Assembly (NCBI GenBank): GCA_025361485.1
Contig: JANYLA010000154.1
Span: forward strand, 1-42,210
Source: Bacteroidales bacterium
GTDB taxonomy: Bacteria > Bacteroidota > Bacteroidia > Bacteroidales > Tenuifilaceae
Reading direction: 5' to 3'
DNA length: 42,210 nt
Shown here: positions 1-42,210 of the stretch, piece by piece
How the letters are laid out: every line of letters starts with the position of its first letter
Position numbering within the stretch: the stretch's first letter is position 1
The notes under the pieces: model-generated
The model's input: the letters and a program-made list of their open reading frames with translations, nothing else
Told to the model about the DNA's origin: nothing
Databases searched by the model: none
Position numbers and translations under genes: made by a program

Positions 1-30
1 AAAACTAACGAGGGTTTAAAACAGGTTCGT

Positions 31-498
31 TTACTTAACTATTTCAGCCGATTCAAAATCTGCCTCAGTTATGGTGTAAGTGTGGGTGCATTCATGTTTA
101 CCACAACTTCTATCGTAATATTCATTATAGTTTATAATATTACGCTTATCGTTACAAATAAATACCAAATCGACAACATTGTTGCACTTATATCTGATAA
201 TTCTTTGATTGCTAAATATAATGTTTACAGAATCAATAATCTCAAATTTAAAAATCCCACGTGGTTGATATTCTTCACCTTTTCCTTTTCTAATAATAAA
301 TTTAGAATTAGGTTGAATATCAATAACTTCTTCAAGATAAGGAATTTCATTATATTTTTTAGCTGACTCCACAACATAAGCTTCGATTCTAACCTGTTTG
401 CTGGTATCATTTATAACCACATAAGTATCGTTATAAGTTTTAAGGCAGCCCAACAATACTATTGCTAAGGCAATACTTCCTGCTATTAGATATTTCAT
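31..498 (-). CDS. small lipoprotein of unknown function
   Basis: I do not recognise a family. The 155-residue product begins with a lysine, a hydrophobic stretch and an LLGC lipobox, so it should be exported and lipidated at the cysteine. The mature part is mixed alpha/beta in character, with several cysteines near the C-terminus (CNN, FICN, SCGKHEC). I chose the ATG at 496-498 because an AGGAGG sequence lies a few bases upstream on the minus strand; a more upstream start at 525 would put nine extra polar residues before the signal peptide. It lies 13 bases downstream of the broken metalloprotease gene and is probably co-transcribed with it. Function unknown. Confidence 0.75.
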   Translation of the reverse strand: MKYLIAGSIALAIVLLGCLKTYNDTYVVINDTSKQVRIEAYVVESAKKYNEIPYLEEVIDIQPNSKFIIRKGKGEEYQPRGIFKFEIIDSVNIIFSNQRIIRYKCNNVVDLVFICNDKRNIINYNEYYDRSCGKHECTHTYTITEADFESAEIVK

Positions 499-511
499 GG
501 TATTCCTCCTA

Positions 512-1762
512 TTAATAGTTAGCAAATAACTCGTTTATATAAATCTTCGTGGGATTATTGTAATTGCCCCTAATGGCATCGCGCCAACTTGTCCAAGTAA
601 AATGACCATACAGGGAATTCTCAAGTTGAGTCAGGGTATAAGCGTTCACGCAATCTATTGGATAACCGTTTCCATAATCCCTTTGATTATAAGTATCCAT
701 CATATCCCAAACAATAGGTGTGTAACCACCTTTTCCCAAAATATCCCTGAGCAATACAGATTGATCCTGTGCCCAACCAATTTTCGGATATATTGAAGCC
801 GTTATTACCGCTTCTACCCCTTGCGCCCAGCTCTCTGGCAAGAATGGTTCGGAAAAAATTGCATCGAGAGCATATTGACCGTACGAGTAACCAATCTCCC
901 AGTGCGAGGCATGGGCAAGCTCGTGAACGGCTGTTCCAAAAAGATCAACGCTTGAACACTGATTACCATAGGTGTCATAAGCATAAATTTTTATTTGCGG
1001 AAAAAGCCAGAACTTATTGAAGTCGTAATAGTGAGACCTACCCGACTTGTTCATCGCACCGATATGGATACGTTGCTTAAACAATTTTCCATCTTTGGGG
1101 GGTGATTTTATACCATACGTATTATTGTAATAATACGTCCAAGCACCACGATGAATGTGGGCATACACCCATGACATTCCGCCCTTATTTATATTCAGAT
1201 TCCAGTCACCTTTCTTTTTTGGTCCGTTATACCATGCTTGACCCCAATTTCCGCTTCGGATATCAAAGTCTGCTCTCTCCCATTTAATGGCATAGTTCAC
1301 CTCGTACCTGAACCGTGAGGTCTGGAAGTACCCATTCGCATCGGTTAAATCCCTTTCTATATGAACAAACCATCGGGCATGAACGCTCGCCCCTTTAACG
1401 GGAACATAACAGCCTAGTGTAGGTGTAGCTACAGTACGGTACACTGCTCGCTTACACTGTTCAACCGGTGGATATTGAGCAATGCGTTGATTTCGCATCA
1501 ATGGTTCAATAGGTCCTCCCCCATTGCAATCATAGTACTCCCAGTGGTCGAACACCTGTGTGTACGTTGTGGTGCTCATGTTTTCGTCCCAAACCTTTAT
1601 TGTTCCTTTCGGTGTCCATTTAGATGGCAACAACCCTTTCTCTGGTAAGTTTCCGGTTAATACTACCGATTCGTACTCCAAGTCAACTAGCAGTTGACTC
1701 ATTTCTGGCGAGCCCTTTGAATTGGTAATATCATCAACGGGAATATATACTTCATAGAGCAA
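512..1762 (-). CDS. C-terminal fragment: zinc metalloprotease domain
   Basis: This 416-codon frame is the downstream part of the frameshifted gene. It contains HELAHASHW (coding-strand positions 925 down to 899), an HExxH zinc site with a further histidine three residues on, followed by a glutamate-containing helix (PESWAQGVEAV) that could supply another ligand, as in gluzincin-type peptidases. Before that is a Trp/Tyr-rich beta region (about residues 60-250) and a substrate-side region with many aromatics. The first residues, LYEVYIPVDD, are internal to the ancestral protein, so the ATG at 1760-1762 is probably not a natural start. As it stands this frame has no signal peptide. Expected location if repaired: outer-membrane-anchored or secreted. 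Confidence 0.7.
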   Translation of the reverse strand: MLYEVYIPVDDITNSKGSPEMSQLLVDLEYESVVLTGNLPEKGLLPSKWTPKGTIKVWDENMSTTTYTQVFDHWEYYDCNGGGPIEPLMRNQRIAQYPPVEQCKRAVYRTVATPTLGCYVPVKGASVHARWFVHIERDLTDANGYFQTSRFRYEVNYAIKWERADFDIRSGNWGQAWYNGPKKKGDWNLNINKGGMSWVYAHIHRGAWTYYYNNTYGIKSPPKDGKLFKQRIHIGAMNKSGRSHYYDFNKFWLFPQIKIYAYDTYGNQCSSVDLFGTAVHELAHASHWEIGYSYGQYALDAIFSEPFLPESWAQGVEAVITASIYPKIGWAQDQSVLLRDILGKGGYTPIVWDMMDTYNQRDYGNGYPIDCVNAYTLTQLENSLYGHFTWTSWRDAIRGNYNNPTKIYINELFANY

Positions 1763-2258
1763 TTCGTGGGGAACGTTTGGAATAGTATTCTTTATGGGTA
1801 TTACGCAGTACTGCCAAGTTTATTGCAGAATCTGCTATTGATGGGTCTTGATAGTATGTGCCAAGATTTGTGATTTCAAAATTTAACGGATAATCATAAA
1901 GAACCAAGGAGGTATCCGATTTAAGCAATCCCCACTCCTCCTCGTTACTGGGTAAGAATCGCAAGTACAGATGGGTTGGCTGAATATCAACGTCAGGCAA
2001 ACTAGGATTTGCAGTCTTTAAATTTGAATACGCCTTCTTCATGTTTTTAAGAGCGTAGGGGTCTTCAAGCTGGTTACCTAAAACGATGAGCCCTTCATTT
2101 TGTTGTGCCGCAGCATTATTTTTGCTGTAGTTCTTACTCAAACTCTCCTTCTCTTTTAAAGGGTCAGGTTTGAATTCATCCTTTGTACAGGCTGATAAAA
2201 CAAAGATAGCGGTCAGTAATACAACTGGTAAAAATTTCAGATACTTCATGTAGTACAT
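1752..2258 (-). CDS. N-terminal fragment: lipoprotein lead of metalloprotease
   Basis: This 168-codon frame has a lipoprotein signal peptide with lipobox LSAC and a lysine/asparagine-rich linker. A domain follows with the LYLRFLPSNEEEW...LYDYPLNFEI...YYQDPSI pattern, typical of Bacteroidota surface lipoproteins that carry a C-terminal peptidase. Its last 19 or so residues (after DSAI) are out of frame and not part of the natural protein. The start could be the ATG at 2256-2258 or, more likely from the signal peptide (MKYLKF), the ATG at 2247-2249. It overlaps the protease frame by 11 bases. A free lipoprotein may still be made from it, without the catalytic domain. Confidence 0.7.
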   Translation of the reverse strand: MYYMKYLKFLPVVLLTAIFVLSACTKDEFKPDPLKEKESLSKNYSKNNAAAQQNEGLIVLGNQLEDPYALKNMKKAYSNLKTANPSLPDVDIQPTHLYLRFLPSNEEEWGLLKSDTSLVLYDYPLNFEITNLGTYYQDPSIADSAINLAVLRNTHKEYYSKRSPRIAL

Positions 2259-2358
2259 AATTTATGATTCAAATTATTTGATTATAATTTCATTTCCCAG
2301 TCTTTCACAAGATAATGATAATTTAAGATAATGTCTGTTTATGCGTTTTAATTGAACA

Positions 2359-2388
2359 AAGACGGTTTATGACCGTCTTCATTTTTTT
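2359..2388 (+). terminator. orphan intrinsic terminator-like hairpin
   Basis: An 8-bp perfect stem, AAGACGGT / ACCGTCTT with a TTATG loop, is followed by CA and seven T. The T-run makes it a plus-strand terminator, yet no plus-strand gene precedes it in the window. A second small palindrome, AGATCTT/AAGATCT, follows at 2393-2409. The rest of 2259-2555, between the divergent genes, shows nothing else I can support. Confidence 0.6.
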
Positions 2389-2555
2389 ATTTAGATCTTA
2401 AAAAGATCTGGTATAGGTTTTGATTCGACAAAATGAATGACACTTTTTAATTATATTGCAATTTGTGACTATTTTTATACAATTAAAAGCTAACTTATTA
2501 AATCCCACTAAGCCAAATCATATCTGCTTAAACCTGAATATAAAACATTGATATT

Positions 2556-3020
2556 ATGAGAATTACTCTATTACTAAAAGCAGTTATTTTGATGGCTACA
2601 TCTAATTCAATTTATGCCCAAACAATCCTCAATAATAAAGATACTTCAATAATTGTTACCGCAAAGCCTACAAATATTTACAAATTGATTTTATCGGGAC
2701 AGGAGAATGCAATCAAAAAGCATTTTAAAACCGTTTCATTTGACGAATTAATAAAAGCAGATAGCGGAGCAATTGTAAGAGCTTTTAAAAGGTTGAATAC
2801 AAATGATAAGATAACCCGCACAATATGGATTTTAGAAGAGGTTAAAAACCGAGAGATTGAAGTGAGAGCTTATATTTATAACGAATTACTAAAAATTGAC
2901 TTCGGCAAACCTTCATTCTTTCTAAATCATATGATTAATAACTATTTTACCAATTTCACTGAAAATGAAACTTCCCTATCAGAGAAGGTAAGAAAATTGC
3001 ATGGAAAAATGAATCGATAG
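2556..3020 (+). CDS. small exported protein of unknown function
   Basis: The 154-residue product has a clear signal peptide (MRITLLLKAVILMATSNS, cleavage after YAQ) followed by a mixed, mostly helical, lysine-rich domain. I see no catalytic motif or transmembrane segment beyond the signal. The stretch 'IWILEEVKNREIEVRAYIYNELL' suggests an alpha/beta fold, but I recognise no family. It is the first plus-strand gene after the divergent intergenic region and lies 66 bases before the lipocalin-like gene; it could be monocistronic or lead that transcript. Likely periplasmic. Confidence 0.7.
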   Translation: MRITLLLKAVILMATSNSIYAQTILNNKDTSIIVTAKPTNIYKLILSGQENAIKKHFKTVSFDELIKADSGAIVRAFKRLNTNDKITRTIWILEEVKNREIEVRAYIYNELLKIDFGKPSFFLNHMINNYFTNFTENETSLSEKVRKLHGKMNR

Positions 3021-3086
3021 TAATGTTGCCAATCTTTATTAATTTGAATTTACTGGGCATGAATTATAAATCAAAAAAATAAAATT

Positions 3087-3461
3087 ATGAAAAGGTTAGT
3101 TGTTTGCGTATTAACAGTTTTGTCTGTTTCCATAATGTTTAACTCTTGTAGTAAAGATCAAGTTTCATTTGATGAATCACTTCTTTATGGTACATGGGAA
3201 CAAATTGATGGTGCGGATACTTATTATTATAAATATATATCAGGAGGCACCGGAAAATACTGGTTTAACGCTGAACCAGTAGAACTAGCTCGTGATATTA
3301 CCTGGAAACTTGTTAACGCGGATTTAACCATTACACATAAGAGTAATGATGGTACGTGGGGATCGCCAGAATATTATACGGTAACCTCGCTAACATCAAC
3401 CACATTAAAATTTAAAGATGATTTTGGAGGAGAATTTACCCAAACCAAAATCAGCAAATAG
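3087..3461 (+). CDS. lipocalin-like small lipoprotein
   Basis: A 124-residue protein with a lipoprotein signal (hydrophobic core, then FNSCSK with the lipid-bearing cysteine near residue 21). The mature part begins LLYGTWEQI, then runs through alternating short beta strands (YYYKYISGGTGKYWF, ITWKL, LTITH, YYTVTSLT, LKFKDDFGGEFTQTKI). This G-x-W start and up-and-down strand pattern is that of the Bacteroidota 'lipocalin family' lipoproteins, whose ligands are mostly unknown. It ends 27 bases before the AsmA-like gene and is probably co-transcribed with it. Assignment to the fold is moderate; no ligand can be inferred. Confidence 0.75.
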   Translation: MKRLVVCVLTVLSVSIMFNSCSKDQVSFDESLLYGTWEQIDGADTYYYKYISGGTGKYWFNAEPVELARDITWKLVNADLTITHKSNDGTWGSPEYYTVTSLTSTTLKFKDDFGGEFTQTKISK

Positions 3462-3488
3462 GAAATCATCGCTCAAAAAGATTATAAG

Positions 3489-6400
3489 ATGTCCATAAAA
3501 AAAGTTTTTAAAAGGATTGGCGTTGCATTTGCAATCGTGCTTTTTCTTTTAATTATAGCAATAAGCATTGCAACTTGGTTCGTATTTACGCCTGAAAGGC
3601 TAACCCCATTTGTGCGTAAGCAAATTGCAAAATCGATTACCTGCAAATTGGAGCTAGGTGAGGTTGAACTGACCTTCTTTAGCACTTTCCCAAAGTTTGG
3701 ATTAAGAGTAAGCGATTTAACTTTCATAAATCCGATTAAAGGAGCCCAATCCGACACGTTATTGAGTACCCAAAAACTGATTGGAATTGTTGATGTTGGA
3801 GCTTGGTGGAAGCGCGACGAGCTTGTACTAACCGATTTACAACTCGCCGATGGCATGATAAATGCTTATGTTGATAGCTGTGGGCATGCTAACTTCGATA
3901 TTGTACGCCCAGATACCACTCAAACTACGCCCGAAGCAACCAAGTCTGAAATGCCTTTTAAACTTATCGACATTAGGAATGTTGAGCTAAACGATATTTC
4001 GCTTTCGTATAACGATAAAACCCAGAAAATGCTTGCCGATATTAAGGAGCTGGCGGTTAAGTTTAATGGCAAGCTGATTTCGGATACGCTGAACATGAAC
4101 TTAAATGTAAACGATTGTATATTATCGTTTAATTACGATGGGGAGCAATACTTCAAAAACGCATCGATTAAACTTAAGTCGCCAGCAAAGTTTGTGATAT
4201 CGAGAATGTTGATGGAGTTTGGTGAGTCACAAGCGTCAGTAAACGACATTAACCTTACTTTCAGCGGAACTGTTGAAAATGATTCGAAAAACAATCGCAT
4301 AAATACTAACATCATCTATAACAGCGAGAAATTCCCTATTCCAAGCGCTATTGCGCTTATACCTCCTTCGTACCAGTCTTATGTTGAGGGAGTTGATCTA
4401 AAGGGCGTTGCCTCATCCGATGGTAAGATCACTGGTTTTTACTGTGATACGGTTATGCCGTTGATGGATTTGCATATCGTAATGTATGAAGGAGATATGA
4501 AATATGCTGGCTTCCCAATCGCATTAAGCAATATGAAGGGCGATTTCACCTTTTACTCTGATATCACTCATGATAATATCACTTTTTTCAGAATCAACCA
4601 GTTTAGCGCAAATACCCCTAAATCTTCATTCGGAACAAGAGGTACTATCAACCATCTATTTTCCGATATCTATTACGATTTAACCTCAACTGCAAATCTC
4701 AATATTGCAGAGTTTGCCCCAATGATTCCAAAGGATCTAAAGATGAAGGTAAATGGAAATGCCTCGGGTCAAATTCGAACCGCGTTCTCCATGTCACAAA
4801 TGGAAAAGATGCTAATCGATAGAATGATTATTGCTGGATCGGTAACCGTCTCAAATTTCGATTTGGTTTACGATACCATCTACATGAAGACCAACAAATC
4901 GACCGTTGACTTCTCGATGCCCAATGCAAATAGAGCAAATAAGATATCAAAATTCCTAGGGACAAAGATTAGCACCAACGATCTAGAGGCTGGAACTCTA
5001 AAGGGCTATAAAGCATTTCTTCGAAATGCGCTTATAAACCTCGAAACATCGAATGTGATGGATACAACTAGGTTACCAGATGTTGCCTGTTCGTTCTCGC
5101 TCGATACCCTTTCGGCAAGCATGGATACAATGAAAGTTGGCTTACTAAAACCTAGCGGAGATCTTATGATGTATTCTGCAAAAGGACCTCAAAAGCAGGA
5201 TAGGATTTTGCTAGATTACAGCAATAGCAAGATGAAGGCAAGCATGGGTAAGAGTATGCATGTTCAAATGAATAAATCTAACCTTAATGCCGATGTAACC
5301 AACTTTATGGCAACTCCAAACATTAAAATCGAATATACTGGGAGGAACCTTGCCATGCAGATGGACACCAACATTGTAAAAATGGACGAAGGTGAAGTAA
5401 AAGCTGATATTTCAGATTATTCTACCAAACCAAAAATCAAATTTGCTTACTCGGGTAAGAGTTTGGATATAAAGATGGGACAAAGCAATTCGGTTAAGAT
5501 TGGCAAAATAAAAATGAATTCTGACATTACCAATGACCCAACTCAAAAAGATGTTTTCCTTCAATGGAATGCAAAAGGGTTCTTGGATATGGAACAAGGA
5601 GTTATTACAACTTCAATGCTTACTGATACTATTAAGATTCCATCCATTAAAATGGATTTCGATCCTCAAACATTCAACATTAAAGAGAGTAAACTTGCAA
5701 TTGATAAGTCCGATTTCAGCTTGTCAGGAACGCTTACCAATATTCAATCTTTTATCAAAAAGGACTCGCTATTAAGAGGTAACTTCAATTTTGTGTCAAA
5801 ACAAACGGATGTTCTTAAACTAATGACCCTTACTAGCGGTATAGGTAATTCAGATTCAACGGCTCAAACTTCATCTACCGGACCTTTCATGGTTCCCAAA
5901 GGGATAGATTTTACACTTCACACAAATATCAATAAAGTACTTTTTGGTAACGAAATTGCTAAAGATATTACTGGTGAAATCAAGGTAAACGATGGGGTTC
6001 TTGTTTTAAACGATGTATTATTTACAACCCCTGCATCAAAAATTCAACTTACAGCAATTTATAAAACACCTTACCGAAATTACCTTTTTGCAGGGTTTGA
6101 CTACCATATGCTTGATGTTGAGATTGAATCGTTAATAAAGATGTTCCCATTAGTTGACTCGATTATGCCTATGCTTCGTTCTTTTAAAGGTAAAGGAGAA
6201 TTCCATATGGCAGCTGAAACCTATCTTGATTCGTTGTACAAACCGCAAATACCTTCTTTAATGGGAGTAGCGTCAATTAAAGGAACGAACTTAGTATTAA
6301 TGGATGGGCAAACCTTTAGCGAGATTGCAAAAAAAATGCGATTTAGTAAAAAAGCTGAAAATAAAGTTGATAGCCTATCAGCTGAGTTTTCTTTACTACG

Positions 6401-6695
6401 AAAACAAATCAATATTTATCCCTTTATGATTGTTATGGATAAGTATAAAGCGGTAATTGCCGGTAGGCATAATATGGATATGAGTTTTGATTATAGTATT
6501 TCTCTTTTGGAAAGCCCTCTTCCCATAAGAATTTGTGTTGATGTAAAAGGAACAATGGACAAAATGAACTATTCTTTAATTAAGTGTAACTACAGAGATC
6601 TTAACCGCCCAACATCAAAAATGGTATTGCAGAATAAGCAGCTTGAGCTGCGAAGAATTATTAGAGAATCGTTACTAAAGAATGTAAAGAAATAG
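3489..6695 (+). CDS. AsmA-family envelope protein
   Basis: A 1068-residue protein anchored by one N-terminal membrane helix (about residues 9-32). The AsmA-type opening follows: TPERLTPFVRKQIAKSI...CKLELGEVELTFFSTFPKFGLRVSDLTFINP. The remainder is a very long series of short beta strands, as in the AsmA/TamB/VPS13-like bridge proteins, with the AsmA C-terminal-like part near residues 830-1010 (FSEIAKKMRF... and KAVIAGRHNMDMSFDYSISLLESPLPI). Known family members sit in the inner membrane, span the periplasm and are tied to phospholipid or outer-membrane homeostasis. Length is at the upper end for bacterial AsmA proteins but usual in Bacteroidota. A repeated block near residues 575-680 (SNLNADVTNF..., GEVKADISDY..., IKMNSDITND...) looks like internal duplication of a bridge segment. 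It closes a short transcript ending in a strong terminator. Confidence 0.88.
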   Translation: MSIKKVFKRIGVAFAIVLFLLIIAISIATWFVFTPERLTPFVRKQIAKSITCKLELGEVELTFFSTFPKFGLRVSDLTFINPIKGAQSDTLLSTQKLIGIVDVGAWWKRDELVLTDLQLADGMINAYVDSCGHANFDIVRPDTTQTTPEATKSEMPFKLIDIRNVELNDISLSYNDKTQKMLADIKELAVKFNGKLISDTLNMNLNVNDCILSFNYDGEQYFKNASIKLKSPAKFVISRMLMEFGESQASVNDINLTFSGTVENDSKNNRINTNIIYNSEKFPIPSAIALIPPSYQSYVEGVDLKGVASSDGKITGFYCDTVMPLMDLHIVMYEGDMKYAGFPIALSNMKGDFTFYSDITHDNITFFRINQFSANTPKSSFGTRGTINHLFSDIYYDLTSTANLNIAEFAPMIPKDLKMKVNGNASGQIRTAFSMSQMEKMLIDRMIIAGSVTVSNFDLVYDTIYMKTNKSTVDFSMPNANRANKISKFLGTKISTNDLEAGTLKGYKAFLRNALINLETSNVMDTTRLPDVACSFSLDTLSASMDTMKVGLLKPSGDLMMYSAKGPQKQDRILLDYSNSKMKASMGKSMHVQMNKSNLNADVTNFMATPNIKIEYTGRNLAMQMDTNIVKMDEGEVKADISDYSTKPKIKFAYSGKSLDIKMGQSNSVKIGKIKMNSDITNDPTQKDVFLQWNAKGFLDMEQGVITTSMLTDTIKIPSIKMDFDPQTFNIKESKLAIDKSDFSLSGTLTNIQSFIKKDSLLRGNFNFVSKQTDVLKLMTLTSGIGNSDSTAQTSSTGPFMVPKGIDFTLHTNINKVLFGNEIAKDITGEIKVNDGVLVLNDVLFTTPASKIQLTAIYKTPYRNYLFAGFDYHMLDVEIESLIKMFPLVDSIMPMLRSFKGKGEFHMAAETYLDSLYKPQIPSLMGVASIKGTNLVLMDGQTFSEIAKKMRFSKKAENKVDSLSAEFSLLRKQINIYPFMIVMDKYKAVIAGRHNMDMSFDYSISLLESPLPIRICVDVKGTMDKMNYSLIKCNYRDLNRPTSKMVLQNKQLELRRIIRESLLKNVKK

Positions 6696-6716
6696 TTAGC
6701 AAATATTTTTCTTCTT

Positions 6717-6749
6717 TTTAAAGGCGGTTAATAACCGCCTTTAAATTTT
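6717..6749 (+). terminator. strong intrinsic terminator after AsmA-like gene
   Basis: A near-continuous palindrome has TTTAAAGGCGGTTA (6717-6730) pairing perfectly with TAACCGCCTTTAAA (6732-6745), followed by TTTTC. It lies 22 bases past the AsmA-like stop codon. It separates this transcript from the export locus that starts at 6976. Confidence 0.88.
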
Positions 6750-6850
6750 CTTCTCTGTTTTTGTAGCTAAATAAAACGAAAGTAGTCTTATTAATGATTA
6801 TTGCCTTCGACTCATTATTATGTATTATTTGAAATTTATTGTACCATGTA

Positions 6851-6881
6851 TTGCATAATACTATAATATATTTTATATTTG
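6851..6881 (+). promoter_or_regulatory. Bacteroidota-type promoter of the export locus
   Basis: A TTG at 6851-6853 is separated by 20 bases from TATATTTG at 6874-6881. This matches the Bacteroidota housekeeping promoter (-33 TTTG, -7 TAnnTTTG) in both boxes and spacing. Transcription would begin near 6888, giving a leader of about 88 bases before the GTG start at 6976. I see no strong hairpin in that leader. Confidence 0.7.
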
Positions 6882-6975
6882 CATTTATACAATACCTGCT
6901 TTTATATAGTAATACAAAATTATACTTAATATTATCAGTTAGTTATCATACATTTGAATATAAAATTGAATACGT

Positions 6976-7887
6976 GTGAAATTAGAAATTCGGAATCTCT
7001 CCAAGGTATATCCAAACGGAAATAAGGCGTTAGATGATGTTAACCTAACCATTGAGAGCGGAATGTTTGGTCTGCTTGGCCCAAATGGTGCAGGAAAATC
7101 AACATTGATGAGAATTTTGGTTACCCTTTTAGAACCATCAAGCGGTTCGGTTTTTGTTGATGGTTTAGACCTTTCGAAGCATCGGGAGGACATCAGGCGC
7201 ATGCTTGGATACCTTCCCCAAGATTTCAGGTTCTTCTCAAACCTTACAACATTCGAGTTTTTGGATTATGGCGCTCGCCTATCGGGGATGAAGGATAGCA
7301 AAATCAGAAACAATGCAGTTCATCAAATGCTCGAAACCGTTGGGTTGTATGAGGCACGTGATCGCAAAGCGAATAAGCTATCGGGAGGGATGAAACGCCG
7401 GCTAGGAATTGCTCAGGCATTAATCAATGATCCTCGGATTATCATCGTTGATGAACCAACCACCGGGTTAGACCCCGAGGAGCGAATCCGATTCCGAAAT
7501 CTACTATCAACCATTAGCTCGCGCGATGTAATCATTATCCTCTCAACCCATATCGTTGCCGATATTTCGAGCACGTGCAAAAACATGGCATTACTTTCCA
7601 ACGGACAACTTGCTTACAGCGGTTCACCCGAAGAGCTAATTGATTTGGCAAAAGGTAAAATATGGCAGATGACCGTAAATAGGGATGAAATGGATAGGGT
7701 TAGTAATTTATTCCCAGTTACAACTACAATTCCGGTTGACGAAGGTTGGGAGATTGAGGTTGTTGCCAATGACCCATCGCCATTCAAAGGAATTCCTGTT
7801 GAGCCAAACCTTGAACATGCTTACGTTTACTTTATGGATAAGCAATTACGCCAATCGAATGATTTAAGTATTGACATTGAAGAATAA
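6976..7887 (+). CDS. ABC transporter ATP-binding protein
   Basis: A 303-residue nucleotide-binding subunit. Motifs in order: beta-1 LEIRNLSKVY, Walker A GPNGAGKST (about 35-43), Q-loop YLPQDF, signature LSGGMKRR, Walker B IIIVDEPTTGLD, and H-loop STHIVAD. About 80 residues follow the core, with KIWQMTV and EPNLEHAYVYFM, features of ATPases paired with ABC-2 permeases of the NosY/CcmB-like type. It starts with GTG at 6976. It is the first gene of the export locus and its stop lies six bases before the next start, so it most likely powers the 1094-residue permease. Its sequence is closely echoed by the ATPase domain fused to the second RND pump downstream (17173-21891), including the C-terminal tail, which points to duplication within the locus. 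Confidence 0.93.
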   Translation: MKLEIRNLSKVYPNGNKALDDVNLTIESGMFGLLGPNGAGKSTLMRILVTLLEPSSGSVFVDGLDLSKHREDIRRMLGYLPQDFRFFSNLTTFEFLDYGARLSGMKDSKIRNNAVHQMLETVGLYEARDRKANKLSGGMKRRLGIAQALINDPRIIIVDEPTTGLDPEERIRFRNLLSTISSRDVIIILSTHIVADISSTCKNMALLSNGQLAYSGSPEELIDLAKGKIWQMTVNRDEMDRVSNLFPVTTTIPVDEGWEIEVVANDPSPFKGIPVEPNLEHAYVYFMDKQLRQSNDLSIDIEE

Positions 7888-7893
7888 TCGTTT

Positions 7894-10800
7894 ATGCTAT
7901 CAACATTCCAGATAAAAACCATTGCGCACTTCGAGGCCAAAACGCTTTTCCGAAGCTGGTTCTTTAGGATACTTGGCATCCTGATGCTATCCATTGTTTT
8001 CTTTTTCAACCTTGTTACGGTTATAATCGGAGAGGGAGTTATTCAGCAAGCGGTTCCATCAGCAATACCTTACTCGAACCTGATGTTTTTCAATGTGGTT
8101 CAGGCAATTATTGCCGTATTCCTTGCTTCCGATTTTCTTAAGCGCGATAAAAAGCTCGATACCACCGAAGTAATCTATACCCGTTCAATGTCGAATGGCG
8201 ACTATATTATCGGGAAACTCATCGGAAACTTAATCGTTTTTACTACCCTGAATTTTGCAATACTTGGTGTTGCACTAATCTTTAATATGATATTGGGTTT
8301 TAGCACCGTTAATTGGATTGCTTATGCTTACTACTTTTTATTGGTTTCAATACCAACGTTAATATATATTATTGGGCTCTCATTTATCCTGATGAATTTG
8401 GTTAAAAATCAGGCAGTAACCTTTGCTATTCTTATCGGATATATTTTCTTAACCATGTTCTACTTAAAGGATCAGTACTACTTCCTTTTCGATTATATGG
8501 TTTACAATATCCCGATGCTTTATTCCGATTTAATCGGATTCATCGACCTAAAGCTTCTGTTTATTCATCGAGGAATGTACCTTTTGCTTGGGCTATCGTT
8601 TATATCGATAAGCGTTTTTAGATTATGGCGGTTGCCCAACAAACCCTTCTCCAATATCTATCCAATTTCATTTTCTCTCATCTTTTTAGCGGGGGGCATT
8701 TTTCTTGGATCATTGCATGTAAAAGAATCGATGAGAGGTGAAAGGCTAAGGGTAGAAATGGTTAAAGTGAACGATAAATACGCTAATCACCCTCGTTTAA
8801 CCATAACAAATCAGAATATTAAGCTTTTTCATAAAGGAAGAACCATAGATGTAGTGTGTTTGCTTAAATTAGAAAATAGAACAACAAATTCTATCGATTC
8901 AGTAATCGTTTCATTAAACCCATCATTAACAATCTCGACGGTTACGAATGAAAATGCCGAAATAAAATTTACAAGAGACGAACACCTTATTATCCTTAAA
9001 TCAAAAAAAACAATATTACCGAACGACTCGATTAATTTTCAAATATCATATAGCGGAACTGTTGATGATGAGGCTTGCTACATTGATATTGATGAAAAAA
9101 CAAGGGCAATTTCAGAAGTTTCTGATATGGTAAATATCGGGAAGATATACAGTCGAATTTCCGATGACCTAGTTCTTCTAACCCCCGAGAGCAACTGGTA
9201 TCCAACAGCTAGCGTTGGCTTCAACAAAAAGAACACCCTTTGGATGCTTCCTGAGCTCTGTAAATTCAATCTTTCTGTATCATGTAAGCAAGGAATGACA
9301 GCTATTTCGCAAGGAGCGTCAACATCATCGAATAATCTTACAAATTTTTCTACCAACAAATCATTATCAGGATTATCGTTGGTAATTGGACGGTATCAAA
9401 AAATGTCCTTTAAGAACGCTGACATTGAAGTAGGAGTATACATTAAACCTGATCATGATTTCTTCAGTAAAACATTTACGGCGCTGAAGGATACAACCCA
9501 AAGAATAATCTACAAATCTTTAGAAGATTATAGCCTTAGGCTAAAGATGCAATACCCATTCAAGCAGCTATATCTTGTTGAAGTGCCAATCCAATTCCAC
9601 TCGCATCAACGTTTCTGGTTAAACCATATGGAGATGCTGCAACCTGAACTAATATTTGTTCATGAGAAGGGTGGACAGGATGAATCGTTTAGATTTGAGA
9701 AAAACATCAAAGACAGCAAAGAATATGGAGATTCTAAAGGTCTTGGAGATAAAGAAGTCCAAGAGGAGGAGCTCAAAAGCTTTTTAACCAGCTTTACGAA
9801 GAGAGCTACAATTAATTTAAATTATCAAGATAAACAGGAAGAGGAGATAATTAACCCTTACTTCATTTTTGATGAATTCTACGCTTACAATCATCCCGTT
9901 GAATCGAAAGAATATCCTGTTTTTAACACCATTCTGGGCTCCTACTTAATAAAGCAAGTATCAAATTCAAATGACAATAGATATTCTTACGGTTTTAGCG
10001 AAGAGGAACGAGCAGTGCTTCTTTTACAGAAAAAGAGTTTAAGCCAAATCATGCTAAATCCCGATTACTATAACCTTGCTGATAATATTATTAACATGAA
10101 AGGAGATGTTCTTTTATCGTTAGTAGAGAAAAAGATAGGGAAAAGTCAACTTGATGAAATTCTCAAAGAGCTTTTTGCCAAATATAGCGGTCGGGCAATT
10201 CCATTCGAAGAGATCAATTTGCAATTTAAAACACGTACTGGTCAAGAGCTAGGTGCTCAACTCGACTCTTGGCTTCGCTCCGAAAAACTCCCCGCATTTA
10301 GAATTGGTAAAGTAGATGCTTACAGGGTTACCGATGGAGAACGTCAGCGATTCCTTACCCGCATATCGATTGGCAATGAGGGGACAATTGAAGGTATTGT
10401 TAAGATTGCAATCCGCGAAGCGGGTAAAGATGATAACAACGAGGAAAAGAAGTTTGAGTTCAAAACTTTTGATATTGGAATAAACCAAATAAAAAACATC
10501 AGCATACTTTCCGACAAACAACCATCAACATTGATTTTAAATACTAACGCTTCAATGAATATACCCGTTAAACAGGAGATATCAATTTTAAAGGTTGATG
10601 GTGACGGTAGTATGAAAGCCAATACGGAGGAACGTATTACTCCGTTAACTCAATGGGATGAGCAGGGAGAGATTGTGGTTGACAACGAGGATTCGCTATT
10701 TAATGTTATAAATATTTCAAAACAAGGATTGCTGATAAATCTTGCTAATAAAATAGTTAAACCAGGAGATGAGTACCAAGGTTATATGTCGTGGTTTGTT

Positions 10801-11178
10801 TCTGGAAAATGGGGAAAATATGTTAACAACGAATTTTACGGTAAATACCTTCACTCGGCAGAGGCTATACGATCAGGGAATGGCGACGCAAAAGCAATTT
10901 GGGAAATACCCATTAAAGAAAAGGGGCAATATGATATTTACACCTATATTCCAAGAGACAAAGACAAGGAGGATGAGCAGCATTTGGGAGAGTACCAGTA
11001 CACCATTAGCCATGATGATGGGGAAAGTAGGGTTACCATAAACTGTAAGGATGTTGAAGGAGGTTGGGTATTACTTGGCGTTTATTACTGTTCGCATGGG
11101 AATGCAAAGGTTGAACTGAATAACCTATCGAAATCGAGAGTAGTAATTGCTGATGCTGTAAAGGCAGTGAAGCTGTGA
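7894..11178 (+). CDS. ABC-2 permease with peptidase-like and golvesin-like C-terminal parts
   Basis: A 1094-residue fusion. Residues 1-275 carry about seven membrane helices of an ABC-2 permease. Residues about 280-900 are periplasmic and resemble the M1-aminopeptidase-like part found in large Bacteroidota permeases (VPIQFHSHQRFW... MLQPELIFVHEKG, and a later ERAVLLLQKKS...YSGRAIPFEEI). There is no HExxH anywhere, so this part should not be an active zinc peptidase. It contains a charged insertion near residues 605-630 (KNIKDSKEYGDSKGLGDKEV). Residues about 960-1094 match the golvesin/xanthan-lyase C-terminal-like beta domain (FYGKYLHSAEAI, AIWEIPI, GQYDIYTYIP, GGWVLLGVYY, VVIADAVKAVKL). It lies directly behind the ATPase gene, its likely partner. 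The substrate is unknown. Confidence 0.85.
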   Translation: MLSTFQIKTIAHFEAKTLFRSWFFRILGILMLSIVFFFNLVTVIIGEGVIQQAVPSAIPYSNLMFFNVVQAIIAVFLASDFLKRDKKLDTTEVIYTRSMSNGDYIIGKLIGNLIVFTTLNFAILGVALIFNMILGFSTVNWIAYAYYFLLVSIPTLIYIIGLSFILMNLVKNQAVTFAILIGYIFLTMFYLKDQYYFLFDYMVYNIPMLYSDLIGFIDLKLLFIHRGMYLLLGLSFISISVFRLWRLPNKPFSNIYPISFSLIFLAGGIFLGSLHVKESMRGERLRVEMVKVNDKYANHPRLTITNQNIKLFHKGRTIDVVCLLKLENRTTNSIDSVIVSLNPSLTISTVTNENAEIKFTRDEHLIILKSKKTILPNDSINFQISYSGTVDDEACYIDIDEKTRAISEVSDMVNIGKIYSRISDDLVLLTPESNWYPTASVGFNKKNTLWMLPELCKFNLSVSCKQGMTAISQGASTSSNNLTNFSTNKSLSGLSLVIGRYQKMSFKNADIEVGVYIKPDHDFFSKTFTALKDTTQRIIYKSLEDYSLRLKMQYPFKQLYLVEVPIQFHSHQRFWLNHMEMLQPELIFVHEKGGQDESFRFEKNIKDSKEYGDSKGLGDKEVQEEELKSFLTSFTKRATINLNYQDKQEEEIINPYFIFDEFYAYNHPVESKEYPVFNTILGSYLIKQVSNSNDNRYSYGFSEEERAVLLLQKKSLSQIMLNPDYYNLADNIINMKGDVLLSLVEKKIGKSQLDEILKELFAKYSGRAIPFEEINLQFKTRTGQELGAQLDSWLRSEKLPAFRIGKVDAYRVTDGERQRFLTRISIGNEGTIEGIVKIAIREAGKDDNNEEKKFEFKTFDIGINQIKNISILSDKQPSTLILNTNASMNIPVKQEISILKVDGDGSMKANTEERITPLTQWDEQGEIVVDNEDSLFNVINISKQGLLINLANKIVKPGDEYQGYMSWFVSGKWGKYVNNEFYGKYLHSAEAIRSGNGDAKAIWEIPIKEKGQYDIYTYIPRDKDKEDEQHLGEYQYTISHDDGESRVTINCKDVEGGWVLLGVYYCSHGNAKVELNNLSKSRVVIADAVKAVKL

Positions 11179-11247
11179 GTTGACCGTTAACAGATGACAG
11201 ACTGAATTTTAAACAATATAAATAATATGCTATAATAATTTTAGATT

Positions 11248-12768
11248 ATGTATAAAAGAATTGTATTACCATTATTTTGCATTTGTCTTTCCACATGGTA
11301 TTGCAACCATGCCAATGGACAATCGCTTATAACCCTCGAAAAGGCAATGGAGATTGCAGGACAGAATAGTCCTGAGATTCAGCAATCGTTGCTTAACCTT
11401 GAACGATATAAAGAATCGCTTAATGCAACAAAAGCTTCACTTAAATCTAAATTTCAATTCGATGTAAACCCATTTTATTACTCAAATAATAGAAAATACG
11501 ATGAGAGCAACTCCAAATGGTATACTCTTGAAACCACTAGGTCGGGTGGCACATTCTCTATAATCCAACCGTTTCTTCCAACCGATGCCACGTTCTCGTT
11601 AAAGAATGATTTTGGGTGGTCGAAAAATTACAATGAGGGAGTAATAAAGGATCCATTAGATCCAACAAAATCGATGCTTGTCGGATCGTCTACCGAAAGA
11701 TTTAGCAATAGTCTTTCCATAGGAATAACTCAACCACTCTTCACATACAATAAACGAAAGTTGGAGCTCAAAGGCCTTGAGTTGGATTACGAAAATGCTA
11801 ACCTGAACTATACAATGCAAATGCTGAACCTTGAAAAAGGGGTTAGCCAATATTTTTATCAGGTATATATGGCTCAAATGAGTTTGAGTATTGCTAAAGA
11901 TGAGCTGGAGAAAACACAGCAAAGCTATGAGATTATATCGAATAAAGTTAATGCTGGACTCACAGCGAAAGAACAATTTTATCAGGCTGAATTAAATTTG
12001 ATGAATGCAAAATCTGCTCTTCAAAATCGTGAAGTTGAACTCGAAAATATAAAAGATGAATTTAAGAACTACATCGGGATAGCTATAAAGGATGAGGTTA
12101 TGACCCTTGCTGATATTACGGTAACACCTACCAATGTTGACCTAGCGATTGCCGTTCAACATGCGCTCGAATCGCGAATGGAACTTCGTCAAAAACAAAT
12201 CGATATCGAAAATTCACAGTTTGATCTAATTAAAACCAAATCTCTGAACGAGTTCAAAGGGGATCTAAACCTTTCTGTTGGATTATTTGGTGAAAATCAA
12301 AAATTTCCTAACACCTACGAAAATCCAACAAAAAGCCCTAATGTTTCATTCACTTTCACAATTCCAATCTTCGATTGGGGCGAAAATAAATCTCGCATAA
12401 AAGCTCAGCAGGCAGTTATGAAATCATCTGTTTTAAACCTTGAGAATCAAAAAAACCAGATTGAACTTAATATCAGGAAGGTATTCCGGAATATTCAGAA
12501 CTTGCTTAACCAGATTGATATTGCAAAGCAAAACGAAAAAAACGCTCAGTTAACCTACGAGATTAACCTCGAGCGTTACCGTAATGGCGACCTTACAAGT
12601 ATGGATTTGAAACTCTACCAAAACCAGTTATCGGAGAAGAAAACATCGTTGCTACAAGCTCAAATCAACTATAAACTCGAAATCCTAAACTTAAAAATAC
12701 AATCGTTATACGATTTTGAAAAAAATCAACCCCTTGTTCCGTCAGCTCTATTCATTAATCAGAAATAA
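11248..12768 (+). CDS. TolC-family outer-membrane efflux channel
   Basis: A 506-residue outer-membrane factor. It has a signal peptide (cleavage after ANGQ) and the TolC-type start LITLEKAMEIAGQNSPEIQQS. Two related helical halves with beta inserts follow (ISIG-TQPLF near residue 160 and NLSVGLFG near 350). A PIFDWGENKSRIKAQQA motif near residue 375 and long heptad helices (LNIRKVFRNIQNLLNQIDIAKQNEKNAQLTYEINLERYRNGDLTSMDL) complete it. Such trimers form the exit duct for tripartite pumps. It sits 69 bases behind the permease gene and 11 bases before the adaptor gene, so channel, adaptor and RND pumps are almost certainly one machine. Confidence 0.92.
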   Translation: MYKRIVLPLFCICLSTWYCNHANGQSLITLEKAMEIAGQNSPEIQQSLLNLERYKESLNATKASLKSKFQFDVNPFYYSNNRKYDESNSKWYTLETTRSGGTFSIIQPFLPTDATFSLKNDFGWSKNYNEGVIKDPLDPTKSMLVGSSTERFSNSLSIGITQPLFTYNKRKLELKGLELDYENANLNYTMQMLNLEKGVSQYFYQVYMAQMSLSIAKDELEKTQQSYEIISNKVNAGLTAKEQFYQAELNLMNAKSALQNREVELENIKDEFKNYIGIAIKDEVMTLADITVTPTNVDLAIAVQHALESRMELRQKQIDIENSQFDLIKTKSLNEFKGDLNLSVGLFGENQKFPNTYENPTKSPNVSFTFTIPIFDWGENKSRIKAQQAVMKSSVLNLENQKNQIELNIRKVFRNIQNLLNQIDIAKQNEKNAQLTYEINLERYRNGDLTSMDLKLYQNQLSEKKTSLLQAQINYKLEILNLKIQSLYDFEKNQPLVPSALFINQK

Positions 12769-12779
12769 CTTTAGCATAT

Positions 12780-13835
12780 ATGAAAACAATTAATATTATA
12801 TCCGTATTAGCATCAGCAATTATCGCTGTATCGTGCAATAATTCTCAGGAAAGCAAAACAAATGAACCTGAGATTCCAGTATCGGTAAACAATGTTACCA
12901 TGTCGGCCATTGAAAAGGTAATCAACACCAATGGAACAGTTTACCCAATGCAGAAAGCCGAATTCAAATCGGAGATTTCGGGTATCTATAAGCTGCTGAC
13001 AAATTCAAAATCAGGTAAAAAATATAGACTTGGCGATATCGTTAAATCAGAGGAGGCGATTATTACGCTTGAAGATCCGGAGTATGAAAACTCAATTGCC
13101 ATCGACTCTAAGAAGTTAAACCTTGATATTGCTCAACAGGAGTACACCAAGCAGCAATCGCTCTTTGAAAAAGGAGGTGTAACTCAGCGAGAAATGCGTA
13201 ACTCAGAGGTTAGCTACACCAATGCCAAGTACGATTACGAGAACTCTAAGTTGAAACTTTCAAAGATGAAAGTTGGGTCACCATTTGGAGGAGTAATTGT
13301 AGATTTACCATACAACACCCAAAATGTAAGAATTGCAGCAGGGCAACCATTATTCACCGTTATGGATTATGGACAAATGTATATGGAGGTTAGCCTACCT
13401 GAGAAATATGTAAACGATCTTCAATCGGGGATGAAAGTTCGACTAACCAGCTATAATCTTCAGAAGGATACAATCTGGGGCACTATCACCGACCTCTCCC
13501 CTGCTATCAGCTCCGAAACAAGGACTTTTAAAGGTAGAATAGATATTAATAACCCTAACCTTCGCCTCAAGCCAGGAATGTTTGTGAATGCCGATATCAT
13601 CATCGCAAAAAAAGAGAATACAATAGTTGTGTCGAAAGAGTTAGTACTTCGAAATAATGATATTCAGTACGTTTTCATTATTGATAAGAGCATTGCAAGG
13701 CTGCGGGAAGTAACTACAGGAATAGAAAACGGGAATAATGTTGAAATCCTAACCGGTTTGAGCAAAGATGACAGGCTCGTAGTAAAAGGTTTTGAAACCT
13801 TGAAAGATAATAGCAAGGTTAAGGTAATACGATAA
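12780..13835 (+). CDS. RND efflux periplasmic adaptor (membrane-fusion) lipoprotein
   Basis: A 351-residue adaptor of the HlyD/AcrA type. The signal ends in a lipobox (IAVSC), so it is lipid-anchored to the inner membrane. The lipoyl-like half (INTNGTVYPMQKAEFKSEISG...GDIVKSEEAIITLED) precedes a coiled-coil hairpin (about residues 115-160: EYTKQQSLFEKGGVTQREMRNSEVSYTNAKYDYENSK). The second half (SPFGGVIVDLP...AAGQPLFTVMD) and beta-barrel and proximal domains follow (RTFKGRIDINNPNLRLKPGMFVNADI). It is the only adaptor for two RND pumps here, which suggests the two pumps work as a heteromer or share it. A repeat-like 190-base element separates it from the first RND gene. Confidence 0.93.
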   Translation: MKTINIISVLASAIIAVSCNNSQESKTNEPEIPVSVNNVTMSAIEKVINTNGTVYPMQKAEFKSEISGIYKLLTNSKSGKKYRLGDIVKSEEAIITLEDPEYENSIAIDSKKLNLDIAQQEYTKQQSLFEKGGVTQREMRNSEVSYTNAKYDYENSKLKLSKMKVGSPFGGVIVDLPYNTQNVRIAAGQPLFTVMDYGQMYMEVSLPEKYVNDLQSGMKVRLTSYNLQKDTIWGTITDLSPAISSETRTFKGRIDINNPNLRLKPGMFVNADIIIAKKENTIVVSKELVLRNNDIQYVFIIDKSIARLREVTTGIENGNNVEILTGLSKDDRLVVKGFETLKDNSKVKVIR

Positions 13836-13850
13836 TAGTTAACAGAAAAT

Positions 13851-14041
13851 AACCACGGAGACACAGAGAACATGGAGAGATACAACTTGTCCCGATTTAT
13901 CGGGAGATTTGATTATTCAAAAATATATATTGGTATTGTGTGTCTTAAACCAATTTGCCAAGTTGTTTCAAGGCTATTTTTCTGTGTGGGGCAAAACAAG
14001 TATTGAAAGAAAACTCTGTGATCTCGGTGTCTCCGTGGTGA
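13851..14041. repeat. inverted-repeat bounded intergenic element
   Basis: ACCACGGAGACAC at 13852-13864 faces GTGTCTCCGTGGT at 14027-14039. The matching continues imperfectly inward (ACAGAG on the left, CTCTGTG with a short insertion on the right). The interior holds a second perfect hairpin, TCCCGAT TT ATCGGGA (13890-13905), and no open reading frame. Sequences beginning CCACGGAGACAC are a familiar dispersed intergenic motif in several bacterial phyla; from one copy I cannot prove mobility. It interrupts the export operon between the adaptor and the first RND gene and would form a long structured segment in the mRNA. Confidence 0.7.
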
Positions 14042-14075
14042 GTAGTTACGATTTTTTAATATCATACAAAATTCA

Positions 14076-17000
14076 ATGAAAAAAATTGCACAATTCGCTG
14101 TCGACTATCCTGTATCAATCCTAATGCTTATTCTTGGGGTTGGGGTGCTCGGATGGTTCTCGTACGATAAGCTCAGCGTCGATCTATTCCCCGATTTAAA
14201 TAATCCCCGCCTATTCATTGAGGTTCGCTCAGGCGAGCGTCCCCCTGAGGAGATGGAGAAGCAATACGTTGAGCAGCTCGAAGGGATGGCCATACGCCAA
14301 TCGAATGTTGCCGAGGTTTCATCCGTAATTCGCACAGGTTCGGCACAGGTAACCGTTGAGTATAGCTGGAATGCAGATATGGATGAGGCTTTTCTTGACC
14401 TTCAAAAATCAGTAAACTCATTCGGGCAGCAGAATAAAACTGATGAAATAAAAATAACCCAACACGATCCGAATAGCTCACCGGTAATGATTATCGGCTT
14501 TAGTCAGCCTGGCAAGAACGACCTAAATCATCTACGAAAAATTGCCGATCACTATATCCGCAATGAACTAGTGAGGCTTGAGGGAGTTGCCGAGGTTGAA
14601 ATAACAGGACAAGAGGAAAGCGAATTGAGAATAAGCACCGACCCCAATAGGCTAGATGCTTATGGTTTATCACTAAGCGAGCTGAGCCAACGTATCATGT
14701 CGCAGAATCAACAAATCTCTGGTGGAACTATCACCGAATCGGGCATGCAGTATATCGTAAAAGGTGTTGGGTTACTAAAAAGTATCGATGATTTCAATGG
14801 CCTAATTGTTGGCTATAAATCAACTGTTACTGGTAATCCTTCGGGATTAAAAGCGCCAATATTTCTTCGCGAAGTTGCGGATGTTAGCATAACCAATCAG
14901 ATTCCAAAAAACATTGTCCGGTTAAACGGTGAGCGATGCTTAGGACTTGCCATTTACAAAGAAACCCGCTTCAATACAGTTAAGGCTGTTGAGCAGACTA
15001 ATAAAGCCCTTGAAACCATCCGTAAAGCTTTGCCCGACTATAAAATTGAAGTTATTACAAACCAAGGAACGTTTATTAGTCAAGCTGTTGGTGAAGTTAA
15101 GGATAGCGCATGGATGGGAATGATTCTGGCAATTTTTGTTCTATTCCTTTTCTTACGTAAAATTGGAACCACCCTGATTGTTGGGTTTATAATTCCAATT
15201 TCGATAATAGCCACCTTTACCTTGATGTACTTTACTGGGCTCAATCTCAATATTATGACCCTTGGAGGACTTGCCCTTGGAGTGGGTATGCTCCTCGATA
15301 ACGCCATTGTAATTATTGAAAATACATTCCGTCATCACGAAGAAGGAGAATCGGTTCGCGATGCAGCAATCAATGGCACAGCAGAGGTTGGGATGGCAAT
15401 TGTTGCATCAACATTTGCATCAATCGTTGTTTTTTTACCGATTGTTTACATGCACGGTGCATCGGGCGAGCTGTTCCGCGATCAGGCATTAACGGTATCT
15501 TACTCTCAGATTACCTCGTTGTTTGCTGCCATCCTCTTCCTTCCGATGTTCTATAACTTCTTCTTCAAGAAGAAACCTGCTCCGGTCAGAACAACTTCGT
15601 TAAGATTTGAGTGGTATGGTAAATTCCTTGATAAAGTATTGAATAGAAACAAACTAATCGTTTTCCTTACCATTGCAGTTATTGGTGGCTCATTGATGCT
15701 AATCCCCTATATCGGAACCGAATTTATGCCGCAGGCCAATAGCCGAGAATTCACATTCGATATCAAGATGGACGAGGGAACAACTCTTCAGCGAACATCG
15801 GCAGTAGTTGAGAATATCGAATTTATTATAAAAGATGGGCTTAAGGAGAATCTTGAACTCGTTTACAGCCAAATTGGACCATCGACAGGGCTATCGGATA
15901 ATTCAAGTTCGGTTTATACTGGCGATAATACTGCAAATATCCGGGTTATTCTTAAAAAGGATTCCAAGTTCACTCCCGATGAGGTGATGAGCCTGATCAG
16001 CAATGCCACCAATGGTGTTAAAGGGCTTGAGGTTCGTTTCAATAAGGATGAGTCAACCCTTCGACAAATCCTTGGCACGAACGAAGCCCCTGTAGTTGTT
16101 GAGATTAAAGGTCAAGATATTGAACTCCTATCTGAAATTGCCGATAGCGTGAAACATGATATGCTTGGTTTACCCAGCCTATACAATATTCGTTCATCGA
16201 TTGAAAGTGGAGCTCCGGAGGTTGAAGTTATTATTGACCGTGTAAAAGCAGGTATGTATAATATTTCGATGCAAACCGTGGTAGATCAATTAAAAAATCA
16301 ACTCGATGGACTTGGTGCTGGGCAGCTAGAACAGAGCGGTGAGCTTCGTCCTATCAATTTAAGAATCCCTGAAAAAGGTTTATCGCAGCTCGACGATATT
16401 ACCATTGCTAGCGGGAATCAACTATTTAGACTAAGCGAAATTTCTACAATCAAAATTTCTAGATCTCCACAGGAGATTCATCATCGAAATCAAGTTCGCA
16501 TGGTAAAAATTTACGCCATGAAATCGGGCAATACTCCACTGGATAAAATTGCACAGCAGATTTCGGCGAAAACAGCATCAATCAGCTTACCAACCGATTA
16601 TAAAATTCAGATTACCGGTGAGGAGGAAAAACGTCAAGAAGCGATGAAGAACCTTTCGTTGGCTTTTATATTATCTATTGTATTGATATACATGGTAATG
16701 GCGTCGCAGTTTGAGTCACTAATACATCCATTTACAATTCTACTAACCATTCCTCTAGCGCTTGTTGGATCCATTCTAGCATTCTTTTTATTGGGCAGCT
16801 CATTGAATATCATCTCAATAATTGGAATAATCATGCTTGGAGGGATTGCGGTTAACAATTCTATTATTCTTGTGGATAGGATAAATCAGCTTAAGGATGA
16901 AGGCTTGGACAGGCGAAGTGCTATTATAAATGCCGGGAGACAACGTATTCGCCCAATATTGATGACTACTTTAACTGCAATTCTAGGTTTAGTACCTATG

Positions 17001-17162
17001 TTAATTGGGTTTGGAGAGGGTGCTAGCTTACGACAACCAATGGCGATAGCCGTTATAAGCGGTTTATTCACCTCTACTCTGCTTACACTTGTAGTAATTC
17101 CTTGCTTCTACTACACGTTTGACCTGATAGGTGCACGTTTCACAAAGAAAAAATCTGAATAA
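14076..17162 (+). CDS. RND-family efflux pump, inner-membrane subunit (HAE-1 type)
   Basis: A 1028-residue pump with the standard RND layout: N-terminal helix (VSILMLILGVGVLGWFSY), a large periplasmic porter loop, helices 2-6, a second porter loop and helices 8-12. Hallmarks are DLFPDLNNPRLFIEV, GGLALGVGMLLDNAIVIIEN in helix 4, and GGIAVNNSIILVDRIN in helix 10. The helix-4 acidic pair of AcrB (D407/D408) reads D408-N409 here, and the helix-10 lysine (K940 in AcrB) is replaced by N927. The start ATG at 14076 gives the expected MKKIAQFAVDYP beginning. It lies 10 bases before the RND-ABC fusion gene and shares its single adaptor and channel. Substrate cannot be read from sequence; such pumps move drugs, lipids or siderophores. 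Confidence 0.93.
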   Translation: MKKIAQFAVDYPVSILMLILGVGVLGWFSYDKLSVDLFPDLNNPRLFIEVRSGERPPEEMEKQYVEQLEGMAIRQSNVAEVSSVIRTGSAQVTVEYSWNADMDEAFLDLQKSVNSFGQQNKTDEIKITQHDPNSSPVMIIGFSQPGKNDLNHLRKIADHYIRNELVRLEGVAEVEITGQEESELRISTDPNRLDAYGLSLSELSQRIMSQNQQISGGTITESGMQYIVKGVGLLKSIDDFNGLIVGYKSTVTGNPSGLKAPIFLREVADVSITNQIPKNIVRLNGERCLGLAIYKETRFNTVKAVEQTNKALETIRKALPDYKIEVITNQGTFISQAVGEVKDSAWMGMILAIFVLFLFLRKIGTTLIVGFIIPISIIATFTLMYFTGLNLNIMTLGGLALGVGMLLDNAIVIIENTFRHHEEGESVRDAAINGTAEVGMAIVASTFASIVVFLPIVYMHGASGELFRDQALTVSYSQITSLFAAILFLPMFYNFFFKKKPAPVRTTSLRFEWYGKFLDKVLNRNKLIVFLTIAVIGGSLMLIPYIGTEFMPQANSREFTFDIKMDEGTTLQRTSAVVENIEFIIKDGLKENLELVYSQIGPSTGLSDNSSSVYTGDNTANIRVILKKDSKFTPDEVMSLISNATNGVKGLEVRFNKDESTLRQILGTNEAPVVVEIKGQDIELLSEIADSVKHDMLGLPSLYNIRSSIESGAPEVEVIIDRVKAGMYNISMQTVVDQLKNQLDGLGAGQLEQSGELRPINLRIPEKGLSQLDDITIASGNQLFRLSEISTIKISRSPQEIHHRNQVRMVKIYAMKSGNTPLDKIAQQISAKTASISLPTDYKIQITGEEEKRQEAMKNLSLAFILSIVLIYMVMASQFESLIHPFTILLTIPLALVGSILAFFLLGSSLNIISIIGIIMLGGIAVNNSIILVDRINQLKDEGLDRRSAIINAGRQRIRPILMTTLTAILGLVPMLIGFGEGASLRQPMAIAVISGLFTSTLLTLVVIPCFYYTFDLIGARFTKKKSE

Positions 17163-17172
17163 TCCAATCGGT

Positions 17173-20100
17173 ATGGAATTTATAATCAAACGTAAGGTAT
17201 TAATCAGCATGCTATTTATTGGCATAACCCTACTCGGTTATGTTTCCTATAAAAAGCTTGCCGTTGAGATGCTTCCCAATGCCGAACTTCCATTTTTGAT
17301 TGTTCAGGTTTCTTCGATTACAGAGGTTGATCCTGAATATATTGAGCAAAAAGCGATTATACCTCTCGAAGGAGCGATTGGAACTCTTGAAAACATTGAG
17401 CGAATAGAGTCAAATATCTCGCCAAATTATGGACTTATTTTCGTTTCATTTCAAAAGCAAACCAATCTAAAGTACTCGTACCTTAAGCTTCAACAAAAGA
17501 TTGATCAGGCAAGATCGCAGCTACCTCAAGGCATTATTCCTCAGATAATCCGATTCGACCTCAAGCAGCTTTCGGGCGATTTCATGACGCTTCAGGTTAG
17601 CGGCGAGGGAGGAGTAGAAAGGCTTCGTAATTTGGTTGATAAGAAAATTAAGTCCGAACTTGAGAATGTACAAGGGGTTGCCACGGCGAGTATCTTTGGA
17701 GGAAGAGAAAAAACTATTGAGGTGATAATCGACCCCGATGCTTGTAAAGCATATGGAATCACCACGGCCGAGGTTAGATCTTCTTTATCGAACAGCGAAA
17801 AACAAAAAACCTTTGTTGGGAAAGTTATTGATGGGAGCAACCGCCTCTTCGTTCATATTAGCGCTGAGTATAAAGATGTGAATGATATTGGGCAAATAGT
17901 TGTTGGGAAAGGTCCTGTTTTCCTAAAGGATGTTGCAAAAATTTACTTTGGTTTTAAAAAGGAAACCTCCTTTAGTCGTATCAACGGGAAGGATGCTGTT
18001 ACCATTATGCTAATGAATGATAATCAGGTAAATTTAATTGACCTATCGCATCGCATACTAAAGGTTATCGACAATCTCAACGATAAATATAAAGATCAGG
18101 ATGTTGCCATAGTAATTCAGAGCAACAAGGCGAAGGATCTTGAGGTTAATATGGATGATATTATCAACCTTGCCATCACGGGTGGATTGTTAGCAATTTA
18201 TGTGCTTTGGTTATTCCTTCGCAATATCAGAATAGTATCGCTGATCGGTCTCTCAATCCCCATATCGATTTATGCTGCCTTTAACCTTTTCTACGCATTC
18301 AACATCTCAATAAACACGTTATCGTTAATAGGATTAGTGCTTGCAGTTGGAATGCTGGTGGATAGCAGTGTAGTTGTGCTCGAGAATATTTTCAGGCATA
18401 GAAGCAATCCTAATATCTCTATAGAAAGTGCCGTCTTAAATGGTACAAGTGAGGTTTGGCGTTCAATTTTTGCATCAACCTTAACAACCATAGTCGTTTT
18501 TGTTCCTTTTCTTTTCAGCGATAATTTTGCTGTAAAACTGCTGGGAAATCAGATAGGCATATCAATTATCTCGGCTCTTTCCATCTCATTATTCGTAGCG
18601 TTGATATTAATACCTTCGGTTACCCATACCTTTTTATCGAAAGAGAAGAACATTCCAATGGTTAATAAGCTTGACCTAAGAAATAGGATGATTCAGATTT
18701 ACATGGCTCTGTTAAAAACCACGCTTCGCAAGCCAATTCAAACCATAATAACTGGTATTGTCCTTTTCTTCGTTTGCATTCTCCTGAGCCTAACAATCAG
18801 CTTAATTGGGCAAGAGGAAGCTGCTACCACTCAGGTAAGCGTTTATGTAAACATGCAGGCTGGATCCTCCATTGAAACCACCAATAAAACGGTTAAACTT
18901 ATTGAAGATTACCTCAAAGATTGGCCTGAAATTAAGCTGCTAACTAGTCGAATTCAAACCGATAATGCCGTTATTACTATTGAATTAAAGGAGGATTTCG
19001 AAAAATTACAAGGTAAAAATCTTGACGCTTTAAAGAATGATATCCGCCAAAAGACAACCGATTTACCCAATGCAATCGTTGATTTTGAAGCGAGCGGCTC
19101 AAATTCAGGTGGAGGAAGAAGCGATGGTGGCGGCGGTGAATCAGCAGCATTTTCAGGTATGCTTGGTATTGGCGATAATTCGGAATCGATAATCCTTAAA
19201 GGGCAAGACTTTCAGCAAATGCGAAAAGTTGCTGAGGATTTGAAGTATCGGCTCAAGGATAAAACGAGCTGGATTAATATGAACATCCAATCGGAGCGAC
19301 CCGAGGTTCACCTTATGTTCAATCAGCTATTAATGAATGAGCTCAACATCCCGTTGACCGAAATAAACTCTGCCATGAATAACTTCTCTGGCGAGATATC
19401 AACGGGAGTGCGCTTTAAGCAGAAAAACGAGGATTACGATATTATCATCCGCGAAAAGGAGCTTGAGCAAAGCAAGCCAAAAGAAAGAAATATTGATGAC
19501 TTAAAAGTGCTTCAGGTTCGGGATGCAAATGGTGGAAATCACGAACTACAAAATATTTCTAGGGTGAACTACTCGTCGGGCACCTCACAGCTAAATCGTG
19601 TAAACCAAGAAAAACAAATCACCATCACCTTTGCTTACCCCGAAAGAGCTACTCGAACCAAGGAAGCCCTGGAATTTTACCGAACAGAGGTTGATATGAT
19701 TGTTGCAGGATACGCATTCCCATCGGGAATTGTAGCTGAGGTTAAACACGATAAGATGGATCTTGGCGAATTCTATTTCCTAATCGGAACTGCACTTTTG
19801 TTAATTTTTATGATACTTGCTTCAGTATTCGAGTCATTGTTAACCCCATTAGCATTGATGTTTACAATCCCTCTTGCGGCAATTGGTTCAATGCTCGCCC
19901 TAATATTAACAGGGAATAGCATGTTCACGGTTAACACCCTTACGGGATTTTTAATTCTTATTGGGGTTGTAGTTAATAACGGTATCATACTGATTGACTA
20001 CACAAATATCTTACGAAACAGGGGATTTAGGAAAAATCGTGCAATCATGATTGCAGGAATCTCCCGTGTTCGCCCCATTCTAATCACATCCTTAACCACA

Positions 20101-21891
20101 ATTATTGCCCTACTCCCACTTGCCATTGGTAAAAAGGAATATGCAGTAGTAATTGGTGCGCCATTTGCCATTACAGTAATGGGTGGGTTAACCTTTAGCA
20201 CCTTACTAACATTGGTATTTATACCAACCTGCTACTCTGGGCTTGAGAATGGACGAAACTGGATTAAGAGCCAAAAACTATGGATTAGGATTACAATGAT
20301 TACCTCGTTAATTGTAGGATTTGTATTAATATATACTAATATTGAGAGCGTTGTCTGGAGGATGGTCGATGTAACCGTTATGCTCATTGCAATTCCAGCC
20401 ATCACCTATTTTCTTTTAAATAGCACCAGAAGAGCTCAAACGAAGCTTATCCCCGATGAGGAATCCATTACGATTAAAATTGGAAATCTTGTTAAGGTAT
20501 ATGAACGAGAAGGGCGTTTCTCGCGCGAATGGAATTCAGGACAAAGAATCACAAGTAGATATGACAAAAAACCTTCCTATCACGATTGGAAGGATTTGAT
20601 AAACTACAGCTGGCAGCTGCCGCTGCTCGGTTTCTTAATCTATTTTACCTATTTCCGCCTCGATAGCGGTTGGTGGACATTTATTCTTATCCATTTCACT
20701 GGACTTTCACTTCTTTATACCTTAAAACCATTTAAGCATAGGCTTGAGAATGCTAAACCAAAACGAAAATGGAAGCAGAAGTTCTACCCAAAACTTCCTC
20801 GGATACTCTTATGGGCATTTCCTATTGTTAACATTGCCATACTCGCATTGCGATGGAAAGCAATTGCATACATCGTAATTACTGGTATACTCTGGTTTAT
20901 TGCCCTAACGATTTTCTTGACTGCAAAAAAACTGTACGAGCAGAATATCAATATTGATAGAATTGAAGGTCGATTTAGCGGTTTTCGCAGAGCCTATTAT
21001 AGATTGATAAAGCAAATACCATTGCTCGGTAAACGTCGTCAACCATTTAAAGCGCTATCAGGTGTATCGCTTGAAATTGGTACTGGAATGTTCGGATTAC
21101 TTGGCCCGAATGGAGCAGGGAAAACAACGCTGATGCGTATTATCTGCGGAGTTCTTGACCAGAGTTACGGTAAAATTTTTATCAACGGAATCGATACGTT
21201 GGAGAAGCGAGAGGAGCTGCAAGGATTAATCGGTTACTTGCCTCAGGAATTTGGCACCTACGAGAATTTATCCGCTTGGGAATATCTCGACTATCAAGCT
21301 ATACTTAAGGGTATAGCTAACTCAGACCTAAGGCACGAAAGGCTCAACTACGTTCTGAATGCGGTGCATATGTTTGAAAAGAAGGATCACAAGATTGGAT
21401 CTTTCTCCGGTGGTATGAAACAGCGTATTGGAATAGCTCAAATACTACTACATCTACCCAGAATTCTTGTTGTCGATGAGCCAACAGCGGGACTCGATCC
21501 CCGTGAACGCATCCGATTCCGGAATTTACTGGTTGATTTAAGCCGCAATAGGGTTGTAATATTCTCAACTCACGTAATAGAGGATATCTCCTCTTCGTGT
21601 AATCAGGTGGCGGTAATTAACAAGGGAAAACTGAAATTTTTAGGCCCACCGCAGCAGATGTCAACCCTTGCCGAAGGGCATGTATGGCAATTCAGCTTGC
21701 CAACCGAAGAGTTTGAGAACTTTAGCCAAAAACAGCTAATTGTTCATCATCGGTTGGATGGTGATGTTATTCGGGTTCGCTGCGTTTCATCCGAAAAGCC
21801 ATCGCCCAATGCCGTTTTAGTAAAACCTGTTTTAGAGGATGCCTACTTATGTTTATTAAAAGGAATTGTTGAAACAAACACAAACACTTAA
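17173..21891 (+). CDS. RND pump fused to an ABC ATPase domain
   Basis: A 1572-residue chimera, numbered from the ATG at 17173, which gives MEFIIKRKVLIS, a normal RND beginning; an in-frame ATG at 17131 would overlap the previous gene. Residues 1-1035 are a complete RND subunit (D397 in helix 4, N935-N936 where AcrB has the helix-10 lysine; glycine/serine-rich insert near 640-665). Two extra helices follow (about 1040-1085). An ABC beta-1 strand ITIKIGNLVKVY lies at 1099-1110. About 180 residues with four predicted membrane helices come next, and then the rest of an ABC domain: FKALSGVSLEIGTG (1292 on), Walker A GPNGAGKTT at 1311, signature FSGGMKQR, Walker B with D1435-E1436, H-loop STHVIED. 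All ATPase motifs look intact. The domain is closely related to the free ATPase at 6976-7887. The reading frame is continuous, so this is not an assembly join. Confidence 0.9.
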   Translation: MEFIIKRKVLISMLFIGITLLGYVSYKKLAVEMLPNAELPFLIVQVSSITEVDPEYIEQKAIIPLEGAIGTLENIERIESNISPNYGLIFVSFQKQTNLKYSYLKLQQKIDQARSQLPQGIIPQIIRFDLKQLSGDFMTLQVSGEGGVERLRNLVDKKIKSELENVQGVATASIFGGREKTIEVIIDPDACKAYGITTAEVRSSLSNSEKQKTFVGKVIDGSNRLFVHISAEYKDVNDIGQIVVGKGPVFLKDVAKIYFGFKKETSFSRINGKDAVTIMLMNDNQVNLIDLSHRILKVIDNLNDKYKDQDVAIVIQSNKAKDLEVNMDDIINLAITGGLLAIYVLWLFLRNIRIVSLIGLSIPISIYAAFNLFYAFNISINTLSLIGLVLAVGMLVDSSVVVLENIFRHRSNPNISIESAVLNGTSEVWRSIFASTLTTIVVFVPFLFSDNFAVKLLGNQIGISIISALSISLFVALILIPSVTHTFLSKEKNIPMVNKLDLRNRMIQIYMALLKTTLRKPIQTIITGIVLFFVCILLSLTISLIGQEEAATTQVSVYVNMQAGSSIETTNKTVKLIEDYLKDWPEIKLLTSRIQTDNAVITIELKEDFEKLQGKNLDALKNDIRQKTTDLPNAIVDFEASGSNSGGGRSDGGGGESAAFSGMLGIGDNSESIILKGQDFQQMRKVAEDLKYRLKDKTSWINMNIQSERPEVHLMFNQLLMNELNIPLTEINSAMNNFSGEISTGVRFKQKNEDYDIIIREKELEQSKPKERNIDDLKVLQVRDANGGNHELQNISRVNYSSGTSQLNRVNQEKQITITFAYPERATRTKEALEFYRTEVDMIVAGYAFPSGIVAEVKHDKMDLGEFYFLIGTALLLIFMILASVFESLLTPLALMFTIPLAAIGSMLALILTGNSMFTVNTLTGFLILIGVVVNNGIILIDYTNILRNRGFRKNRAIMIAGISRVRPILITSLTTIIALLPLAIGKKEYAVVIGAPFAITVMGGLTFSTLLTLVFIPTCYSGLENGRNWIKSQKLWIRITMITSLIVGFVLIYTNIESVVWRMVDVTVMLIAIPAITYFLLNSTRRAQTKLIPDEESITIKIGNLVKVYEREGRFSREWNSGQRITSRYDKKPSYHDWKDLINYSWQLPLLGFLIYFTYFRLDSGWWTFILIHFTGLSLLYTLKPFKHRLENAKPKRKWKQKFYPKLPRILLWAFPIVNIAILALRWKAIAYIVITGILWFIALTIFLTAKKLYEQNINIDRIEGRFSGFRRAYYRLIKQIPLLGKRRQPFKALSGVSLEIGTGMFGLLGPNGAGKTTLMRIICGVLDQSYGKIFINGIDTLEKREELQGLIGYLPQEFGTYENLSAWEYLDYQAILKGIANSDLRHERLNYVLNAVHMFEKKDHKIGSFSGGMKQRIGIAQILLHLPRILVVDEPTAGLDPRERIRFRNLLVDLSRNRVVIFSTHVIEDISSSCNQVAVINKGKLKFLGPPQQMSTLAEGHVWQFSLPTEEFENFSQKQLIVHHRLDGDVIRVRCVSSEKPSPNAVLVKPVLEDAYLCLLKGIVETNTNT

Positions 21892-21965
21892 AGTGCTTAG
21901 AATGCCTAGATTTTAGGGTTAACGGACTCCAAACTTTAGGCACTCGAAGTACTTTAGGCACTAAT
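21885..21965. repeat. short direct and degenerate inverted repeats
   Basis: ACTTTAGGCACT occurs twice as a direct repeat (21933-21944 and 21951-21962). Degenerate reverse-complement copies precede it (AAAGTGCTTAGAATGCCTA at about 21891-21909). Together they fill the 83-base gap between the fusion gene and the last permease. This looks like a dispersed intergenic repeat of Bacteroidota rather than a terminator, since there is no T-run. Confidence 0.6.
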
Positions 21966-21974
21966 CGATCGGAT

Positions 21975-22673
21975 ATGAATAAAGTATTACTTCTTTGGAA
22001 GATGACCCGGTATAACCTTCAGATTGTTTTCTCGGGAAAGTTTATTTGGTTTATGATTGCTTCACTTGCATTTTTTCTGTTCACATGCACCATGATCGCT
22101 TTCAACAATAAAAACATTCAGTATAGTGACATTTACACATCGCTTGTATTTCCAGGGATGCTGCTTATGTTTTACCCAACCGTTTTTGGTATTCAGCACG
22201 ATATTGACTCACGAACCATTGAACTACTTTTTGGAATTCCCGATTATCGATTCAAAGTCTGGTTATTCAGAATCCTAATCATCTTTGTTTTTGTTTTTCT
22301 TCTACTTATTGTCTTTGGTTGGATGGCTTGGTTTCTAATAGAGCCTATTCCTGTAGTTTTATTTGCCTTTCAGCTGATGTTTCCTCTTCTTTTCTTGGGA
22401 AGTATGGCGTTTTGGGTTTCAACAATAATTCGAAACGGGAATGCAACGGCAGTGGTTATGGTTATTCTAGGGATTATTATCATGATTTTTACTAATCTGT
22501 TAAGGAATTCTTATTGGAATATCATGCTAAATCCTTATCAGGTTCCATCTGATTTAAATCCAGAAATTTGGGCAAAAATTGTTTTCAAAAACAGAGTTTT
22601 CCTTTTTGCTGGCAGTATCGTTTTTTTATTAGCAGGGATGCTTAAACTTCAAAAGAGGGAAAAGTTCATATAA
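21975..22673 (+). CDS. ABC-2 type permease subunit
   Basis: A 232-residue membrane protein with six predicted helices: IWFMIASLAFFLFTCTMIAF, a helix around IYTSLVFPGMLLMFY, IFVFVFLLLIVFGWMAWFLI, VVLFAFQLMFPLLFLGSMAF, ATAVVMVILGIIIMIFTNLL and VFLFAGSIVFLLAGML. The sequence before helix 3 (IQHDIDSRTIELLFGIPDYRFKVWLFRI) is the re-entrant/coupling region typical of NosY/CcmB-like ABC-2 permeases. It has no ATPase gene of its own; the nearest ATPase domain is the one fused to the RND pump just upstream. This makes it the natural transmembrane partner of that domain. It ends the export locus and is convergent with the DUF1456 gene, 31 bases away. Confidence 0.85.
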   Translation: MNKVLLLWKMTRYNLQIVFSGKFIWFMIASLAFFLFTCTMIAFNNKNIQYSDIYTSLVFPGMLLMFYPTVFGIQHDIDSRTIELLFGIPDYRFKVWLFRILIIFVFVFLLLIVFGWMAWFLIEPIPVVLFAFQLMFPLLFLGSMAFWVSTIIRNGNATAVVMVILGIIIMIFTNLLRNSYWNIMLNPYQVPSDLNPEIWAKIVFKNRVFLFAGSIVFLLAGMLKLQKREKFI

Positions 22674-22704
22674 TTTAAACTGTAAAAGAGTTCTTTTATT
22701 GCAC

Positions 22705-22941
22705 TTATTCAATGCTCTTCCCGTCTTGCTTTCCTCTCAAATGAATAATTAAACCATTTAGGAAATTGCGCAAAAGTTGATCACCGCAAGGTTTATAGTT
22801 TGGGTGATCGTCCTTACGAAAAACGGCGCTAAGCTCGGTCTTCGTAATTTCGTAATCAACGAGTTTTAGTATATCAACTATTTCATCATCCCGAAGGTGA
22901 AGGGCAACTCTCAACTTTTTGAAAACATCATTATTATCCAT
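22705..22941 (-). CDS. DUF1456-like protein, half length
   Basis: A 78-residue cytosolic protein. The pattern NDVFKKLRVALHLRDDEIVDILKLVDYEITKTELSAVFRKDDHPNYKPCGDQLLRNFLNGLI matches one repeat of DUF1456 (the YehS family). Members of that family usually have two such repeats in about 150-160 residues, with the same PC-D--L--FLNGLI ending. Only one repeat is present here and no second copy is encoded in the bases downstream. Function of the family is not established. It lies 46 bases behind the next minus-strand gene and may be co-transcribed with it. Confidence 0.8.
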   Translation of the reverse strand: MDNNDVFKKLRVALHLRDDEIVDILKLVDYEITKTELSAVFRKDDHPNYKPCGDQLLRNFLNGLIIHLRGKQDGKSIE

Positions 22942-22987
22942 GATAAGAATATTTCGTTAATATTTTTTCGGGGTTATTAAGTAGGAG

Positions 22988-23680
22988 TTACATTCCTTCT
23001 ATAAATTTTTGAATATTTACATGAAGCTCGTTCACAGCTTGCCGGTGAAATATTGGGTAAAGCCTTTTCTCTCTAAATTTGGATTTATTGCGGTAATGCG
23101 ATTCTTGAGTTATTATCGTATTGCCATCCTTATCCTCAATTAATCTAACCTGCTGGGTTCCTTCTGTCATTCCATTATCAAGGTAGCAGAACTGAATAAT
23201 TTTATTATCCTCATCCACCTTTGTAACCTCAAGTGCTACAGCAATATTCTTAATACCTCCAAGGAGTTTGAGGTTCAAATACAAAACTTCGCCCTCCTCA
23301 ATTCCTTTGATATCATCATTATTGTAAAAAATCTTGTCCATCCGTTTCGAGTATAAAAAACCAAACGACACCATTTTTCCGTTATACTCATCTTTAGGTC
23401 TAATGCTCTTTAGCTTAGCCCAAACCTTAAGAATTGTCTCCTTTATAATATGTGAACTATTTTGTTGACTATAGTTAATGGAGTCCTTTACATTATAACA
23501 CGAGGGTCTTAAGTCCATGAAGTAGTTCGCTCCTCCATCAAACTGATGTTTTAAAAGGTTTTGAACTTTCTTTTGTGAGACCTTATTAAAATCTACTGCG
23601 TTTAATTTTAGCTGTGCATAGGAGCTTTTGCCCCAAACTATTGAGCAAAAGATAAGAAGTAGAGAAACAATTGCTTTCAT
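22988..23680 (-). CDS. secreted protein, possible DUF1990-like domain
   Basis: A 230-residue product with a signal peptide (MKAIVSLLLIFCSIVWGKSSYAQ). I start it at the ATG at 23678-23680; a TTG 60 bases upstream would put charged residues before the signal and would overlap the promoter -10-like box. The C-terminal half (ALEVTKVDEDNKIIQFCYLDN, EGTQQVRLIED, TIITQESHYR, REKRLYPIFHRQAVNELHVNIQKFI) resembles the DUF1990/SRPBCC-like pattern in which a beta-rich cup ends in a helix after RLYP-FH. That resemblance is tentative. The N-terminal half has no recognisable motif. Likely periplasmic; no catalytic residues identified. Confidence 0.7.
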   Translation of the reverse strand: MKAIVSLLLIFCSIVWGKSSYAQLKLNAVDFNKVSQKKVQNLLKHQFDGGANYFMDLRPSCYNVKDSINYSQQNSSHIIKETILKVWAKLKSIRPKDEYNGKMVSFGFLYSKRMDKIFYNNDDIKGIEEGEVLYLNLKLLGGIKNIAVALEVTKVDEDNKIIQFCYLDNGMTEGTQQVRLIEDKDGNTIITQESHYRNKSKFREKRLYPIFHRQAVNELHVNIQKFIEGM

Positions 23681-23737
23681 TATGCTTGAGTGTATACGTT
23701 TCAATTCTTCGGTTTTTAGAGATGTTTTCAGATTATC

Positions 23738-23745
23738 CAAATATA
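23738..23745 (-). promoter_or_regulatory. -7 promoter box of the secreted-protein gene
   Basis: On the minus strand the box reads TATATTTG, a full match to the Bacteroidota -7 consensus. It lies 58 bases upstream of the ATG at 23680. No good TTTG lies at the expected -33 distance, so only the -7 box supports it. Confidence 0.45.
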
Positions 23746-23934
23746 GTTATTCCTTTGAACTATTATACTTTTAGGTAATAACACACGATTTTGATTCATA
23801 ATTATTTACTATAATAAAATGAAAAATATCAAATACCTTTTAACTATTTTCTTGAGGATAACGATAGAACAATGCTTTTCTATGCTGAACACAAAATTAC
23901 AGTAGGAACGATTTTCAAGCACTCGAGCTTAAAG

Positions 23935-24513
23935 TTACCGAATTAGACACATCCTAACCTCAGACATAAAACTCTTCAAAAGGTCTTGAATATCAGGACA
24001 ACTTGTCTTAAACTTAGAATCAACATTAGTTCTAAATATTACATAATTACCTCTATCTTTTAATGATATTCCTATATAATTTGTCCATTTCACCACATTA
24101 ATATTCAATTCGGGCTGGCTGAATGAGTTAAAAAACTCACAAGGATAATCCTCAACAAACTCTTTGCACATATTGGCTACTGCTTCCTCCTGCTCTCCTT
24201 TCGCCAAATCAACAATCTGATTAAAGATAAAAAAATAGAAGGGCTTGGTCTCCGAATTACTAGATATTAGGCTATCCATAATCCCTCTGAAGGTCTTATT
24301 ATCATGAATGCTAACTTCCCCTTGGTAAAATCTTTTAGAATTATTGTCAATCCCTAAATGATTTAAGAAGTAACTAATTGGCTTCCCACCTAAAGTGCTT
24401 ACAAATTCTTTATTGGTAAATGATACATTCCTCGAGTGCCTGTTTGAATCGTTAACCTGTGCCTTAACTATAATGCTAACAAAGACGAAAAAAGTTAAAA
24501 AGAGTGCTTTCAT
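23935..24513 (-). CDS. exported protein of unknown function
   Basis: A 192-residue product, started at the ATG at 24511-24513 to give MKALFLTFFVFVSIIVKAQ, a typical Bacteroidota signal peptide ending in KAQ. The mature part is alpha/beta with a central region FYFFIFNQIVDLAKGEQEEAVANMCKEFVEDYPCEFFNSF that holds two cysteines. The pattern is reminiscent of small secreted proteins annotated only as hypothetical in this phylum. It has its own promoter just upstream, and 194 bases separate its stop from the TATATTTG box region of the next minus-strand gene. Not recognised further. Confidence 0.65.
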   Translation of the reverse strand: MKALFLTFFVFVSIIVKAQVNDSNRHSRNVSFTNKEFVSTLGGKPISYFLNHLGIDNNSKRFYQGEVSIHDNKTFRGIMDSLISSNSETKPFYFFIFNQIVDLAKGEQEEAVANMCKEFVEDYPCEFFNSFSQPELNINVVKWTNYIGISLKDRGNYVIFRTNVDSKFKTSCPDIQDLLKSFMSEVRMCLIR

Positions 24514-24547
24514 AAATTGCATTAGAAATCATTTCCCATAGACTTTG

Positions 24548-24578
24548 CAAATATTGTTTTTTTGGAGCACAATTCAAA
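24548..24578 (-). promoter_or_regulatory. Bacteroidota-type promoter
   Basis: On the minus strand TTTG (24578-24575), a 19-base spacer and AATATTTG (24555-24548) match TTTG-N19-TAnnTTTG with one mismatch. It lies 35 bases upstream of the ATG at 24513, leaving a short leader. Confidence 0.6.
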
Positions 24579-25201
24579 TCCATAATCAATAATTCATTTA
24601 TAATCGATAGGGTAAATTCCTTCTTAAGTATCATCTTAACTATAAGATTAACCATAAAAAAGCAAACCCAAATTTTAAAAATCCTTGATGTTCTTTTTTT
24701 GATGCTAATAATAACAAAGAGTAAGCCTTACCTCTATGGGGTAAATATAAGGAATGACACAAGCGCAATATACCTATGAACCACTCGTTGGATATATAAA
24801 CACATAACCATCAGAAATGGTTGTCCAATAGATACTGATTTAAAATTATTGACCCAGCAAAAAAAGTTTTAAGCAAACAATACGAAGAAAACTATATGGG
24901 GAACGAGCAATACATCAATCTATGCCGAAACAACTGGAAAGGAACACGAACCTAATTCCAACAGATTTATAAAGGTCGGTTTATTGAAAAAATGATGTCA
25001 TAACCGGAGCGATTTTGTCTTACATTTTTTTAATTTGAAACAGTCTATTCGCTGAAGAATGCAAAAATAGAGCCTTTAATAATTTTTAACCATTAAATAA
25101 TAACTTTCTGCTAACAAACGTGTAAAAAGATTTTGCAGATTAATAACAATAGTCATTTTTATGTTGTTCTTTTTTAGTTTATTTTGCAAAAAATAAGGAT
25201 T
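24579..25201 (+). other. non-coding region, possible gene remains
   Basis: About 620 bases hold no credible gene. In one plus-strand frame, about 24840-24956, a stop-free stretch reads like protein (IIDPAKKVLSKQYEENYMG, then NEQYINLCRNNWKG) but lacks a start signal and is bounded by stops. It may be a decayed gene or chance. The last 100 bases before 25202 are A/T-rich leader without a confident promoter box. No RNA gene is visible. Confidence 0.4.
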
Positions 25202-25432
25202 ATGAGTATGAACAGATGGTACGGTCAATTTATGGTTCTATTCGGTAGTATAATGACTATGTTCTACCTTGGCATTGGGTTATATTTTATTTTATCGAGC
25301 GACCTAACACAAATCGATAAGTTTATACGTTATATGGTTGGAGGCACCTTTGTTTTTTATGGCTTATTTCGACTTTACAAGCTAATTGAGAAGGTTAAAG
25401 AGGAATTTTTTTCTGACAAGTACGATGAGTAG
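25202..25432 (+). CDS. small two-helix membrane protein
   Basis: A 76-residue protein with two predicted membrane helices (FMVLFGSIMTMFYLGIGLYFIL and IRYMVGGTFVFYGLFRLYKLI) and a charged C-terminal tail (EKVKEEFFSDKYDE) that should face the cytosol. I start it at the ATG at 25202; an in-frame TTG at 25184 lacks support. A small protein of this kind often sits just before the PstS-like gene of Bacteroidota TonB operons, and here the gap to that gene is 134 bases. Its role is unknown; an accessory to the ExbB/ExbD complex is a guess from context only. Confidence 0.7.
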   Translation: MSMNRWYGQFMVLFGSIMTMFYLGIGLYFILSSDLTQIDKFIRYMVGGTFVFYGLFRLYKLIEKVKEEFFSDKYDE

Positions 25433-25566
25433 TTATAAGGCAAAAGGGTTTCTTTAAAAACATGTAAAACATTAAGCATTAATATTTAACAATTGCTTCG
25501 TATAAAGTATTAATTTTTTTATTATCATTGCGTGCCAAATTTTACTTTAACTCTAAGATTTTAAAA

Positions 25567-26523
25567 ATGAGAAAACTATCCTTTAAGATGGTTTTAGGAA
25601 TTGGGGGACTGCTAAGTTTAGCAATCATTGCGATATTCATTTCTTGTCAATCTGGGAATAAAAAAACTTTTGATGAAACCCCAACGCGAGGTGACATTAA
25701 AATTGGCGTAGATGAATCATACCAACTTATTATTGACTCTGAGATTTACGCATTCAGTAGTTTTTACCCGTACGCTAAAATTACTCCTCAATACAAACCA
25801 GAGGTTGATATTATCAACGATTTCATGAACGACTCGGTAAGGCTAATAATAACCAATAAACAGCTAACAAAAGAGCAGATTCAAACCCTTAGAGATACTT
25901 TAATAATTGCTCGAACCACCGCATTTGCTTATGATGCCTTAGCCCTAATAGTGAATAAAGAGAATCAGGATACTCTTTTAACATATAATCAGGTTAAAGA
26001 TATTTTTTTAGGAGATATCAAAACGTGGAAAGATTTAAAGCCAAGCTCCAAACTCGATAAAATCAGCGTTGTTTTCGACAATACAAAGTCGGGCAACATA
26101 AGGTTTTTTAAAGAAAATTTTGAAATCACCAATAAACTCCCCGATAATTTTTATGCTGTTAACACCAATGAAGAGGTGATTAACTTCATTTCAAAAAATC
26201 GAAACGCCCTTGGCATTATATCAGTAAACTGGATTAGCGATAAAGACGATCCACAAAGCCGCAAATTCAGGAAGGATATTAGAATTATGTCTGTATCTCC
26301 ATTCTATGATAATACCTCTTACTATTTGCCGGAGCAAGGAGCAATATACAACAAGTCCTACCCATTTACCCGGGAGGTTTACCTTATTTCCCGTGAAACA
26401 TTCGCAGGTCTTGGAACGGGATTTGTACAATGGATTACACATGATCAAGGTCAGCGAATTATCCTAAAGTCGGGACTTGTTCCATCGGTTTCACCAGTTC
26501 GACTTATTCAAGTAAAACACTAA
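25567..26523 (+). CDS. PstS-like substrate-binding lipoprotein
   Basis: A 318-residue lipoprotein (signal core, then FISCQSG) with a PBP-like fold. Visible features are DIKIGVDESYQLIIDSEIYAF at the start, RLIITNKQLTKEQIQTL, TTAFAYDALALIVNKENQ, LTYNQVKDIFLGDIKTWKDL and SGNIRFFKENF, followed by ALGIISVNWISD and REVYLISRETFAGLGTGFVQWITHDQGQRII. These are the landmarks of the PstS/phosphate-binding family (PF12849-like). It is not beside any pst transporter gene. Its stop lies 27 bases before the TPR gene and in the same operon as ExbB/ExbD/TonB, so a role in envelope energisation or signalling is more likely than phosphate uptake. The start is the ATG at 25567; an upstream TTG was rejected because it would add residues before the signal. 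Confidence 0.85.
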   Translation: MRKLSFKMVLGIGGLLSLAIIAIFISCQSGNKKTFDETPTRGDIKIGVDESYQLIIDSEIYAFSSFYPYAKITPQYKPEVDIINDFMNDSVRLIITNKQLTKEQIQTLRDTLIIARTTAFAYDALALIVNKENQDTLLTYNQVKDIFLGDIKTWKDLKPSSKLDKISVVFDNTKSGNIRFFKENFEITNKLPDNFYAVNTNEEVINFISKNRNALGIISVNWISDKDDPQSRKFRKDIRIMSVSPFYDNTSYYLPEQGAIYNKSYPFTREVYLISRETFAGLGTGFVQWITHDQGQRIILKSGLVPSVSPVRLIQVKH

Positions 26524-26550
26524 AATATGAATGACAAAACCATAACAACT

Positions 26551-28749
26551 ATGAAAAGATTAAGTATTAAACCGATTCTATTGTTAGCAAGTTTGTTAAG
26601 TCTTTTTATTACGAGCAATATCAAGGCTCAAGATTTACAAGCAGCGATAATGCTAACCAAAAGCGAGCAGTATGACGAGGCAGAAGCCGCTTTTAAACAG
26701 CTTATACAGAAAGAACCTGCTGTAAGTAAAAACTATTTTTATTTTGGTGAATCTTACCTTTTAAGTTATTTTGCCGATACCATATCAAACTCATTAAAGA
26801 TCTCCGCAGATCAAGCTCGCGAGATGTACAATTTGGGAGTAAAAACTGATAGTGTAAACCCTTTAAACTATATCGGTTTGGCTAAAGTTTCGTTCTTCCT
26901 TGAAAAGGATAATGAAGCGGCCTCTTTCCGTAGCAAGGCAAAAAAACAGCTACCTGCCTACAAGAGAATTAAAAGTATTCTAAATCCAAAGGATTATGCT
27001 TTTGCTTTAGCAAAACTTGCCGAGTCTTATGTTCGTAATGAAAAAGTCGATACATCTAAAGCCTTCCCTCTACTTCGCGAAGCAATATCTATCGATTCAA
27101 AAAACCCTGATATTTATATTATCGCTGGGGATTTGTATTTCTTGATTAAGGACGCCTCCACTTCAGTAAAGAACTACAGCATCGCTAATAATCTCGACAA
27201 AACGCGTCCTACTGCAAACATGAAGATTGGTAGTATTTACATGAAAGCACTTAACTTAAATAACGCAATACCATACTTTGAGCAGGCAATTGCCTTAAAT
27301 GCAAACTACGCTCCCGCTTACCGTGAGCTTGGACAACTTTACTCAATGGCAGGTAAATACGATAAGTCAAAAGAGTATTTTAAAAAATACCTTGAGCTAA
27401 CCAAAGGTAATATCCCTGCAAAAATACGTTACGTAACCTCCCTCTTTTATGCTAAAGAGTACGACGAAGTAGTAAAGAATATTGAAGAGATATTGACCAT
27501 CGATCAAAAAAGAATTTACTTAAACCGCCTTGCCGCTTACTCCAACTTTGAAAAAAATCCTCCTTCATATGAAAAGGCTTTAAAGTCAATGGATATTCTC
27601 TTTAAAGAGATGCCCGTTGATCGTTTAATCCCCAATGATTATAAATACTATGCAAAGATTATTATAAAGAAAAATGCTGACTACCCCAAAACATTTCAGA
27701 ATGCTGAGAAATTTGAAGGTGATCTAAAAAAGAATTTGGAAAAACTCGAGAAAGCTACTGGTGCTAATAAAGATAAAATTAAAGTGCAAATTGATACGCT
27801 AAACATTCAAATTGCAAATATTAAAAAGGAGTTAACGGCTGATGATGCTGAACTAGACAAAGCATTTGCTGCTTATAAGAAGGTATACGAGCAGGCTCCT
27901 GAAGACAAATCTCTACTGAACGACATTGCGGTTAACCTTTATAATTTTAAACGCTTCAACGAATCAGCTATTTATTTCGCAAAGCTAATTGAACTTGGTA
28001 AAAATGGTGCGGCTGATTACATACAAGTAGGTAAATCATACTATCAAGGAAAGAACTATTCAAAAGCTGACTCTATCTTCACCATTGTTAACCAAAAATT
28101 CCCTGATGAAGTTCAAGGTTTCGTTTGGATGGCTAATACATATTCAGCAATGGATCCTGATAATACACAAGGTATTTCTAGACCAAAATTTGAACTTGTA
28201 ATTAAGAAAGCACGTGTTGATAGCGTTAAATATTCTACAGAACTGTTCAATGCTTACCGTTTTATGGGAGGCGATTACTTCTCATCCAAGAATTATGCAA
28301 AAGCAAGAGAATACTACAATCTAATTGTTAACCTAAGCGATAATAAAACTTATAAAACAATAGGGTATAACTCAATAGGATTAACCTATTATTCGAACAA
28401 TGAGTATGAAAAAGCAACTGAAGCTTATAAGAAAACTCTTGAACTTGACCCAAAGAATCAAAATGCTACTGTTTCAATAAAAAATATCGAAATAGCAATG
28501 AAGCGACCACCAGTTAATCCTAATGAGCTAAAAGGTGTAATCAAAGATGTTTTTGGTGGGGTCATCGCAAGCGCATCGGTTCGGGTAAGAGATACAGCTG
28601 CCGAAGCGTGGACTAACGCTAAGGGTGAATTCACCTTTGAAATACCTACAGGATCCGAAGCGCTAATTATTAGTGCAAAGGGTTACAAAACTAAAGAGGT
28701 TATTATTACAAAGGCACGAATCTATAACGTTAGCCTTGAGCAACAATAA
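26551..28749 (+). CDS. exported TPR-repeat protein with carboxypeptidase-regulatory-like domain
   Basis: A 732-residue protein with signal peptide MKRLSIKPILLLASLLS... ending KAQ. TPR motifs run through most of it, for example near 30-65 (AAIMLTKSEQYDEAEAAFKQLI), 230-290 (NAIPYFEQAIALNANYAPAYRELGQLYSMAGKYDKSKEYFKKYLEL) and 600-660 (IGYNSIGLTYYSNNEYEKATEAYKKTLELDPKNQ). A coiled-coil segment lies near 385-430. The last 75 residues form a carboxypeptidase-regulatory-like beta domain (GVIKDVFGGVIASASVRVRDTAAEAWTNAKGEFTFEIPTGSEALIISAKGYKTKEVII). It lies between the PstS-like gene and exbB. It is probably a periplasmic scaffold contacting the TonB complex or outer-membrane receptors. Confidence 0.85.
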   Translation: MKRLSIKPILLLASLLSLFITSNIKAQDLQAAIMLTKSEQYDEAEAAFKQLIQKEPAVSKNYFYFGESYLLSYFADTISNSLKISADQAREMYNLGVKTDSVNPLNYIGLAKVSFFLEKDNEAASFRSKAKKQLPAYKRIKSILNPKDYAFALAKLAESYVRNEKVDTSKAFPLLREAISIDSKNPDIYIIAGDLYFLIKDASTSVKNYSIANNLDKTRPTANMKIGSIYMKALNLNNAIPYFEQAIALNANYAPAYRELGQLYSMAGKYDKSKEYFKKYLELTKGNIPAKIRYVTSLFYAKEYDEVVKNIEEILTIDQKRIYLNRLAAYSNFEKNPPSYEKALKSMDILFKEMPVDRLIPNDYKYYAKIIIKKNADYPKTFQNAEKFEGDLKKNLEKLEKATGANKDKIKVQIDTLNIQIANIKKELTADDAELDKAFAAYKKVYEQAPEDKSLLNDIAVNLYNFKRFNESAIYFAKLIELGKNGAADYIQVGKSYYQGKNYSKADSIFTIVNQKFPDEVQGFVWMANTYSAMDPDNTQGISRPKFELVIKKARVDSVKYSTELFNAYRFMGGDYFSSKNYAKAREYYNLIVNLSDNKTYKTIGYNSIGLTYYSNNEYEKATEAYKKTLELDPKNQNATVSIKNIEIAMKRPPVNPNELKGVIKDVFGGVIASASVRVRDTAAEAWTNAKGEFTFEIPTGSEALIISAKGYKTKEVIITKARIYNVSLEQQ

Positions 28750-28755
28750 TAATAT

Positions 28756-28797
28756 ACTATAGAGCGCATTAGCATTTATTGAAATATGCTCTATAGT
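28756..28797. repeat. inverted repeat between TPR gene and exbB
   Basis: ACTATAGAGC (28756-28765) and GCTCTATAGT (28788-28797) form a perfect 10-bp stem with a 22-base loop just after the TPR stop codon. No T-run follows, so it is not a standard terminator. It may stabilise the 3' end of the upstream mRNA or set the ratio between the two halves of the operon. Confidence 0.6.
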
Positions 28798-28824
28798 AAT
28801 AATTAAGTAAAATAAATTATTCTA

Positions 28825-28832
28825 TATATTTG
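28825..28832 (+). promoter_or_regulatory. -7 promoter box before exbB
   Basis: TATATTTG matches the Bacteroidota -7 consensus exactly, 38 bases upstream of the exbB ATG. The -33 position has no clear TTTG. It could start an exbB-exbD-exbD-tonB transcript separate from the upstream PstS/TPR genes. Confidence 0.5.
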
Positions 28833-28870
28833 CAGTTCTAAAATTCTAAACCAAACCAAATAATACGACA

Positions 28871-29686
28871 ATGAGTAAAAAAGGAAGTACATTTAAAGAA
28901 GTATTTGCGTCAGTTTTCGCTACAGGCGCTATTTTAGTAGCATTTGCCGTTTCCCTTTATCTTTTTATTTATATAATGGGAAGTCCTGTTAACTTCGAAG
29001 GTGGTAACCCAGCAGGTCATCCACTTCCAGGTAACTATTTAGCTATTATTTACAAAGGGGGAGTAATTGTTCCTATTCTTATGACATGCGTTCTTACCCT
29101 TCTTTTCTTCACATTTGAAAGATTTATCACATTAGGTAGAGCTCAAGGAAAGGGCAGATTAAACTCTTTCGTTCGTAACCTTCAAAACCTAATGAACGAA
29201 GGCAAAATTGATGAGGCTTTAGCTGCTTGCGATAAACAACAAGGATCTCTTGCAAATGTTATGAGAGCAGGTCTTACTCGTTACAACGATCTTAAGAATG
29301 ATAAAGAATTAGAGAAAGATCAAAAAATTCTTTCAGTTCAAAAATCTCTTGAAGAGGCTACTGCTCTTGAATTACCTATGTTAGGTAAGAACATGATTAT
29401 CTTCTCGACTTTAGCATCTATCTCCGTTCTAATCGGTCTTATCGGAACCGTACTTGGTATGATCAAGGCTTTTGCTGCTTTGGCTCAATCAGGTGCTCCA
29501 GATGCTCTTGCTCTTGCAACTGGTATCTCTGAAGCTCTTATCAACACTGCATTTGGTATCACTGGTTCAACTATCGCTATTGTTATGTACAACTACTTTT
29601 CATCAAAAGTTGATGGTTATACATTCAAAATCGATGAGGCTGGTTTCAGCTTGACCCAGACCTTTGCAGCATCATTAAAAAACTAA
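28871..29686 (+). CDS. exbB: ExbB/TolQ-family proton-channel subunit
   Basis: A 271-residue inner-membrane protein of the MotA/TolQ/ExbB family. The N-terminal helix (residues 12-36) is followed by a short periplasmic loop (SPVNFEGGNPAGH) and helix 2 (VIVPILMTCVLTLLFFTFERFI). A cytosolic helical segment (RNLQNLMNEGKIDEALAACDKQQGSLANVMRAGLTRY) leads to the conserved pair of C-terminal helices LGKNMIIFSTLASISVLIGLIGTVLGMIKAF and ATGISEALINTAFGITGSTIAIVMYN. ExbB pentamers with ExbD convert the proton gradient into motion of TonB. The gene is the first of the exbB-exbD-exbD-tonB run and is preceded by a promoter-like box. Confidence 0.93.
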   Translation: MSKKGSTFKEVFASVFATGAILVAFAVSLYLFIYIMGSPVNFEGGNPAGHPLPGNYLAIIYKGGVIVPILMTCVLTLLFFTFERFITLGRAQGKGRLNSFVRNLQNLMNEGKIDEALAACDKQQGSLANVMRAGLTRYNDLKNDKELEKDQKILSVQKSLEEATALELPMLGKNMIIFSTLASISVLIGLIGTVLGMIKAFAALAQSGAPDALALATGISEALINTAFGITGSTIAIVMYNYFSSKVDGYTFKIDEAGFSLTQTFAASLKN

Positions 29687-29727
29687 TTTGAATTTAACTT
29701 TTGGCTTAAACCCAAAAAGTACGATCC

Positions 29728-30363
29728 ATGCCAAAGATTAAATTACCATCAAAGTCCCCTCATATCGACATGACGCCGATGGTTGACCTCTTTTCTGTGG
29801 TATTAACATTCTTAATGTTAACCACAACAATGAGACAACCAGAACCGGCTCCTATCGATACACCCTTCTCAATTTCAGATAAAACTGCCCCTGATGCAAA
29901 CATCATGACTGTTCTTTTATCTAAGGACAGTAGAGTTTTCTTTAACATCGATAATGGATCGGATACTTCCTTCCATTTTAAGGGCAAAATTCTGAAAGAA
30001 ATGGGAACAAGGTATAATATTACCTTTACCCCCGAAGAGGTGAAACAATTTGAAGCCTACCCGTCATCGTTTGGAATGCCCATTCAGAATATGAAGAGCT
30101 TTCTTAATACGAAAGACGCGAAAGAAAGGGCGACCTTACAAATTAAAGGTGTTCCTATCGATTCGACCGATAATCAGCTTGCCATGTGGATTCTTTCCAC
30201 ACGTCAAATTAATGACAGAGTTCAAACTTGTATTAAAGGTGATAACGATGCTCCGTATCCAATTGTAAAAAAGGTTTTGGATATTTTACAAGATAAAAAT
30301 GTAAACAGGTTTAACCTGATTACAAATCTTGAGGTAACTAAAGTAACTCAAAGCGAAGAATGA
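29728..30363 (+). CDS. exbD: ExbD-family protein, first copy
   Basis: A 211-residue ExbD. The N-terminal HIDMTPMVDLFSVVLTFLMLTT holds the single membrane helix with the conserved aspartate D20, matching D25 of E. coli ExbD, which carries protons. The periplasmic part is longer than the roughly 140 residues usual for ExbD. It has an inserted segment at about residues 60-150 before the typical C-terminal peptidoglycan-binding-like fold (DNDAPYPIVKKVLDILQDKNVNRFNLITNLEVTK). The stop lies one base before the next ATG. It forms the channel with ExbB. Confidence 0.9.
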   Translation: MPKIKLPSKSPHIDMTPMVDLFSVVLTFLMLTTTMRQPEPAPIDTPFSISDKTAPDANIMTVLLSKDSRVFFNIDNGSDTSFHFKGKILKEMGTRYNITFTPEEVKQFEAYPSSFGMPIQNMKSFLNTKDAKERATLQIKGVPIDSTDNQLAMWILSTRQINDRVQTCIKGDNDAPYPIVKKVLDILQDKNVNRFNLITNLEVTKVTQSEE

Positions 30364-30364
30364 T

Positions 30365-31018
30365 ATGGGAGAAATAATTCAAGAGGAAAAACAGAAAGGT
30401 GGAAAGAGGAAAGCGAAACATCACTCTACCCACATTGATATGACCCCGATGGTTGACTTAATGTGTCTTCTCATCACGTTCTTCATGCTTACTACCGCAT
30501 TCAGCAAGTCAAAGGTAATGGAAATAGCCCTACCTGAAAAAAAGCCTGTGGCCAATCCACCTCAAGTGCCGAAAGCGAGAATAGTAAATATCATACTTGG
30601 CCCAGAAAATAAAGTTTACTGGTATCCGGGAATGGTTGAAAATCCAAAGAGCCCACCTCCTCTTCAAGAAACAAATTTTAGCGACCAAGGTATTCGCAAA
30701 TTATTACTTGACAGAAATAAGTTTTTATTCAAAAAGGTAGCTGCATTTAGGGAAAAAACCATTAAGGAAAATCCTACAATGAGTAGAGACTCTTTACTTG
30801 CAAATATCAAAAGGTTTAATAAACTTGATGACTCTGGGCCCATTGTTCTGATAAAAGCATACAAAGAGGCTAGATACGCTAATATTGTAGATATCATTGA
30901 CGAAATGGCTATCTGTAATATTATACGGTATGCCATAGTTGATATTAATTATGTGGAAGATGGAATGGTAAAAACCGCATTAGCTGGTTCTACACCTTCA
31001 GCAAATCCACAAAAGTAA
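30365..31018 (+). CDS. exbD: ExbD-family protein, second copy
   Basis: A 217-residue ExbD paralogue. A basic cytosolic tail (QKGGKRKAKHHSTH) precedes HIDMTPMVDLMCLLITFFMLTT with the proton-carrying D31. It too has an extended periplasmic region with a helical insert (LLLDRNKFLFKKVAAFREKTIKENPTMSRDSLLANIKR) before the conserved fold ending VLIKAYKEARYANIVDIIDEMAICNIIRYAIVDIN. Two ExbD genes in a row are a normal Bacteroidota arrangement; whether both occupy one ExbB pentamer or form separate complexes is not clear. It ends 21 bases before the tonB start. Confidence 0.9.
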   Translation: MGEIIQEEKQKGGKRKAKHHSTHIDMTPMVDLMCLLITFFMLTTAFSKSKVMEIALPEKKPVANPPQVPKARIVNIILGPENKVYWYPGMVENPKSPPPLQETNFSDQGIRKLLLDRNKFLFKKVAAFREKTIKENPTMSRDSLLANIKRFNKLDDSGPIVLIKAYKEARYANIVDIIDEMAICNIIRYAIVDINYVEDGMVKTALAGSTPSANPQK

Positions 31019-31039
31019 AGCCCATATACATTGAGCATT

Positions 31040-31819
31040 ATGGAAAATGAACTAAAATATATTCCCTCTTTTGATGACATTGTTTTCGAAAACAGGAATA
31101 AGGAGTATGGAGCTTATAAAATTCGCAAAAAGTACAACCGTACTGTTTTGTGGGCAATGCTTGTGGGTGTTATAGTCCTTGGCAGCGTAGTAATCACTCC
31201 ATATGTAATGGCTTCTGTAAGTGAACGTAGACAGCAAAGAGAAGAGAAAGCCGTTACGGCTGAGATGGAAAAGTTGGATCAACCAATCGTTGATGTTCCA
31301 CCACCGCCACCACCGCCACCGCCTGCTGAAGCGCAAGCTGTAGTTAAATTCGTAGCACCTAAAGTTGTTGACTCTGTGAAGGTTGAAGATCAATCCAGTT
31401 TTGCAACGGTTGATGAAGTAAAAGAAACCGTTCAAGATGAAGCTGTGGTTGAGGTGGTTGAAGAAGTTAAGGAAGAGGTGCAAGATGTAGCAGAGGAACA
31501 AGTATTCTTTGTTGTAGAAGAAATGCCCGGTTTTAATGGTGGGGATGTTAATGTTGAATTTCGTAAGTACGTTTTTGCAAACATGAAATATCCTGAAGTT
31601 GCCGCTGAAAACGGAATTCAAGGTAAAGTTTACGTTCAGTTTGTAATTGAACCAGATGGAAGATTATCCAATGTTCGAGTTATACGTTCAGTTGACCCAG
31701 TTCTTGATAAGGAAGCTATTCGAGTTATTGAATCGTCTCCAAAATGGAATCCTGGTAAACAACGTGGTAAGCCCGTTCGTGTATCTTACACATTCCCTAT
31801 TACATTCGTACTTCAGTAA
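31040..31819 (+). CDS. tonB: TonB energy-transducing protein
   Basis: A 259-residue TonB of the Bacteroidota type. An N-terminal cytosolic stretch (SFDDIVFENRNKEYGAYKIRKKYNR) precedes one membrane helix (LWAMLVGVIVLGSVVITPYV). A nine-proline run near residue 90 and an acidic Val/Glu-rich spacer (about 110-165) follow. The C-terminal domain (MPGFNGGDVNVEFRKYVFANMKYPEVAAENGIQGKVYVQFVIEPDGRLSNVRVIRSVDPVLDKEAIRVIESSPKWNPGKQRGKPVRVSYTFPITFVLQ) contacts the TonB box of outer-membrane receptors. I start at the ATG at 31040; a TTG nine bases upstream is unlikely. A strong terminator follows, closing the operon. Confidence 0.94.
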   Translation: MENELKYIPSFDDIVFENRNKEYGAYKIRKKYNRTVLWAMLVGVIVLGSVVITPYVMASVSERRQQREEKAVTAEMEKLDQPIVDVPPPPPPPPPAEAQAVVKFVAPKVVDSVKVEDQSSFATVDEVKETVQDEAVVEVVEEVKEEVQDVAEEQVFFVVEEMPGFNGGDVNVEFRKYVFANMKYPEVAAENGIQGKVYVQFVIEPDGRLSNVRVIRSVDPVLDKEAIRVIESSPKWNPGKQRGKPVRVSYTFPITFVLQ

Positions 31820-31841
31820 TAATAGAACATATCGTATATTT

Positions 31842-31873
31842 AAAAACCCTGATTTTTTATCAGGGTTTTTTTA
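31842..31873 (+). terminator. intrinsic terminator of the TonB operon
   Basis: AAAAACCCTGAT (31842-31853) pairs with ATCAGGGTTTTT (31859-31870) across a TTTTT loop, and the T-run continues past the stem. It lies 23 bases after the tonB stop and ends the operon before hflX. Confidence 0.9.
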
Positions 31874-31925
31874 TTTATAATTTCCCACGGTATCGTGTAA
31901 AGATTAGATGTTACGTTCTATGTAT

Positions 31926-31933
31926 TATATTTG
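31926..31933 (+). promoter_or_regulatory. -7 promoter box before hflX
   Basis: TATATTTG, an exact match to the Bacteroidota -7 box, lies 46 bases before the hflX ATG and after the tonB terminator. The -33 region has no good TTTG. hflX therefore probably has its own transcript. Confidence 0.55.
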
Positions 31934-31979
31934 TCTTTTAGAATAGATATTTAGTCCTTTTCTTATTAAACTCTTCAAG

Positions 31980-33173
31980 ATGTCAAATACCATTTTAACC
32001 GCTCGTAACGCTGAAACAGCAATTTTAGTCGGTGTAATTCTTCAGAAACAGACTGAAGAAGAGGTAAACGATTATATGGAAGAACTTGAGTTTTTAGTAG
32101 AAACGGCTGGAGCAATCACAAAAAGACGATTCCTTCAGAAAGTTGATACTCCAAATCCTAAAACCTTTATTGGATCAGGGAAAGTTAAAGAGATTAAAGA
32201 GTATGCCGATGCTAATGAAATTGATTTAATAATTTTTGACGATGAACTCACTCCAACTCAGCTCCGTAATCTTGAGAAAGAGCTCGAAAGAAGGATAATG
32301 GATAGAACAAATCTAATACTTGATGTTTTCGCACAGCGAGCAAAAACTGCCTATGCTAAGACTCAAGTTGAGCTAGCTCAGTACCAATTCCTTTTACCAA
32401 GACTCACAAGAATGTGGACTCACCTTGAACGCCAACGGGGTGGAATTGGGATGAGAGGTCCTGGGGAAACTGAAATTGAAACTGACCGACGTGTAATTCG
32501 TGAAAAAATTTCTAAACTCAAAGAAGAGCTTAAAAAGATTGACCGTCAAATGGCCACTCAGCGTAAGAGTAGAGAAAGTATTGTACGAGTCTCGTTAGTT
32601 GGTTATACTAATGTTGGCAAGTCAACAATAATGAACATGCTAAGCAAATCTGAAGTTTTTGCTGAGAATAAGCTTTTTGCAACCCTCGATACAACCGTTC
32701 GAAAAGTTGTGTTCGAAAATCTTCCTTTTCTTCTTTCCGATACCGTTGGGTTTATTCGCAAACTTCCTCACCAGCTGGTTGAGTCATTCAAATCAACCCT
32801 TGATGAGGTTCGCGAGGCCGACCTATTACTTCATGTAGTAGATATCTCCCATCCTGTTTTTGAGGAACAACTAAATGTTGTTGTTAAAACGTTGCAAGAA
32901 ATTGGTGCTGCCGATAAACCAACACTACTTGTATTTAATAAAATAGATGCCTATAAATGGGTTAAACAGGACGAGGACGACCTTTCTCCTAGGAGTAAGG
33001 AAAATTTCAGCCTAGAGGAGCTTAAAAACAGCTGGATGGCTAAAAGCGATACTCCAGCAATTTTTATATCGGCAAAACACAAAACAAATGTTGACGAATT
33101 TCGCGAAAAAATATATAGATTAGTAAAGGAGATTCATACCACGAGATATCCGTACGATAAGTTTTTATACTAA
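31980..33173 (+). CDS. hflX: HflX ribosome-associated GTPase
   Basis: A 397-residue GTPase. The N-terminal domain ends with the HflX signature RQRGGIGMRGPGETEIETDRR (split helix linker). The G domain follows with G1 GYTNVGKST at about residue 208, G3 DTVGFIRKLPH, G4 NKID at 320-323 and G5 SAKH. HflX binds the 50S subunit and rescues stalled or heat-damaged ribosomes in other bacteria. It stands alone after the TonB terminator. Its stop lies four bases from the stop of the convergent DUF4384 gene, with no separate terminator visible between them. Confidence 0.95.
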   Translation: MSNTILTARNAETAILVGVILQKQTEEEVNDYMEELEFLVETAGAITKRRFLQKVDTPNPKTFIGSGKVKEIKEYADANEIDLIIFDDELTPTQLRNLEKELERRIMDRTNLILDVFAQRAKTAYAKTQVELAQYQFLLPRLTRMWTHLERQRGGIGMRGPGETEIETDRRVIREKISKLKEELKKIDRQMATQRKSRESIVRVSLVGYTNVGKSTIMNMLSKSEVFAENKLFATLDTTVRKVVFENLPFLLSDTVGFIRKLPHQLVESFKSTLDEVREADLLLHVVDISHPVFEEQLNVVVKTLQEIGAADKPTLLVFNKIDAYKWVKQDEDDLSPRSKENFSLEELKNSWMAKSDTPAIFISAKHKTNVDEFREKIYRLVKEIHTTRYPYDKFLY

Positions 33174-33177
33174 TTAC

Positions 33178-34707
33178 TTACTTTTTCATTGTAGTGAATA
33201 TTAGCTTTTTCTCGGCTACAGGTTCGTTTTTACTAGCCACTTTTTTCATCCCGCGGCTGGTTACTAATATTTGATCCATGTTGTCGTTGATAAAATCGAA
33301 TCCTTCGGAATGGTTAATATTGAGTTTTGGGAATGGGGTTGATTGTGCATTTGCCACCAAAGTTTCGACCCCAAATGGCTCTGAACATTCAAACTCGTAA
33401 GGTAGTTCCACCATTTTATTTACCATACTCTCTGCAATATAATAGTTGTCGAGTAGTAAAACCTTTTGTCCATCGGCTGTATAGTAAATAAAACGCAAGT
33501 AGCACTCCTTGTTAACTCTTACATAAAACTTAAGCTTTTCACCCTCGGTGTACAGAAGATTATCATCCCCTTTGTTGGTAAGAACTTCAAGGTTTATATC
33601 ACCCTTGACAATCTCATTCTTTGTGAAAACTCTCATTTTCGTGTAAGCCTCCTCAAAGTTTTCGGGCATGTAGCTAACATCATTCGATTGAAACCAAGTT
33701 AGAGGCACAAACGCCTCAGCCGATGCAATAATTTTCCCGCTTATATCCTTTAAGATTCCTAGAATTCGGATATCCTTCTCCCCCTTCCAAAAAGTACCAG
33801 TAAGCACTAAACTGTTTGAACCTGATTTCCCCTCGGTTTCAACTGTATATTCACCTTCACTAGCTAGCTTTATTGATAACGACTGACTTAATCTACGCGA
33901 AAGCTGGCTGCTCATTTTTGTATCCTGATAAGTAAAATTTGCAATTTGAACTGGTTTATCGATTTTACCGGTTTGAAGTTTTAACCCCCTTGCAATAAAT
34001 AGGCAGGCATCATCGATTGTATTGCCGCTATTATGCTGCGCCTGGCGCACAATATCTTCTATAGCTGAACGCTGAACCTCTACTCTTGCGCTTTGCACAT
34101 CGGCCTCGGAGGCGACGCAAGCTTTTATGGCTAATATCACCTTTTGCGATTGCTCAACATCAATAAGGGCATTGCTTACCTCGAGGCAAGACTTGAGCGA
34201 ATGCTGAACGTCGTTTTTAGATAATGCTTCCCTTGCCTCATCAACCTTTTGGGTTACTTTTATCAATCCGTTTTCGATAAGTCCCTTATAATAATTGAAG
34301 AGTTCGTCCTTTTTAGCATAGGCTATAGCATATCCCATTTTAGTTTTAGGATCATATGATTTTTCAACCTTTAAGCCCGAAAGTTCAAGGTTTGAAGATG
34401 CGGAGTAAACTGCCCTATACTTTTTTTGAATGTTATCGTTGTTTTCAGTTACCTCCTGAGTTGTTTCGCTTTTAACTCTTACCTGAATATACTCAATAAG
34501 TTGCCCCTTAGCGTAACTCTCTATGCGTTTAAGCAAATCGACGGGGTCTTCTTTGCTACTATTTTTTTCGGATGCAAAACCAACCAAGAAAGTTCGATCG
34601 TCAAAACGAACCTTACGAACACCCTCATTGGCCCAATCGGGGGTTTGAGAATATAACTTGATTGTTAAAAGGCTTACAATTGCTAAAAGAAAAGTTGTCT
34701 TCTTCAT
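33178..34707 (-). CDS. exported LPP20 / DUF4384 protein
   Basis: A 509-residue exported protein (signal peptide ending LYSQ). Residues about 20-140 look like an LPP20-type domain (WANEGVRKVRFDDRTFLVGFASEKN, YAKGQLIEYIQVRVKSETTQEV, GYAIAYAKKDELFNYYKG). Residues about 145-235 are helical. Residues 245-340 resemble the FlgO/CsgG-like fold (VQIANFTYQDTKMSSQLSRRLSQSLSIKLASEGEYTVE). The DUF4384 pattern follows near 365-450 (LLYTEGEKLKFYVRVNKECYLRFIYYTADGQKVLL, FECSEPFGVETLVANAQSTPFPKL). DUF4384 is often found with caspase-like or CHAT peptidases, which fits the CHAT gene upstream in the same operon. It is last in the cluster, 40 bases behind the small membrane protein gene. Likely periplasmic or surface-exposed; enzymatic activity not expected. 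Confidence 0.85.
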   Translation of the reverse strand: MKKTTFLLAIVSLLTIKLYSQTPDWANEGVRKVRFDDRTFLVGFASEKNSSKEDPVDLLKRIESYAKGQLIEYIQVRVKSETTQEVTENNDNIQKKYRAVYSASSNLELSGLKVEKSYDPKTKMGYAIAYAKKDELFNYYKGLIENGLIKVTQKVDEAREALSKNDVQHSLKSCLEVSNALIDVEQSQKVILAIKACVASEADVQSARVEVQRSAIEDIVRQAQHNSGNTIDDACLFIARGLKLQTGKIDKPVQIANFTYQDTKMSSQLSRRLSQSLSIKLASEGEYTVETEGKSGSNSLVLTGTFWKGEKDIRILGILKDISGKIIASAEAFVPLTWFQSNDVSYMPENFEEAYTKMRVFTKNEIVKGDINLEVLTNKGDDNLLYTEGEKLKFYVRVNKECYLRFIYYTADGQKVLLLDNYYIAESMVNKMVELPYEFECSEPFGVETLVANAQSTPFPKLNINHSEGFDFINDNMDQILVTSRGMKKVASKNEPVAEKKLIFTTMKK

Positions 34708-34747
34708 ATTTTAAATTTTAAAAATCATTTATTGAGACACAATCAAC

Positions 34748-35113
34748 TTAAGGATAAGATTCCCATCCTTCAATTGGCGCTTGAACACTATCAGGGATAA
34801 TTTGATTATACAAAGGTTCATTGATGAATTTAATTTTAGATGAAAAAATAACTAAAATCCTTTTCCCTTTCAATTTCGAACTTAACAGATTGCTACAAAA
34901 TTTACTAGTGTATTTTTTACCATCAGCTGTATAGTTGAAGTAAATACAATTATCGACTGTTCTTACATATCCCTTATAATATGTTACATAACCAATAGTG
35001 TAACGATGATTACTCCTTAAAAGTAAATATTTAAAATAGTCAACACCTATTGAAATTGATAAAAGAACAATTGCAAGTCCAACCAATAAATATGTTCCTT
35101 TTACTATTTTCAT
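34748..35113 (-). CDS. small membrane-anchored protein of unknown function
   Basis: A 121-residue protein with one N-terminal membrane helix (about residues 5-30, LLVGLAIVLLSISIGVDYF) followed by a beta-rich domain (TIGYVTYYKGYVRTVDNCIYFNYTADGKKYTSKFC, then RILVIFSSKIKFIN). It has two cysteines, in VDNC and SKFC. The arrangement, a helix then a short beta domain with a GYV-x-Y and Y-F-Y pattern, resembles DUF3592-type membrane proteins, but that is a weak resemblance. It lies 20 bases behind the CHAT gene and 40 bases before the DUF4384 gene, so it belongs to the same transcript. Function unknown. Confidence 0.7.
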   Translation of the reverse strand: MKIVKGTYLLVGLAIVLLSISIGVDYFKYLLLRSNHRYTIGYVTYYKGYVRTVDNCIYFNYTADGKKYTSKFCSNLLSSKLKGKRILVIFSSKIKFINEPLYNQIIPDSVQAPIEGWESYP

Positions 35114-35133
35114 TTCTTTATTATCATCAATAC

Positions 35134-38100
35134 TTACATCCCATAGTACACAAACGGAGCCCAGTAGAATGGTTGGTTGTATTGCCCTTTGATAAAGGTT
35201 CGCTTTACCTGATTGATTGCCTTTGAAATGGGCATCTTCTCAACAAAAACCAAGCGGTAAAACTCTTTCTGAAACTCCATTGTGGATTGATCTGAAACCT
35301 GCCAAAGCGAAACTGAGATTGAATTGGCTCCAGCTAGAAGAAATGCTTGGGTTAAACCAACCACCCCTTCACCACCATATATCTTACCAAGACCCGTTTC
35401 GCAAGCAGATAGATTAACAAAATCTGCATTGATATTTAGCTTTGATATCTCCGATGCGCGAAGGTAGCCATCGTCGGTGGTTAGGCCTTGTGTTAGCACA
35501 ATTGCCGATAATTCCTGAAACTCGGGGATAACAACGCCATGGGTGGCAAAGTGAAGGATTTTATAGTTTTTAAGCATTCCCTGCTGCGACATCTTAATAA
35601 CATTCTGCTTATTAACATCTTTCCCTTTTATCAGTGATGCTGTTGGTTGAAGAGCAAGAATTGCATCAACCTCAGCTTGGGTACCTGGTAGGTTATCCCA
35701 TTCATAACCAAGTGCAGTGAAATATTTTCGCATATTTTCACCCTTACTTGCCGACTCGGGAATTCCTTTCATCAATTCAGCAAAGTCAGACGTAGCTGAT
35801 GTTTTTACTTGTTGCTGATTAGGCACATTGTAGATTGCGTTTCCGAAAGCAATTATGGGTTTTCGTGTATCGGGATAGCTGCGTTGAGCCAACATCTGTC
35901 CGGTTGAATAGGACGGAAGATAACTTATATCGTACTTTTCAACCAAATACTTTCCATCGGTCATAATAAATGCCTCGTAGGGCAAAAATGCGAGTACATC
36001 ATTTGGAATAATAACTAGCTCGGTTTTATCAACTAGTTTATCCTCTATGGGCTTGATAAGCAGTTGGTAAAATTTGCGCCCAAGAAAATCGAGAGTCTCC
36101 AAATCGGCTTGTGTTTTATTGGGTTTCGAAAGGAGTGCTCGATAATTATTAACTATCTCCTCAAAACTTTTTTTCTTTTGCTCTATTTGCTCCTCATCAA
36201 GCTTTGTAGGTGCATTGTCATCAATCTTTTTTGTTTGTAGCTTCTTGAATGCTCGAAGTTTTTCAAAATTATCATTGGCCGTAAATGTGTACTTATTCTG
36301 GATGGTTTTAACCCACATTGTGGTATTTACTAATTTCCCACCAATGGAGTTGTTGTTTGCGGTTAAAATTGCCGTTTCGCTTCCTCCGGCACTACCATAG
36401 AATAAAACGGCTTGTTTCGATGGTATATTCTTATACTCATTATTGATATCAATAGGAGAAAAATTATTCTTTCCCATTTTTGTTGATATCCGATCATAGA
36501 GTAATCGAGCAGTTGATTTCTCGATGGAGTTTATTACATTGGTATACTCATTTAAATGAAGATGACAAGCAATAATGTTTTGATAGTTTGAATACTCGTT
36601 CTTCCAAAAATCGAGCTTTAGCTCATCGGGCACATTCGCTCTCGCTTTTTCAGATTTTGTCACCATTGACTGATAGTACGGAATCGCAAGATTGAAATCG
36701 CCACGTAAATCATGATAAAAGCCTAGCCATGTTTCAAATGCATTGATATAATCATAATCATCAACCTCCTTGGCTATTGCGTAGCCTTCATTAAGCCTTT
36801 CGAGCATTTTACTGTCAGCATTAATATTAATATCGGCAACTACAAGCGCAAAAATTGCCCTCGCAATTAAAAACTTATCGCCTAGTTCTTTTGCTAAACC
36901 ATACGATTTTTGGGCATATCCAATCGCTTCTGTTTGGGAGCCATTCCAAAAGGTTGCTCTACTCAGCTTTGCATAACATTCAACAAGAAAATCTTTTTTA
37001 CCCAACTCCTCAAACTTTTTAATGGCTTGCTGCAAATAGCTTATGCCATTTTTATAATCCCCAAGCGCAACATAATAATTGGAAACCGACATAAGGAGAT
37101 TAGCCGTTTCCAAACTTTTATTGAGCGATTCAAATATCTTGAGCGACTCTAAACCTGCTTGTAGCGCCTCCTCGCCCTTACCGTAATTGCTGCAAATTGT
37201 TGCTAATCTATTATATAAGTTGCCGTTAAAGGCAATATTTCGTTCATCATTTGGAATGCTTATCCCTTTTTTAAGATTTTCGATAACTAAAAGCGGATTG
37301 CCTAGCCAGTAATTGGATTCGGCGAGAGCCTGATAGGATTGCTTTATGTAGTATGATTTACCGTATTTTATGCTAAAATTTAAGGCCTTTTCAAATTCAC
37401 TTGCAGCTTTGCTGTATTCCTCCTTAACAAAGAGTAAATCAGCAACCGCATACTGGTATTTATAGTTTGCATACAGGTCGGTTGTACCTTTAACAATTAG
37501 TGAAATCTCGTTTAGCAAAGCCTCCCCTTCTTTTATCTCTTTCTTATAGCAATGATACTCGACAATTGCAGCCTTTGCAGCCACCTTAAGCGCAATATCA
37601 TTGCCTGCAAGTTCAAGTGCCTTCTTTGCAATTACCATATAATCAGTCGGATCATCAGTATCCTCAGCCCTAATTAATAATTCTTCACAGCTGCCCACCA
37701 AATCTTTATCCTGCAGCTTGGAAACAGGTTTTTGCTTTTCAGCAATTTTCTCCGAATTATTTACTGCATTCGTTGAAGCAAGGCTTGCTGTAGAAAGTTT
37801 ACTGTAGTTAAGAATCTGATTTGATGATGGTTTCTCGAAAGCTAAAAGAGTTTCCATCTTTAGATTTTTCATTTCTGGAATGGAAGATTTTGTGATTATA
37901 ATGGATTTATAATCTTCACTATATACAAGTCTCTCTGCCATGGAATATGAGTTTATATAGGGAAAGTTTTCGTATTTATCGATTACTTTTCCATTAAAGT
38001 CGACAAATCGAATTTTGCTTGACCCTACCTCGATAAAACCCGTTCCATCGGGGTTTAGAATTAGATTGGAGTAAGGATAATTGCTTTCATCGCGTAAGCC

Positions 38101-38892
38101 AAACAAGCTTTTCAGCTCTCCCGTATTTGCATCGTAGATAAATCCAGATGCCTGCATGTTGTTTGAGCTATTAACATGGATGTAAGCGATGTTTTTTTCG
38201 GCATTAAAGCTAAAGTTTAGCTTTGTTTCCTGAATGGGGACATTTAGTTTTAAATTACGAATAGGATTGTTCTTTTTATCATACTCTGTGATATAGTACT
38301 CTGTATCTTTTTTTCGGTTAAGTGGCTTATCGTACACAGCAATAAAATTCCCATTCTTTGTAATTGCTGACCCATAAAGCACGGGATAGTAAACGATATT
38401 TTTTGGTAAATCGAGTTTAGGGGAGAAGTTGAAATAATCTAGTTGTTGCCATGATTTGGAGTAAACAAATTTTGCCAAATTTTCATGAACTATAGTTATT
38501 GTATCACCTCCTTTCGACAAAAAAATATCCTTAAAACTATCCCCTGTTTGGAATTTCGAGTACTTATTACCAAAAACATCAAGCAAATAAAGCGTGCAGT
38601 TTGTTAGTGCATAAAATGCATACCCGTTTGGTTCGAAAAGGATTTTATCAACCGATGTACCACACAATCCATAAGCATGAGGTTCTTTGATTTCATAAGC
38701 CTGAATTAGCTTCCCTTTATTGTCCCTTATCTGAACAATCCCATCATTGCATCCAAGCACAAGGTACTTGCCATCGGGAGAGTATGCAAAGGTTCTAACT
38801 ACGTTCGCTGATTGTGATGCAGTTTGTGCATGAATCGATAATGATGTACAAAGCAACAGCGTCGATATCCAAATAAAAGTTTTCATATTCAT
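35134..38892 (-). CDS. exported propeller-TPR-CHAT protease
   Basis: A 1252-residue exported protein (signal peptide ending HAQ). Residues about 30-370 are a WD40-like beta propeller (FAYSPDGKYLVLGCNDGIVQIRDNKGKL). Residues about 420-800 are tandem TPR-like repeats (for example YNRLATICSNYGKGEEALQAGLESLKIFESL). A helical linker leads to the C-terminal CHAT domain, about 930-1252. CHAT is a caspase-fold peptidase domain; the expected catalytic pair is present as H1118 in ILHFATHG and C1164 in LSACETG, followed by GGEGVVGLTQAFLLAGA and SLWQVSD. Some CHAT-TPR proteins are proteases activated by partner sensing. Its N-terminal propeller is paralogous to that of the gene just upstream. Substrate and trigger are unknown. 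Confidence 0.9.
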   Translation of the reverse strand: MNMKTFIWISTLLLCTSLSIHAQTASQSANVVRTFAYSPDGKYLVLGCNDGIVQIRDNKGKLIQAYEIKEPHAYGLCGTSVDKILFEPNGYAFYALTNCTLYLLDVFGNKYSKFQTGDSFKDIFLSKGGDTITIVHENLAKFVYSKSWQQLDYFNFSPKLDLPKNIVYYPVLYGSAITKNGNFIAVYDKPLNRKKDTEYYITEYDKKNNPIRNLKLNVPIQETKLNFSFNAEKNIAYIHVNSSNNMQASGFIYDANTGELKSLFGLRDESNYPYSNLILNPDGTGFIEVGSSKIRFVDFNGKVIDKYENFPYINSYSMAERLVYSEDYKSIIITKSSIPEMKNLKMETLLAFEKPSSNQILNYSKLSTASLASTNAVNNSEKIAEKQKPVSKLQDKDLVGSCEELLIRAEDTDDPTDYMVIAKKALELAGNDIALKVAAKAAIVEYHCYKKEIKEGEALLNEISLIVKGTTDLYANYKYQYAVADLLFVKEEYSKAASEFEKALNFSIKYGKSYYIKQSYQALAESNYWLGNPLLVIENLKKGISIPNDERNIAFNGNLYNRLATICSNYGKGEEALQAGLESLKIFESLNKSLETANLLMSVSNYYVALGDYKNGISYLQQAIKKFEELGKKDFLVECYAKLSRATFWNGSQTEAIGYAQKSYGLAKELGDKFLIARAIFALVVADININADSKMLERLNEGYAIAKEVDDYDYINAFETWLGFYHDLRGDFNLAIPYYQSMVTKSEKARANVPDELKLDFWKNEYSNYQNIIACHLHLNEYTNVINSIEKSTARLLYDRISTKMGKNNFSPIDINNEYKNIPSKQAVLFYGSAGGSETAILTANNNSIGGKLVNTTMWVKTIQNKYTFTANDNFEKLRAFKKLQTKKIDDNAPTKLDEEQIEQKKKSFEEIVNNYRALLSKPNKTQADLETLDFLGRKFYQLLIKPIEDKLVDKTELVIIPNDVLAFLPYEAFIMTDGKYLVEKYDISYLPSYSTGQMLAQRSYPDTRKPIIAFGNAIYNVPNQQQVKTSATSDFAELMKGIPESASKGENMRKYFTALGYEWDNLPGTQAEVDAILALQPTASLIKGKDVNKQNVIKMSQQGMLKNYKILHFATHGVVIPEFQELSAIVLTQGLTTDDGYLRASEISKLNINADFVNLSACETGLGKIYGGEGVVGLTQAFLLAGANSISVSLWQVSDQSTMEFQKEFYRLVFVEKMPISKAINQVKRTFIKGQYNQPFYWAPFVYYGM

Positions 38893-38925
38893 AACCCTTA
38901 GCAGTTTGATTTTTTTTGATTTTAA

Positions 38926-40929
38926 CTATTCCCCAACAAACTCACCCTCCTTAAACCTTCCTGTTTTGGTGGTTCCATCGGTATAGGTCATAGTTCCGAT
39001 ACCTGTTGCCCATTCGGCAGTTTCGGAGTCCTGTTTGCCCTCCCATTTACGACCATCGCGAAACAAAACCTTTATTTTTGTTGCAAGTCCATTCTCGAAT
39101 GTACCCTCAACACAAAGTGTCTTTGATTCAAGTCGAGTCTTTATTATACCTGATCCATTCAATTTACCATCTAAAAAATTACCGTGAATCACCTCGCCAT
39201 TAGGCCTGAAAATATCGGTAATCCCACTGAATTGATTATTTGCATTTACTGATTCGAACTTTACAATCCTCGCCTTATTCTCGAACCAAACCCCTTTAAT
39301 CATTCCGTTTGCATTGAAATCACCTATGAACTTTGTTCCATCCTCCAGTTGATAAATCCCATTTCCAGATTTACAGTCACCCGATAAGCATCCAGTCTTA
39401 AGTTTAATATCGACTATTTGATCCCCTTTATAAATTCCAGTTTTCATATTTCCGTACTGATAAATGGTCATTTCGCCATCAGGCATAAGATTTTTGAATA
39501 TACATAACTGAGTCAAACTTTTTTCATAGTATTTTATACTTCCATAGCCGTTGGGTTTCTCGGCTTCGAAAAATCCATTGTAAATTAAAGACTCATTTGG
39601 ACGATGCAATTGCCCAATGCTTTCCTTAACTCCATTTACAAAATAACCACAAAACTCTTCGGTTTCGTTTTGTATATAGTACCCAAACCCATCGAAGCAG
39701 TCCCCAGCTACACAACCAGTAATGGTAGTTTCAAGAGTTTTGGGGTAAGTATATTTGCTAAGCCCGGCAATTGCACTTGCATCAATTTTTGGTCTTGTAT
39801 CGATAAGTGCAATTGAAAACATCTGTGCTAAAGATTGTTGACCTTGATTATTACTATCATCATTGGGTTTTACAACTTGAGGATTATTAAACTCACATAG
39901 TTTTTCTGATGATTTTAGAGTGTAATACTCAACAAGTTCGTTTTTTCTAATGATTGCTTTTTTAAAATCAGGAGAGTAAAAAGCATTATACAAATCGAAG
40001 TTTATGTCAAAGGATGAAAATTGCCCACTATTTAAGCTCATCCTACGCATTGATTTTGTATACATACCGCCTATACAAACTAAAGAATCTCCACTAGGAA
40101 GAAATCTTACTAAATTGTAAGAATCAAGACCAAAAAGCGTTTTAACCTGTCCTGTAGGCACATCGTAGCTAAATCCCTGAACTACCCATTCATGTTTATT
40201 ACTAGTAAATGCGTGAAATAGAAGTACAATATCCTTTTCTCTATTATATTCAAAATAGATACCACTATACATTTCAGGATGAAATTCTATCTTTGTTTTT
40301 CGAACCAGTTTATTTTCTGAATTATACTCTACTATGTAATGTTCATAAATGTACTTCCTCTTCATTTTAAGATTGTAGAAAATTAGAAAGTTCCCACTCT
40401 TAGTATATGATACACCATCAACATTGCAACCATATCTTTTATATTCAGGAAGGCTTAAATCAGGATCAAAATCAAATGTGTTTAGTTTATTGTTACTGAT
40501 ATCAAATAGGTATCGAGTTGTATGCTCACCGAAAAACATAATGCTGCTATCCTGCTTAACAAAAGCTAAATCACCGCGGATTTCGGTTGATACTGGAAAA
40601 CTTGCAACAAATGTTCCGTCAGATTTATAAATATGAATGCTTTTAAAGGCCAATGCAGCAATTGATTTTTTATCGCTTGAGATAGCTACTGCTCCCACTT
40701 CATTTTCCCAATAACCAGTTTCATTATTCTTATTGCTAATTTCGATAATCTGTAAAAGTTTACCTGCATCATCCCTAATTTGCACCATTCCCTTTTCGCA
40801 TCCAAGAACCATTATTTCACCATCGGGAGAATAGGCACAAGAATTGACATCAAAGACTTCTTTTGTTTGGGCAATTCCATTAAAGGTAAAAGCCGAACAG
40901 ATTATAAGGAAAAAAAGAGTTTTTTTCAT
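38926..40929 (-). CDS. exported propeller protein with MORN-like repeats
   Basis: A 667-residue exported protein (signal peptide ending GIAQ). Residues about 25-370 are a WD40-like propeller paralogous to the CHAT protein's (CAYSPDGEIMVLGCEKGMVQIRDDAGKLLQIIEI, later FSYDVPTGQVKTLFGLDSYNLVRFLPSGDS). A low-complexity linker rich in Asn/Gln follows. Residues about 410-667 hold MORN-like repeats with the G-G-x-Y-x-G-x-F pattern (GYGSIKYYE, GNGIYQLEDGTKFIGDF, GSGIIKTRLE, GIGTMTYTDGTTKTGRFKEGEF). MORN repeats bind lipids or proteins in other systems. It is first in the cluster, 33 bases before the CHAT gene. It could present a ligand to, or regulate, the CHAT protease; this is inference from context. 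Confidence 0.85.
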   Translation of the reverse strand: MKKTLFFLIICSAFTFNGIAQTKEVFDVNSCAYSPDGEIMVLGCEKGMVQIRDDAGKLLQIIEISNKNNETGYWENEVGAVAISSDKKSIAALAFKSIHIYKSDGTFVASFPVSTEIRGDLAFVKQDSSIMFFGEHTTRYLFDISNNKLNTFDFDPDLSLPEYKRYGCNVDGVSYTKSGNFLIFYNLKMKRKYIYEHYIVEYNSENKLVRKTKIEFHPEMYSGIYFEYNREKDIVLLFHAFTSNKHEWVVQGFSYDVPTGQVKTLFGLDSYNLVRFLPSGDSLVCIGGMYTKSMRRMSLNSGQFSSFDINFDLYNAFYSPDFKKAIIRKNELVEYYTLKSSEKLCEFNNPQVVKPNDDSNNQGQQSLAQMFSIALIDTRPKIDASAIAGLSKYTYPKTLETTITGCVAGDCFDGFGYYIQNETEEFCGYFVNGVKESIGQLHRPNESLIYNGFFEAEKPNGYGSIKYYEKSLTQLCIFKNLMPDGEMTIYQYGNMKTGIYKGDQIVDIKLKTGCLSGDCKSGNGIYQLEDGTKFIGDFNANGMIKGVWFENKARIVKFESVNANNQFSGITDIFRPNGEVIHGNFLDGKLNGSGIIKTRLESKTLCVEGTFENGLATKIKVLFRDGRKWEGKQDSETAEWATGIGTMTYTDGTTKTGRFKEGEFVGE

Positions 40930-41009
40930 ATTATTTGTTTTAGGGTAAATAAATATAAATATTTACTTAATACCCATGTTCTAATTTTTCAAGTACGTTA
41001 ATAATAATG

Positions 41010-41040
41010 TGACTAATCAACTTAAAAAGTTGATTAGTCA
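41010..41040. repeat. perfect 14-bp palindrome
   Basis: TGACTAATCAACTT (41010-41023) pairs perfectly with AAGTTGATTAGTCA (41027-41040) across an AAA loop. It lies downstream of the zinc-ribbon gene and 80 bases upstream of the MORN gene on the minus strand. No T-run follows on either strand, so it is either a weak terminator for the zinc-ribbon gene or an operator-like site for the cluster. Confidence 0.75.
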
Positions 41041-41087
41041 ACCGACTGAATTATATGTTCGTGATTATTCTATTTATACTCTATCTT

Positions 41088-41339
41088 TTATTTATTGTCC
41101 ATTTCAATGAGGACTGTTGTGTCAGTACTATTTTTCTGCTTTTCAACAACATCTTTTATTTTAGTAATTTGGACATTACCGCAACTAGAGCACTTTTTTG
41201 TAGAAACCTCTGTAACTCCTCTTGTAATTGTAACAGTGGTTTCATCGAATTCTACTTCATTGCATTTATCACATTTTGGTTTGTAAGTAATTGAAGAACC
41301 ACTCTGCTTAGAAATGATTCCTCCTGATATTGTTACCAT
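41088..41339 (-). CDS. small zinc-ribbon protein
   Basis: An 83-residue cytosolic protein with two CxxC knuckles, C23-x-x-C26 (CDKC) and C50-x-x-C53 (CSSC), spaced as in a zinc ribbon, joined by beta strands (VEFDETTVTITRGVTEV). The C-terminus is a polar acidic tail. It has no signal peptide. I prefer the ATG at 41339; an in-frame TTG at 41381 would add 14 residues. Proteins of this size and pattern are zinc-binding or nucleic-acid-binding accessories, but no specific family is recognised. It lies between the response regulator and the propeller/CHAT cluster, with a palindrome after its stop. Confidence 0.65.
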   Translation of the reverse strand: MVTISGGIISKQSGSSITYKPKCDKCNEVEFDETTVTITRGVTEVSTKKCSSCGNVQITKIKDVVEKQKNSTDTTVLIEMDNK

Positions 41340-41426
41340 GGCGTTCTCAATTTGGTTGTTACAAAAATTTGTTAATTTCAATAAGGCACTTGAATTATGA
41401 GTACATCAAGTAATTATTCTTTTTAA

Positions 41427-41461
41427 ACAAGCAGGGTAACCCAATTGTTAGCCCTGCTTGT
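41427..41461. repeat. inverted repeat in intergenic region
   Basis: ACAAGCAGGG (41427-41436) pairs with CCCTGCTTGT (41452-41461). The inner TAAC/GTTA extends the stem with one bulged G. There is no clear T-run on either side, so terminator activity is uncertain. Confidence 0.6.
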
Positions 41462-41687
41462 ATACACGCTAACCTATTTGCCAATATTTTTGCATGTTAA
41501 ACCTAAATCTTGTAAACTCTAAACTTCTTATTCTGTCGGAGTAATATAGAAGAATAGATATGGGTTTTAGCAGCGAAAGACCCCGCTGTTTTGGGTTTTT
41601 GTTTTCATAGCAAATAGGTTTTATCTTAACATCAAATTTACCTCACCGCTACAGCAAAGGAAACAGCATTTGTAGTGATAATTAAAT

Positions 41688-41715
41688 AAAAAAACTCCCT
41701 ACCTATAGGGAGTTT
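41688..41715 (-). terminator. intrinsic terminator of the response regulator gene
   Basis: On the minus strand AAACTCCCTA pairs with TAGGGAGTTT across a four-base loop, followed by a run of seven T (plus-strand A at 41688-41694, partly within the stem). It lies 27 bases past the response-regulator stop codon. Confidence 0.85.
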
Positions 41716-41742
41716 AATACTGATTTAGGGCTACGAATAATT

Positions 41743-42210
41743 CTACAGAAAATCAATCCTACTCGCTAAATTAAGTTTTGCGATGTAATGCGAGATGTTC
41801 TTTGAAGTGTTTCCGCTATCATTATCCATCTGCTGAAGCTTTGACAATATGCTCTTACGATGCGAGTCAATGGTAGATTTTTCGCGAAAAATCCGTTTCG
41901 AAATTTCGTCTGTTGAACAGCCTTCGATTATCAGTTTGAGTATCTCCTTCTCCGTTTTGGTGAACCGAATAGTTGGAGATGAATGACTTTGCAATTTCTC
42001 CTTAAGTAACAACTCTCGAACATCTTTACCAAATGATTCTACACCGATGTATACGTTTTGGATTGCATCAATAAACTCATTCTTTCCAGCCGTTTTAAGC
42101 AAATACCCCGACGCACCCACCTCAATGAATTTTTTGATTAGTGAAACATCCGAAAACGAGGAGATTATAATAACCTTGGTTTCGGGAAAATCTCGTTTAA
42201 CTAAAATACA
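41743..42210 (-). CDS. NarL/LuxR-type response regulator, 5' end outside window
   Basis: The frame runs unbroken to the window edge, giving 155 visible codons. The visible receiver end has the switch region KVIIISSFSD and the conserved lysine in GASGYLLK. The phospho-accepting aspartate lies beyond the edge. A linker leads to a LuxR-type helix-turn-helix (FTKTEKEILKLIIEGCSTDEISKRIFREKSTIDSHRKSILSKLQQ). After that comes a longer C-terminal tail than usual (about 25 residues, ending SRIDFL). Such regulators act with a histidine kinase, probably encoded outside the window. A GTG at 42118-42120 is internal to the receiver domain and is not the start. Confidence 0.9.
   Translation of the reverse strand, partial: CILVKRDFPETKVIIISSFSDVSLIKKFIEVGASGYLLKTAGKNEFIDAIQNVYIGVESFGKDVRELLLKEKLQSHSSPTIRFTKTEKEILKLIIEGCSTDEISKRIFREKSTIDSHRKSILSKLQQMDNDSGNTSKNISHYIAKLNLASRIDFL

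Follow-up and report, generated by a model that had tools for sequence, protein, structure and literature searches.

How can a single protein combine a full-length RND subunit with an ABC ATPase, and what kind of transporter would such a protein serve? RND and ABC transporters generally count as distinct classes, each with its own energy source. The window (the whole stretch of 42,210 nucleotides that was analysed) contains one reading frame that encodes both, and within this frame the ATPase itself is interrupted by a predicted membrane segment. The component families are known. Neither their combination nor the split ATPase appears to have been described before. No description of an RND–ABC fusion was found in the open-licence literature, most subscription papers being outside that scope, and within this scope the claim of the original prediction that no described protein has both holds. 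A seven-gene export system that unites an RND subunit and half of an ABC transporter in one protein is present in many Bacteroidota, which hints at a single machine able to draw on both protons and ATP.

RND and ABC domains in one reading frame

The fusion, RND2-ABC, is encoded on the forward strand by an open reading frame that extends from a GTG codon at 17131 to position 21891 (1586 residues). Translation from the ATG codon at 17173 yields a protein of 1572 residues (17173–21891) whose start residue matches the start of its relatives, and all residue positions of the fusion are counted from this codon. The N-terminal RND2 domain (residues 1–1022; 17173–20238) is full-length, covering positions 3–1018 of the 1021 positions of the Pfam ACR_tran model at 552.8 bits. 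Two extra membrane helices lie C-terminal of the twelve-helix RND domain (residues 1023–1098; 20239–20466), with hydropathy peaks at residues 1036–1054 and 1064–1082 and with helices at positions 14–34 and 38–67 of the structural model. The strand ITIKIGNLVKVY (residues 1099–1110; 20467–20502) comes after these helices and ends in the A-loop tyrosine, Tyr1110, with NLVKVY occupying residues 1105–1110. Alignment, model and position in the ATPase fold identify this segment as the predicted β1 strand of an ABC ATPase.

A membrane insert (residues 1111–1290; 20503–21042), delimited by model helices and hydropathy, separates this strand from the remaining ATPase (residues 1291–1572; 21043–21888), which matches the Pfam ABC_tran model at 92.9 bits. 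C-terminal to the insert, the sequence FKALSGVSLEI precedes the Walker A motif GPNGAGK (21103–21123, from residue 1311). The signature FSGGMKQR (21403–21426, from residue 1411), the Walker B motif ILVVDEP (residues 1431–1437, including D1435 and E1436; 21463–21483) and the H-loop STH (residues 1465–1467; 21565–21573) follow. The A-loop tyrosine is about 200 residues from Walker A in the fusion and 23 residues from it in the free ATPase of the same locus (6976–7887), and the insert is therefore about 180 residues long. The original prediction had placed an RND subunit, β1, the insert and the ABC motifs in a single frame, and all of its motif positions are correct. It had also described the two parts as joined by about four residues in the free ATPase, and the two strands of that protein do follow each other directly.

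Conservation of the fusion in Bacteroidota

Is the fusion an isolated accident of one genome? A misassembly, or a stop codon lost by chance between neighbouring genes, could produce such a frame. A scan of 84,980 species genomes of GTDB with one peptide pattern, NLVK[IV]Y, returned 215 related loci, the best 80 of which were kept. Because they were selected through this linker pattern, these 80 loci are biased toward close relatives, and some of their genomes also belong to other samples used (e.g. L034, L035, L036, L046 and L107). The RND part, the linker and the ATPase are found in one frame in 79 of the best 80 of the 215 loci, and the sole exception (L087) is cut by a contig end. The same architecture is thus found across Bacteroidota. 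Complete fusion frames from this set of 80 measure 1519–1592 residues in 71 of 72 cases. At one locus, L051, the RND part of the fusion is interrupted.

These loci originate from different projects and include cultured strains, with the fusion being present in cultured Marinifilum, Labilibaculum, Ancylomarina, Mangrovibacterium, Sunxiuqinia, Bacteroides and Parabacteroides. Such recurrence refutes the artefact reading, which we regard as practically untenable. The possibility raised by the original prediction, that related genomes would carry the ATPase as a separate gene and expose an isolated fusion, was not borne out either: a search with the linker profile and the small permease found no separate-gene version of the ATPase in 295 genomes of the order.

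The linker is present in 9 of 60 relatives, the genome of the window counted, and the fusion occurs in 6 of the 395 genomes of an even phylum sample. In the order, 40 of 295 genomes carry the linker, after one false match was removed from 41. That match, in G585, lies in a frame of 391 residues with no match to RND, linker or ATPase, and the frame presumably encodes an MFS transporter. The linker belongs to frames of 1515–1640 residues in 32 of the 40 genomes and to shorter frames in the other 8, including G048 and G037, in which the frame is cut by the contig start.

Unfused counterparts were sought in 198 genomes by scoring four candidates per genome. No unfused RND protein scored there exceeds 32% identity, compared with 44–49% for the three other fused ones of that sample, and thus no intermediate or unfused close relative was seen in this set. 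Viral contigs gave five pattern matches, none of which is a relative. Among the matches listed from 5000 plasmid records, none covers 80% of the linker and ATPase.

Organization of the operon

The fusion belongs to an operon of seven genes, all on the forward strand. The first gene encodes the free ABC ATPase (6976–7887; ABC_tran, 117.9 bits), which has no insert. It is followed by a large permease (7894–11178), which matches Golvesin_C at 70.3 bits and ABC2_membrane_2 at 17.1 bits, below the cut-off of 27.2. A TolC-type outer membrane channel (11248–12768; OEP, 165 bits), a periplasmic adaptor or membrane fusion protein (12780–13835; RND_mfp, 188.7 bits, above the cut-off of 94.9) and the unfused RND subunit, RND1 (14076–17162; ACR_tran, 748.1 bits), come next. 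RND2-ABC and a small permease of 232 residues (21975–22673), predicted by AlphaFold2 and structural alignment to be an ABC-2 (type V) membrane subunit, complete the usual order, which is shared with few exceptions by relatives whose contigs are long enough.

The components of the operon co-occur closely. In the best 80 of the 215 loci, where RND1 has 65 complete orthologs, the two RND genes are kept together with few exceptions. The free ATPase gene is located directly upstream of the large permease gene in 27 of 27 loci from 26 genomes. Of the tested fusion genomes, 26 of 26 in one set and 27 of 28 in another contain a large permease, one genome being in both sets and G735 the only one without a detected copy. 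It was also found in 37 of the 40 fusion genomes of the order sample, the three without a detected copy being G037 (61% complete), G695 (96%) and G715 (86%). The linker and the small permease show identical distributions: both are present in the same 40 of 295 genomes of the order and in the same 6 of 395 genomes of the phylum sample. These counts indicate that the two ATPases and the two ABC-type membrane subunits go together. Five further genomes (G040, G573, G617, G622 and G709) contain the large permease but no linker match. Their contigs end inside the operon before the linker could appear, and they thus neither support nor contradict the fusion.

The gene arrangement varies at a few loci. 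At L092 and L098, the fusion and the small permease lie apart from RND1, and both RND1 with the adaptor and the large permease are found elsewhere in these genomes. No small permease was detected by the script at L100, and at L065 an unrelated open reading frame comes next after the fusion before the contig stretch ends. An extra open reading frame of 412 residues lies between the adaptor and RND1 in L022 (L022:8866-10104) and also in L107. In the genome of L105 (Bacteroides faecichinchillae), the large permease is in two pieces with in-frame stops (L139 and L140), and the operon otherwise looks intact. G613 and G723 each contain several large-permease homologs, and related ABC systems without the fusion may therefore exist there. 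Upstream of the operon in the window, a frame of 1068 residues (3489–6695) matches DUF748 weakly (32.9 bits, cut-off 50), a family that we take to be AsmA-like. The genome of the window has another RND gene (L006, C156:5153-8290) with seven stops in frame, which is probably a pseudogene or the product of sequencing errors.

Predicted structure of the split ATPase

Does the strand before the insert belong to the ATPase fold? An AlphaFold2 model of fusion residues 1023–1572 was built as a single chain from 69 relatives (mean pLDDT 81.8, pTM 0.65). The model contains a strand at positions 79–88, which correspond to fusion residues 1101–1110, and the next strand at residues 1292–1302. It aligns with the structure 1vpl with a Z score of 26.4 (1.8 Å over 234 residues) and with 4yer with a Z score of 28.0. 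The placement of β1 was judged from the first and last aligned residues of these structural alignments: the aligned region begins at model residue 71–78, compared with chain residue 0–8 in stand-alone ATPases, so the strand before the insert would occupy the place of β1. The predicted structure thereby puts residues 1101–1110 in the ATPase core, as had been anticipated, and the opposite outcome, a strand that does not pair with the core, was not found. These model-based results support an ABC ATPase that is split by a membrane insert at its β1/β2 hairpin. The hairpin is interrupted by about 180 residues in the fusion, whereas none of the 27 free ATPases from the operon has such an interruption.

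The insert is predicted to contain four helices, at model positions 126–140, 144–171, 177–205 and 209–234. Among the 69 relatives, two hydropathy peaks before the A-loop and four after it are found in 51, two and five in 11, two and three in 6, and one and five in 1. Hydropathy finds only three peaks in the insert of the window itself. The claim that the insert has four membrane helices is therefore upheld by the model and by the family, and not by the window's own sequence.

The length of the insert is not fixed. The fusion at L209 (L209:1349-5947, genome G516) has a much shorter insert with a single hydrophobic peak after the A-loop, and the fusion at L210 (L210:5072-9943, genome G658) has a longer one with a low-complexity stretch rich in Gly, Ser and Asp ahead of its membrane helices. 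The former offers a naturally occurring check on what portion of the insert is required.

The catalytic motifs of both ATPases are well preserved. The A-loop, Walker A, signature, Walker B glutamate, D-loop and H-loop are intact in 69 of 69 fused ATPases, and the Q-loop pattern was matched in 67 of them. Walker A, SGGM and the D-loop are intact in 27 of 27 free ATPases. In 71 relatives, the ATPase shows the highest mean identity to the window (71.4%), compared with 51.1% for the RND part and 38.3% for the insert. The ATPase profile scores highest against ABCA chains.

Proton relay residues of the RND part

Has the ATPase taken over the role of the proton in this RND subunit? Relay positions were assigned to AcrB numbering by motif. 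AcrB requires D407, D408, K940 and R971 (PMC8277102). All 72 of 72 fusions retain the TM4 aspartate at the D407 position and the TM11 residues at the R971 and T978 positions (Arg and Thr), as do nearly all RND1 proteins. The second TM4 aspartate (D408 position) is replaced in the fusions by Asn (68 of 72) or Ser (4 of 72), and the TM10 lysine (K940 position) is replaced by Asn in 72 of 72. The same relay set (Asp, Asn or Ser, Asn, Arg and Thr) is shared by 22 of 27 unfused RND relatives, L151 being left out of 28 rows on account of a wrong frame, and the remaining 5 have Asp, Asp and Lys. Thus, the replacement is a mark of this RND branch and says nothing about ATP. The idea that the ATPase replaces proton drive is not supported, given that the relay residues of the fusion equal those of most unfused relatives. 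Gating or docking of the RND pump, two other roles offered by the original prediction, may still apply.

Permeases and proposed pairing of the ATPases

Which membrane subunits would serve the two ATPases? The small permease has no match in Pfam or NCBIfam, and a sequence search against solved structures returned matches at chance level only. Its AlphaFold2 model (pLDDT 86.1, pTM 0.83) begins with an amphipathic helix and contains six long helices, with a short one between the second and third, and this predicted arrangement corresponds to the elbow helix, six membrane helices and coupling helix of the ABC-2/type V fold. VIA-align matched the model to ABC-2/type V transporters in 50 of 50 among the matches listed (Z 14.0–16.4 over about 210–229 residues), which include NosDFY, ABCG, ABCA, PmtCD and others. 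Foldseek ranked the same families first, with a best E-value of 0.01. By its predicted fold, the small permease seems to be an ABC-2 (type V) membrane subunit.

The original prediction had offered two transmembrane partners for the fused ATPase, the insert and the nearby small permease. The small permease fits this role through its predicted fold and its occurrence in the same 40 of 295 genomes as the linker. A role for the insert itself as the permease found no support; the small permease suits that role, and the insert of L209 is much shorter.

The large permease consists of an ABC-2-like N-terminal membrane part, a long extracytoplasmic part and a Golvesin_C domain at its end. A sequence comparison of the extracytoplasmic part with solved structures gave one match, with an E-value of 0.93. 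The HExxH motif is absent from 26 of the 27 large permeases checked (one row partial), and L138 has HETKH at position 886. Neither permease matches MacB or FtsX in Pfam at an E-value of 0.01. Together, the large and small permeases would supply two membrane subunits for the two ATPases.

The two ATPases of the operon group as sisters when compared with other ATPases of the same genome (98/89), and this grouping is lost once four outside ATPases are added. A paired duplication of the two ATPases is accordingly not claimed. Judged from its genes, the operon seems to specify a complete ABC exporter with two ATPases alongside a tripartite pump with two RND subunits.

A proposed composite export machine and its alternatives

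We propose that the operon encodes one composite export machine in which an ABC exporter is docked by the fusion to an RND/TolC conduit and hands over its cargo directly, a reading that we consider evenly poised between right and wrong. The free and fused ATPases, presumably as a pair, would form a two-part ABC-2 (type V) exporter with the large and small permeases, and the fused ATPase would be tethered to RND2 via the six extra membrane helices. RND1 and RND2, possibly in mixed trimers, would constitute a tripartite pump together with the adaptor and TolC. The ATP-driven exporter would move cargo across the inner membrane, or up from it, to a position beside the RND porter, if export is indeed its direction, and the RND porter would push the cargo through the adaptor and TolC at the expense of protons. 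The fusion would dock both transporters so that cargo could pass directly between them. Given an ABC-2 exporter, a two-RND pump and a covalent tether, the simplest use would be a relay with an ATP-driven step followed by a proton-driven step. ABC or other pumps that load the periplasm for tripartite pumps have been described (PMC4338810). The composite reading is weakened by the four fusion genomes in which no large permease was detected (G037, G695, G715 and G735), by the score of the large permease below the ABC2_membrane_2 cut-off, by the Foldseek E-value of 0.01 for the small permease, and by the loss of the sister grouping of the two ATPases once outside ATPases are added. More tentatively, and with rather more doubt than belief, we suggest a dual-energy trans-envelope pump with one ABC exporter per RND trimer, in which ATP and protons drive successive steps for the same cargo. 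An example composition would be two RND1, one RND2-ABC, one free ATPase, one large permease and one small permease.

Could the tether serve docking without coupling? Docking alone would leave the same gene pattern as the composite machine. Two pumps for related cargo might be tethered for assembly and work independently, a view that accommodates the shared operon and the tether, that no evidence of cargo hand-over contradicts, and that suits the separate location of the genes in the genomes of L092 and L098. Nevertheless, the fusion has stayed with its entire set of partners across a broad range of Bacteroidota, and the 198 genomes (four candidates scored in each) yielded no unfused close relative, which makes independent work of the two pumps rather unlikely. 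It is unlikely, too, that the ATPase gates, assembles or drives the RND trimer itself through the insert, with the ABC permeases in a secondary role. The relay residues shared with 22 of 27 unfused relatives give no hint that proton drive was lost or gained, the strict pairing with the small ABC-2-like permease points to ordinary ABC partners, and one family member, L209, has a much shorter insert. These observations weigh against two points that favour such a role, namely that membrane helices join the ATPase to the RND subunit on both sides of β1 and that conservation within the protein is highest in the ATPase (71.4%, compared with 51.1% for the RND part).

The operon might also encode two ABC transporters, a homodimeric one built from the fused ATPase and the small permease and a second one built from the free ATPase and the large permease. 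Both ATPases have intact motifs, and the fusion and the small permease stay together outside the operon at L092 and L098. However, the large permease and the free ATPase accompany them in almost every case, and the large permease is found even in the L092 and L098 genomes. We consider this division into two transporters improbable.

Comparison with known transport systems

The composite export machine proposed here shares parts with several known systems. AcrAB-TolC and MdtABC, the latter with two RND genes, likewise combine ACR_tran proteins, an RND_mfp adaptor and a TolC-type channel, and two RND genes are adjacent here as well. MdtBC is named as a heterotrimer in PMC8277102. In contrast to these pumps, one RND subunit here bears an ABC ATPase and six extra helices, and the operon adds an ABC exporter. 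The bit scores against the named RND subfamilies of NCBIfam (e.g. NF033617) are far below the curated cut-offs, the best being 472.7 against a cut-off of 1250.

The small permease shares its predicted fold with NosDFY, PmtCD, ABCA and ABCG. Unlike in these ABC-2/type V exporters, a membrane insert splits the ATPase here, which moreover belongs to an RND protein. MacAB-TolC, an ABC transporter that works with an adaptor and TolC (PMC5673888), resembles the operon in bringing these three components together. MacB lacks an RND partner and has its ATPase at the N-terminal end of the permease to which it belongs (PMC8277102), whereas RND and ABC proteins are both present here. SecDF, a proton-driven member of the RND superfamily, works with the ATP-driven SecYEG/SecA (PMC8277102). 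SecDF and SecYEG/SecA are separate proteins that handle other cargo without TolC, and the comparison concerns possible working only.

A Hymenobacter plasmid locus (L204) encodes an ATPase, a permease and an M1-type aminopeptidase. Its ATPase is about 44–45% identical to both ATPases of the operon, and it has a permease and a long extracytoplasmic part nearby, as is the case here. In contrast to the operon, L204 contains no RND gene and no fusion, and its M1 protein has the zinc motif HEVAH, the HExxH motif being missing in 26 of 27 large permeases here.

Implications

If the dual-energy reading is true, RND2-ABC would be the first described protein to unite a complete RND pump with an ABC ATPase, and its ATPase would be the first of the ABC family known to be divided by a membrane insert. 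The conserved RND–ABC protein would be a natural system for asking whether primary and secondary transport can couple in series across two membranes. The split ATPase in turn would allow one to ask how the folding and function of a P-loop ATPase accommodate a membrane segment in its first hairpin. Members of Bacteroides and Parabacteroides carry the fusion, as do marine and sediment bacteria, so that its cargo could be relevant to gut commensals.
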